A DNA stretch of 64,000 bases from Micromonospora sp. M71_S20 (GTDB lineage: Bacteria; Actinomycetota; Actinomycetes; Mycobacteriales; Micromonosporaceae). Positions 1 through 64,000 of this stretch are shown in pieces. The DNA lies in contig NZ_RCCV01000004.1 of NCBI RefSeq assembly GCF_003664255.1, forward strand, positions 620,001 through 684,000, given 5' to 3'. The notes under the pieces were generated by a model. The model searched no databases, had not been told where the DNA came from, and saw nothing but the letters and a program-made list of their open reading frames with translations. Positions within the stretch are counted from its first letter, which is position 1. Each line of letters begins with the position of its first letter. The position numbers and the translations under genes are program-made.

Positions 1-2
1 TC

Positions 3-1691
3 GGCGACGGCGCGACCACCTCGGCCGTCACCCTGCTCGACCGGGCGTACGAGCTGATGTCCGACCCGCCCGACCCCGAGGCACGCGCCGGCATCCTCGA
101 GTCGCTGCTCAACGCCCTGGCCGAAGCCGGCCACGCGAGCCGGGCGTTTGCCCTGGTCGACGACGCGACCTGGGTGAACGCCGTGACCCTCGGCGTCGAG
201 CAGCACGTCAGCATCCGGACCCGGCTCGCCTGGGTCGCGGTCACGACCGGGCGGTGGTCCGACGGCGCGTCCCAGGTGCGCATCGCCCGGGCGATCCTCG
301 GCAGCAACCCGCCGCCGGGGCCGGCGGCCCGGGTGGACGTGGTCGAGGCGCACCTGATCTTCGGTGACGGCGACGGCTGCGGCCGGACCACGCAGGCCGA
401 GCAGCTCGTGCTCCAGGCCCTGGCGGTCGCCGAGCGGGTGCCGATGGCGGAGACGGCGTGCCAGGCACTGCAACTCCTGGCCATGATCGCCCGCAGCCGG
501 AGCTTTGACGAGGCGGAGTCCTACCTGACCAGGATGCTGGCGATGGCCGAGGAACACCGCCTGCCCCTGTGGCGCATCAACGCGCTGTTCCGGCTCGGGG
601 TCAACCAGAGCATGCGGACCGGTGAGCAGACGCTGCTGCGCCAGGCGGAGCAGGCCGCGCAGCTGTCGGGCGCCATCATGCTCGGGCAGAGCATCGAGGG
701 CGTGTACGCGATCCGTGCCGTCATGCAGGGCGACTACGCGACAGGTGACGAACTCGCCGCCCGGTGCGCCGCGGCGACCGCCCGGCTGCGCAACATCGAC
801 GACCAGCAGTTCGCGCTGGTGACGGCCGCCGCCTCCGCCGCCCACCGGGGACGACGGCGACTGATGGAGCAGCGGCTCGAGGAGTTCCGGGCGGTCGGTG
901 GGGGAGAGTCCGGGCACGTGCCCCTCGCCTACGGCTTCTGCGAAGCCGTCTGCGCGCTGCTGGAGGAGCACCGGCCGGCGGCGATCCGGGCCCTCGACCT
1001 GGCCCGGGCGTGGGAGGACGACCACCCGAACACCTACTACATGACGGGTCGCTTCGGACTGCGGCCACTGCTCGACGCGCTGGCCGGGTCGCTGGACCGC
1101 ACCGGCATGGAGGCGGTGGCGCTGGCGCCGGGTGCGAGCCTGCGCTGGAACCGGCAGTTCCTGCACCTGGCGAAGGCGGTGGTGTACGGGCGCGCGGGGC
1201 AGCGCGAGCGGGCCGCCGCGGAGGTCGCGCTGGCCCTGGAGGCCGCGGCGCCGTACCGCATGTCCTACCACCTGGGGTTGCGTCTGGTCGCCGAGGCCGC
1301 GCTCGCCGACGGGTGGGGCGAGCCCGTCGCCTGGCTGCGGGCGGCGGAGGATCACTTCCACAACGTCGACGCGCCGGTGATCGCCGGCGCCTGCCGGGGC
1401 CTGCTCCGTCAGGCCGGCGCATCGCTCGGGCAACGGCGCTCGGGTCACGACCGCATCCCGGCCCGGCTGCGCGCCGTCGGGGTGACCGTCCGCGAGCACG
1501 AGGTGCTCGTGCTGCTCGCGAAGGGCCACGACAACCAGGACCTGGCCTCGCTGTTGCACCTCTCGCCGCGTACGGTCGAGAAGCACGTCGCCAGCCTGCT
1601 GCTCAAGACCGGGCACGCGAACCGGAGGGCGCTGCGCGACAGCGTGGACGAGCTGCTGCGGTCCGACAGCCGATCCGGAAGCCGTCGGTGA
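3..1691 (+). CDS. LuxR-family transcriptional regulator, 5'-truncated by window edge
   Basis: The frame is open from the first bases of the window, so the true start lies upstream; an internal ATG at 57 is unlikely to be the start. About 560 residues are visible. The long N-terminal part is helical and Ala/Leu-rich with TPR-like spacing, as in the large LuxR (LAL/MalT-type) regulators, and the last 70 residues form a LuxR HTH (VTVREHEVLVLLAKGHDNQ followed by SPRTVEKHVASLLLKTG). An ATP-binding domain would be expected upstream but is outside the window. No neighbour shows what it controls; the next gene is separated by a furA promoter. The HTH assignment is firm, the subfamily is an inference from length and layout. 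Confidence 0.85.
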   Translation, partial: GDGATTSAVTLLDRAYELMSDPPDPEARAGILESLLNALAEAGHASRAFALVDDATWVNAVTLGVEQHVSIRTRLAWVAVTTGRWSDGASQVRIARAILGSNPPPGPAARVDVVEAHLIFGDGDGCGRTTQAEQLVLQALAVAERVPMAETACQALQLLAMIARSRSFDEAESYLTRMLAMAEEHRLPLWRINALFRLGVNQSMRTGEQTLLRQAEQAAQLSGAIMLGQSIEGVYAIRAVMQGDYATGDELAARCAAATARLRNIDDQQFALVTAAASAAHRGRRRLMEQRLEEFRAVGGGESGHVPLAYGFCEAVCALLEEHRPAAIRALDLARAWEDDHPNTYYMTGRFGLRPLLDALAGSLDRTGMEAVALAPGASLRWNRQFLHLAKAVVYGRAGQRERAAAEVALALEAAAPYRMSYHLGLRLVAEAALADGWGEPVAWLRAAEDHFHNVDAPVIAGACRGLLRQAGASLGQRRSGHDRIPARLRAVGVTVREHEVLVLLAKGHDNQDLASLLHLSPRTVEKHVASLLLKTGHANRRALRDSVDELLRSDSRSGSRR

Positions 1692-4526
<2,835 letters not shown>

Positions 4527-4539
4527 CGAAACTCCGGAC

Positions 4540-4584
4540 GGCGAGCCCCCGGTCGATCGCTGGTCGATCGACCGGGGGCTCGTC
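4540..4584. terminator. Strong hairpin terminator after katG
   Basis: Perfect 18-bp inverted repeat (4542-4559 with 4565-4582) separated by a 5-nt loop, starting 13 nt after the katG stop. There is no U-tract, as is usual for high-GC actinomycete terminators. Confidence 0.8.
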
Positions 4585-4635
4585 CGCCCGTGCGGCGGAT
4601 TCGCTCACCGGTCCGGTGGCTCCTAGCATCACGGG

Positions 4636-5838
4636 GTGCGTGTGAAGTCGCTTGCCGCCCTGCTCGTCCTGACTGTCGCCGGGGCGGGCCTGCCCGCCTG
4701 CGGGGACTCCGCCCCCGACGGCGACCCGCCGCCGGCCCCGGCCGCCGCGCCGACGTCGGCCGGCGGGGTCGGGGCGCCCGGCCGCGGGGTCCCGGCGGCC
4801 CGTTCCGGCCTCGGCGGGCCCGGGGCGAGCGCCAGCCCGAAGCCCTCGACGAAGGCCGGGGCGCTGAAGGCCGGCAACCCGAACGGCGGCGCGGCCGTGC
4901 CGGCCGAGGCGCAGGCCGTCGACACGTCGAAGCCGACCCGGACGATCGGCAGCGGTACCGCTGCCAGCTGCACCTCGGCCGCGGTGGTCAAGGCGGTCGC
5001 GGCCGGCGGCGTCATCACGTTCGACTGCGGGTCGGAACCGGTGACGATCAAGATGACGGCGACGGCCAAGGTCCGCAACGCCAACGGGCCCAGGGTCGTG
5101 CTGGACGGCGGCGGCAGGGTCACCCTCAGCGGTGCGGGACGGCGGCGGATCCTCTACATGAACACCTGCGACGGCGCGCAGGGCTGGACCACCTCGCACT
5201 GCCAGAACCAGGACCACCCGCAGCTCACCGTGCAGAACCTGACCTTCGCCGACGGCAACTCCACCGGCGAGCGGGCCGAGGGTGGCGGCGGCGGGGCCAT
5301 CTTCGTCCGGGGCGGCCGGTTCAAGGTGGTCAACTCGCGCTTCGTCCGCAACCGCTGCGACCGGACCGGCCCCGACCTGGGCGGCGCGGCCATCCGGGTA
5401 CTCAGCCAGTACGAGAACAAGCCGGTGTACGTCGTGGGCAGCACGTTCGACGGCGGCGTCTGCGCCAACGGCGGCGCGTTGAGCAGCATCGGCGTCAGCT
5501 GGGTGGTGCTCAACAGCGTCCTGCGCGACAACCGGGCGGTCGGCACCGGGGCCAACCCGGCCAGGGCCGGCACGCCGGGCGGCGGCAGCGGCGGGGCGAT
5601 CTACTGCGACGGCAACGGGTTCACCGTCCGGATCGCCGGCACGATCATCGAGGGCAACAGGGCGAACGAGGGCGGCGGGGCCGTCTTCTTCGTCAGCAAC
5701 GACCGCACCGGCACCATGCGGATCGAGAACTCCACCCTGCGCCGCAATCCGAGCGACGGCTTCGAGACGCGCGGCTACCCCGGCATCTTCTTCCTCGGCG
5801 CCCGCAATCCCACGGTGACCGGCTCCAAGCTCAGCTGA
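4636..5838 (+). CDS. Secreted lipoprotein with right-handed beta-helix (pectate-lyase-like) fold
   Basis: A 400-residue exported protein. The N-terminus (MRVKSLAALLVLTVAGAGL) ends in a plausible lipobox LPAC at about residue 22, followed by a Pro/Ala/Gly-rich low-complexity linker to about residue 90. The rest has repeating short beta-strands with Asn/Gly turns (for example LTVQNLTFADGNST, FKVVNSRFVRNRCD, WVVLNSVLRDNRAV, MRIENSTLRRNPSD), the pattern of a parallel beta-helix of the polysaccharide-lyase or CSLREA-like type. No catalytic residues can be assigned, so enzyme activity is uncertain. The GTG start at 4636 has TAGCAT (4624-4629) six bases upstream, suggesting leaderless transcription. 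It stands alone between two terminated units. Confidence 0.75.
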   Translation: MRVKSLAALLVLTVAGAGLPACGDSAPDGDPPPAPAAAPTSAGGVGAPGRGVPAARSGLGGPGASASPKPSTKAGALKAGNPNGGAAVPAEAQAVDTSKPTRTIGSGTAASCTSAAVVKAVAAGGVITFDCGSEPVTIKMTATAKVRNANGPRVVLDGGGRVTLSGAGRRRILYMNTCDGAQGWTTSHCQNQDHPQLTVQNLTFADGNSTGERAEGGGGGAIFVRGGRFKVVNSRFVRNRCDRTGPDLGGAAIRVLSQYENKPVYVVGSTFDGGVCANGGALSSIGVSWVVLNSVLRDNRAVGTGANPARAGTPGGGSGGAIYCDGNGFTVRIAGTIIEGNRANEGGGAVFFVSNDRTGTMRIENSTLRRNPSDGFETRGYPGIFFLGARNPTVTGSKLS

Positions 5839-5902
5839 CCCCACCGCCCCGGTGCGGGCGACGGGGACGGGCCGGACGGAACCTCGGTCCTAGGATCGGG
5901 TC

Positions 5903-6370
5903 ATGGGAAGGACCGACCGCGCCAGCCGGGTGATCGCGGCACCACCGGCGACCGTCTACGGCGCCCTGCTCGACCGGGAGTCGCTTGAGGCATGGCTGCC
6001 GCCGGACGGCATGCGCGGGCGGGTCGAGCGATGGGATCCCCGGCCCGGTGGCGGGTTCCGGATGGTGCTGACCTACCTCGACTCCACCGACAGCCCCGGC
6101 AAGACGTCGGATGCGACGGACGTCGTCGACGTCGGGTTTGCCGTCCTGGTGCCGCCCGAGCGCGTGGTGCAGCGGGCGGTGTTCGAGGCCGACGACCCGT
6201 CGTACGCGGGAACCATGACGATGACCTGGCATCTCGCCGCCACCGGTGCGGGGACCGAGGTGACCGTCACCGCCACGGACGTGCCACCCGGCATCGACCA
6301 GGCGGACCACGAGGCCGGAATCGCCTCCTCGCTGGCCAACCTGGCGGCGTACGTCGAAGCGGCCGGCTGA
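5903..6370 (+). CDS. SRPBCC/AHSA1-family protein
   Basis: A 155-residue protein of the START-like SRPBCC superfamily (AHSA1 branch). It begins with the typical RASRVIAAPPATVYGALLD, then ESLEAWLPPDGMRGRVERWD and a Gly-rich hairpin, and ends with the long C-terminal helix (EAGIASSLANLAAYVEAAG) that closes the hydrophobic cavity. Members bind small hydrophobic ligands or act as stress-related proteins; the ligand here is unknown. ATG 5903 lies 6 nt after TAGGAT (5891-5896) and lacks a Shine-Dalgarno, again consistent with leaderless initiation. No operon partner: the next gene is on the other strand. Confidence 0.85.
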   Translation: MGRTDRASRVIAAPPATVYGALLDRESLEAWLPPDGMRGRVERWDPRPGGGFRMVLTYLDSTDSPGKTSDATDVVDVGFAVLVPPERVVQRAVFEADDPSYAGTMTMTWHLAATGAGTEVTVTATDVPPGIDQADHEAGIASSLANLAAYVEAAG

Positions 6371-6504
6371 CGCGGATCGGCCCCGGCCCGGCCGCCGGCG
6401 AGATCCCGACCCGACCGGTCATGAGCCTGAGCCGAGGCGCCCGACGACGGGTGACCGGACCCGGGAGCCTCCCGACGCCGTCGTGCGGGAACAGCAGCCG
6501 TGGT

Positions 6505-6882
6505 CTACGGGGCGGGGGCCGGCTCGACGGTGAGCAGCGCGGCGAGCTGGCGCAGGATGGCCGGGCGGGCGCGGTAGTAGACCCAGGTCCCGCGCCGTTC
6601 CGCGGCCACCAGGCCGGCCTCGCGCAGCGTCTTCAGGTGGTGCGAGATCGTCGGCCCGGTGAGGTCGAAGGCGGGGGTGAGGTCGCAGACGCACACCTCG
6701 CCGCCCTCCGCGGAGGCGATCATCGACATCAGCTGCAACCGCACCGGATCCCCGAGCGCCTTGAACGCGGGAGCGAGCGCCGCGGCCGTCTCGGCCGGCA
6801 CGCGGCGCTGCGCCAGGGGAGGGCAGCAGGCCGCGTCGGCGGTGAGATCCAGGAGGGCGAGCGGCGCCGCTTGCTTTGACAT
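6505..6882 (-). CDS. arsR: ArsR-family metalloid-responsive repressor
   Basis: A 125-residue winged-helix repressor. It has the ArsR core FKALGDPVRLQLMSMI, the metalloid-binding loop with CVCDL in the first DNA-binding helix region, and the recognition helix GPTISHHLKTLREAGLV. An additional Cys pair (ACCPP) near residue 19 could take part in As(III) binding. ArsR proteins bind DNA without metalloid and release it on As(III)/Sb(III). It is divergent from the arsN1-type and arsO genes, and two similar operators flank these genes. The ATG at 6882 lies inside the first operator-like repeat, which fits autorepression. Confidence 0.9.
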   Translation of the reverse strand: MSKQAAPLALLDLTADAACCPPLAQRRVPAETAAALAPAFKALGDPVRLQLMSMIASAEGGEVCVCDLTPAFDLTGPTISHHLKTLREAGLVAAERRGTWVYYRARPAILRQLAALLTVEPAPAP

Positions 6883-6911
6883 TCCTCTAGGTTGACATTC
6901 TTCTAATCAAC
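6876..6911. promoter_or_regulatory. ArsR operator with two direct half-elements
   Basis: TTGACATTCCTCTA (6876-6889) is repeated as TTGACATTCTTCTA (6892-6905), and the second copy continues to give GTTGA (6891-6895) and TCAAC (6907-6911), an inverted repeat of ArsR/SmtB type. The site overlaps the arsR start and lies in the divergent promoter region. A closely matching inverted copy lies before arsO at 7611-7630. Confidence 0.65.
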
Positions 6912-6965
6912 GTGCAACCGTCTGCTTAGACGAACGTCAAGGCAGGGTTCGAGGAGGGGGACGTC

Positions 6966-7079
6966 ATGCTCGGCGAGGACCGATGGTCGACGGCGGGTCG
7001 GGCGAGGGCCGGTGGGCCCGGCGAGGAACCGGGCCCCGCCCCGGCCGTCGCCGGTTCCGGTCCGCACGGAGGCTGCTGA
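6966..7079 (+). CDS. Candidate 37-residue ORF translationally coupled to the acetyltransferase
   Basis: ATG 6966 is preceded at 5 nt by a very strong ribosome binding site (GAGGAGGGGG, 6950-6959), and the stop TGA (7077-7079) overlaps the next gene's ATG (7079) by one base. The peptide starts MLGEDRWSTAGRARAGGPGE and ends SGPHGGC, with a single C-terminal Cys. Composition is Gly/Pro/Ala-rich and would not stand out from random high-GC sequence, so the case rests on the ribosome binding site and the stop-start overlap. It may be a leader for coupling, a small metalloid-binding peptide or an artefact. I do not recognise it. Confidence 0.4.
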   Translation: MLGEDRWSTAGRARAGGPGEEPGPAPAVAGSGPHGGC

Positions 7080-7573
7080 TGGCCGACACCACCGTCCGCC
7101 CGATGCGTCCGTACGACGCCGAGCGGGTGCTGGCGATCTACCAGGCCGGCCTGGACGACGGTGAGGCCAGCTTCGAGACGAGCGCGCCGACCTGGGCCGC
7201 CTTCGACGCGGCCAGGCTGCCCGAGCACCGCTTCGTGGCCGTCGACGGCGGCACCGTGGTCGGCTGGGTCGCCGTCTCGCCGACCTCGACCCGCGCCGTC
7301 TACGCAGGCGTGGTGGAGCACTCCGTCTACGTCGACCCCGGCGCGCGGGGGCGTGGCGTGGCCCGGCTCCTGCTGGACACGCTCGTCGCGTCCACGGAGG
7401 CGGCCGGCGTCTGGACCATCCAGTCCGGTGTCTTCCCGGAGAACACCGCCAGCCTCGGCCTGCACCGGCGGGCCGGCTTCCGCGTCGTCGGCGTCCGCGA
7501 ACGGGTGGGTCGCCACCGGGGCCGGTGGCGCGACGTCGTCCTGATCGAGCGGCGCAGTCCCGTCATCACCTGA
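7079..7573 (+). CDS. arsN1: GNAT acetyltransferase, ArsN1/phosphinothricin-acetyltransferase type
   Basis: A 164-residue GNAT enzyme. The opening VRPMRPYDAERVLAIYQAGL, the ASFETSAPTW segment, VEHSVYVDPGARGRGVARLL (acetyl-CoA loop, R-G-R-G) and GFRVVGVRERVGRHRGRWRD are typical of phosphinothricin N-acetyltransferase relatives. In ars loci this family is ArsN1, which acetylates the organoarsenical arsinothricin; acetylation of phosphinothricin-like amino acids is the alternative. ATG 7079 has ACGGAGG six bases upstream. It lies between arsR and arsO, so an arsenic role is supported by context; the substrate is inferred. Confidence 0.8.
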   Translation: MADTTVRPMRPYDAERVLAIYQAGLDDGEASFETSAPTWAAFDAARLPEHRFVAVDGGTVVGWVAVSPTSTRAVYAGVVEHSVYVDPGARGRGVARLLLDTLVASTEAAGVWTIQSGVFPENTASLGLHRRAGFRVVGVRERVGRHRGRWRDVVLIERRSPVIT

Positions 7574-7610
7574 CCGGTCCCGCCCCGGTGACGGGACCGC
7601 ACTCAGCCCT

Positions 7611-7630
7611 TTTGATTCGACAAATGTCTA
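7611..7630 (-). promoter_or_regulatory. Second ArsR-like operator upstream of arsO
   Basis: Read on the minus strand, this 20-mer matches the operator at 6892-6911 at about 15 of 20 positions (conserved GACATT, central TC and AATCAA). It lies 18 nt before the arsO ATG and argues that arsO has its own ArsR-controlled promoter. Confidence 0.55.
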
Positions 7631-7647
7631 CGCAGTGGAGTGGTCTG

Positions 7648-9066
7648 ATGAAGAACCTGAACGACCTGCCCGTCGTGGTGATCGGCGCCGGACCGGTGGG
7701 CCTGGCCGCCGCCGCGCACCTGCACGAGCGCGGCATCGCCTTCACCGTCCTGGAGGCCGGCGACACCCCGGGCGCGGCGGTACGGCAGTGGGGCCACGTG
7801 CGGGTGTTCTCCCCGTGGCGGTACAACGTGGATCCCGCCGCCCGCCGGCTCCTGGCCGACGCCGGCTGGGTCGCCCCCGACCCGGAGGCACTGCCCACCG
7901 GCGCCGAACTGGTCAGCGACTACCTCCAGCCCCTGGCCGACCTGCCGGGTCTCAAGCCGCACCTGCGCCACGGCGCCCGGGTCGAGGCGATCAGCCGCCT
8001 CGGCCTGGACCGGCTGCGCACCGCCGGCCGCGAGCGGACGCCATTCCTGATCCGCCTCGCCGACGGCGAGGAGCTCCTCGCCCGTGCGGTCGTCGACGCC
8101 TCCGGCACCTGGTCCACCCCGAACGTCCTCGGCGCCTGCGGCCTGCCTGCCCGTGGCGAGGCCGACGTCGCCGCCTTCCTGGAGCACGCGTTGCCGGACG
8201 TTCTCGGCGCGGACCGGACCCGGTTCGCCGGCCGGCACACCCTCGTCGTGGGCGCCGGTCACTCCGCCGCGAACACGCTGCTGTCCCTGGCGGAGCTGGC
8301 GGGCGCCGAACCCGGCACCACGGTCACCTGGGCGATCCGCTCGGCCAGCCCCACCCGCACCTACGGCGGCGGGGACGCCGACGCCCTCCCGGCGCGCGGC
8401 GCCCTCGGCTCCCGGCTGCGCGGGCACGTCGATGCCGGCCGGATCCGGCTGCTCACCGGCTTCTCCGTGCACGCGCTCGCCCCGGCCGAGGGCCGCGTCG
8501 CGGTGGTCGTCCGGCACGCCGACGGCGGCGAGGAGTCGATCACGGTCGACCGGATCGTCGCCGCGACCGGCTTCCGGCCCGACCACTCGATCGCCTCCGA
8601 GCTGCGACTGGACCTGGACCCGGTGATGGGTGCCACCCGGGCCCTGGCCCCGCTGATCGATCCCAACGAGCACTCCTGCGGCACCGTGCCCCCGCACGGG
8701 GTCGACGAGCTGTCCCACCCGGAGACCGGCTACTACGCCGTCGGCATGAAGAGCTACGGTCGGGCGCCGACGTTCCTCATGGCCACCGGCTACGAGCAGG
8801 TCCGCTCCGTCGTCGCCGCCCTCGCCGGGGACTGGGAGGCCGCCCGCGACGTCCAGCTGGAGCTGCCCGAGACCGGGGTGTGCAACGGCAACCCCACCGA
8901 GCCCGTCGACGGCGACGGCTGCTGCGGTCCCGCTCCCGCCGTCGAGCCGGCGGGTCGTGGTCTCGCCACCGGCCTCTCCGGGGGCCTGCTGTCCACGCCG
9001 CTGCACCTGGCGACCCTCGATGCCGCGCCCGCCGGCGGTCAGACCGGTGGCTGCTGCGCCGGCTGA
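7648..9066 (+). CDS. arsO: ArsO-type flavin-dependent monooxygenase
   Basis: A 472-residue FAD/NAD(P)-binding monooxygenase. The FAD Rossmann motif VVVIGAGPVGLAAAAHL is at residues 9-25 and a second dinucleotide motif LVVGAGHSAANTLLSL lies near residue 210; the ATGFRPDHS segment is typical of these oxidoreductases. The C-terminus carries Cys-rich patches (GVCNGNP, DGDGCCGP and the terminal GGCCAG) seen in ArsO proteins of Streptomyces-type ars operons. ATG 7648 follows GTGGAG at 7 nt; an in-frame ATG at 7624 lies inside the operator and was not chosen. ArsO is tied to arsenic resistance, but its reaction is poorly defined. Neither arsB/ACR3 nor arsC is present here. Confidence 0.85.
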   Translation: MKNLNDLPVVVIGAGPVGLAAAAHLHERGIAFTVLEAGDTPGAAVRQWGHVRVFSPWRYNVDPAARRLLADAGWVAPDPEALPTGAELVSDYLQPLADLPGLKPHLRHGARVEAISRLGLDRLRTAGRERTPFLIRLADGEELLARAVVDASGTWSTPNVLGACGLPARGEADVAAFLEHALPDVLGADRTRFAGRHTLVVGAGHSAANTLLSLAELAGAEPGTTVTWAIRSASPTRTYGGGDADALPARGALGSRLRGHVDAGRIRLLTGFSVHALAPAEGRVAVVVRHADGGEESITVDRIVAATGFRPDHSIASELRLDLDPVMGATRALAPLIDPNEHSCGTVPPHGVDELSHPETGYYAVGMKSYGRAPTFLMATGYEQVRSVVAALAGDWEAARDVQLELPETGVCNGNPTEPVDGDGCCGPAPAVEPAGRGLATGLSGGLLSTPLHLATLDAAPAGGQTGGCCAG

Positions 9067-9079
9067 CGCCCGACACCAG

Positions 9080-9111
9080 GGTGCCCGCCGCCCGCACGGT
9101 CGGCGGGCACC
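9080..9111. terminator. Hairpin terminator after arsO
   Basis: An 11-bp perfect inverted repeat (9080-9090 with 9101-9111) with a 10-nt loop, 13 nt after the arsO stop. Confidence 0.65.
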
Positions 9112-9192
9112 GCCCGACTGCGGCCGGGCGCGCTGCCCTCCGGAGAGTCTGGCGCGGTGGTATCAAGGACCGACACCGGCCGAGGAGGGGCA

Positions 9193-10593
9193 GTGCAGAA
9201 CTTCGCCCGTACGTTCGTCGGCAACCTCGCGCTCTTCACCCTCCTCGGAGTGGCGGGGCCGATCCTGCTCGTCTGCGGCGCCCTGGGCGTCGCCGATGCC
9301 GGCGGCGGCGAACGGGGAGTCCCGCTGGCCTTCCTTCTCACCGGGTTGGTGTGCACCCTCGCGATTGCCGTCGCGGCGTTCCGCTTCACCCGGAAGCACT
9401 TCCGGGTCATCACCGACCGGGACCGGGTCTCCACGGCGTTCCACTGCGACGATCACACCTTCGTGCTGTGGACGCCCCGCGCCCGGATCCCGATCCAGGG
9501 CGGCCGGTTGGCCGTGGCCGAGGTGCGCGAGGCGACGTTCGTGTCGTACGGCGAGGACTGGGAGGCGACGTACCAGGAGTACGGGAGCGACGCCGACCCC
9601 GACGAGCCGAAGCCGCGCATCCGGCTCAGGCTGCGGGTTCACCCCGACGGCGGCGAACCGTTCGAGTCGACGCAGACGTGGCGCGTGCCGTCGCTGTGCC
9701 TGGCGGCCGTCACCGCGGGGCGACTCGCCGCCGTCGTCCATCCCGACGTCCCCGAGGAGTTCGGCATCGACTGGCCGCGCAGCGCCCTGCTGTCGGGCGT
9801 CCCGACGTGCGGGCTGCTCGGTCTCGACGGCCGGTACGCCGCGCTGACCGGACGCCCGGATCTCCTGCTGGAGCTGTGCCGGATCACCGGGACCGGGGCC
9901 GCCGGCCGGATCGCCATGGACGGCGACACGATCGACCTGCGACGTGCCGACCCCGCCGTGGCGAGGCGGCTCCAGGGCCTGGTCGAACGGGCCGCCGGCG
10001 GATGGCCGACGCCCGAGCCGGTGCCGGACGGGCGGGCCAGGTGGGTGGTCGACCTGCTGGCCGGCGAGAAGGGGGCGTTCGGCGGCGTGGACCGCCGGTG
10101 GGCACGCCGCGGCGGGCACCTGATCCGCGGCCGGTTGCTGCAACTGCGGGGCACGACGACCTTCCAGTACGCCGGCCCGGTGCTGGAGACCGTCCTGCGA
10201 CTCTTCCCCGCCGACGGCACCCGCCCGATCGACGTCGGGAAGAAGTTGACCGTGCCGATGACCTACCTCGCGCTGCTGCACCGCACGAAGCAGCTCGTCG
10301 TGCGGGTCGGCCCGGACGGCCGGTCGTACGAGATCGACTGGGAGCGCAGCGCCCTCGCCGCGGGGGTGAGCCCGGCCGTGGTGGTCGGACCCGACGGCCG
10401 GCGGTTCGACCTGACCGGCCGGTTCGACGCCCTGCTGGACATCATGCGGCTGCTCGTGACCGGGCGGGTCAGTGTCCCCGGCCCCGTCCTGGATCTCCGC
10501 GACCGCCGGACGGCCACCGTGGCGGCACAGGTCATGGACGTGGTCCGGGCGGGCCCCGACCGGAGCGCGCGGCTGGGCTTTCCGGCGTCGTAG
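9193..10593 (+). CDS. Membrane-anchored protein of unknown function with a duplicated domain
   Basis: A 466-residue protein starting at GTG 9193 after the strong site GAGGAGGGG. Two transmembrane helices lie near residues 10-32 and 43-65; the rest should be cytoplasmic or extracytoplasmic soluble domain. Two segments about 190 residues apart are clearly homologous: IDWPRSALLSGV...LTGRPDLLLELCRI near 190-265 and IDWERSALAAGV...LTGRFDALLDIMRL near 378-452, each preceded by a VP...L...G.L.V.V.P strand pattern of a kind I associate with actinobacterial beta-rich proteins of unknown function. No catalytic motif is seen. It sits alone; no function is proposed. Confidence 0.7.
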   Translation: MQNFARTFVGNLALFTLLGVAGPILLVCGALGVADAGGGERGVPLAFLLTGLVCTLAIAVAAFRFTRKHFRVITDRDRVSTAFHCDDHTFVLWTPRARIPIQGGRLAVAEVREATFVSYGEDWEATYQEYGSDADPDEPKPRIRLRLRVHPDGGEPFESTQTWRVPSLCLAAVTAGRLAAVVHPDVPEEFGIDWPRSALLSGVPTCGLLGLDGRYAALTGRPDLLLELCRITGTGAAGRIAMDGDTIDLRRADPAVARRLQGLVERAAGGWPTPEPVPDGRARWVVDLLAGEKGAFGGVDRRWARRGGHLIRGRLLQLRGTTTFQYAGPVLETVLRLFPADGTRPIDVGKKLTVPMTYLALLHRTKQLVVRVGPDGRSYEIDWERSALAAGVSPAVVVGPDGRRFDLTGRFDALLDIMRLLVTGRVSVPGPVLDLRDRRTATVAAQVMDVVRAGPDRSARLGFPAS

Positions 10594-10706
10594 CATCGCA
10601 CGCTCCCGCGCGGGTCGGGTTGGTGACCGCACGCTTGCCGTGCGTGACCGGATGGCCGAGGGTCGAACCCTGCTCACATCCGCCGCACGTGCGTCCGAGG
10701 AGTCCC

Positions 10707-11213
10707 ATGCAGCCGTTCGACCTGACCAGTGGCGACCAGATCCTCCACCAGCCCGCGCTGGCGAACAACGTCAGCGGGATGAACCTGTCCGTACGGACCG
10801 ATCTCGGCACCCGCGTGGAGGCGTGGCGGGCGGGGCCCACCGTCACCGGTGACCAGAGGTTCTTCTGCCACGGCTACTCGCTGGGCACCTTCGGGGCGCA
10901 CAAGTACACCGTGTGGGGCGGCTTCCTGCCGCAGGTGCTGGCCGACGAGTACCAGACCCTCGGGCGGATCGACAACGCGCGCAACGTCGCGGCCAGGGAC
11001 GTGCTGGTCTGGTGGCTGGGGGGCACGGACGCGTACCACTCCGCGGTGGTGGAGCAGCCGGCGTTCCTGCCCACCGGCGCCCTGGACCAGGCGCACACGA
11101 CGGTCAGTTCGAAGACCGGCACCGGCCCGCTGTGGATCGGTGTGCTGGCCCAGGACGTGCGGCAGCAGTACCGCGCCGCGGCGTACATCGAGGTGTACCG
11201 CCGCAACCAGTGA
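10707..11213 (+). CDS. Hypothetical protein, 168 residues
   Basis: ATG 10707 follows GAGGAG (10696-10701), giving a 168-residue soluble protein without signal peptide or membrane segment. It opens MQPFDLTSGDQILHQPALAN and is rich in beta-forming stretches and aromatic residues (AHKYTVWGGFLPQ, DVLVWWLGGTDAYHS, AAYIEVYRRNQ), suggesting a compact beta-sandwich. I do not recognise the family. It is followed at 8 nt by a terminator, so it is a single-gene unit. Confidence 0.65.
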   Translation: MQPFDLTSGDQILHQPALANNVSGMNLSVRTDLGTRVEAWRAGPTVTGDQRFFCHGYSLGTFGAHKYTVWGGFLPQVLADEYQTLGRIDNARNVAARDVLVWWLGGTDAYHSAVVEQPAFLPTGALDQAHTTVSSKTGTGPLWIGVLAQDVRQQYRAAAYIEVYRRNQ

Positions 11214-11221
11214 GGCACGGC

Positions 11222-11251
11222 GCGGGGCGGCCGGACCTCCGGCCGTCCCGC
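11222..11251. terminator. Hairpin terminator
   Basis: A 14-bp stem (11222-11235 with 11238-11251) with one G-T pair and a 2-nt nominal loop, just after the stop at 11213. Confidence 0.7.
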
Positions 11252-11292
11252 GTCGCTGTCCCGCACTCCTTGCTCAGATAGAGGCACGCCGA

Positions 11293-11321
11293 TTGACAAA
11301 GTTTGGAATCCAAACTTAATC
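11293..11321 (+). promoter_or_regulatory. Cellulase promoter with embedded palindromic operator
   Basis: TTGACA (11293-11298) and TTAATC (11316-11321) are 17 nt apart. The spacer is filled by a perfect 19-nt palindrome (11299-11317: AAGTTTGGA-A-TCCAAACTT). A repressor bound here would block the promoter; LacI- or ROK-family sugar-responsive repressors are the likely type for a glycoside hydrolase gene, which is an inference. No such regulator gene is adjacent. About 80 nt separate this site from the start codon. Confidence 0.7.
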
Positions 11322-11404
11322 TGCGGTTCGCGATCGGGTGCGGCCGCGTTCGTGGTGGCGCCTGCCGCGAGCCCGTCCCAGCGGCACCCCAGGCGAGGAG
11401 CGTC

Positions 11405-13534
11405 ATGGCCGAGATGCGAGGCACGACGAGAAGAACCCGATGGCGGCTGAGCCTGTTCACCAGCGCCCTCACCCTGCTGTTGGTGAGCCTCGGTCTGACG
11501 TTCGCGGTGAGCGCGCACGCGGCGGCCGGCTGCCGGGTGGCGTACTCGGCCAACCAGTGGCCCGGTGGCTTCACCGCGAACGTGGCCGTGACCAACCTCG
11601 GTGACCCCATCGACGGTTGGCGGCTGACCTGGACGTTCCCCTCCGGGCAGCGGGTGACCTCGGCGTGGAACGCCAACGTCACCTCCCTCGGCGCCGACGC
11701 CACCGCGACCGACGTCGGCTACAACGCCGCGATCGGCACCAACGCCACGGTGTCCTTCGGCTTCAACGGCTCGTGGTCGGGCGCCAACACCGCCCCCACG
11801 TCGTTCGCCCTCAACGGCGTCACCTGCACCGGCGACGTCGGCCCCACCACCGCCCCGCCGACCACTCCGCCACCCACCACCCCGCCCCCCACCACGCCGC
11901 CGCCGACCACCCCGCCGCCGGTCGGCGACCCGCTGGCCTACGTGGCCGCGATGCAGCCGGGCTGGAACCTCGGCAACACGTTCGACGCGGTCGGCAGCGA
12001 CGAGACGGCCTGGGGCAACCCGCGGGTCACCCAGGCGCAGCTGGACGCCATCCGAGCGCAGGGCTTCAACAGCATCCGGATCCCGGTCACCTGGAGCAAC
12101 CACCACGGCCCGGCGCCGGCGTACACCGTCGACCCGGCGTGGCTGAACCGGATCAAGGAGGTCGTCGGCTGGGCCCTGGACGACGGCTTCTACGTGATGA
12201 TCAACATTCACCACGACTCGTGGCAGTGGATCAATGAGATGCCGGCCGACCGGACCACTGTCCTCAACCGCTACAACGCGCTCTGGACCCAGATCGCGAC
12301 CGCGTTCCGGGACGCCTCGCCGAAGCTGCACTTCGAGAGCGTCAACGAGCCGCAGTTCGCCAACAGCTCCGGGGACGCCCAGAACGCCCAGCTGCTGCAC
12401 GAGCTGAACACGTCCTTCCACCGGATCGTGCGGGCCTCCGGCGGCAACAACGCCACCCGGATGCTCGTGCTGCCGACCCTGCACACCTCGTCGGAGCAGC
12501 CCCGCATCGACGAGCTGACGAGCACCTTCACCCAGCTGGGCGACCGCAACCTCATCGCCACCGTGCACTTCTACGGCTACTGGCCGTTCAGCGTGAACGT
12601 CGCCGGGGGCACCCGGTTCGACGCCACCACCCAGAAGGACCTGACCGACGCCTTCGACCGGGTGCACAACGCCTTCGTCGCCAAGGGCATCCCGGTGGTC
12701 ATCGGCGAGTACGGTCTGCTCGGCTTCGACCGGCACACCGGCACGATCCAGCAGGGCGAGAAGCTCAAGTTCTTCGAGTTCCTCGGCTGGTATGCGAAGA
12801 CCAGGCAGATCACCACCCAGCTCTGGGACAACGGGCAGCACTTCGACCGGCTCGGCTTCCGGTGGAAGGACCCGGAGCTGTTCGCGCAGATCAGGTCGAG
12901 CTGGACCGGCCGGTCCGGGACTGCCTCCGCCGACCAGGTGTACGTGCCGCGCACCGGCTCGATCACCGCCAGGTCGCTGACCCTGAACCCGAACGGCACC
13001 ACCTTCCAGGGGCTGTACCAGGGCGGCACCCCCCTCGTGCGGGGCACCGACTACACCGTGTCGGGCAACCAGCTCACACTCACCGCGAGCGCGCTGACCC
13101 GGTTGGTCGGCAGCCGGGCGTACGGCGTGAACGCCACCCTGCACGCGCGGTTCTCCGCCGGGGTGCCGTGGCGGGTCGACGTGGTCACCTACGACCCGCC
13201 GGTGCTGTCGAACGCGACCGGGAACACCACCTCGTTCGCCGTGCCGACCCAGTTCCGGGGTGACCAGCTCGCCACCATGGAGGCGAAGTACGCCGACGGC
13301 AGCAACGCCGGCCCGCACGACTGGACGTCGTTCAAGGAGTTCGACGTTGCCTTCGCCCCCGACTACACCGGCAACCGCATCACGTTGACCGACACCTTCT
13401 TCGGCGAGGTCGACGACGGCGCCCGGGTGACGCTCACCTTCCACTTCTGGAGCGGCACGACCGTCACCTACCACGTCACGAAGTCGGGCAGCGGCGTCAC
13501 GGGCGTCACCGCCGGCGCCGCCCGGGTGGGCTGA
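11405..13534 (+). CDS. Secreted GH5 endoglucanase with CBM2, X2-like and CBM46-like modules
   Basis: A 709-residue exported beta-1,4-glucanase. A signal peptide with an Arg-rich N region (TRRTRWRLSLFTSALTLLLV, cleavage near AHA-AA at about residue 40) is followed by a CBM2 (CRVAYSANQWPGGFTANV, to about 137), a Pro-Thr linker of TTPPP repeats, a GH5 catalytic domain (about 170-520; GWNLGNTFDAVG, acid/base Glu in SVNEPQF near 313, nucleophile Glu in VIGEYGLLGF near 434), an Ig-like X2 module (about 530-610) and a C-terminal CBM46-like module. The GH5-X2-CBM46 order is known from endoglucanases active on beta-glucan and xyloglucan. ATG 11405 follows GAGGAG; the longer frame upstream overlaps the promoter. 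Confidence 0.92.
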   Translation: MAEMRGTTRRTRWRLSLFTSALTLLLVSLGLTFAVSAHAAAGCRVAYSANQWPGGFTANVAVTNLGDPIDGWRLTWTFPSGQRVTSAWNANVTSLGADATATDVGYNAAIGTNATVSFGFNGSWSGANTAPTSFALNGVTCTGDVGPTTAPPTTPPPTTPPPTTPPPTTPPPVGDPLAYVAAMQPGWNLGNTFDAVGSDETAWGNPRVTQAQLDAIRAQGFNSIRIPVTWSNHHGPAPAYTVDPAWLNRIKEVVGWALDDGFYVMINIHHDSWQWINEMPADRTTVLNRYNALWTQIATAFRDASPKLHFESVNEPQFANSSGDAQNAQLLHELNTSFHRIVRASGGNNATRMLVLPTLHTSSEQPRIDELTSTFTQLGDRNLIATVHFYGYWPFSVNVAGGTRFDATTQKDLTDAFDRVHNAFVAKGIPVVIGEYGLLGFDRHTGTIQQGEKLKFFEFLGWYAKTRQITTQLWDNGQHFDRLGFRWKDPELFAQIRSSWTGRSGTASADQVYVPRTGSITARSLTLNPNGTTFQGLYQGGTPLVRGTDYTVSGNQLTLTASALTRLVGSRAYGVNATLHARFSAGVPWRVDVVTYDPPVLSNATGNTTSFAVPTQFRGDQLATMEAKYADGSNAGPHDWTSFKEFDVAFAPDYTGNRITLTDTFFGEVDDGARVTLTFHFWSGTTVTYHVTKSGSGVTGVTAGAARVG

Positions 13535-13555
13535 CCCGACGGCGGTGTCCACCGT

Positions 13556-13599
13556 GCGGAACGGGCCGTGACCGTCAGCGGCGTCACGGCCCGTTCCGC
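13556..13599. terminator. Bidirectional terminator between convergent genes
   Basis: Perfect 17-bp inverted repeat (13556-13572 with 13583-13599), 10-nt loop, between the cellulase stop and the 3' end of the convergent MFS gene. Confidence 0.8.
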
Positions 13600-13612
13600 G
13601 TACCCGACGGGA

Positions 13613-14887
13613 TCATCCGCTGCGGTCCGCGCCGCCCGCCGTCGAGCCGGTGGCGTGGGCGCGGTCGGGGTCGCTGAAGGTGCTGACGCCGGGGACCAGC
13701 AGCGTGACGGCGCTGGCCGCGGCGGTCAGGGCGGCCGCCGCGACGAGGGTGGGCTGGATCCCGAACGCCGCGACCGCCGGCCCGGTGAGGGCGTAACCGA
13801 CCGGCAGCAGGGCGAAGGCGCTGAGCTGGTCCAGGGCGAGGGTCTTGCCGAGCACCTCGGCGGGGATCTCGCGTTGCAGGGCGGAGAGCCAGGAGATGAA
13901 GTAGATCTCCACGACGAATCCGCCGAGGGCGAAGCAGAGCGCCGTGACCGGTAGCGGCAGGGCGAAGGCGAGGCTGGCGGGCAGGGCGGCGTAGGTGGTG
14001 AGGGCGAGCATGCTGACCGTGCCGGGCCGTCGGGGCCGCCACCGGCCGGCCAGCGCGATGGCCGGGAGGGCGCCGGCGGCGGCAGCCGCGAGGACGAGCC
14101 CGTAGGCGAGTTCGCCGCCGAGGCGGTCCGCGGCGATCAGCGGCAGGAGCGTCAGGCTGGGCGCGGTGCCGGCGAAGAGTTGGACCGCGACGGCAGCCAT
14201 GACGGCGGCGACCCAGGGGCGACGCCGGACGGTGGCGATGCCGGCCGCGGCGTCGGCCAGGATGCTGGTCCGGGCCCGGTTGTCGGCGGCGACGTCGCGT
14301 ACGCCCAGCACCGCGAGGGCGCCGGTCGCGAACAGCAGGGCCGCCAGGCCCAGCGCGGCGTGGATGCCGATGGCGGTGACGATCGCGGCGCCGGCGAGCG
14401 CCCCGAGGAGGGTCGCGGAGCGCTGCACGGCGGAGACCATGGCGTTGCCGCGTTCCAGCAGGCCGGCGGGGAGCAGCGCCGGGATCAACGACCGCATGGC
14501 CGGCCGGGACAGGGACTCGGCCACGCCGGAGAGCGCGGTGACGATGCCGAGCGCGGCCAGGGGCAGGTCGTCGAGGGCGAGCAGCGTGCCGAGGACGATG
14601 GCGGTGCGCATCAGGTCGGCGGTGAACAGGATCCGGGGCCGGGAGACGCGGTCGGCGAGGATGCCGCCGGCGAGCAGGCAGACCACCAGGGCGATGGCCC
14701 GCCCGGCGAGGATGACGGCGATGGTGCCGGCACCGGCCCCGAGTTGTACGGCGTACAGCGCGAAGGCGACCGGCAGGATCTGGTCGGCGACGGCCCCGGC
14801 GGACTGGCTGGCCCACACCCGCAGGAACCGCGGATGCTGACTCAGCTTCTGCGCGGCGGCGGTGGCGGGGCTGGCGGATGCGCTCAT
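13613..14887 (-). CDS. MFS exporter of the peptide/SagB locus
   Basis: A 424-residue major-facilitator transporter with about twelve hydrophobic segments and the loop motif GGILADRVSRPRIL between helices 2 and 3. It resembles MFS_3-type drug exporters. The ATG at 14887 (MSASASPATAAAQ) overlaps the stop of the 47-codon ORF at 14884-15027 by ATGA and has no ribosome binding site of its own, consistent with translational coupling. A longer reading frame to 15133 adds a Pro/Arg-rich stretch overlapping the dehydrogenase and is rejected. By context it would export the modified peptide; a substrate cannot be read from sequence. Confidence 0.85.
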   Translation of the reverse strand: MSASASPATAAAQKLSQHPRFLRVWASQSAGAVADQILPVAFALYAVQLGAGAGTIAVILAGRAIALVVCLLAGGILADRVSRPRILFTADLMRTAIVLGTLLALDDLPLAALGIVTALSGVAESLSRPAMRSLIPALLPAGLLERGNAMVSAVQRSATLLGALAGAAIVTAIGIHAALGLAALLFATGALAVLGVRDVAADNRARTSILADAAAGIATVRRRPWVAAVMAAVAVQLFAGTAPSLTLLPLIAADRLGGELAYGLVLAAAAAGALPAIALAGRWRPRRPGTVSMLALTTYAALPASLAFALPLPVTALCFALGGFVVEIYFISWLSALQREIPAEVLGKTLALDQLSAFALLPVGYALTGPAVAAFGIQPTLVAAAALTAAASAVTLLVPGVSTFSDPDRAHATGSTAGGADRSG

Positions 14888-15027
14888 GGCGTGCGGCGCG
14901 TCCGGCGGTGGCCGGTGGCCGGCGCGCCGACGAGGGACGCCGGGCTGGTGGCGCGGCCGGGCGGGACCCCGCGGCTGGCGGTGCCGGACGCCTCGGTGGG
15001 GACGCCGGTGCGACCGGTCGGGCTCAT
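14884..15027 (-). CDS. Candidate 47-residue ORF bridging the dehydrogenase and exporter genes
   Basis: ATG 15027 overlaps the dehydrogenase stop (15024-15026) and the ORF's own stop (14884-14886) overlaps the exporter's ATG at 14887, so it fills the 136-nt gap exactly with overlaps at both ends. Third codon positions are about 95 percent G/C. The product starts MSPTGRTGVPTEASGTASRG and ends TGHRRTRRTP; it is low-complexity Gly/Pro/Thr/Ala/Arg with no motif or membrane segment. It may be a real small protein, or serve only to couple translation across the gap. I do not recognise it. Confidence 0.4.
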   Translation of the reverse strand: MSPTGRTGVPTEASGTASRGVPPGRATSPASLVGAPATGHRRTRRTP

Positions 15028-16175
15028 CCGAGCTGTTCCCGGCCGGTGGGCGGGTCGGCCGGTGACCGGTGCGCGCTGGCGGCCAGGCGCGCCGGCGGTG
15101 GGTATCCCGGCCCGGTGGGGCCGGTGCCGTCATCGGGCGCGGGATTGCCGGCGGAGAGCAGGTAGGTGGCGAACTCGTGGTCGGGATCCACGCCGAGCAT
15201 CGCCTCCACGCCGCTGTCGTGGAACGCCACGGTCTGGAACGGCGCCAGGCCGAGCGCGGTGCAGGTCAGCGCGAAGGTCTGGCCGTAGTGGCCGGCGTCG
15301 AACATCCACAGCCGGTAGGCCCGGGGGTGCCGGTACTTCCAGGACAGGCGGGCGGCGACGGTGGTGGTGAGGCAGGTGAAGGCCCCCTGGTAGGAGGGTT
15401 CCTGCTCGTAGGCCAGGGCGGCGATGCGCTCGCGGTCGACGGTGGCGTCGAGGAGTTCCAGGCGGTGCACCTCGGGCGCGTAGTGGTAGAGGCCGGCCGG
15501 GACGCCGGTGACGTCGTAGACGGCCACGTAGCACTCGACCTCGTGCCGGCCACCGGCGGAGGCGCTGATGCGTCCCTGCTGCGGGCCGAACGCGCCGCCG
15601 TCGAGGAATCGCTGGGGCGCGAAGGTGCAGGACAGCACGGTGGCGAGCGCGTCGATGCCGACCGGGGTGCCGGCGAACGCGCGGTGGGTGCGCCGGGCGG
15701 CGAACACCTCCTCGACGGGCGTACGCAGCGGCAGGGTGCGTCGGGGAAGGTGCACCGCCGGGGCGTCCGGATACCGCTTGAACGGCGCCGGAGGTGCACC
15801 GTCGGCCGCGATCTGCGTGGCGGTGGCGTCGCGTTGCGGCGAATCCACGAGGTAGTTGGCGTCGCGCGCCTCGGTGTGCATGCGGGACGCGATGGGGCCC
15901 CAGTGCTGCCAGACGGGCGGGGTGCCGGCGTCGTCGGTGTCGGCGACGAGGATGCCGGCGTCGCGGAGCTTGTGGACCGCCTGGGTGGCGGCGTCGGCGG
16001 CCTCGCCTGGGAACTGGGCGGCGATCTCGTCGACGTCGGTGAAGTCGTCCAACCTCTGCAGCAGGTTCAGCAGGTCGGGGGTGACCCGCAGCCACCGGCG
16101 TTGACCGGGCAGGGCGACCATCAGCGCGTCGCTGTCCCAGCGGCAGACGAGCTGGTCGCGGCGACGTACCCGCAT
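15024..16175 (-). CDS. SagB-type FMN-dependent peptide-maturation dehydrogenase
   Basis: A 383-residue nitroreductase-fold protein. The N-terminal 85 residues (MRVRRRDQLVCRWDSDALMV, then PDLLNLLQRLDDFTDVDEIA) look like a winged-helix, PqqD-like peptide-recognition region. The C-terminal part is the SagB/ThcOx domain: AARRTHRAFAGTPVGIDAL near the FMN phosphate site, GRISASAGGRHEVECYVAVY, GLYHYAPEVHRLELL and FDAGHYGQTFALTCTALGL. SagB enzymes oxidise azolines to azoles in RiPPs, but no YcaO cyclodehydratase is nearby, so the reaction here is open. ATG 16175 follows AAAGGG at 7 nt. A 20-residue peptide gene lies just upstream on the same strand and an exporter downstream. Confidence 0.85.
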   Translation of the reverse strand: MRVRRRDQLVCRWDSDALMVALPGQRRWLRVTPDLLNLLQRLDDFTDVDEIAAQFPGEAADAATQAVHKLRDAGILVADTDDAGTPPVWQHWGPIASRMHTEARDANYLVDSPQRDATATQIAADGAPPAPFKRYPDAPAVHLPRRTLPLRTPVEEVFAARRTHRAFAGTPVGIDALATVLSCTFAPQRFLDGGAFGPQQGRISASAGGRHEVECYVAVYDVTGVPAGLYHYAPEVHRLELLDATVDRERIAALAYEQEPSYQGAFTCLTTTVAARLSWKYRHPRAYRLWMFDAGHYGQTFALTCTALGLAPFQTVAFHDSGVEAMLGVDPDHEFATYLLSAGNPAPDDGTGPTGPGYPPPARLAASAHRSPADPPTGREQLG

Positions 16176-16214
16176 TCCGATGCCCTTTCGACGACGAAGC
16201 ACGACAGACGGAAT

Positions 16215-16244
16215 GGTGCCGGACCCGCATGCGGGTCCGGCACC
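16215..16244 (-). terminator. Perfect 30-nt hairpin between peptide and dehydrogenase genes
   Basis: Two exact 15-nt arms with no spacer (loop formed by the central bases), 7 nt after the peptide stop and 40 nt before the dehydrogenase start. Partial termination or mRNA stabilisation at such a site is common in RiPP operons and yields more precursor than enzyme. Its role here is inferred. Confidence 0.7.
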
Positions 16245-16251
16245 GGGCGCG

Positions 16252-16314
16252 TCAGACGGCCCCGTGGTTCAGCACAACTTCGTTCGTCTCGACGATCACG
16301 ATGTCGAAGGCCAT
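16252..16314 (-). CDS. Candidate 20-residue RiPP precursor peptide
   Basis: ATG 16314 follows an almost ideal ribosome binding site (GAGAGGAGGT) at 6-7 nt. The peptide is MAFDIVIVETNEVVLNHGAV, too short for ordinary gene calling. It is acidic at its centre, rich in Ile/Val, and has no Cys, Ser or aromatic residue except Phe3; Thr10, two Asn and the His-Gly near the end are the likely chemical handles. There is no double-Gly leader site, and the usual long leader is missing. The frame continues upstream but with Arg/Pro/Ser-rich sequence unlike a gene. Position directly before a SagB-type dehydrogenase and exporter makes a modified-peptide role likely. Confidence 0.65.
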   Translation of the reverse strand: MAFDIVIVETNEVVLNHGAV

Positions 16315-16403
16315 GGCGTGTACCTCCTCTCGGGCGCGGTGGACTCGTGCACCCCTGGACGGAACCGTCTCCGCTGCGTCCGAGACGGGCGTTCGGGGGA
16401 ACC

Positions 16404-16532
16404 TCAGTGCCGCGGCAACGCAGTCAGGATGCGGATCGGTCGGGCGGAGGAGGTAGGAAAGTCGACTGCGGCGAGCTTTCGGAGGCCCCGGAAGAGAAAT
16501 TCGGAAACATTCTCCGAGCGGCGCACCGTCAC
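16404..16532 (-). CDS. Weak candidate 42-residue ORF upstream of the peptide gene
   Basis: GTG 16532 follows GAGGGGAG at 5 nt. The product (MTVRRSENVSEFLFRGLRKL at the start, TALPRH at the end) is basic with one amphipathic helix. Third-position GC is only about 75 percent, lower than the neighbours, which argues against a well-adapted gene. Same strand as the peptide gene, 89 nt upstream of it. It could be a leader, a small regulator or chance. Confidence 0.25.
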   Translation of the reverse strand: MTVRRSENVSEFLFRGLRKLAAVDFPTSSARPIRILTALPRH

Positions 16533-17172
16533 GACAACTCCCCTCATCCGTTCCCGCTTGCGGCAATAGAGAAGGTAGCGAATGCGTCGACCTCCTGCCA
16601 AGGGGTCGGCGGTCGCTCTGCCACCGTCTTACAGCGAGAATCAATGGAGATGCGAGGCGACCTCCAGGGCCGGCAGCGACCGGGGCGCCGGCGTTCGCGG
16701 CCGGGGCGACGGGACCGCCGAGCCGCGGTCGGGTGCCCTGATCCGGCGTGCCGGATCAGGGCACCCGACGCGAGCGTCCGCGCAGGTGGCGCCCTCGTTC
16801 CGGGCGAAGTCGATCCCGCTGACGAGCGCTCGCCGGGGCGTGCCGCCGGACCTCGGCCGGGTTCGGCGTGCCGCCGCGCGGGCGGTTGGTCAGGGCGCTG
16901 TGGTGGTCCTTCGCCTTGGGCGAGCGCTCCTTCGGGGTGGTGGGCCGAATCGCGGGTCCCCGGGCGGGCAAAGCCGACCGGCGGGAAGGGATTCCCCCTC
17001 GATGGGTCGCGGGTGGGCCATTCGTGCACGGCCTGGCGTATGGCCTCGGGTGGCCTTTGAGTATTCCCGTTCCTGCACGCCCGGCAGCGACTCCGTAACC
17101 GGTATGACGCATTCGGACGCGTCAAAGCATTGAACGGTCGAATGGCCGCCACGCGCCCTGGTCCGGCGCCGG
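16533..17172. other. 640-nt stretch without a convincing gene
   Basis: Several overlapping frames exist on both strands but all have Arg/Pro/Gly-rich products without recognisable domains or good ribosome binding sites. It contains the hairpin at 16730-16767. The part from about 16860 to 17130 has locally lower GC and sequence texture unlike the flanks, which may be a degraded gene or an interspersed repeat. The promoter for the peptide locus should lie at its left end. Confidence 0.5.
16730..16767. terminator. Long perfect hairpin in the intergenic region
   Basis: Eighteen-bp perfect arms (16730-16747 with 16750-16767) around a 2-nt centre. It may stop minus-strand transcripts from the MFS gene ending at 17173, or insulate the peptide locus. 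Confidence 0.6.
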
Positions 17173-18420
17173 TCACGCCGCAGTGCCCACGGTCGGCTGC
17201 GCGGGTTCGCCGACCGGCGTCCTCGTGCCCGTGCGGAGGAGCAGGAGCGGGGTGGCCAGGAGCAGTACGCCGGCGACGCCGATCGCGGCGCGTACCCCGG
17301 CGACCGCGGCGAGGACGCCCCACAGCGCGGTCAGCACCGCGATCGCCCCGGTGCCCGTGACGTTCCAGGCGACCAGTACGCGGCCGATCCTCTCGGCCGG
17401 TACGCGCTCGAGTCGCCCGGTCGCGAACAGCGGATTGAACACACCCATGCAGGTGATCAGCGCCAGCTCGACGGCGATCACCAGGACGACGCCGGCCGTG
17501 CCCGACATGACGAAGAACAGGCCGACCGGCCACACCGCGCGCAGCGCGCCCGAGACCAGCAGGACCCGGCGGCGTCCGTGCCGGGCCGCCAGCCGCGGGG
17601 CGAGCTGGGCGCCGATGAAGCCGCCGACGCAGGGGAGCCCGAACGCCAGGCCGTACTGCCAGGCGGGCCAGCCCAGGTCGCCCAGGAGCAGCACGGCCAA
17701 CAGCGGCTCGGTCGCCATGATCAGCGCGTTGACGGTTACGGTGTTCGCGAACATCGGGCGCAGCTCACGGTCGGCGAGGATGAACCGCCACCCCGCCACC
17801 AGGTCCGCGCCGCGCAGCCGGGTCGCCGTCCGGTGCGCCGGGCGCGGCTCGTGCTCACGGATCATGCCGATCGCGAGCGCCGACAGCAGGAAGCCGACCG
17901 CGTTGGCGATGACGGTGACGACGGGCCCCAGCAGACTGACGGCGGCCCCGCCCAGGGTCGGCCCCACGGCGGTGGCCGTCCAGGTGGTCGACTCGAAGCG
18001 TCCGTTGGCGACCAGCAACTGCTCGGGGCGCACGACGGACTTGACGAAGGCCCCGCTCGCGGAACTGAACGCGATGTTCGCCGCCGCACCCAGCACGGAG
18101 ACGACCAGCAACTGGGTGTAGCTCAGCACCCCGAGTCCGAACGCGACCGGGATGCTCAGCAGAGCCGCGAACCGGACGACGTCCGTGGCGACCATGACGG
18201 GCTTCCGGCGCTGCCGCTCGACCCACGGGCCAAGCGGGAGGGCCAGCACCGCACCCACCGCCAGGCCCGCCGCGGCCAGGGCGGAGACCGCGGCCGGGCC
18301 GGCGTCGAGCACCTGGATCGCGATCAGCGGGAACGCCCCGAACCCCAGCCAGGTGCCCACGGTGCTCGCCGCGTACGCCGACCACAACCACCCGAACGAC
18401 CGTCCCAACCGCTGCGGCAC
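17173..18420 (-). CDS. MFS transporter, divergent from LysR
   Basis: A 415-residue major-facilitator protein of the MFS_3 (enterobactin-exporter/macrolide efflux-like) type with about twelve membrane helices; GTWLGFGAFPLIAIQVL in helix 1 and the loop GPWVERQRRKPVMVATD are typical. GTG 18420 has GGGGAGGGG about seven bases upstream; the N-terminal extension to 18516 is rejected. It shares a 130-nt divergent promoter region with a LysR gene, which usually means LysR control. Drug or metabolite efflux is the likely role; the substrate is unknown and it is not obviously tied to the peptide locus. Confidence 0.85.
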   Translation of the reverse strand: MPQRLGRSFGWLWSAYAASTVGTWLGFGAFPLIAIQVLDAGPAAVSALAAAGLAVGAVLALPLGPWVERQRRKPVMVATDVVRFAALLSIPVAFGLGVLSYTQLLVVSVLGAAANIAFSSASGAFVKSVVRPEQLLVANGRFESTTWTATAVGPTLGGAAVSLLGPVVTVIANAVGFLLSALAIGMIREHEPRPAHRTATRLRGADLVAGWRFILADRELRPMFANTVTVNALIMATEPLLAVLLLGDLGWPAWQYGLAFGLPCVGGFIGAQLAPRLAARHGRRRVLLVSGALRAVWPVGLFFVMSGTAGVVLVIAVELALITCMGVFNPLFATGRLERVPAERIGRVLVAWNVTGTGAIAVLTALWGVLAAVAGVRAAIGVAGVLLLATPLLLLRTGTRTPVGEPAQPTVGTAA

Positions 18421-18513
18421 GATGCTGCCCCTCCCCGTCACAACCGATCGTTGACGGCAGGGATTCGACCAGGGCGGGTGAGCTGGCGTCCAACAACGGA
18501 CGTGCCGGCGAGC

Positions 18514-18541
18514 CACAACCGACGTTTGTGGGTCGTACGAT
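18514..18541. promoter_or_regulatory. LysR operator and leaderless LysR promoter
   Basis: CACAA-N7-TTGTG (18514-18530) is an inverted repeat of LysR T-N11-A character, and TACGAT (18536-18541) lies 7 nt before the GTG of the LysR gene. A related CAAC-N5-GTTG element lies at 18441-18453, close to the MFS start. Together they suggest one regulator controls both directions. Confidence 0.5.
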
Positions 18542-18548
18542 CCCGGGC

Positions 18549-19490
18549 GTGGACATCGAGGCCGTGCGCACCTTCGTCGCCGTCGTCGACGCGGGACAGT
18601 TCCAGGAAGCCGCCGTCGACCTGCGGATCACGCAGCAGGCCGTCTCCAAGCGCGTCGCCAACCTCGAACGCGACCTTGGCGTCACCCTCTTCGCCCGTAC
18701 CGCCCGCGGCGCCCGGCTCACCCTCGACGGGCAGGCGTTCCTTCCGCACGCCCGCGAACTGCTCCGAGCGGCCGAACGGGCTGCCGCCTCGGTCCGGCCG
18801 GGCGAACGCGCGCTGCGCGTGGACGTCCTGAACCGCCGCATCGCCCCGGCCGTGGCACTGCGGGACTTCCACCGGGCGCACCCGGCGATCGAGTTGGACG
18901 TCGTCACGCTGTCGGACGCCAACGCCGCGACGGCCATCGAGGCGGTCCGCGCCGGGGAGATCGACGCGACCTTCCGGGCCGTGCCCGTACCGGACCGCGC
19001 GCTACCCGACGGAATCGTGGTCGAACGGGCCCTGGACGACCCGCTGCAACTGCTCGTCGGGCCGTCCCACCCGCTCGCCGCCGCCCGGTCGCTGACCCCG
19101 GCCGACCTGGCCGGGCACCGCATCTGGATCCCGGGCATCCGGCGGGGCACCGAGTGGGCCGCCTACTACGACGAGCTCACCGCAGCCTTCGACCTGAGGA
19201 TCGACGCGATCGGCCCGAACTTCGGCACCGAGGCGCTGCTCGACGCGATCGCCGACTCCACCGACCTGGCGACCCTCGTGGGCACCGGCGACCGGTACAT
19301 CTGGCCGGCCACCCATGACCTGCGCCGCATCCCGCTGCACGGCCCGACGCCGGTCTACCCCCACTCGTTCGTACGCCGCGCGGGCAACCGGCACCCCAGC
19401 CTCACCGCCCTTCGCCGGCACCTGGTGGCGGCGCGGAGGGCCACCGTGGCCGAGGCCTGGACGCCGGGCTGGGCCCGCCCGCGCGCCTGA
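18549..19490 (+). CDS. LysR-family transcriptional regulator
   Basis: A 313-residue LysR regulator. The winged HTH occupies residues 1-60 (VDIEAVRTFVAVVDAGQFQE, QQAVSKRVANLERDLGVTLF) and the periplasmic-binding-like effector domain follows (ALRVDVLNRRIAPAVALRDF onward). GTG 18549 is chosen because TACGAT ends 7 nt upstream, implying a leaderless transcript, and no ribosome binding site is present. Divergent from the MFS transporter at 17173-18420, its likely target. The effector is unknown. Confidence 0.9.
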   Translation: MDIEAVRTFVAVVDAGQFQEAAVDLRITQQAVSKRVANLERDLGVTLFARTARGARLTLDGQAFLPHARELLRAAERAAASVRPGERALRVDVLNRRIAPAVALRDFHRAHPAIELDVVTLSDANAATAIEAVRAGEIDATFRAVPVPDRALPDGIVVERALDDPLQLLVGPSHPLAAARSLTPADLAGHRIWIPGIRRGTEWAAYYDELTAAFDLRIDAIGPNFGTEALLDAIADSTDLATLVGTGDRYIWPATHDLRRIPLHGPTPVYPHSFVRRAGNRHPSLTALRRHLVAARRATVAEAWTPGWARPRA

Positions 19491-19526
19491 CCCCGGCCGA
19501 CCTGGACGGTGCCGGGTCGGCCGGGG
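19491..19526. terminator. Bidirectional terminator between LysR and the reductase gene
   Basis: An 11-bp perfect inverted repeat (19491-19501 with 19516-19526), 14-nt loop, directly after the LysR stop and before the 3' end of the convergent reductase gene. Confidence 0.75.
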
Positions 19527-19548
19527 CGCGGTCGGGCGAGAAGAAGGG

Positions 19549-20862
19549 TCAGACGGCTCCGACGGCCACCGGCTCGCCGGGGGCCGGCTCGGCGGCGGGT
19601 GGCGGAGCGGGGACCGACGCCGCGCCGGCGACGGGAGCCACCGTCTCCTCGGGCAGGTACTTGCCGAGCTTGCGGATCCGCCTGGCGTTGTTGACCAGGA
19701 CGTCGATCGACGGCAGGTCGGTGTCGAGCCGCACGATCGTCGGGTTGGCGGCGGCGTGGTGGATGTTGCTCAGCAGCGTGTGGAACGACCGCGGGAACAG
19801 CGAGCGCACGAACTTGGACTGCTGCCGGCCGCGCCGGATGCTGGTGATCGGCTTCGACCAGTCGATCTGGCCCAGCCGGAACCGGTGTTGCCGGAGCAGT
19901 TCGCGCCGGAACTCCTGCCACGGCACCAGCTTCAGGTCGAACCGCTCGGCGACCTCGCGGGTGGTCGCCGGGGTCACCGGGTAGCTGATCGCCCGGGGAG
20001 CGTCCGACAACGCGTTGTCCACGACCGACCGGGCCAGCACGTCGCCGGCGACGATCGGGCTGGTGACCTCCGAGTCCCAGATCAGGCCCAGCTGCAGCAT
20101 GTGCGAGATCATGTTCCAGAACGAGTACTCCATACCGGGGTCCTTGAACCCGGTGGGCGCGCCGCCCAGCGCGAACGGCGCCTGGTAGATGTGGATGGGC
20201 ACGCCGTCGCGGTTCGCCCGCAGGCTGAGGTGCTTGACGACCCACTTCATCCTGCTGTAGCCCGTGTAGAAGAAGCTGTTGCGGTAGAAGTCGCGCCGCT
20301 GCTGATAGACCTCGCTGCCGACCGAGCCGATGACGTGCAGCGTCTTGAACCGCTGCTGCAGGCAGAACTCGGCGAGCCGGAGCGTCGGCAGGACCTTCTC
20401 CTGGCGGTACCGGGCGTAGGGGTAGTCGTGGGTCGTCGCCCCCGCGGCGTCGATGACCACGTCGACCTCGGCGAGCAGTTCGTCGTGGGCGGCGGGGTCG
20501 AGCCCCATCGCCGGCTCCAGGTAGCTGCCCTCCAGGACCGACAGCTTCCCGGTGTCGGGCAGCTCCATCTTGTACTTGCGCAGCTGCCGCGCGATGCGGT
20601 CCTCGCCGGACTTGTCGCCCTTGCGGCGCACCAGGGCGTAGACCGTCGCCACCCGGGCGTCGCCGAGGAGCTCACGCAGCATGTGCATGCCGACGTATCC
20701 GTTCGCGCCCAGCAGGAGCACGTTCTTCGGCTCGTCGGCACCGCGTCGGGGGAGCCGGCTCGCCACCGCTCGCGGGTCCTCGGAGTAGCCGAGCGAGAGC
20801 CGGTTGGGGCTGCCTGTCGACAGCGCGATCCGGTCGCTGTTGTGTCGCAGGAAAATGTGCAT
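19549..20862 (-). CDS. NAD(P)-dependent thioester-reductase-like SDR
   Basis: A 437-residue extended short-chain dehydrogenase. LLLGANGYVGMHMLRELL near residue 50 is the nucleotide-binding motif, and the YSRMK segment supplies the catalytic Tyr and Lys. The large C-terminal substrate part and overall layout resemble thioester reductase domains of carboxylic acid reductases and NRPSs, which release carrier-bound acyl groups as aldehydes or alcohols. A Pro/Ala-rich tail ends the protein. ATG 20862 follows AAAGGCGG. It is the last gene of an operon with an AMP ligase and two carrier proteins, so reduction of an acyl- or aminoacyl-carrier thioester is the likely job; an epimerase/dehydratase role is possible. 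Confidence 0.75.
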   Translation of the reverse strand: MHIFLRHNSDRIALSTGSPNRLSLGYSEDPRAVASRLPRRGADEPKNVLLLGANGYVGMHMLRELLGDARVATVYALVRRKGDKSGEDRIARQLRKYKMELPDTGKLSVLEGSYLEPAMGLDPAAHDELLAEVDVVIDAAGATTHDYPYARYRQEKVLPTLRLAEFCLQQRFKTLHVIGSVGSEVYQQRRDFYRNSFFYTGYSRMKWVVKHLSLRANRDGVPIHIYQAPFALGGAPTGFKDPGMEYSFWNMISHMLQLGLIWDSEVTSPIVAGDVLARSVVDNALSDAPRAISYPVTPATTREVAERFDLKLVPWQEFRRELLRQHRFRLGQIDWSKPITSIRRGRQQSKFVRSLFPRSFHTLLSNIHHAAANPTIVRLDTDLPSIDVLVNNARRIRKLGKYLPEETVAPVAGAASVPAPPPAAEPAPGEPVAVGAV

Positions 20863-20921
20863 GGATCCGCCTTTGCACGAAGGGTGGGTGTTTGGGGGCC
20901 GGACGGGGACCGCGCCGGCGC

Positions 20922-22475
20922 TCAGGCCACGCGCCGGTCGAGGTGCTGCCAGAACCTCTCGCGCAGCTCCCGCCGGAGGAGCTTTCCGCTGGGGTTGCGG
21001 GGCAGCTGGTCGACGAACTCGAAGCTCGCCGGGATCTTGAAGTCGGCGATCCGTCCCCGCAGGAACGGGGTGAGATCGCGGGCGGTCGCGGGCTGGTCGG
21101 GGTGGGTCACCACGAAGCAGTGCACGACCTCGCCCCAGTGCTCGTGCGGCACGGCGACGGCGGCGGCCTCGACCACGCCCGGGTACGCGCAGACCGCGTT
21201 CTCGATCTCCGCCGGGTAGACGTTCTCGCCGGCCACGATGATCGTGTCCTTGATCCGGTCGCGGACGAACAGGAAGCCCTCGTCGTCCAGGTAGCCGGCG
21301 TCGCCGGTGTGCAGCCAGCCGTCGACCAGGGTCGCGGCGGTGGCCTCGGGCAGGCCCCGGTACTCGATCATCCGAGCCGGGGTCGACAGGCAGATCTCGC
21401 CGACCTCGTACGGCGGCAGCACCCGGCCCGTACCGTCGACGATCTTCACGCCGAAACCCGGGTACGGCCGACCGGCCGCCTGCATGCGCGGCCCGCCGAC
21501 GACGTGCTCCGACGGCGGCAGGCAGACGGCGGTGTTGCCGCTCTCGGACAGGCCGTAGATCTGCGCGAACTCGCAGTCGAACATCTCGATGCTGCGGCCG
21601 AGCAGCGCTTCGGAGATCGGCGACCCGCCGTAGACGATCTTGCGCAGCGAGACGAAGTCCTCCCGCTTCGGCCGGGGCGGCGCCAGCATCATCTGCAGCT
21701 GGGCCGGCACGACGCACGCAGTGGTGACGCCGTGCCGCCGGATGAGGCGGACCGCCTCGTGCCCGGCGAACACCCGGACCGACACGTTGGTGATGCCGGC
21801 GCTGAAGCCCTGGATCGACCACCAGAGCCCACCGATGTGGAACCCCGGGATGCCGATCAGGCTCACGTCGTCCGGCCGCCAGTCGATCCAGTCCAGGCCC
21901 TCGGAGGCGAGCGCGTCCCGCACCGCGAAGAAGCTGCGGTGGGCCAGCACGACCCCCTTGGGGTTGCCCGTCGTGCCGCTGGTGTACACCTGGGCCAGGG
22001 GCTGCTCCTCGGTCCAGGACGGGTCCAGGTCGCCGTCCTCGTCGGCCTGCCAGCCGGTGAAGCCGGCCAGCGGCACGACCTCGCGCAGCTCGGGCAGGTC
22101 CGGCCGCAGCGTGTCGACGGTGTCCAGGAGGTCCTCGTCGCAGAAGAGGACCGTGCTGCCGGAGTCGCGCATGATGTGGCGGATCTCGCCGGCGCGCAGC
22201 CGCCAGTTGATGGGGACCAGCACGGTGCCGGTCTTGGCGCAGGCGAACAGGACGTCGTAGTAGTGCTCGGACTCCTTGCCGAGGTAGGCGACGCGGTGCC
22301 CGGCCGTGACCCCGGCGCGCCGCAGGGCGTGCGCCGTCCGGTTGCTCGACCGGTGCAGCTGCGCGTAGCTGACCGAACGGTCCTCGCAGTGCACCGCCGG
22401 GTGGTCGGGCCGCTGCCCGGCGTGGAATGCGACGACGTCGTGCACCGTGCGCAACTGCGGGTGGTACGCCGTCAT
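20922..22475 (-). CDS. Acyl-AMP ligase (ANL superfamily)
   Basis: A 517-residue adenylate-forming enzyme of FadD/acyl-CoA synthetase type. It has the P-loop YTSGTTGNPKG near residue 165, YGLSESG, the hinge region GWLHTGDAGYLDDEGFLFVRDRIKD and the terminal Lys region LPRNPSGKLLRREL. It activates a carboxylic acid with ATP and would load it onto a thiol, here most likely one of the two free carrier proteins encoded directly upstream. The start ATG (22475) overlaps the carrier-protein stop (22472) by four bases. Chain length or aromatic nature of the substrate cannot be read from the sequence. Confidence 0.88.
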   Translation of the reverse strand: MTAYHPQLRTVHDVVAFHAGQRPDHPAVHCEDRSVSYAQLHRSSNRTAHALRRAGVTAGHRVAYLGKESEHYYDVLFACAKTGTVLVPINWRLRAGEIRHIMRDSGSTVLFCDEDLLDTVDTLRPDLPELREVVPLAGFTGWQADEDGDLDPSWTEEQPLAQVYTSGTTGNPKGVVLAHRSFFAVRDALASEGLDWIDWRPDDVSLIGIPGFHIGGLWWSIQGFSAGITNVSVRVFAGHEAVRLIRRHGVTTACVVPAQLQMMLAPPRPKREDFVSLRKIVYGGSPISEALLGRSIEMFDCEFAQIYGLSESGNTAVCLPPSEHVVGGPRMQAAGRPYPGFGVKIVDGTGRVLPPYEVGEICLSTPARMIEYRGLPEATAATLVDGWLHTGDAGYLDDEGFLFVRDRIKDTIIVAGENVYPAEIENAVCAYPGVVEAAAVAVPHEHWGEVVHCFVVTHPDQPATARDLTPFLRGRIADFKIPASFEFVDQLPRNPSGKLLRRELRERFWQHLDRRVA

Positions 22476-22723
22476 CGGCCCGTCCCTTCCGGGACCGCCA
22501 GCGTCTCCTCGAGGTACCGCACGATCGCCGGGCCGGACGCGAGGGCCGGCAGCAGGTTCGGGTCGATCTCGATGCCGAACGCGTTCTCGAGCGCCATCAT
22601 GAGCTGGATCTGGCGCAGCGAGGTCCAGCCCGGGACGGTGTCCGGATCCAGCTGCTCGGGCAGCTCGTCCGGTGCGACACCGAACACCGAGGCGACCACC
22701 TCGCGGACGCGGGTCTCCAACAT
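22472..22723 (-). CDS. Acyl/peptidyl carrier protein 1
   Basis: An 83-residue free-standing carrier protein beginning MLETRVREVVASVFG. The phosphopantetheine Ser lies in GWTSLRQIQLMMALENAFGI; the residue before it is Thr rather than the usual Asp. ATG 22723 follows AAGGAG, two bases after the stop of the other carrier protein. Translationally coupled to the AMP ligase, which is its probable loader. Confidence 0.88.
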   Translation of the reverse strand: MLETRVREVVASVFGVAPDELPEQLDPDTVPGWTSLRQIQLMMALENAFGIEIDPNLLPALASGPAIVRYLEETLAVPEGTGR

Positions 22724-22725
22724 TG

Positions 22726-22998
22726 CTACTCCTTGGGTGTCGCGCCGAGGCCCTGCCCCGGGGTGAAGAAACGTCGCGTGATCCGGGAGATGGTGCGGAA
22801 GTCGTCCGTGCTCACCTCGTCGAGGGAGATCTCCGTGCCCAGTTCCGCCTCGATCAGGTAGAGCAGCTCGACGAAGTGCATCGAGTTCAGGACGCCCGTG
22901 TCCACGAGGTCGTCGTCGAGCCCGACCGAGTCGATGTCCGGACATCTGGCGCGCAGGAACGTGGTGAGGAACTCCGGAACCGTCTCGGTCGTACTCAT
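22726..22998 (-). CDS. Acyl/peptidyl carrier protein 2
   Basis: A 90-residue free-standing carrier protein starting MSTTETVPEFLTTFL. The phosphopantetheine site is DTGVLNSMHFVELLYLIEAE, a D-x-G-x-x-x-S-M pattern like the carrier proteins that hold glyceryl or short acyl groups. ATG 22998 overlaps the stop of the transglutaminase-like gene by four bases and follows AGGAGGGG. Two different carrier proteins in one operon suggest that an intermediate passes from one to the other. Confidence 0.88.
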   Translation of the reverse strand: MSTTETVPEFLTTFLRARCPDIDSVGLDDDLVDTGVLNSMHFVELLYLIEAELGTEISLDEVSTDDFRTISRITRRFFTPGQGLGATPKE

Positions 22999-24014
22999 GA
23001 CCCCTCCTGGGGGCGTGTCGGTGCGGGGAGGATCTTCGTGGTGAGCCGGGCCGCCGTCGGTTCGTCGGCGCACCGGTGTTCGGCCACGGCCCGTCCGGTG
23101 GACAGGCCGGTCGGGATGAGCCGGTTGGTGCGCAGTGCGACGGCCGGATCGCGCAGCAGCGGATTGGTGTCGCGCACGGTGGCGGAGAACAGCGCGAAGA
23201 CCGGGTCGATGACCTTGGTCGCCCCGTCGGCGTCCTCGACCTCGACCCAGGCGTGGACCAGGTCGAGCATGCCGACCACCCAGCCGATCCGGGTGACCGC
23301 CGGGATGCCGGCCCGGCGGCAGAGCTGAGCCAGGTACCGGCTCGCCGAGTCGCAGCTCGCCACGCCGTGCGTGGTCACCAGGTCGACGTCGTTCTGCAGG
23401 GCCTCGGGCAGCTTGACCCAGCGCAGGTCCATGGCGGCGAACTCGGCGGCGATCGCGCGCAGCTCCGGGGAGCGCAGCTCGGCCAGCTCGCCGCGGGTGT
23501 GGACGGTGGCGGTGACGGCGAGCTGCGACGCCGTACGGGTGACGGTGTCGCCGGGGTCGCCGCTCGGCCCGGCGGTGCCGTCGGCGTCCTCGACCGTCAG
23601 GTCGCGCACCGCGCCGCCGCAGCGTTCGGGGCGCGGCAGGGCCAGCGTGCTGGTCGGCCGCGGGCCGCACGTGTCGGCGGCACACGCGATGCGCAGCGCG
23701 AACCGGGAGGCGCGGGGCGCGAGCAGCTCCTCGGTCGACGAGCGCATCCACCGGAGCGAGTAGGCGAAGGCCTGCTCCGGCACCGTCGTGCCGGTGCCGG
23801 AGTACAGCGCCAGGTTGAACAGGTCGCGCGAGTCGAACCGCTCCTCGCCCGGGTCACCGCTGGCTGGCAGCCCGCGGTCGAGCAACGTGGAGAGCGTGTG
23901 GTCGTCGCAGCCGAGGACCTGTCTCGCCGAGGCGCGGTCGACGTCGTCGAGCCGGTGCTCCGGCGGGACCGCGTAGAGCGTGTCCAGCCCCCGGCACAGT
24001 CCGGCCGCCGTCAT
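22995..24014 (-). CDS. Transglutaminase-like enzyme
   Basis: A 339-residue protein whose C-terminal half has the transglutaminase/papain-like triad: Cys in GVASCDSASRYL (about residue 220), His in LVHAWVEVED (about 251) and Asp in KVIDPVFAL (about 270). The N-terminal 190 residues match no domain I recognise. Family members make or transfer amides; a transglutaminase homologue forms an amide between two carrier-bound acyl groups in andrimid biosynthesis. Beside two carrier proteins and an AMP ligase, carrier-to-carrier amide formation is a reasonable hypothesis. ATG 24014 overlaps the previous stop and its own stop overlaps the next start. Confidence 0.75.
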   Translation of the reverse strand: MTAAGLCRGLDTLYAVPPEHRLDDVDRASARQVLGCDDHTLSTLLDRGLPASGDPGEERFDSRDLFNLALYSGTGTTVPEQAFAYSLRWMRSSTEELLAPRASRFALRIACAADTCGPRPTSTLALPRPERCGGAVRDLTVEDADGTAGPSGDPGDTVTRTASQLAVTATVHTRGELAELRSPELRAIAAEFAAMDLRWVKLPEALQNDVDLVTTHGVASCDSASRYLAQLCRRAGIPAVTRIGWVVGMLDLVHAWVEVEDADGATKVIDPVFALFSATVRDTNPLLRDPAVALRTNRLIPTGLSTGRAVAEHRCADEPTAARLTTKILPAPTRPQEGS

Positions 24015-24652
24015 GACCGCGCCGGGTTGTCGCGCCACATGGTCTTGATGACGCTTCCGGTGCTCAGCACGTACTCGTCCACGGAGGTCCACCCGAGCAT
24101 CTCGTTGATCTGCACCTGCTCCGGGCCGGCCGAGGTCTCCAGGTAGCCGGGCAGGCCGAGGGCCTCGGCCCGCTTCTGGCCGGCGCGCATGAGGACGTAG
24201 CCGACACCGACCGAGTCGACCCGCCGGCCGAGCACCGCGAACCACACGTGCGGGCTGCTGGGGCGCATCCGGTCGAGCGCGTTGGAGATCCGCACCGCCT
24301 CCGTCACGGCCCGCGGCCCGGCCAACAGGCACGCCACCGAGCGCAGCGCCCATCCCCACCACGGCGTCGTGCGCTCGTCGCCGTAGAGGACGAGGATCCC
24401 GTCGAGCCGGTCGGCGCGGTACGCGGCGAGGGTGATGCCCGAGCTCATCAGCTGGGCGATCACCAGCTCGGCCAGGTACAGCGCGGTCAGCGCGGACCTG
24501 CGCTGCCACCGGGGGAGCGAGCCGGCGGCGGCCCAGATGGCGCCGTTCTCGTACGCCTGGGCGAGCAACCGGGCGCCTGCCCACAGCTGCCGCCACCCGA
24601 GGTCCCGGACCTCGAGTCTGGGCTCCGGGCGCGCGATCGTTCGACTGTTCAT
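24011..24652 (-). CDS. GNAT-like acyltransferase
   Basis: A 213-residue protein with the GNAT fold pattern in its second half: SPHVWFAVLGRRVDSVGVGY, then LMRAGQKRAEALGLPGYLET and INEMLGWTSVDEYVL. The usual R/Q-x-x-G-x-G/A pyrophosphate loop is partly degenerate (VDSVGVG), so acetyl-CoA use is uncertain; a carrier-protein donor is possible. It heads the minus-strand operon: ATG 24652 follows GGGGTGA. All following genes overlap or nearly touch, down to the reductase. Confidence 0.65.
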   Translation of the reverse strand: MNSRTIARPEPRLEVRDLGWRQLWAGARLLAQAYENGAIWAAAGSLPRWQRRSALTALYLAELVIAQLMSSGITLAAYRADRLDGILVLYGDERTTPWWGWALRSVACLLAGPRAVTEAVRISNALDRMRPSSPHVWFAVLGRRVDSVGVGYVLMRAGQKRAEALGLPGYLETSAGPEQVQINEMLGWTSVDEYVLSTGSVIKTMWRDNPARS

Positions 24653-24924
24653 AGTTCACCCCACGTCCAGACGGGAGCCCGCTGACCTGGGTGAATTTAA
24701 TGGTCTTGGGTAATCGGCCAGTAATAAGAAGATCCCTTCGCCGGTTTCCGCAGTTGCGGCGGCTGCGGGGGCCGGCGCGCGACGTCGGCCCCGCCGCCCG
24801 CGAGGACGCGCCCCTCGCCGGGCTGCTCCCTTCCCCGGGGTCGGGTCCGGATGGGAGACTGAGTCGTGTCGCGTGACGACCTCGGGAGCCCGCCGGAGCA
24901 GCACCGTGCCGGGTCGGTGCCGGC
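24653..24924. promoter_or_regulatory. Divergent promoter region of the carrier-protein operon and FAD enzyme
   Basis: The 272-nt gap between divergent start codons has a marked AT-rich island around 24690-24735, unusual in this DNA and the likely position of one or both promoters. I cannot assign unambiguous -35/-10 boxes. No palindrome stood out. Confidence 0.45.
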
Positions 24925-25980
24925 GTGATCACCGGCCACTGGGAGGTCGTCGTCGTCGGCGGCCGGATCGCCGGAGCGTGCACCGCGTGGGCGCTCGCGC
25001 CGTACGCGGAGCGGGTCCTCGTCCTCGACGCCTCGCGGCCCACCGCGTTCTGGCCGCAGCAGTCCACCTGGGACCGGTCCGGCAACCTCGCCTGGGCCGA
25101 GCTCGGCCTGCTGGACACGGTCCTGGCCTGCGGCGCCCCGCGCACCTACGGCGACACCCAGCGCATCGGCGAGGACGTCGTCGAGCGGGTCTACCCGCGC
25201 GAGGACGCGTACTCGTACCGGATGAGCGTGCCGCGCGAGGTGCTGGACCCGGCGCTGCTGGCCGCGGCGCGCGGCCGGGGCAACGTCACCGTGCGGCGCC
25301 CGGCCCGGGTGCGGGACCTCACCGTCGACGCGGGCAGGGTACGCGGCGTGACCGTCCGGCACGGTTCCGTCGACAGCGAGGTCACCTGTGACCTGCTGGT
25401 GCTGGCGGACGGCCGGCTGTCGCGCAACGCGGAACGCGTGGGGGCGACCGCCTACCGGGTCGTCGAGTCACCGTGGTTCGCGCTGCTGGCCTACTACGAG
25501 AACCTGCCGCTGCCCACCGACCGCTCCTACTTCTCGTTGCAGGACCGCAGCGTCCTCATCTCGACGCCCTGCGGCGACAAGCAGTGGTGCGTCGCGCTCG
25601 ACCTGCACCAGAGCCTGATCGACGAGACCGGCCGGCACCCCGCGCGCTCGTTCGAGCGGATGGTGCGCGACGATCCGCTGCTCGGCCCGGCCGTCGCCGC
25701 CGGCCGCCGGACCACGTCGATCGGCGGCGCGGGCCGGATGCGCATGCTGCGCCGGCCGATGAGCGGGCCGGGCTGGTGCCTGGTCGGCGACGCCGGCTAC
25801 CACCTGGACCCGGTCACCGCCCAGGGCACCAGGGCCGCCGTCGTCACGGCCCGGATCCTGCGGGACCGGATCGCGGGCGCCGGCCGCGTCGCGGGCGCGG
25901 ACCTGACCGGCCTGACCGACGAACGCGACGCCGCCCTCGACGACGACTGGGCCTACACCGAGCAGATCGTGCGCGCCTGA
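24925..25980 (+). CDS. FAD-dependent monooxygenase/oxidoreductase
   Basis: A 351-residue flavoprotein of the PheA/TfdB-FAD hydroxylase and halogenase-like group. It has an N-terminal FAD-binding strand (WEVVVVGGRIAGACTAWALA, with GGRIAG replacing GxGxxG), an Arg-rich region, and the second FAD motif PGWCLVGDAGYHLDPVTAQG near residue 290. It lacks an obvious halogenase WxWxIP. It would hydroxylate or oxidise a small substrate, free or carrier-bound. GTG 24925 is the best-supported start although no strong ribosome binding site precedes it. Divergent from the carrier-protein operon and convergent with the dioxygenase gene, so a tailoring role is likely. Confidence 0.8.
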   Translation: MITGHWEVVVVGGRIAGACTAWALAPYAERVLVLDASRPTAFWPQQSTWDRSGNLAWAELGLLDTVLACGAPRTYGDTQRIGEDVVERVYPREDAYSYRMSVPREVLDPALLAAARGRGNVTVRRPARVRDLTVDAGRVRGVTVRHGSVDSEVTCDLLVLADGRLSRNAERVGATAYRVVESPWFALLAYYENLPLPTDRSYFSLQDRSVLISTPCGDKQWCVALDLHQSLIDETGRHPARSFERMVRDDPLLGPAVAAGRRTTSIGGAGRMRMLRRPMSGPGWCLVGDAGYHLDPVTAQGTRAAVVTARILRDRIAGAGRVAGADLTGLTDERDAALDDDWAYTEQIVRA

Positions 25981-25986
25981 CCGACG

Positions 25987-26155
25987 CGTCCACCGGCCGC
26001 CACGTCCACCGGCCGACGTCTCCACCGGCCAGCGTCTCCACCGGCCGACGTCTCCACCGGCGGGCGAGCTGATCCGGCCGGCGCTCCACCGGCCGGGGTC
26101 GGCCCGAGACCGGCTATCCCACCGGCCGGGGACGGCCCGACCGGCTACCCCACCG
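25987..26155. repeat. GC-rich tandem repeats between convergent genes
   Basis: Five imperfect 14-16-nt units with core CCACCGGCC (starting 25987, 26003, 26017, 26033 and 26049) are followed by a second array of about 31-33-nt units containing CCACCGGCCGGGG near 26087-26155, the last reaching the 3' end of the dioxygenase gene. The units are not separated by unique spacers, so this is not a CRISPR. Confidence 0.8.
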
Positions 26156-27020
26156 GCCGGCTGCCGTTGACGGTCACCCGCTGGCCGTAGCGGGAGTGCG
26201 GGTAGTAGTCCCACACGGCGTGGTGCTGGGTGCAGCGGTTGTCCCAGAACACCAGCGTGTTCGGCGTCCAGCGGACCCGGCAGCTCAGGATCGGCTGCTG
26301 GGCGACCCAGCCGAAGAGCATGTCCAGCACCGCCCGGCTCTCCTGGCGGGAGAGCTGCACGATGTGCGAGGTGAAGCCGGCGTTGACGAAGAGCAGCTTG
26401 CGGCCGGTCTCCGGGTGCCGTACGACGACGGGGTGCTCGCTCTTCGGCACGACGTACTCCGGCGGCGGGGTGTGACCCTGCCACGGGATCAGGCCGTCGT
26501 GGATCGCCGTCAGCCCGTCGAGGAAGGCCCGCATCGGCGGGGAGAGCATCTCGTACGCCAGGTGCATGTTCGCCCAGAGGGTGTCGCCGCCGACGCCGAT
26601 CTCCGGCGTCCTGGTGACGTAGAGCATCGAGCCCAGCGACGGCTCGGCCTCGGCCGTGCCGTCGGTGTGCCAGTCCTCGCCGGCCACGAACCGCGACTCC
26701 CGGCCGGCGCTGATCTCGAGCACGGCGGGGTCGCCGCCGTCGAGTTCGGCGAGGGGCTGCCGGCGCAGCTCGCCGAAGTGGCCGGCGAAGCGCTTGTGGT
26801 CCTCGGCGGTGAGCACCTGGTCGCGGAAGACCAGCACGTGGTGGGCGAGGAAGGCGCGCCTGACCTCGGCCAGCTGCCCGTCCGACAGTTCGGTGGCGAG
26901 GTCGAGGCCGGAGACCTCCGCACCGATGACCGGAGAGATCGGTCGGACGGTGATGGTGTCGTAGCGCTCCGGCGGGCGGGTCGTCGCCCGCTCGACGGCG
27001 GCAAGGACGTGCTCTTCCAT
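26145..27020 (-). CDS. TauD-type Fe(II)/2-oxoglutarate-dependent dioxygenase
   Basis: A 291-residue TauD/TfdA-family enzyme. The iron triad is His and Asp in EDWHTDGTAEAEPS (about residue 123-125) and the distal His in RCTQHHAVWDYY (about 270), followed by the Arg for 2-oxoglutarate in YGQRVTVNGS. It hydroxylates or desaturates an aliphatic, amino acid or carrier-bound substrate with loss of CO2 and succinate formation. ATG 27020 has AGGAGG upstream. It is the last gene of the NRPS transcript. An isonitrile-forming role was considered because of a nearby AMP ligase and carrier proteins, but the characteristic thioesterase is missing. Confidence 0.88.
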   Translation of the reverse strand: MEEHVLAAVERATTRPPERYDTITVRPISPVIGAEVSGLDLATELSDGQLAEVRRAFLAHHVLVFRDQVLTAEDHKRFAGHFGELRRQPLAELDGGDPAVLEISAGRESRFVAGEDWHTDGTAEAEPSLGSMLYVTRTPEIGVGGDTLWANMHLAYEMLSPPMRAFLDGLTAIHDGLIPWQGHTPPPEYVVPKSEHPVVVRHPETGRKLLFVNAGFTSHIVQLSRQESRAVLDMLFGWVAQQPILSCRVRWTPNTLVFWDNRCTQHHAVWDYYPHSRYGQRVTVNGSRPVG

Positions 27021-27042
27021 TCGTTCCCTCCTGGATTCGGTG

Positions 27043-27738
27043 TCACAGGCCCCGGGCCAGCAGGTCGGCCACGATCAGCCGGCCGAAGGCGAGGTTGCCG
27101 TGGATCGGGTCGTCCGGCTCGCAGAACGCGGCCCGCTGCCGGCCCGTGCCGTCGGTGACCCGGGCCCGCAGGTCCACGATCTCCACGCCGAGCGCGACGA
27201 GCGCGCGGCGGATCGTCTCCTGGGCCGCCATGAACACCAGCGGGTCGGACATCCCCGGCACCCGCTGCGGCGGCAGCACCGCGAGCACACGCAGCCCCAG
27301 GTCGAGGGCGTGGCGGTGGAAGGCCAGGGCGTCGCGGGCCATGGCGCGCACGATGTCGTCGAAGAGCCCGCCGGAGAGGAAACCCGCCGGGAAGGCGCCG
27401 TCGCCCGCCCGGTAGATCCGCCAGTTCTCGGTGGTGGCGAAGAAGTGGGCGCTGAGCCCGAACGTCAAGACCAGCGGAACGGCGAGCTGCCCGATGTGGG
27501 TCACGCCCAGCTCGGCCAGGAAGCCGCGGTGGCGTTCCTGCACGGCGGCGTCCCGGAACACCAGGCCGTCGTCGCGGACGTCGAAGAAGCCGACGTTGAA
27601 GTCGCGCCCCGAGCCGACCGGCCCGCCGACGAAGGGCACCCCGGCCGCCGTGGCCGCGCGGGCGATCGGCCCGGCGTGCGAGTCGCCCAGCAGCAGGAAC
27701 CTAACGGGCGCGGTAGTGGTCGAGGACGGCGTCGTCAC
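27043..27738 (-). CDS. SGNH-hydrolase-like protein
   Basis: A 231-residue protein with an N-terminal GDS-type block (VRFLLLGDSHAGPIARAATA) and a later DPIHGNLAFGRLIVADLL segment whose Asp/His correspond to the SGNH catalytic pair. Members hydrolyse or transfer ester-linked acyl groups. I chose GTG 27738 because GGAGGTGA lies 8 nt upstream; a GTG at 27750 lies inside that ribosome binding site. The gene overlaps the GSCFA gene end by 38 nt, so the two are coupled. Both are SGNH-fold relatives and may act on one substrate. Confidence 0.7.
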   Translation of the reverse strand: MTTPSSTTTAPVRFLLLGDSHAGPIARAATAAGVPFVGGPVGSGRDFNVGFFDVRDDGLVFRDAAVQERHRGFLAELGVTHIGQLAVPLVLTFGLSAHFFATTENWRIYRAGDGAFPAGFLSGGLFDDIVRAMARDALAFHRHALDLGLRVLAVLPPQRVPGMSDPLVFMAAQETIRRALVALGVEIVDLRARVTDGTGRQRAAFCEPDDPIHGNLAFGRLIVADLLARGL

Positions 27739-28777
27739 AGTAGAGCTCACCTCCGTCGGCGGCGTCGGCGATGTCGACGCGACGGTCCGACGCCGTCGCG
27801 GTCGGCGGTGTCGGCCCGGTTCCCTCGCGTCGCCGTTCGAGGGCGTCGAAGAAGTGGCGCATGACGAAGGCCACCCCCGCCGGCGTCACCGCGCGCAGGT
27901 TCGGCGCGAAGAACACCCCCCGGAACGGGAAACCGGTGATCAGCTCGTACGAGGGGAAGTAGTCGACGTGGTCGTGTTCCTGGGCGAGCTGGCCAGCCGC
28001 GGCCCGCAGCACCGACTTGGAGTACGTGGTGGCGGTCAGCGCGTGCGCCCCGGTGGCGGTCGCGGTGAGCGGCACCGGCGACACGGTCAGCAGGACGGTC
28101 AGCCGGGGGTTGGCGGCGCGCAGCAGCGCGACGACGGCGGAGAGGTCCCGGTGCACCTCGGCGACAGTGAAGTTGTGGAAGACGTGCCGCCCGGGGTCGA
28201 AGGTGCCCCGGACGGTGCCCGGGCAGACCGGGTGGACGGTGCCGGTGACCACGTCCCGCCAGGCCTCGGTCAGCCCGAGGGTGAAGATGAGACAACCCGC
28301 CTCGGCGATCGCCCCCCGCATCGCCGCCAGGGTGGACCGGCGGGCGGCCAGGGCCGCCTCCGCCGAGTCGTACCCGTCGGGTTCGACCGACGGGCGGTAC
28401 GGGTCGAAGAACCGGTCACCCTCGCGCCAGACCTCGTCGGGCCCGGTGTCGTCGGCCAGCGCCCAGGTCAGCCACTGTCGCAGGGTGGCGGCGGTGTAGA
28501 TGGTGCCGGTGCGGAAGGAGAACGCGCCGTAGTGGCGGGCCCGCCGCTCGGCCTCGGTCAGCCCCGGCGGGGGCAGCTCGACCTCACGCCAGTTCATCCC
28601 CTCGTCGAGCAGGGCGGGACCGAGGTGGCGGGCGAAGCAGGAGCCGGCGGTGAGGACCGCGTCGTCCGGGTCGAGGCCGAACTTCGGCGTCCACACCTCA
28701 CCGATGGCCAGCATCTCCGGCTCGGCCACGGCCGTGCGCCAGAACGACCGCGACGGCAACGACTGGTACGGGTTCAT
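27701..28777 (-). CDS. GSCFA-domain protein
   Basis: A 358-residue protein of the GSCFA family, named for the conserved motif seen here as TAGSCFARHLGPALLD near residue 45; KFGLDPDDAVLTAGSCFA and LIFTLGLTEAWRDVVTGTVH are further family hallmarks. The fold is related to SGNH esterases. GSCFA proteins occur in polysaccharide and natural-product loci, but no reaction is established. ATG 28777 overlaps the stop of the NRPS-PKS gene by ATGA. With the neighbouring SGNH protein it could acylate, deacylate or attach the product. Confidence 0.8.
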   Translation of the reverse strand: MNPYQSLPSRSFWRTAVAEPEMLAIGEVWTPKFGLDPDDAVLTAGSCFARHLGPALLDEGMNWREVELPPPGLTEAERRARHYGAFSFRTGTIYTAATLRQWLTWALADDTGPDEVWREGDRFFDPYRPSVEPDGYDSAEAALAARRSTLAAMRGAIAEAGCLIFTLGLTEAWRDVVTGTVHPVCPGTVRGTFDPGRHVFHNFTVAEVHRDLSAVVALLRAANPRLTVLLTVSPVPLTATATGAHALTATTYSKSVLRAAAGQLAQEHDHVDYFPSYELITGFPFRGVFFAPNLRAVTPAGVAFVMRHFFDALERRREGTGPTPPTATASDRRVDIADAADGGELYCDDAVLDHYRAR

Positions 28778-31700
28778 CGCGCCGCCCTCGGGTCGGTGGC
28801 CGGCTCCGCCTCGTTGATGGCCTCGGCCACCGCCGCCACGTGTGGGGCACCGACGATGCCGTAGTGGCTGGTGTCGACGAGGTGCCAGGCGAGCCCGGTC
28901 AGGTGCGTCCGCCACTTCCGGGCCTGCTCCTGCGGTGGACCGAGCGCCGGCAGGCCGGCCGTCGGGCGGCCCGCGAGCCAGAGCCGCCCGGGCGTCCCGG
29001 CCAGCCGGGGCAGGGTGTGCTGCGCCATACTCGCCAGGTTGGCCCGGCAGCAGCGCGCCAGCGCGTCCGCGTACGCCGTCGCCGCGGTGTTCGCGCCGGT
29101 CGCCGCCCCCAGTTCGTGGGCGAAGAGCGCGGCGAGCCGTTCCTCGTCGTACGCCCGGAAGGCCGGCGCGGCGTCCGGCGGCGGCGGGTCGAGCAGGTAG
29201 AGCTCGTCCGCCGGCTGGCCGGCCGCCTCGGCCTCCGCCGCCATCCCGAGCGCCACCCAGGCGCCGAACGACCACCCGGCGAGCCGCCAGCGCCACTCGT
29301 CCCGGGGGAAGCGGTCCCGCAGCGCGGCGTGGTAGCGCGCGGCCCGCTCCGCGAGCGACCAGGCCGGCTGCCCGGGGCGTACCAGCGCGGGATCGGCGAT
29401 GACGCAGACCGTGAGCTCCGGGTCGAGCGCCGACACCAGCGACCGGTACGCCTGGACGTCGCCGCCGACCGGATGGACCAGGCAGAGCACCGCACGCCCC
29501 CGACCCGCCTGCCAGACCTCCACCGCCACGGCGGGCTCGGCGGCCTCGGCGGCGTGGACCGGCTCGCCGAGGAGCCCCAGCACCTCGGCCAGGCTCACCC
29601 GGTGGCTCAGCTGGGACAGGCCGAGGCTCACGCCGAAGTGCTCCTTGACCCGGTCGATCAGGTCCAGCAGCAGCAGCGAGTCGGCCCCCAGGTCGTAGAG
29701 GGACGCGGCCGGGTCGAGCCGGTCGGTGCCCAGCCAGTCGCAGAGCCAATCGCCGACCTGGTCGGCCGCCGACCGGGGCAGCACGGTCGGCGTCGCGACC
29801 TGCGGGCCGGCCGGTGGCGCGTAGAACTCCCGCGCCCGGTCCAGCGCGGTGGTGCAGACGAGCAGGTGCGGCAGCCGCAGCCGCAGGGCCTGGGCGAAGA
29901 GCCGGCGTCCCTCGTTGACGGAGAGGCCGACCGCCAGGTGCGCCCGGTGCCGGGCGTCGGTGGGCAGGGCGTCCCGGGCCAGGCCCACCTCGTTCCAGAC
30001 GTCCCAGCCGACGGAGATCCGCAGCGTGGTGCCGGCCCCGGTCGCCCGGTGCCGGGCGAAGCCGTCCAGCAGCCCGTTGGTGGCGGCGTAGTCGAGCTGG
30101 CCGACGCCGCCGAGCTGCGCCGACATGGACGAGCAGTAGACGACGAACGCCGGCCGGTGGTGCGCGACCAGCCGCTCCACGAGCAGCGCGCCGTGCGCCC
30201 TGCCGGCCGTGGCCCGCCGCATCGCGGCCGCGTCCCGCCGGCCGATCAGCCCGCCGGCCGCGATTCCCGCGGCGTGGACCACCCCGTCGACCCGTCGGGT
30301 CCGGTCGTCGAGCCGGGCCAGCAACTCGTCGGGACCGGTCTCGGCCAGGTCGACCTCGACGAGGTCGACGCGATCGGCCCACGGCGCCAGCACGACCGGC
30401 AACGGCCCGCGCCGCGCGAGCAGGATCACCCGGCAGTCGCCCTGTTCCAACAGCCAGGCGGCGATGCTCCGCCCGATGCCGCCGGTGCCGCCCAGGACCA
30501 CGTACACGGCCGGTCCGGCGGGCAGCGGACCCGTGGCCGTCGCGGCCGGCGGGCGGACCGGCAGCAGCGCCTGCTCCCACCAGTAGCTGCCGCGCAGCGC
30601 GAGTCGTCGGGGTGGCGGTGTCTCCTCCGTCAGCAGCGCCGCGAGCGCCGGCGCCCAGTCGGCCGGATCGGGGCCCGGCAGGTCCACCCAGTGGCTCTCG
30701 ACGTCGCCCTCCTGGGGTGCGACCTCGCAGACCCCGGCGAGCAGGCCCAGCTCCGGCCGGCGTACGTCGTCGTCCACGGGTTGCGCCTGGTGCGACAGCC
30801 ACCAGGCCCGCAGCCGGGACCGGCCGGGTAGCGCGGCGACGGCTGCCAGCAGCGCCGCCGGGGTGTCGACGCAGGCCCGGTACGAGTGGGCGAGCGCGTC
30901 CGCGTCGACCGGTCCGTCGACGGCCAACGGCAGCGCGTGGAGCCAGTCGACGCCGCTGCGCCCGGGGCCGGCCGGGGAGGCGGCACCGGTCAGCGCGTCG
31001 AGCAGCCGGCCCAGCGACTCGGGATCGCCCGGGTCGACCTGGTAGCTGTCCGGTCCGAGCCGGGCGAAGCCGTCGGCGGCGGTGACGGCCACCACCCGGG
31101 TGTGGGACACCGCGAAGGCGCGGAGCGCGGCCGGCGACGGCGGTTCCGCGGCCATGACCACGAGCGTCTCCGGGCGGCGGGCCCCGGGGTCGACTTCCGC
31201 GTGCCGCCAGCGCACCCAGTGCGGCTGGTGCAGCCACTCGGCCTCGGGCAGCCGCGCCGGCCACGGCTGATCGGCCGGCACGGCCCCGGCGGGCGGTGCC
31301 GCCCCGGCGGGCGGTGCCACCTCGACGGACGGTGCCACCTCGACGGACGGTGCCGCCCCGGTTGATGCCGCTCCGGTAGGCAGGGGCGACCCGGGCGGGG
31401 GTGTCGGCCCCGCCTTCGGGGCGCGGGGGAACTCGTGGTCGGCGAGCGCGAACGCCGGCGGGGGGAAGTCCCAGGGCGGCTGCGCCGGCCCGGCCGGCCA
31501 CCGGATCGGCCGCCCGGCCAGCCAGGCGGCGACGAGGTCGGCCGCCGGCGGCGTACCGGCCGGGCCGGTGACCGCGACGGGCGTCGCCTCGACGGGGGTG
31601 ACCTCGACGGCGGTCGCGGTGCGCAGCCAGGCCACGGCGGCGGCCACGTCGCCGCAGACGGCCGCCGCCCGCCACCGACCCGGCGTGCGGCCGGCCTGGA

Positions 31701-34700
31701 GGTGACGCAGCACCCGGTGGTAGGCCTCGGGCCGGGCCGCCAGGTAGTCGGCGATGCGGGCGGCGTCGGCGCGCAAACCGGCCGCGCTGCCGCTTGCCAG
31801 CAGCATCACCGGTACGCCGGCACCCGGTGGCGCGGCCGAGTCGGTGCCGCGCCCCGCCCGCCGGCGCTGGTCGACCGGGGCCCCGACCGGCTCGACCGCC
31901 TCGCAGACCAGATGGGCGTTGGTGCCGCCGATGCCGAAGCTGCTCACCGCCGCCACGCGCGGCCGGTCGACGGGCCAGGGCCGGGCCTTCGTGGGGACGT
32001 AGAACGGGGCCGGATCGGGGCCGAGCCGTGGATTGAGGCGACGGAAGTCGACGTTCGGCGGGATCAGCCCGTGGTGCACGGCCAGCACGGCGCGCACGAG
32101 GCCGACCACCCCGGCCGCCGCGCCGAGGTGACCGATCTGGCTCTTCACCGAGGCCAGCGCGATGCGGTCGGGCTCGGCCAGGTCGAACGCCTGGCGTAGC
32201 GCCGCCACCTCCACCGGATCGCCCAGTTCCGTCCCGGTGCCGTGCGCCTCCACGTAGCCCAGGTCGCCGCCGGCCCGTCCACTGCGACGCAGCGCGGTAC
32301 GGATGACCTCGCGCTGGCCGGCGACCGACGGTGCGGCGTAGCCGACCTTCTCCGCGCCGTCGTTGTTGACGGCCGATCCGGTGATCACCGCGTAGACGGT
32401 GTCGCCGTCGCGCCGGGCCAGCCGCAGGGGCTTGAGCACGACCACACCCACCCCGCTGGCGCCGACGGTGCCGCCGGCGTCGTCGCTGAACGGCCGGCAG
32501 TGCCCGTCCGGGGAGAAGATGTGCTGCGGCTGGTATCGGTAGCCGGCGCTCAGCAACGGATCCACCAGCACGCCACCGACCAGCATCACGTCGCTGTCGC
32601 CCTGACGCAGTAGCCCGGCCGCGACGTGGACCGCCACCAGCGAGCTCGCGCAGGCCGCCTGCACGGTGAAGGCCGGACCGGTCAGGCGCAGGTGGTAGGC
32701 GACCTTCGTGGCCAGGAAGTCCTTCTCGTGGTGCAGCGCCAACTGGAAGGAGTCCGGCAGCCGCGCCGGATCGGCCTCGCGCAGCATCGTCTGGAAGTAG
32801 GTGTTCTCGCCGCAGCTGGCGAGCAGGCCGACCCGTCGCCCGGCGGGGTCGGCGATGCCGGCGTGGGCCAACGCCTCGACACAGCTCATCAGCAGGTGCC
32901 GCTGCTGCGGATCCATCAGCCGCGCCTCCTGCCGGCTGATGCCGAAGTGCCCCGGGTCGAAGCCGAGCACCCCGGCCAGTTGGCTGCGGGCGCCGACCAG
33001 GCCGTCGGCGGCGTCGAAGTGCTCGATGCCCCGGTCGCCCGCCTCCACCATCGCCCAGAAGGCGGCCAGGTCGGTCGCGCCGGGCAGCCGGACGGCCATC
33101 CCGACCACGGCGACCGGCTCGTCCGTCGGGCCCTGAGCAGCCTCGTCCCGCCCGGTCGCCGCGACCCCGGCCGCCCGCCGCGCCGTCGCGGTGGCCGGTG
33201 GTGAGGGATCGGTGGCCGGTGACGCGGTCTCGGTCGTCCGGGCTGCCGTGTCGGCGGCTGGTGACGCCACCTCCGCCGGTTCGTCCGGCGTCGCCGGGCC
33301 GGCGGTGGCCCGCTGTCCGGTGAGGAACCGGGCGAGGCGGCGGATGGTGACGTGCTCGAAGAGGTCGGGGATACTCAGCGGCAGCCCCTCGGCGGCGCAG
33401 CGCAGGTGGAAGCGCATGAGGTCGAGGCTGCCCGCGCCGTGGTCGAAGAAGCGCCGGTCGGGCCCGATCGGTGTCCCGACGACCTCCTCGAAGAGCCCGG
33501 CCAGCCGTGCCTCCAGGGCCGACATGACCGGCGCCGGCGCGGCGGCGCCCGGCCGCAGCTCCTCGCCCGGTGCGGTCAACGCGCGACGGCGGTCCAGCTT
33601 CCCACTGGCGGTACGCGGCAGCTCCGCCAGCCGCCGGAACCGGTCCACCCGCACGTACGCGGGCAGGAGCCCCGCCAGATGAGCGGTCAGCTCCTCCGGG
33701 GACGGTGGGTCGGCCCGCGACTCCAGACAGGCGACCAGGTGCGGGTCGTCGCGGACCACCACGGCGTTGACGACCGCCGGGTGCGTCAGCAGGGCCGCCT
33801 CCACCTGGCCCAGCTCCAACCGGTGCCCGCTGACCTTCACCTGCTGGTCGTCGCGACCCAGGTAGTGCAGCAGACCGTCCCGGTCGAACCGGGCCTGGTC
33901 GCCGCTGCGGAAGAACCAGCCGTGGCCGGGCAGCTCGACGAAGCGGGCCCGGTCGAGCGCCGGATCGTCCAGGTAGCAGGGCGCCACCAGCTCCCCGCCG
34001 ATCAGCAGCTGCCCGGGGCAGTCCGGCGGCACCACCTCGTCGGCGGAGTCCACCACCCGCAGCCAGGTGTTGGCGACCGGGCGGCCGATGGCCGGGCGGG
34101 CCGGCCAGGTGGCCGGGTCGCCGTCGAGGCAGAGGCTGCTGACCACGTGGGTCTCGGTCGGGCCGTAGTGGTTGAACAGGCGCGCGCCGGGCAGCCCGGC
34201 GAACCAGCGGCGGATGCTGTCGGTGCAGATCAGCTGTTCGCCGGCGGTGACGACCTCCCGCAGCCGCGACGGGTACCGGCCGAGGCGTACGCCGTGCTCG
34301 GCCAGGAGTTGCAGGGCGACGTACGGCAGGAAGATCCGCTCGATGCCGGCGGCGTCGAGGTGTGCCAGCAGCGCCGGCATGTCCTGCCGCCACCCGGGCC
34401 GGGGCAGGTGCAGGGTGCCGCCGCCGCAGAGCGTGCCGAAGATCTCCTGGAAGGAGACGTCGAAGGAGAGCATGGAGAACTGCAGGGTCGCCGCCGCGCC
34501 CGCCAGGCCGCCGGCCTCGCTCTGCCAGCGCAGGAGGTTGACCAGCAGGGCGTCGCCGACCTGGACCCCCTTGGGTGTGCCGGTCGAGCCCGAGGTGAAG
34601 AGCGTGTACAGCGGGCGGCCGGCGTACGACGGCGCGACGGGCCTGGTCGAGGAGGACAGGACCACCGGGTGCCGGGGGTGACCGCTCTCGTCGATCACGT

Positions 34701-37700
34701 CGAGGGCGGGCTCGTCGCCGGGCGCCAGCAGCACGCAGAGCGGGTCGACCTGGCCCAGCACCTGACGCAGCAGCGCCGGCGGATAGGCCCGGTCGAGCGG
34801 CACGACCGTCAGGTTGAGCCGGGCCGCCGCCAGCAGCGCCACCACGTGCTCCACCGACGGCTCGAAGAACAGGGCGACGCGGTGCCGGTCGCCGGCCGAC
34901 ACCTGATGGAGCCGCGCCAGTTCGGCGGCGAGCGCCGAGGCGTACGCGTCGAGGTCGGCGTAGCTGAGTCGGCGGTCGCCGGCGACGAGCGCGGTCGCGG
35001 CCGGCTCCGCCCGTACCTGCCGGGCGAAGGCCTCGGCCACGGTGGGGAGGGCCACCCGGGTACGCCGGCCCCGGCCGGGCTCGGGCAGGCCGCTGCGGTA
35101 GGGCCGCACCAGCTCGGCCAGGGTGCTCGTGCCGGCGCCGGTCAACGCGTCGAGGCCGCGCCGGAACAGGTCGGCGGCCGCAGCCACGTCGGCGGCGTCG
35201 AAGTGGTCGTCGGCGTACTCCCAGAGGCAGTCGAAGCCGGACCCGTGCTCGACGACCGAGAGGGTGAGCGGGCACTTGGCCTCGGTCGGCGCCAGCCAGA
35301 CCGGGCGGGACGCGCAGCCGGGCAGCGCCAGCGTGGAGAAGTCGGTGTTGTCGAGGACGAAGAGGAAGTCGAACAGCGGCGCGTCGGCGCCGAAGTCGTG
35401 GTCGGCGACGGCGTGCGCGAGCGCCACGTCCTGGGCGTCGAGCACCGCGCGTACGGCGGTGGCCTGTCGCCGCAGTTGCGCCCGCAGCTCCTCCCGGGGT
35501 GCCAGCGCCAGGGGGAGCAGCACGGTGTTGGCGAACATGCCGACGCTGGCCTCGAAGTCGCCCACGGGCCGGTTCGCCACCGGGCTGGCGACGCGCGGAT
35601 GGGTGCGGCCGGTCACCCCGTACACGGCCCAGCCGAAGAGCGTCAGCAGCAGCGGGAAGCGGGTCAGTCCCAGCTCGGCGCCGAGCCGGTCGAGGGCGGC
35701 GCGGCCTTCCGCGTCGATCGTCGTGCGCAGCAGGTGGTCCCCGGTGCCGCCGCGCTGCCGGATCGGCCGCAGCGGCGCGGCGACCTCCGCCACGTCGGCG
35801 TAGTGGCCGCGCAGGGCGTCGCGCTGCGCCCGGTAGGCCGGCTGGGCGAACCAGTCGGCCTGCCACCGGGCGTAGTCCAGCGGGGTCGGGGCGGGCTCGT
35901 CCTCGTCCTCGGTCACCGTCGTGCCGGCCAGCGCCGCCGCGTACGCGGCTGACAGCCCACGGAACAGCACGTCGAGTGACCAGCCGTCGACCGCGATGTG
36001 GTGCAGGTGCAGCAGCAGCACCCCGCCGCCGTCGCGGGCCAGCCAGTACGCCCGCAGCATGCGCGGCTGCCCGAGGTCGAAGGGGGCGGCGAAGAGGGCG
36101 CGGGCGCGCTCGCGCCACCCGTCCGCGTCGCCGTCGTCGCCCCCGGTGGGCTCGCGCCACGGGTCGTAGGGCTCGCCCACCTCCTGGCGCAGGCCCTCCG
36201 GCGTGGCCCGGAAGGCGGTCCGCAGCGCCGGGTGTCGCGCCACCACCCGGCGCAGCGCCTGCCGCAGCGCGCCGACGTCGACCCGGCCGCGCAGCTCGAA
36301 GGCGAGCCCCACGTGGTAGGCGGTGGACGCCAGCGAGCGTTGCTGCAACAGCCAGAGCCGCTGCTGCTCCGAGGTGGCCGGCGCGGACCGGGCACCGGCC
36401 GGGGCAGCCGGCACCGGGTACGGCGAACCGGTCGCGGTGCGGGCCGCCGCGACCGCCGCGGCCAGCGCGGCGAGGTCGCCGCCCAGCACCACCGCCTGCG
36501 GCACCTCGGCGCCCCAGCGCCGCTGGATCTCGAAGCGCAGCCGCAGCGCCTTCAGCGAATCCCCGCCGCTGGCGATCCACCGGTCGTCCGGTCGCAGGTC
36601 GGCCACGCCCAGCACCGCGCCGGCCAGCCCGAGCACCGCCCGCTGCCACGCCGCGCCGGCCGCGTCGGCAGGTCCGCCGTCGCGCTCGTCGCGTGGGTGC
36701 GGGTCGTCGTGCCCTTCGCGTGTGTCGCGTGGGTGCGGGTCGTCGTGCCCTTCGCGCCAGGGCGGGTCGTCGCGCCGCAGCAGCGCGTCGGAGTCCACCT
36801 TGCCGTTCGCGGTCAGCGGCAGCGCCCCGACGCGGTGGACCCGGTGCGGGCGCAGATACGGCGGCAGGGCCGCGGCCAGGTGCCGGTCGAACTCCGCGAA
36901 CGACAGGTCGGCGGCCGTCACCAGGTACGCCAGCAGCTCGTTCGTCCCGTGCACCGGGTCCCGCCGGGTGCACACGTACGCCTGCCGGACCCCTGGGTGG
37001 GCGAGGATCTGCCGCTCCACCTCGCCGGGCTCGACCCGGAAGCCGCGGACCTTGACCTGCCGGTCGACCCGACCGACGTACTCGACGCGACCGGCGGCGT
37101 CGGCGCGCACGAGGTCGCCGGTGCGGTAGTGGCGGCCGGCGGAGCCGTCCAGCCAGGGCAGCCGGACGAAGCGCGCGGCGGTCTCCTCGGGCAGGTTGCG
37201 GTAGCCGGCCGCCAGCGCCGCGCCGCCGAGGTACAGCTCGGCGACCTCGCCCGGCGCGGCGAGGCGGTCGCCGTCGACCACCAGGTGTGCGTCGGTGCCC
37301 GGCAGCACCCGGCCGATCGGCACCACCTCCGCGTCGAAGTCGCGGGGGACCGGATGGCACAGGGCGAACGTGGTCGCCTCGGTGGGCCCGTAGACGTTGT
37401 GCAGCCGGGTGCGGCTGGCGGGGTTGTCGCGGTACCAGCGGCGGATCAGCCGCGCGTTGAGCTGCTCGCCGCCGACCAGCACCTGGCCGACGTCGGCGAA
37501 GCAGTGCGGCAGCTCGTCGACCACCGCGTTGAACAGCGCCACCGTGATGAAGAGCGTGTCGATCCGCTCCCGGCGCAGCGCGGCGTCGAGCAGGTGCGGC
37601 GTCGCCACCGTCTCGTCGTCGAGCACGACGCAGCAGCCGCCGGTCAGCAGCGGTACCCAGACCTCGAAGCTGATCGCGTCGAACGCCGGGTTGGCGAGGC

Positions 37701-38277
37701 TCGCGTAGCGGGCCGCCGGGGTCAGGGCGACGTAGCCGGGGTGGGCCAGCCGCAGGACGCCCGCGTCGCGCACCTCCACGCCCTTGGGACGGCCCGTGGT
37801 GCCCGAGGTGTAGAAGACGAACGCGACCGGCGCGGGCGCGACCTCCGGCGTCGGCTGCCCGTCCGCGTCGGGCGGGGCGTCCGCCGCGAGCAGCGCCGCC
37901 ACCGGCAGCGGCCGGACCCCGTCGGGAAGCCCGCCGGGCACGTCCGGGCCGTGGACCACCGCCACGGCGCCCGAGTCGCGCAGCATGTGCCCCCGGCGCG
38001 CGGGCGGGCTCTGCCGGTCCAGCGGCACCACGGTCGCGCCGAGCCGCAGAATGCCGAGCATGACGCAGACCAGCCGCCAGCCGCGCGGCAGCTGCACCGC
38101 GACGGCCTCACCCGGGCGGGTTCCGGCCCGGCGCAGGGACCGGGCGACGGCGGCGCTGGCGGCGTCCAGGTCCGCGTAGCTGAGGCGCCGGTCGCCGTCG
38201 ACCACCGCGACCGCGTCGGGGGTACGGCGGGCCTGGGCGAGCACGGCGTGGGCGAGACCGGGACCGGGGACCATCAC
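28774..38277 (-). CDS. Hybrid NRPS-PKS: A-PCP-C-A-PCP-KS-KR-ACP-TE, no AT
   Basis: A 3,167-residue megasynthase. By eye: A1 (1-510; pocket read as DAFFLGVTF, aliphatic, possibly Ile), PCP1 (GGDSLK near 571), C (HHIAVDG near 762), A2 (1080-1570; DVQFVAHVV, matching Pro codes), PCP2 (GAGSLD near 1614), KS (Cys in QAACASSLVAVH near 1874, His in EAHGTGTELGD and IGHLGAAAG), the usual post-KS linker, a KR with GGTGGIG near 2599 and catalytic Ser/Tyr/Asn (SSMSAQLGGVGQLDYAATN), ACP (GADSLLLLD near 2869) and TE (GWSFGAW near 3000). No acyltransferase lies between KS and KR, so malonyl loading must be in trans. The A-first start resembles an initiation module. GTG 38277 overlaps the preceding stop; ATG 38274 is an equally possible start. 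Confidence 0.93.
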   Translation of the reverse strand: MMVPGPGLAHAVLAQARRTPDAVAVVDGDRRLSYADLDAASAAVARSLRRAGTRPGEAVAVQLPRGWRLVCVMLGILRLGATVVPLDRQSPPARRGHMLRDSGAVAVVHGPDVPGGLPDGVRPLPVAALLAADAPPDADGQPTPEVAPAPVAFVFYTSGTTGRPKGVEVRDAGVLRLAHPGYVALTPAARYASLANPAFDAISFEVWVPLLTGGCCVVLDDETVATPHLLDAALRRERIDTLFITVALFNAVVDELPHCFADVGQVLVGGEQLNARLIRRWYRDNPASRTRLHNVYGPTEATTFALCHPVPRDFDAEVVPIGRVLPGTDAHLVVDGDRLAAPGEVAELYLGGAALAAGYRNLPEETAARFVRLPWLDGSAGRHYRTGDLVRADAAGRVEYVGRVDRQVKVRGFRVEPGEVERQILAHPGVRQAYVCTRRDPVHGTNELLAYLVTAADLSFAEFDRHLAAALPPYLRPHRVHRVGALPLTANGKVDSDALLRRDDPPWREGHDDPHPRDTREGHDDPHPRDERDGGPADAAGAAWQRAVLGLAGAVLGVADLRPDDRWIASGGDSLKALRLRFEIQRRWGAEVPQAVVLGGDLAALAAAVAAARTATGSPYPVPAAPAGARSAPATSEQQRLWLLQQRSLASTAYHVGLAFELRGRVDVGALRQALRRVVARHPALRTAFRATPEGLRQEVGEPYDPWREPTGGDDGDADGWRERARALFAAPFDLGQPRMLRAYWLARDGGGVLLLHLHHIAVDGWSLDVLFRGLSAAYAAALAGTTVTEDEDEPAPTPLDYARWQADWFAQPAYRAQRDALRGHYADVAEVAAPLRPIRQRGGTGDHLLRTTIDAEGRAALDRLGAELGLTRFPLLLTLFGWAVYGVTGRTHPRVASPVANRPVGDFEASVGMFANTVLLPLALAPREELRAQLRRQATAVRAVLDAQDVALAHAVADHDFGADAPLFDFLFVLDNTDFSTLALPGCASRPVWLAPTEAKCPLTLSVVEHGSGFDCLWEYADDHFDAADVAAAADLFRRGLDALTGAGTSTLAELVRPYRSGLPEPGRGRRTRVALPTVAEAFARQVRAEPAATALVAGDRRLSYADLDAYASALAAELARLHQVSAGDRHRVALFFEPSVEHVVALLAAARLNLTVVPLDRAYPPALLRQVLGQVDPLCVLLAPGDEPALDVIDESGHPRHPVVLSSSTRPVAPSYAGRPLYTLFTSGSTGTPKGVQVGDALLVNLLRWQSEAGGLAGAAATLQFSMLSFDVSFQEIFGTLCGGGTLHLPRPGWRQDMPALLAHLDAAGIERIFLPYVALQLLAEHGVRLGRYPSRLREVVTAGEQLICTDSIRRWFAGLPGARLFNHYGPTETHVVSSLCLDGDPATWPARPAIGRPVANTWLRVVDSADEVVPPDCPGQLLIGGELVAPCYLDDPALDRARFVELPGHGWFFRSGDQARFDRDGLLHYLGRDDQQVKVSGHRLELGQVEAALLTHPAVVNAVVVRDDPHLVACLESRADPPSPEELTAHLAGLLPAYVRVDRFRRLAELPRTASGKLDRRRALTAPGEELRPGAAAPAPVMSALEARLAGLFEEVVGTPIGPDRRFFDHGAGSLDLMRFHLRCAAEGLPLSIPDLFEHVTIRRLARFLTGQRATAGPATPDEPAEVASPAADTAARTTETASPATDPSPPATATARRAAGVAATGRDEAAQGPTDEPVAVVGMAVRLPGATDLAAFWAMVEAGDRGIEHFDAADGLVGARSQLAGVLGFDPGHFGISRQEARLMDPQQRHLLMSCVEALAHAGIADPAGRRVGLLASCGENTYFQTMLREADPARLPDSFQLALHHEKDFLATKVAYHLRLTGPAFTVQAACASSLVAVHVAAGLLRQGDSDVMLVGGVLVDPLLSAGYRYQPQHIFSPDGHCRPFSDDAGGTVGASGVGVVVLKPLRLARRDGDTVYAVITGSAVNNDGAEKVGYAAPSVAGQREVIRTALRRSGRAGGDLGYVEAHGTGTELGDPVEVAALRQAFDLAEPDRIALASVKSQIGHLGAAAGVVGLVRAVLAVHHGLIPPNVDFRRLNPRLGPDPAPFYVPTKARPWPVDRPRVAAVSSFGIGGTNAHLVCEAVEPVGAPVDQRRRAGRGTDSAAPPGAGVPVMLLASGSAAGLRADAARIADYLAARPEAYHRVLRHLQAGRTPGRWRAAAVCGDVAAAVAWLRTATAVEVTPVEATPVAVTGPAGTPPAADLVAAWLAGRPIRWPAGPAQPPWDFPPPAFALADHEFPRAPKAGPTPPPGSPLPTGAASTGAAPSVEVAPSVEVAPPAGAAPPAGAVPADQPWPARLPEAEWLHQPHWVRWRHAEVDPGARRPETLVVMAAEPPSPAALRAFAVSHTRVVAVTAADGFARLGPDSYQVDPGDPESLGRLLDALTGAASPAGPGRSGVDWLHALPLAVDGPVDADALAHSYRACVDTPAALLAAVAALPGRSRLRAWWLSHQAQPVDDDVRRPELGLLAGVCEVAPQEGDVESHWVDLPGPDPADWAPALAALLTEETPPPRRLALRGSYWWEQALLPVRPPAATATGPLPAGPAVYVVLGGTGGIGRSIAAWLLEQGDCRVILLARRGPLPVVLAPWADRVDLVEVDLAETGPDELLARLDDRTRRVDGVVHAAGIAAGGLIGRRDAAAMRRATAGRAHGALLVERLVAHHRPAFVVYCSSMSAQLGGVGQLDYAATNGLLDGFARHRATGAGTTLRISVGWDVWNEVGLARDALPTDARHRAHLAVGLSVNEGRRLFAQALRLRLPHLLVCTTALDRAREFYAPPAGPQVATPTVLPRSAADQVGDWLCDWLGTDRLDPAASLYDLGADSLLLLDLIDRVKEHFGVSLGLSQLSHRVSLAEVLGLLGEPVHAAEAAEPAVAVEVWQAGRGRAVLCLVHPVGGDVQAYRSLVSALDPELTVCVIADPALVRPGQPAWSLAERAARYHAALRDRFPRDEWRWRLAGWSFGAWVALGMAAEAEAAGQPADELYLLDPPPPDAAPAFRAYDEERLAALFAHELGAATGANTAATAYADALARCCRANLASMAQHTLPRLAGTPGRLWLAGRPTAGLPALGPPQEQARKWRTHLTGLAWHLVDTSHYGIVGAPHVAAVAEAINEAEPATDPRAAR
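36688..36756 (-). repeat. 36-nt tandem repeat in the A1-PCP1 linker
   Basis: A 33-nt unit at 36688-36720 is repeated exactly at 36724-36756 (period 36). It encodes two copies of REGHDDPHPRD between the first adenylation and carrier domains of the hybrid synthase. In frame, so it only lengthens a charged linker. Confidence 0.85.
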
Positions 38278-41200
38278 GCCTCCCGTACGGCCGGCGTCGT
38301 CGGACGGGCGTCGGAGATCCGGTCCATCTCGGCGCGCAGCAGCGCGGCGACCCGCAGCACCACCGCGCTCTCCAAGATGTCCCAGTGGTCGCAGTGCACC
38401 TGATCCAGCAGGAAGTCGGCGTCGCCGCGTCGCCGCCAGAAGGCGCGCACCTCGCGCAGGAAGGCCTCGTCCCGCCCGGCGGTGGCCTGCAACAGCACCA
38501 GCCGGGCCGGCGACGCGGGGGTCGGGTAGTCGCGCATGGTCGACCGGTTGTGGTTGTAGACGCGGTGGTACTGGTCGATCTGCGCGTCGTCGATGCCCGG
38601 GTACATGCCGTTGAACTTGATGAGCTTGTCGCGGAACTCGGCCATGTCCACCGGCTCGATCGCGCCCCGGTGGGCCGGGTCGTCGGTGCCCAGGGTGTCC
38701 AGCAGCACCACGCTCAGCCCGGGATGCCCGGCGAGGGCCAGCCGGCGTCCCATCTCGTACGCGACCAGCCCGCCGTAGGAGAGCCCGGTGAGCACCACCG
38801 GCCCGTCCAGCAGGTGCGCGACCTGCCCCAGGTACGCCTCGGCCATCGCCTCGACCGTGGGCAGGAACTCCTCGCCCGGGTTCACCCCCGGGGACTGGAT
38901 GCCGTACACGCCGAGGGACTCCGGCAGCGCCTTGGCCAGCGACAGGTAGCAGAACGCGGTGCCGCCGGCCGGGTGCACGCAGATGACCCGTCCGGCGCCG
39001 TCGCCCGGCCGGAACTCGATCAGGTTGCTGGGTGGCCGGCCCGACGCGCCACGCCGCAGCCGGCCGCCGAGCGCCTCGATCGTCGGGTGCAGCATGATCT
39101 CGTGGACCGGTAGCGGTTCGCCGAACGCCTCGCCGATCGCGTGGGCCAGCTTGATCGCCGAGATCGAGGTGCCGCCCACGTCGAAGAACCGGTCGTTGAT
39201 GCCGATCTCCGGGTGCAGCAGCAGGCGCTTCCAGATCTGGTAGAGGGTCAGCTCGATCTGGTCGCGCGGGCTGGCCAGGTTGACCTGCCAGGGCGCGGCG
39301 GTACGGGCCAGCCGCAGCACCTCGTCCCGGTCGAGCTTGCCGTTGGTGGTCAGCGGCAGCCGCGGCAGCTCCACGAAGAGCGACGGGATCATGTAGCCGG
39401 GCAACCGCCGCGACAGCGCCTCACGCCACTCGCTGACCAGCAACGGCGGCGCCCCGCCCCGGGCGACCCCGGCGACCAGCCTCGGCTCGCCGGCGGCGTC
39501 GGAGTCGACGAGCACTGCCGCCTCGCGTACGTCCGGCCGGTCCCGCAGCGCGGCCTCGATCTCGCCCAGCTCGATGCGGAAGCCGCGGATCTTGACCTGG
39601 CCGTCGCGGCGGCCGAGGTACTCGATGTTCCCGTCGGGCAGGAGACGCGCCAGGTCGCCGGTGCGGTAGAGCCGTTCCCCCGCCACGAACGGGTCGGGGA
39701 CGAACCGCTCGGCGGTCGCCCCCGGCCGGCCCAGGTAGCCGCGGGCCACACCGGCGCCACCGATGTGGATCTCGCCGGTGACCCCGACCGGCACCGGCTC
39801 CAGCCGCTCGTCGAGCAGGTGGACTCGGGTGTTGGCCACCGGCCGGCCGATCGGGCACCGCCGGGCCGACGGCTGCGGGTCGAGGTAGGCGGTGCTGTAG
39901 ACGGTGGTCTCGGTCGGCCCGTACCCGTTGAGGACCCGCAGCCCGGGCAGGGCCTCCTGCATGCGGTGCAGGCCCTGTTCCGGCAGCGGTTCGACCCCGA
40001 CCAGCAGTTGGCGCAGCGACAACCCGGCCAGGCGGGCCGCCGGGTCCTCGTCGATCCACCGGACGAAGGCCGGCGGCAGGTAGGCCTGCACGACGCGGTG
40101 CTCGCGCAGCCAGCCCGTCAGCGCCACCGGGTCGCCGCGCAACTCCTCGGGTACGAGGTGCAGGGCCCCGCCGGTGGTCAGCGGCAGGAAGATCTCCTGC
40201 ACCGAGACGTCGAAGCCGACGCTCGACCAGAGCGCCGCCGCCTCCCCCTCGGCGGCGCCGAGCCGCGACACCCAGTTCTCGAGCAGGTTCACGACGCCGC
40301 CGTGGGCGACCGCGACGCCCTTGGGGCGGCCCGTCGAGCCCGACGTGTAGATCACGTAGGCCAGGTTGGCGGGGTGCACGACGACGCCGGGCGGGCCGTC
40401 GTAACGCCCCTCGGCCTCGACGGCGGCCAGGTCACCCTCGCCGAGCACCAGCGCCGGCGCGGCGTCGGCGACCATGCCGGCGAGCCGCTCCGGCGGCAGG
40501 GCCGGGTCCAGCGGCAGGTAGGCGGCCCCGGCCTTGAGCACGCCCAGGATGGCGACGATCAGCCCGGCCGAGCGCGGCGCGTGCAGGCCGACCACCTGGT
40601 CGGGGCGGACGCCCCGGGCGATCAGCGCGTGCCCCAGGCGGTTGGCCCGCCGCTCCAGCGTGGCGTAGTCGAGCCGCTCGTCGCCGTCGGCCACGGCGAG
40701 CCGGCCGGGGTGCCGCCGCGCCTGCGCCGCGATCCGCCGCACCACGTCCGCCGGCCCGGTGAGCGGTCGCGCGGTGCGGTTCCACTCGACCAGCAGGCGG
40801 TGCCGTTCGTCCGGGCCGAGCAGCCGCAGCGCGCCGACCTGGGCCGCCGGATCGGCCGCCACCTGACCGAGCAGGCGGACGAAGTGCCCGGCCAGCCGGG
40901 CGATCGTCGCGGCGTCGAACAGGTCGGTGTTGTACTCGAAGAGGACGTGCAGCTCGTCGGCGTGCTCCATCACCTCGACCGACAGGTCGAACTTGGCCGC
41001 GCCGGTGCTGCTCGACAGGGGCCGCAGCACCAGGCCGGGCAGCTCCAGCCGGCCGCGCGGGATGTTCTGGAGCACCAGCATCACCTGGAACAGCGGCGAG
41101 TAGCTGGTGTGCCGTTCCGGGTTGAGCGCGTCCACGAGCTGCTCGAACGGCAGGTCGGGATGGGCGTACGCGTCGAGCAGGTGCCGGCGGACGTCGGCCA

Positions 41201-42328
41201 GCAGCGCCGCGAAGGGCTGCTCCGGGTCCAGCCGGTTGCGGATCACCACCGTGTTCACGAAGTGGCCGATCAGGCCCTCCACGTCGCGGTGGTTGCGGTT
41301 GGCGAACGGGGTGCCGACGCAGACGTCGTCCTGCCCGCTGTAGCGCCACAGCAGCACCGACAGGGTGGCCATGAGCGTCATGAAGAGCGTCGCGTCGCCG
41401 GCCCGGCCGACGTCGCGCAGCCCGCGGAGCACCGCTGCGTCCACCGTCGTGGCGTGGGTCTCGCCCCGGTAGCGCTGCACCGCCGGCCGGGGCCGGTCGG
41501 TCGGCAGGGCCAGCAGCGCGGGCGCACCGGCCAGCGTCCGCGTCCAGTAGCCGAGCTGGCGCTCCAGCTCGCCGCCGCCGAGGTGCCGGCGCTGCCACAG
41601 TGTGTAGTCCGGGTACTGCACGGGCAGCTCGGCCAGCGCGGCGGCCTCGCCCCGCGCGTACGCGTCGTAGAGCGCGGCGACCTCGCCGATCAGGATGCCG
41701 ACGGACCAGCCGTCGGCCACCATGTGGTGCACGGTGAGCAGCCAGCGGTGCGCGTCGGGGGCCAGCCGGAGCAGGCGGCTGCGGACCAGCGGGCCGGCGG
41801 CCAGGTCGAACGGCGCCCGCGCCTCGGCCTCGGCGGCCTCGTCGGCGCGGCGGGACCGCTGCGGGTGGGGGAGCGCGGTGAGGTCCGTGACCGGCAGGGC
41901 GACCGGCCCGGCCGGCCGCACCACCTGGCAGGGCTCCTCGTCGACCAGGGCGAAGACGGTACGCAGCGCCTCGTGCCGGCGCACCACCTCGGTCAGGGCG
42001 CGGGCCAGCGCCGGCACGTCCAGGGCGCCCACGACGTCGAACGCCACCGGGTTGTTGTAGAAGGGGTTGCCGGGGGAGAGCTGGTCGAGGAACCAGAGCT
42101 GCCGTTGGGCGAACGCGACCGGCACCGGCGCCTCCGGTCGCGGCCGGCGGGGGATCGTGTCCGCGTCGGCGCCGGTCAGGATCGCGATCAGCTCTTCCTT
42201 GTGGAGCTTGAGGTCGGCCAGCAGGTCGGGCGTGAGGACCTCGCGGGAACCGGTGAGGCGCAGGCGGTCGCCGTCGACGCGCAGTCCCACCGCGTGCCGG
42301 TTGAGCGTGTCGAGCAGCTCGAAGGCGT

Positions 42329-42332
<4 letters not shown>
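38274..42332 (-). CDS. NRPS: TubC docking-C-A-PCP-TE
   Basis: A 1,352-residue single-module NRPS. It opens with a TubC-type N-terminal docking domain (residues 1-52; VNAFELLDTLNRHAVGLRVD, then LKLHKEELIAILTG), followed by C (about 70-490; HHMVADG), A (520-1030; pocket read as DVQYLGGVY, no confident substrate), PCP (GGTSISAIKLA near 1075) and a type I thioesterase (GLSYGG near 1200). The docking domain fixes it as a downstream partner of another subunit, most likely the four-module NRPS encoded just before it. GTG 42332 overlaps that gene's stop (GTGA). The TE should release a chain as acid, ester or macrocycle. Confidence 0.93.
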
Positions 42333-55927
<13,595 letters not shown>

Positions 55928-56056
55928 GTGTGCCCCCTCGATTCCCCGCCGGCCCGCCGCGCCACCTGACTGCGCCACCTGACATCGGCCGAAGTGGATC
56001 CACAGTAGACGACTCGACAAGCCGAGACCAGGGACCGACGGACCGGTCCGGAGACC

Positions 56057-56728
56057 TCAATCCGACACGCGGCTCAGACTTTCGGCCAGCGCGTCGGCGA
56101 GCCGTCCGTACGCCGCCCGCAGCACGTACGGCGCACCCGCCGCGCCGGCCCGGTTCGCCGCCGCCAGGGCGTACGCGCGCACCAGGGCGGCCGGGTACGT
56201 CTCGGCGTACGCCGCCGCGTCGGCCCGCGCCAGGGCGCCCGCCAGCGCGTCGGCGTTCGCGAGGGCGTTGGCGTCGGCGAACGCCTCGGCGTTGGCCCCG
56301 GTGCTGAGGTCGGCGTAGTGCGCGGCGAACTCGACCACCTCGTCGGGACCGTAGCCGTTGGCGCTCGCGTAGACCTCGGCGTTGGCGTACGCGACCGCCC
56401 GGGCCTCGGCGTACGGGTAGGCGGCCCGGTACAGCTCACGCAGGGCGGGCCCGAGCGCGCCGCGCCACTCGTCGGCCCCGACCCGGTCGCCGGCCAGCGC
56501 CCGCCGGTGCAGGTCACCCACCAGCCGCCCGGCGTCCCCGCCGGGCGTCGAGGCGAGCACGCGCGCGTGCCAGTCGTGCACGACCGGGAACGGCACCCGG
56601 CCGGCGAGCCGGTCGAGTTCAACGTCGACCCGCCGACGCCAGGCCGGCTTCGCGGCCGGGTCGTGGCCCTCGGCGAGCGCGGCGAGCACCGCCGCCAGCC
56701 AGGCCGGCGGCTGCGGCGGACCGCTCAC
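56057..56728 (-). CDS. Ala-rich protein of unknown function within the NRPS operon
   Basis: A 223-residue protein starting at GTG 56728, which overlaps the stop of the preceding NRPS gene (56725-56727). The first 100 residues form an ordinary helical domain (PAWLAAVLAALAEGHDPAAK, VVHDWHARVLASTPGGDAGR). The second half is a run of AxA-type repeats with aromatic and Asn residues (ARAVAYANAEVYASANGYGP, NAEAFADANALANADALAGA), predicting a long regular helical array. It is reminiscent of the SpcZ-like proteins found in some actinomycete metabolite clusters, but I cannot confirm that. Its coupling to the NRPS genes suggests a structural or accessory role rather than catalysis. Confidence 0.65.
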   Translation of the reverse strand: MSGPPQPPAWLAAVLAALAEGHDPAAKPAWRRRVDVELDRLAGRVPFPVVHDWHARVLASTPGGDAGRLVGDLHRRALAGDRVGADEWRGALGPALRELYRAAYPYAEARAVAYANAEVYASANGYGPDEVVEFAAHYADLSTGANAEAFADANALANADALAGALARADAAAYAETYPAALVRAYALAAANRAGAAGAPYVLRAAYGRLADALAESLSRVSD

Positions 56729-59700
56729 CCGTCCCACCTCGACGGCCCGTCCATGCCGGCGAGGAGGTCGTCGACGTCGTCGTCGGTCAACGTGTCGAGG
56801 TATCCCGCGCCGTCGGGCCGAGCCGGAGCGCCGGCCCCCGCCGCTGCGGCGCCCGCGGGTGTCGCGTCGGACCCCGCGCGGGTGCCCGCCCCGGCGGCGG
56901 TGACCGCGGCGGCCAGCCCGGCCACGGTCGGGTCGTCGAAAAGCGTCCGGACCGGAAGGTCGACCCCGTACGTCGTCCAGACCCGGGCCATCAGCTGGGT
57001 GGCCTTGACGGAGTGCCCGCCCAGGACGAAGAAGTTGTCGGCGACCCCGACCGGGCCGGGCAGGCCCAGCAGGTCGGCCACCAACCCCGCCAGCTCCCGC
57101 TCCAACGGGGTACGCGGGGCCACCGGCGCCTCGCCCGAGCCGGAACCCCTGCCGGGCGGTGGCAGGGCGCGCAGGTCCAGCTTGCCGCGCGAGGTCCGGG
57201 GCACCTCGGGCAGCGCCACGAAGACCGCCGGCACCATGTGCGCGGGCAGGAACCGGCGCGCGTGCTCGGCCAGCCCCGCCGGCGGATCGGTCCCGGGCGG
57301 GTCGGTGACCACGTACCCCACCAGCCGCACGCCGTCGTGCTCCACGTCGGACGCGGTCGTCACGACCGCGTCGCGGACCTGCGGGTGGCCGCGCAGCACC
57401 GCCTCGACCTCCGCCGTCTCGACCCGGAACCCCCGCACCTTCACCTGCCGGTCGGCCCGCCCCAGCGGCTCGATCCGCCCGCTCGGCAGCCAGCGCCCCA
57501 GGTCGCCGCTGCGGTAGAGCCGTCCGCCGGGAGTGAACGGGTCGGGCACGAACCGCTCGGCGGTCCAGCCGGGCGCGCCGGCGTAGCCCCGGCCGACCCC
57601 CGCGCCGCCGATGCAGACCTCGCCGACGACACCCGGCGGCACCGGCCGCAGCCACCGGTCCAGCACGTAGACCCGGCTGCCGGCGAGGGCCGGGCCCAGG
57701 TCCGGCGGCGCCGACCCCGGCGCGACCTCGGCCCCGGTGGAGTAGACGGTCGTCTCGGTCGGGCCGTAGAGGTTCCACAGGCGCGTGCCCGGCTCGGCCA
57801 GGGCGTCGGCGAGGGCCCGGGGCAGCGCCTCCCCGCCGCTGAGGCGCAGCCGCACCCCCGCCGGCACCCCGCCGGCCGCGACCAGCATCCGCCAGGTCGT
57901 CGGCGTCGCCTGGAGCATCGTGGCCCCGGCCGTGGTGAGCAGCCGGCGCAGCCGGTTGCCGTCGATCACGTCGTCGTCGCCGGCGACCACCACCGGCGCC
58001 CCGCACAGCAGCGGCAGGAGCAGGTCGAGCAGGGCGATGTCGAACGCGAACGGGCTCACCGAGAGGACCCGGTCGGCCGGCCCCAGCGGGATCATCCCGC
58101 GGAACGCGTGCAGCAGGTGCGCCACCGCGCCCTGGGTGACGGTGACCGCCTTCGGCCGGCCGGTCGACCCCGAGGTGAACAGCACGTACGCCGCCGCCGA
58201 CGCCGGCACCGCGCACGGCGGCGGCACCGGTCGCGTCCCCGCGCCGGTCGGCTCCGGCCCGGCCAGGTCCAGCAGGGTCACCGACGCGGCCAGCTCGGCC
58301 AGCAGCGGCGCGGGGACGCCGCCGCTGTCCGTGACGACCACCCGCACCCCGGCGTCGGCGAGCATCCCGCGCAGCCGCCCCGGCGGGTGGGTCGGATCGA
58401 GCGGCAGGTACGCCGCCCCGACCCACCAGACGCCCAGCAGCGCCGGGAGCGGACGCGCTCCCCGGGGCAGGACGATGCCCACGGTCTCCTGGACCCGTAC
58501 GCCGAGCCCGCGCAGCCCCGTGGCGATCCGGCCCGCGAGCCCGCGCAGCGCGGCACCGGTCAGCGTCGCGTCGTCGCCGGCGATCACCACCCGGTCGCCG
58601 GCGTCGATCCCGGTCACGAGCGCCGCCGCGGTGCTGCCCGGCGGCGGGACCGACCCGGACCGGGCGGCCGGCCACACCCGGGTGACGAGGTCCGCCGTCG
58701 CGGGGGAGAGGACGTCCACGTCGCAGACGCGGGTCTGCGGGGCGGTCGCCAGCGCGGTCAGGATCGCGCCCAGGGCGTCGGCGAACCGGCCCGCGCTGTC
58801 CGGGGTGAAGAGGTCGGTGAGGTACCGCAGGCGCACCGTCAGCTCGTCGGGGCCGGCGACGGCGGCCAGCTCCAGCTCGAACTTGCCGGTGCCGGTGGGC
58901 ACCAGCTCCGGCCGCCAGCGCAGCTCCCCCCGCTCCAGCGGCGCCAGGGCCTCCTCGACCGTGCACATCACCTGCACCAGCGGCGCCCGCGACGGCTGCC
59001 GCTGCGGCCGGCACAGCTCGACCACCCGGGCGAACGGCAGATCCTGGTGGGCCTGGGCGCGCGCGGTGGCGGCGTGCAGCCGGTCGAGCAGTTCGGCGAG
59101 CGTCGGCTCGCCGTGCAGCGCCGCCCGGATCGCGACGGTGTTGGCGAACAGGCCCAGCATCGGCTCGGTCTCGATCCGGGTGCGCCCGGCCACGGGCACG
59201 CCGACGAGCACCTCGTCCGCGCCGCTGAGCCGGGACAGCAGGGCCGCGTACGCGGTCAGCAGCACGGTGAAGAGGGTGCTGCCCCGCGCCCCCGCCAGGC
59301 GGCGCAGCGCCCCGGCCAGCTCCCCGTCGACCGGCACCGCCACCTCGCCGGCGGCTGGCGACAGCCGGTCGGGGTACGGGTGATCGACCGGGAGCGGCAC
59401 CTCCGGCGGGGCACCGGCCAGCTCGGCCGGCCAGAAGCGTTCCGCCTCGGCGTGACCGCCCGCGTCGTCGTGCTCCCGCTCCCAGAGGGCGAAGTCCGCG
59501 TACTGCAGGGGCGGCTCGACCGAGACGGGCGGCCGGCCGGCGCGCAGCGCCTCGTAGTCGGCGGAGATCTCGTCGAAGAGCAGCCGGAACGACCAGCCGT
59601 CGACGATCGCGTGGTGCGCGACCAGCGCCAGGACGTGCCGCTGCGGGGCGAGCCGCAGCAGCGTGACCCGGGTCAGCGGGCCACGCTCCAGCGGCAGCGG

Positions 59701-60030
59701 GGTGCGGGCGTGCTCCCGCAGCGCGACCCGGGCCGCCGCCTCCCGGTCCGCCTCGGGCAGCTCGTCCAGGGCCACGACCTCGATGGCGCTCGCGCGGGCG
59801 GAGTCGTCGATCACCTGGATCGGCCGCCCGCCGTTGGCCCGGAAGGTGGTGCGCAGGATCTCGTGCCGCTCGACCGCCGCCGCCCAGGCCCCGTCGAGCG
59901 CGGCCGTGTCCAGCGGGCCGTCCAGCCACACCGCCCACCCGACGTGATAGGTCGGCTGGCCCGGATCGAGCTGGTCGAGCAGCCACATCCGCCGTTGCGC
60001 GGCCGACGCCGGGAACTCGAAGACGGCCAT
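56725..60030 (-). CDS. NRPS: C-A(Gly)-PCP
   Basis: A 1,101-residue single-module NRPS starting MAVFEFPASAAQRRMWLLDQ. C spans about 1-430 (HHAIVDG near 137), A about 455-940 with pocket read as DILQLGLVY, close to established Gly codes, and PCP about 975-1045 (LGGHSVKATQL). The tail ends with the acidic helix motif YLDTLTDDDVDDLLAGM, of the type used as a C-terminal docking helix. ATG 60030 lies one base after the stop of the upstream NRPS-LanB gene, so the two are tightly coupled. Its C domain would accept the residue from that upstream subunit and join it to glycine. Confidence 0.92.
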   Translation of the reverse strand: MAVFEFPASAAQRRMWLLDQLDPGQPTYHVGWAVWLDGPLDTAALDGAWAAAVERHEILRTTFRANGGRPIQVIDDSARASAIEVVALDELPEADREAAARVALREHARTPLPLERGPLTRVTLLRLAPQRHVLALVAHHAIVDGWSFRLLFDEISADYEALRAGRPPVSVEPPLQYADFALWEREHDDAGGHAEAERFWPAELAGAPPEVPLPVDHPYPDRLSPAAGEVAVPVDGELAGALRRLAGARGSTLFTVLLTAYAALLSRLSGADEVLVGVPVAGRTRIETEPMLGLFANTVAIRAALHGEPTLAELLDRLHAATARAQAHQDLPFARVVELCRPQRQPSRAPLVQVMCTVEEALAPLERGELRWRPELVPTGTGKFELELAAVAGPDELTVRLRYLTDLFTPDSAGRFADALGAILTALATAPQTRVCDVDVLSPATADLVTRVWPAARSGSVPPPGSTAAALVTGIDAGDRVVIAGDDATLTGAALRGLAGRIATGLRGLGVRVQETVGIVLPRGARPLPALLGVWWVGAAYLPLDPTHPPGRLRGMLADAGVRVVVTDSGGVPAPLLAELAASVTLLDLAGPEPTGAGTRPVPPPCAVPASAAAYVLFTSGSTGRPKAVTVTQGAVAHLLHAFRGMIPLGPADRVLSVSPFAFDIALLDLLLPLLCGAPVVVAGDDDVIDGNRLRRLLTTAGATMLQATPTTWRMLVAAGGVPAGVRLRLSGGEALPRALADALAEPGTRLWNLYGPTETTVYSTGAEVAPGSAPPDLGPALAGSRVYVLDRWLRPVPPGVVGEVCIGGAGVGRGYAGAPGWTAERFVPDPFTPGGRLYRSGDLGRWLPSGRIEPLGRADRQVKVRGFRVETAEVEAVLRGHPQVRDAVVTTASDVEHDGVRLVGYVVTDPPGTDPPAGLAEHARRFLPAHMVPAVFVALPEVPRTSRGKLDLRALPPPGRGSGSGEAPVAPRTPLERELAGLVADLLGLPGPVGVADNFFVLGGHSVKATQLMARVWTTYGVDLPVRTLFDDPTVAGLAAAVTAAGAGTRAGSDATPAGAAAAGAGAPARPDGAGYLDTLTDDDVDDLLAGMDGPSRWDG

Positions 60031-60031
60031 C

Positions 60032-63000
60032 TCAACGCACCTGCCCGTCGACCGCGACGACCCGCAGCTCGGCGGTGTACCGGCCGTCGGGACCGGTCAG
60101 CCAGAGCTGGTCCGGCGCCGGCAGCATCTCCACCACTGCCACCGTGGCGTCGTCGCCGGCGTGCCGGCGGGCCCGGCGGACCGACCGGGACACCAGGTCG
60201 ACCGAGGCGAGGCTGGTCAGGTCGGCGTGGACCGGTTTGCGCTCGCCCGCGCAGCGCAGGAACACGTGACGCGGCAGGCCGTGGGCGCCCGCCCAGGCCC
60301 GCGCCTGCCGGAACCGCAGCGCCTCGTCGCGGGTGTCGGCGAAGGCGAGGTCGGCGGCGGCGAACGTCCACGCCTCGCGGCTGACCACGAGGGAGTCGAT
60401 GGTGATCCGGGGCTGGTGCGCCGCCGGGGGCAGGACGCGGAAGAGCTGGGACAGCCCGGCGCCGACCACGTCGCCGAGGACGTGCATCAGGTCCACGTCG
60501 AACCGCCCGTCGCGCGACCGTACCCGCAGCCCGCCGGGCGTGTCGACCAGGTCGCACTCGCCGACGCGCAGGCTGCGGCGCGGGTCGTGCCCGAACGAGT
60601 CGTGCGCGAACACCAACCGGATGTCGTCGGGTCCGGTCAGCGCGTTGCTCTGCCTGGTCGGCACGCCGCCCTCCTGGCCGGTCTCGGCGGGATAGACCGC
60701 CGCGGTGCCCACGTCCCGGGCCAGCGCGGCGCGCAGCGCGTCCACCTCCGGGTGGTAGGCGACCCAGGTGGCGTACCGCAGGGTGTTGACGCCCGGGTGC
60801 AGCTCGCCCAGGACCCACTCGTCGCCGGCCCGCATCAGGTCCGGGCTGTGCTGCCGCGCGGTCGGCCAGCCGGGCCGCCCCGGCGGGAAGGCGGCGGCCA
60901 CCGCCGGAGCCAGCTCCGCCGCCGTGAGCCGGACGCGTCGCCCGCCCGCCGGCAGCGGCAGCACGTCGGCCCAGCGCCGGTGCAGCGCGGCGGTCAGCAG
61001 GGCGGTCAGCCGTTGCGGCGGGTGGAACAGCGCCTCGCCGGCCAGCAGCCAGAAGTCGGCCAGCGGGACCACGTCGGTGCCCAGCTCGGCGGCCCGGCGC
61101 CGGTGGATGTCCGCGCAGAGGCGCCGGTATAGCGTCGCGCCGGCGGCGGTGAACCAGCGCGCGCTCTCCAGCACCAGGCCGAGCGCGTCGCGGATCCCGT
61201 CCAGGCCCGCCTCGCCGACGCCGACCGTGCCGGCGCGCAGGCACTCCTCGTAGACGGGGGTGCGGCCGGCGTACATCGTGCCGGCGCGCCGGGTGGCCGG
61301 GACGCCGGCCAGCCGGGTGAAGGTGGCCTCCAGGTCGGCCATCGCGCCGGTCAGCCGCTCCGGGTCGCCGGCCGCCGAGGCGAGCGCGTCCCGGGCGGCG
61401 CAGAGCTCGTCCAGGGCGGCTAGCGCCGGCCCGCGCACGGCCTCGTCGGTGACCCGGGCCAGCCGGGCCCGCATGGTCCGCTCCGGCCGGGTGTCGTGCG
61501 GCGCCACCTCCGGCCGCCACGCGATCCGGTGGGCCCCGGCCAACGTCTCCAGCACCTCGTGCACCTCCCGCGTCGACCGCAGTCCCGAACCCGGCTCGGC
61601 CAGCACGGCCCCGGCGACCTCGTCGGCGTCGCGGACCCCGTCGCAGGCGCGCAGCACCGCCGCCTCGGCGTCGGTCAGCGCCACCGGCGGGGCGAGCGGC
61701 ACCCGCAGCGTCGTCCCGGCCAGCTCCAGGAAGGGCATGAGCCGGGGTACGAGCCACGGGCGCAGCCGTTCCGCGTACGGGGCCAGCACCGCGGCGACCG
61801 CCCACCCCTCCAGGTAGACCGTTCGCCCGGCGAGCAGCGCCGGCGGGTCGGCGGGGTCGACCCGCACGCCGGTGCCCGGCTCGATCCGCGCCCAGCCGAC
61901 CGGCCCGAAGAAGCCGATGGTGTCGTTCTTCGCGCAGTAGCGCTGGAGGTAGCTGGTGACCAGCGCCTCGTGCTGGCGGTGCTTGGTGTTGCGGGTCGGG
62001 TTGCCGGGGCCCCGGCGCAGCAGCGCGTCGACGCCGGTGCGCAGCGCGTGCGGGTTCTGCCAGGCCACCGCCTCGCGGAAGCGGGGGTGGGCCGCCACCG
62101 CGTGCAGCGCGACCGTGAGCCGGTCGACCGCCCCCGGGTAGGCGGCCGCGTACGCCGCCTCGGCGCCGGCGATGCCGGCCGGGTCGCCGTCGGCCCGGGC
62201 CGCCACCACGCGGTCCGCGGCGGCGGCGAGCGCCGCGTCGCCGAGCGGGGCGAGCAGGTCGACCGGGAGGCCCGCGCCCCGCAGGCAGACGGTCCGCCAC
62301 AGGGCCCATCCGTCGGTCAGCCGGGCCAGGTGCGCGGGCAGGTCCCGCTCGCTGCGGTGCGGCACCCGGTCGCGGCGGCGCAGCGCCGGCCCCGTCCCCA
62401 CCCGGCCGCCCGGCGCCGATCCGGTCGCCGCGTCGATCGCCGCCGCCGTCGCGGCCAGGGTCGGTGCCCGGTAGAACGGGCCCACGCCCAGTTCCACGCC
62501 GAACGCCTCGCGGATCCGGAACATCAGCCGGGTGACCGTCAGCGAGTTGCCGCCGAGGGTGAAGAAGCCGGTCTCCCGCCCGATGCTCGCGGGCGGGGGC
62601 CCGCCGGGCAGCAGCCGGGACCAGAGCCCGGCCAGCCGGTGTTCGGTCGGCGTGGCGGGCCCGGCGACGTCCGGATCCGGACTGGCGAGGCCCGGCGCCG
62701 GCAGCGCCGCCCGGTCGACCTTCCCGTACGCGGTCAGCGGCAACCGGTCGAGGACGGCGAACGCGGCCGGCACCAGGTGGGCCGGCAGCCGGGCGGCGAC
62801 GTGCTCACGCAGGCCCGCCGCGCTCGGGACCGCCGCGCCGGCCGGCGTGACGTAGCCGACCAGGTGCCGCTCCGGCCCGTCGCCCCGTACGCCCACCGCC
62901 GCCGCGGCGACCTGCGGGTGCGTCCTGAGTACCGCCTCCACCTCGCCCGGCTCGACCCGGAACCCCCGGATCTTCACCTGGTCGTCGCGGCGGCCGAGGA

Positions 63001-64000
63001 ACTCCAGCACCCCGTCCGCGCGCCAGCGGACGACGTCACCGGTCCGGTAGAGGCGCCCGCCGGGCACCAGCGGATCCGGCACGAACGCCCGGGCGGTCGC
63101 CGCCGGGTCGCCGAGGTAGCCGCGGGCCAGCCCGTCGCCGCCGGTGTACAGCTCGCCCGCGATCCCGACCGGCACCGGCCGGCCGCTTGCGTCGAGCACG
63201 TGGACGGTGCTCTGCGGCACGGGACGGCCGATCGGCACCCGGTCGCCCACCGGCCCGGCGCCGCTCATCAGGTGGCAACTGGTCAGCGTCGTGTTCTCCG
63301 TCGGCCCGTACGCGTTGACCAGCGGAAGCCCGCCGCGCGCGGCGAGCACGGCGCGGACCGCGCCCGGGTCGGCCACGTCGCCGCCGGTGAGCAGCTGCCG
63401 CACGCCCGCCAGCGCCGTGACGTCCTCCTCGGCGAGCTGCCGGAACAGCCCGGCGGTGAGGAAGGCGACGGTGACCCCGCCGGTACGCATCAACGCGGTC
63501 AGCCGGGTGAGGTCCACCGGGTCCGGCGGCGCGACCACCGCCGTGGCACCGGTCAGCAGGGCGCCCCAGATTTCCCAGGTGGACGCGTCGAACGCGGTCG
63601 GGGCGAACTGGAGCACCCGCTCGCCGGGGCCGAGGGTGGCGAAGTCCGGGCCGGTCACCAGCCGCACCACGCCCCGGTGGGTGATCCCGACCCGCTTGGG
63701 CGCCCCGGTCGAGCCGGAGGTGTGCAGGACGGCGGCGAGCTGCGACGGGTGGCTCCGCCCCGGCGGCGGGCCGGCCGGCGCCGCTTCCCCGGCGGACGCG
63801 TCCACGTCCAGCACCCGGACCGGGCCCAGATCGGGCAGGCCGGCGGCGGTCGCGGAGGTGGTCAGCAGCAGGCGGGTGCCACTGGCGGCGAGGAGACCCG
63901 CGATCCGGGCGGGTGGGGCGGCCGGGTCCACGGGGAGGTAGGCCCCGCCGGCCTTGAGCACGCCCAGCAGGGCCCGGATCAGCGGTTCGCCCCGGGGGAG
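60032..64000 (-). CDS. NRPS A-PCP fused to a LanB-like dehydratase domain, 5' end outside window
   Basis: The frame runs off the right edge inside the adenylation domain (PRGEPLIRALLGVLKAGGAY at the edge), so the start and any C domain are not visible. The A domain (to about 62740) has core HTSGSTGAPKRVG and pocket read as DAWFLGATL, hydrophobic, with no confident substrate. A PCP follows (LGGNSLTVTRLM near 62550). The last ~750 residues match the N-terminal glutamylation domain of lantibiotic dehydratases: the segment RQHEALVTSYLQRYCAKNDT followed by IGFFGPVGWARIE near 61930, SHLA-like basic region and the C-terminal PRHVFLRCAGERKPVHADL. A separate elimination domain is not seen. LanB enzymes use glutamyl-tRNA to activate Ser/Thr for dehydration, so a dehydro-amino acid on the NRPS is the obvious hypothesis. 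Confidence 0.88.
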   Translation of the reverse strand, partial: LPRGEPLIRALLGVLKAGGAYLPVDPAAPPARIAGLLAASGTRLLLTTSATAAGLPDLGPVRVLDVDASAGEAAPAGPPPGRSHPSQLAAVLHTSGSTGAPKRVGITHRGVVRLVTGPDFATLGPGERVLQFAPTAFDASTWEIWGALLTGATAVVAPPDPVDLTRLTALMRTGGVTVAFLTAGLFRQLAEEDVTALAGVRQLLTGGDVADPGAVRAVLAARGGLPLVNAYGPTENTTLTSCHLMSGAGPVGDRVPIGRPVPQSTVHVLDASGRPVPVGIAGELYTGGDGLARGYLGDPAATARAFVPDPLVPGGRLYRTGDVVRWRADGVLEFLGRRDDQVKIRGFRVEPGEVEAVLRTHPQVAAAAVGVRGDGPERHLVGYVTPAGAAVPSAAGLREHVAARLPAHLVPAAFAVLDRLPLTAYGKVDRAALPAPGLASPDPDVAGPATPTEHRLAGLWSRLLPGGPPPASIGRETGFFTLGGNSLTVTRLMFRIREAFGVELGVGPFYRAPTLAATAAAIDAATGSAPGGRVGTGPALRRRDRVPHRSERDLPAHLARLTDGWALWRTVCLRGAGLPVDLLAPLGDAALAAAADRVVAARADGDPAGIAGAEAAYAAAYPGAVDRLTVALHAVAAHPRFREAVAWQNPHALRTGVDALLRRGPGNPTRNTKHRQHEALVTSYLQRYCAKNDTIGFFGPVGWARIEPGTGVRVDPADPPALLAGRTVYLEGWAVAAVLAPYAERLRPWLVPRLMPFLELAGTTLRVPLAPPVALTDAEAAVLRACDGVRDADEVAGAVLAEPGSGLRSTREVHEVLETLAGAHRIAWRPEVAPHDTRPERTMRARLARVTDEAVRGPALAALDELCAARDALASAAGDPERLTGAMADLEATFTRLAGVPATRRAGTMYAGRTPVYEECLRAGTVGVGEAGLDGIRDALGLVLESARWFTAAGATLYRRLCADIHRRRAAELGTDVVPLADFWLLAGEALFHPPQRLTALLTAALHRRWADVLPLPAGGRRVRLTAAELAPAVAAAFPPGRPGWPTARQHSPDLMRAGDEWVLGELHPGVNTLRYATWVAYHPEVDALRAALARDVGTAAVYPAETGQEGGVPTRQSNALTGPDDIRLVFAHDSFGHDPRRSLRVGECDLVDTPGGLRVRSRDGRFDVDLMHVLGDVVGAGLSQLFRVLPPAAHQPRITIDSLVVSREAWTFAAADLAFADTRDEALRFRQARAWAGAHGLPRHVFLRCAGERKPVHADLTSLASVDLVSRSVRRARRHAGDDATVAVVEMLPAPDQLWLTGPDGRYTAELRVVAVDGQVR

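What the first reader, a model, noticed from the sequence alone, without database searches (positions are those of the whole stretch)
60032..62350. LanB-like lantibiotic dehydratase domain fused to an NRPS module
Seen: an A-PCP is followed in one reading frame by about 750 residues with the Lant_dehydr_N signature (RYCAKNDTIGFFGP). Known: this domain glutamylates Ser/Thr with Glu-tRNA in ribosomal peptides. On an assembly line it would tie NRPS chemistry to charged tRNA. I recall one report of such a domain in an NRPS making a small dehydrated tripeptide (albopeptide) but could not check it; the present architecture, with Gly, Thr and thiazole modules downstream, looks different. The elimination domain is missing and the pocket code of this A domain is not Ser/Thr, so the dehydrated residue may be loaded elsewhere, for example Thr by module 1 of the large NRPS.
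Basis: partly seen in the sequence, partly recalled or inferred. Interest (0 to 1): 0.85.

Follow-up and report, generated by a model that had tools for sequence, protein, structure and literature searches.

The report
tRNA-using ligase fused to NRPS module
A Micromonospora peptide-making assembly line carries, fused to one of its modules, an enzyme domain that looks built to take an amino acid from a charged tRNA and join it on by an ATP-driven amide bond, rather than the dehydration enzyme it is usually labelled as.

Summary
In detail: an 1825-aa NRPS protein, C-A-PCP-PF04738, ends at window 60032 (minus strand) and begins outside the window. The dehydration reading fails. No elimination domain lies in the cluster, and the domain has the ATP-grasp residues (D524, E536, H538, R783) that published work ties to PEARLs, ATP- and aminoacyl-tRNA-dependent amide ligases; six split LanB proteins, each beside an elimination-domain gene, lack them. 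All 216 homologues checked keep D/E/H/E/R. PEARLs in NRPS clusters are known (SnaE, 2024), with fusions to thiolation domains mentioned there, so this is a variant of a known kind. New here: of listed fused homologues, 20 of 21 with an A-T loading module have the ureido-type condensation motif EHHxxHDG; 0 of 95 without a loader, like the window's, do. These carry another C-domain clade ('C1'); 62 of 64 listed C1 relatives at 39% identity or more carry a PEARL, and some fuse C1 straight to it. The two front ends swap on the PEARL tree. Best reading: C1 starts the chain with a unit bearing a free carboxylate, and the PEARL extends that end with an amino acid from tRNA, probably on the carrier. 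The donor of C1 and the tRNA are unknown.

The parts
60035..62392 (-). PEARL-type (PF04738, Lant_dehydr_N) domain, C-terminus of the 1825-aa NRPS protein (P0001)
61901..61942 (-). RYCAKNDTIGFFGP motif (domain residues 157-170) with R157 and K161
   Evidence: R157 and K161 invariant in the 25-row alignment A1; R and K in 6 of 6 split LanB, R and R in 11 of 11 full LanB aligned
60839..60841 (-). D524, PEARL-specific ATP-grasp Asp (taken to correspond to TglB D542)
   Evidence: D in 216 of 216 homologues; F/Y in 6 of 6 split LanB
60062..60070 (-). E781-L-R783, ATP/acyl-phosphate site (taken to correspond to TglB E801/R803)
   Evidence: E and R in 216 of 216; E kept and R783 A/T/I in 6 of 6 split LanB
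62435..62638 (-). PCP (thiolation) domain before the PEARL domain, GGNSL
   Evidence: PF00550 39.4 bits, motif
62720..64000 (-). Adenylation domain (part inside the window), code DAWFLGATLK
   Evidence: PF00501/PF13193; code. The C domain ('C1', FHHAILDG) lies outside the window at G000:C4:684238-685494
56725..60030 (-). NRPS C-A-PCP, Gly-like code DILQLGLVYK, directly downstream
   Evidence: Pfam, code; a C-A(-T) follows the PEARL gene in 17 of 17 fused loci
42329..56020 (-). NRPS C-A(Thr-like)-T-C-A-T-C-A-T-C(Cy-like)-A(Cys-like)-T-Ox
   Evidence: Pfam 4x Condensation, 4x AMP-binding, 4x PP-binding, Nitroreductase, codes
38274..42488 (-). NRPS TubC docking-C-A-T-TE
   Evidence: Pfam
28774..38277 (-). 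Hybrid A-T-C-A-T-KS-KR-ACP-TE
   Evidence: Pfam, carrier motifs

Best explanation
The domain is a PEARL-type, ATP- and aminoacyl-tRNA-dependent amide ligase built into the chain-starting module of an NRPS. Inferred mechanism: the A domain loads a hydrophobic amino acid on the PCP; the divergent C domain C1 caps its amine with a unit that leaves a free carboxylate at the chain start, the role played by A-T-Curea in sister proteins; the PEARL domain phosphorylates that carboxylate with ATP and couples it to the amino group of an aminoacyl-tRNA, then the tRNA ester is hydrolysed. The chain thus gains one tRNA-derived residue at the end away from the NRPS direction, probably while on the PCP. Shown by computation: family, fold, residues, fusion, C1-PEARL coupling, front-end swap. 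Inferred: activity, substrate, timing, product.
For: ATP-grasp set D524/E536/H538/R783 present, and replaced in 6 of 6 split LanB proteins that keep the tRNA and adenine residues; each of those six has a PF14028 gene within about 310 bases (places). D/E/H/E/R in 216 of 216 homologues. R678/F717 align with TbtB R743/F783 (alignment; published numbers from PMC11117183; assumes a 3-residue tag). SnaE precedent for peptide bond formation on an NRPS product. Front ends: Curea motif in 20 of 21 loader-bearing proteins, 0 of 95 loader-less ones; same PEARL-module A code DALWLGGTF in 49 of 80 C-A-T-PEARL and 13 of 20 A-T-C-A-T-PEARL; 3 to 10 switches on the PEARL tree. C1-PEARL without A-T: 15 proteins, 14 with a long C domain, 13 of them C1-type. 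C1 relatives at 39% or more: 62 of 64 carry a PEARL. In three related clusters the last module has a terminal reductase, so no C-terminal carboxylate should be left.
Confidence: 0.6

Rival explanations
1. It is a LanB-type glutamylation half: it esterifies a PCP-bound Ser/Thr with Glu from Glu-tRNA, and another enzyme eliminates it to a dehydro residue.
For: PF04738 match; R44, Y154, R157, K161 and adenine clamp R678/F717 shared with split LanB; a Thr-like module downstream.
Against: The PEARL-specific ATP-grasp residues are kept, unlike 6 of 6 split LanB; no PF14028 in the protein or on its contig; no Ser/Thr code (by recall) in the PEARL modules of 80 + 20 fused proteins.
Confidence: 0.05
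2. tRNA-primed assembly line: the PEARL makes an acyl-aminoacyl-tRNA and C1 uses that tRNA ester directly as donor, so the chain starts from tRNA with no upstream carrier.
For: No loading A-T was found in the Saccharothrix and Actinophytocola regions read, 56 and 55 kb; C1 and PEARL are coupled and even directly fused.
Against: PEARLs are described to end with hydrolysis of the tRNA (PMC11962472 passages); I know of no C domain that uses tRNA (recall); the PEARL is equally conserved behind Curea, where a carrier-bound donor exists.
Confidence: 0.12
3. The PEARL forms the urea itself: it phosphorylates the carbamate of the PCP-bound amino acid (or bicarbonate) and the amine of aminoacyl-tRNA attacks, giving aa-CO-aa without a Curea domain.
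For: ATP-grasp residues kept; loader-less lines lack the Curea motif; ATP-grasp enzymes that activate bicarbonate are known (recalled).
Against: The PEARL behind Curea is 56-60% identical to the window's and the catalytic set does not differ between the classes, which argues for one shared reaction; it leaves C1 without a task.
Confidence: 0.1
4. [quoted passage not shown] fusion to the first module is incidental.
For: Classical PEARLs act on peptide C-termini; two TE domains in this cluster.
Against: Three related C1-A-T-PEARL clusters end in a reductase module, which should leave no C-terminal carboxylate; the PEARL stays tied to the C1 domain.
Confidence: 0.1

Closest known systems
SnaE (threopeptin, Stackebrandtia nassauensis), PEARL-like ligase of an NRPS-PKS cluster (PMC11212132)
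   Same: PF04738 family in an NRPS cluster; in Micromonospora wenchangensis (L009) a SnaA-like A-T-Curea-A-T is fused to the PEARL, and two more genus genomes have matches in frames of like length, 2467 and 2472 aa (architecture not read)
   Different: SnaE is stand-alone and works after a ureido-forming C domain; the window's PEARL is fused to a C-A-T module whose C domain lacks the Curea motif and which has no loading module of its own. SnaE's sequence was not compared here
PEARLs on carrier peptides (TglB, BhaBCTrp, AmmB)
   Same: ATP-grasp and tRNA-binding residues, by published numbers
   Different: fused to an NRPS carrier protein; a carrier-peptide gene was not sought; their sequences were not aligned here
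Split LanB glutamylase TbtB
   Different: published Tyr and Leu in TbtB, and F/Y and A/T/I in six split LanB aligned here, where the window has D524 and R783
Class I LanB dehydratases (NisB, MibB)
   Different: no elimination domain; of the sites compared with 11 full LanB only R44, Y154, R157 and K161 (as R) are kept throughout (a weaker alignment, probability 77%)

Membership tests
PEARL (peptide aminoacyl-tRNA ligase) | PF04738-type domain without PF14028 elimination domain | tested here: met
PEARL (peptide aminoacyl-tRNA ligase) | ATP-grasp residues TglB D542 and R803 (plus E564, E801), the first two absent from split LanB | tested here: met
   D524, R783, E536, E781 by profile alignment with 6 split LanB; 216 of 216 homologues; literature passages. 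TglB itself was not aligned
PEARL (peptide aminoacyl-tRNA ligase) | tRNA-binding residues (BhaBCTrp Y205, R208) and active-site R34 | tested here: met
   Y154, R157, K161 in 213 of 216 and R44 in 203 of 216, the rest gaps; pairing with BhaBCTrp numbers is inferred
PEARL (peptide aminoacyl-tRNA ligase) | ATP- and aminoacyl-tRNA-dependent amide bond formation | not testable with these tools
   needs assay
PEARL (peptide aminoacyl-tRNA ligase) | carrier peptide gene nearby (classical PEARLs) | not tested
   not searched
Class I LanB / split LanB dehydratase | glutamate elimination domain in the protein or cluster | tested here: not met
   no PF14028 in protein; genome's four matches on contig C1, window on C4; by contrast 6 of 6 split LanB controls have it next door
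Class I LanB / split LanB dehydratase | Tyr/Leu (or other) in place of the two PEARL residues | tested here: not met
   D524 and R783 present
SnaE-type NRPS PEARL with ureido chain reversal | C domain with EHHxxHDG in the line | tested here: not met
   no match in the five NRPS proteins of the cluster
SnaE-type NRPS PEARL with ureido chain reversal | PEARL-like protein in an NRPS/PKS cluster | tested here: met

The most novel reading that the evidence does not exclude
C1 plus PEARL is a new kind of NRPS starter: a carrier-free, tRNA-fed initiation unit in which C1 takes the acyl-aminoacyl group straight from tRNA made by the fused PEARL, replacing the A-T-Curea loader; the C1-PEARL didomains would be its minimal form.
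Probability: 0.12. Interest if true: 0.9.

Novelty: new variant of a known kind. Interest (0 to 1): 0.6.

Why it matters
It would couple thiotemplate peptide synthesis to charged tRNA inside one polypeptide. The fusion to a carrier domain bears on a question left open for SnaE, whether the tRNA-derived residue is added on the assembly line or after release. The C1 class predicts a set of peptides with a residue added backwards at the start, from genes whose database names still speak of lantibiotic dehydratases. The C1/Curea dichotomy gives a simple sequence rule for sorting such clusters.

Tried and rejected
Dehydratase reading: rejected on residues and on the missing elimination domain. Albopeptide as precedent: rejected. 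Curea in the window's NRPS proteins: sought, absent. FHHA[IL]LDG as a sufficient mark of PEARL partners: rejected, 26 of 56 lesser relatives have it without a fused PEARL. Subtype of C1: the nearest solved C domains are microcystin synthetase B and PvdL at about 149 bits, which does not fix a subtype; C1-specific residues are not used as evidence because the comparison set was not sorted by subtype. A PDB search with the single sequence found nothing at E up to 1; the profile found TbtB, and four weak unrelated rows. The C-domain tree is midpoint-rooted, and the window's fourth C domain of the large protein aligned poorly. Neighbourhoods of C1-PEARL didomain genes could not be read: among 148 class genomes searched with P0004 only the window's own genome and one stand-alone-sized frame matched. 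Absences in fold lists are not used as evidence.

Scripts with faults, superseded: one search picked wrong active-site motifs for some domains, the window's C1 among them (corrected); one search read minus-strand loci in the wrong orientation; mis-indexed the profile alignment. Choice of controls: of the proteins pulled out, L111 (incomplete) was left out of the split LanB set and L115 was moved into it after I had seen its C-terminal motif, so the R783 column is partly chosen for that protein; the D524, E536 and H538 columns were not looked at before. One search, run afterwards, shows PF14028 next to all six. L086 and L103-L106 were left out of the full LanB alignment, as were L092, L094 and L095.

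Full report
What is there. The reported frame is the 3' part of an intact 1825-aa ORF on the minus strand, G000:C4:680032-685509, window 60032 to beyond 64000. Its Pfam order is Condensation, AMP-binding, AMP-binding_C, PP-binding, Lant_dehydr_N PF04738 (65.9 bits for the window part, cut-off 28), with no PF14028. Directly upstream lies an 83-aa ORF (G000:C4:685531-685782) that I read as MbtH-like by eye, with homologues in the same position in two of the four other regions compared. Downstream come C-A-PCP; a four-module protein ending in Ox; TubC-C-A-T-TE; and A-T-C-A-T-KS-KR-ACP-TE. Codes read from an alignment: PEARL module DAWFLGATLK, next module DILQLGLVYK, then DFWNVGMVHK, DVADVGAVDK, DVQFVAQVVK, DLFNMSLIWK; naming them (Leu/Val-like, Gly, Thr, Cys) rests on recall. 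The nearest named relatives are Micromonospora (L004, Micromonospora sp. C31, 92%).

What is known. Yu and van der Donk (PMC11212132; [quoted passage not shown] They left open whether the addition happens on the assembly line. Their Curea motif is EHHxxHDG. Ten full-text searches listed no paper whose title or abstract start describes C-A-T-PEARL or C-PEARL proteins with a non-Curea C domain; besides that paper I saw only passages of five others, so this is weak evidence of absence.

What looks new. (1) Fusions are common: 17 of 77 loci fetched by similarity are fused, and in 17 of 17 a C-A(-T) gene follows. In the genus sample, 90 of 151 genomes have a match at E up to 0.001, distant ones included; matches at 83% or more are in 8 of 151, the window's own among them. 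(2) Two front ends. Of 224 listed proteins (best 120 of each of two searches, overlaps merged, the window's own included), 20 are A-T-C-A-T-PEARL and one T-C-A-T-PEARL: 20 of these 21 have the Curea motif (EHH[FY]VHDG or EHHFIHDG; the other AHHIIHDG). Of 80 C-A-T-PEARL and 15 C-PEARL, 0 of 95 have it anywhere. Most loader-less ones read FHHALLDG or FHHAILDG; three C-A-T-PEARL proteins have lost the first His of the pair. The rest of the 224 are PEARL alone (85), A-T-PEARL (15) and T-PEARL (8); some of these are fragments. (3) The A domain next to the PEARL has the same commonest code in both classes, DALWLGGTF in 49 of 80 and 13 of 20; the window's own DAWFLGATL is in 8 of 80. The FastTree PEARL tree needs 10 switches between front ends, 3 if only branches with support 95 or more are kept; shuffled labels need about 20. 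(4) C1 follows the PEARL. In 151 genus genomes, with 11 candidates scored per genome, 16 C domains score above 200 bits: 15 lie within about 2.5 kb of a PEARL (13 in the same frame, 2 beside a stand-alone PEARL) and the sixteenth is cut by a contig end; the next best hit has 158 bits. Of the 120 best listed from the protein database (7977 candidates scored), 62 of 64 at 39% identity or more also carry a PEARL and 0 of 56 below; 26 of those 56 nevertheless have FHHA[IL]LDG, so the clade, not the motif, is the mark. Many of these proteins are orthologues of one another, so the counts are not independent events.

How it may work. In three related clusters (Saccharothrix sp. ALI-22-I, Actinophytocola gossypii, Salinispora pacifica CNR114) the last module carries a terminal reductase: found by Pfam in Saccharothrix, by similarity (64% and 44.5%) in the others. 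Reductive release should leave no C-terminal carboxylate, so the ligase would act at the other end or on a side chain; the A codes of the PEARL module do not look like Asp/Glu (recall). In the Saccharothrix and Actinophytocola regions no loading A-T was found in the 56 and 55 kb read, although my home-made profiles and ORF filter may miss a lone carrier. The window's cluster does hold an A-T start in its hybrid protein, whose place in the line is unknown. The simplest model is that C1 does what A-T-Curea does in sister proteins, making a chain start with a free carboxylate but from a donor not held on a carrier, and that the PEARL then extends it with an aminoacyl-tRNA. Bolder: C1 takes its donor from the PEARL's tRNA product. 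Both are inference.

Limits. Protein counts come from capped 'best 120' lists, clustered at 90%, many from metagenomes and unnamed; neighbours of the C1-PEARL didomains could not be read; no characterised PEARL sequence was aligned directly, the residue mapping goes through split LanB proteins and published numbers.

Noticed in passing
G000:C1:1826456-1830895 and 2790656-2795687: Two LanB loci with PF04738 and PF14028 in the same genome.
   Followed up: partly
L147-L149 (M. wenchangensis, G176:C4:97100-123619): A-T-Curea(EHHFVHDG)-A-T-PEARL protein with an MbtH-like ORF, LysW-aminoadipate-kinase-like and argC-like genes, and a TE/acyl-CoA-dehydrogenase protein: looks like SnaA and SnaE fused, perhaps with a SnaO-like partner.
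   Followed up: partly
L141-L143 (Salinispora pacifica CNR114) and five other genus genomes (G125, G155, G156, G161, G167): Two PEARLs about 18 kb apart, one in a long fused frame and one in a frame of stand-alone size.
   Followed up: no
many genus genomes (e.g. G027:C20:96138-100720): Tandem pairs of PEARL-like genes, about 40% identical to the window domain.
   Followed up: no
P0248, P0259, P0260, P0261, P0263 and others: C-A-T-C-T proteins of about 2000-2100 aa whose first C domain has FHHA[IL]LDG but no PEARL: possibly another use of the same starter-like C domain.
   Followed up: no
L139:6086-6763: DUF6875 protein (unknown function) inside the Saccharothrix C1-PEARL cluster, with a 57% identical homologue in the Salinispora one.
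   Followed up: no
window 56060-56725 (-): 222-aa Ala-rich ORF between two NRPS genes, no Pfam or NCBIfam match; may or may not be a gene.
   Followed up: no
window 28774-38277 (-): Hybrid A-T-C-A-T-KS-KR-ACP-TE, no AT domain among its Pfam matches: a second TE in the same cluster.
   Followed up: no
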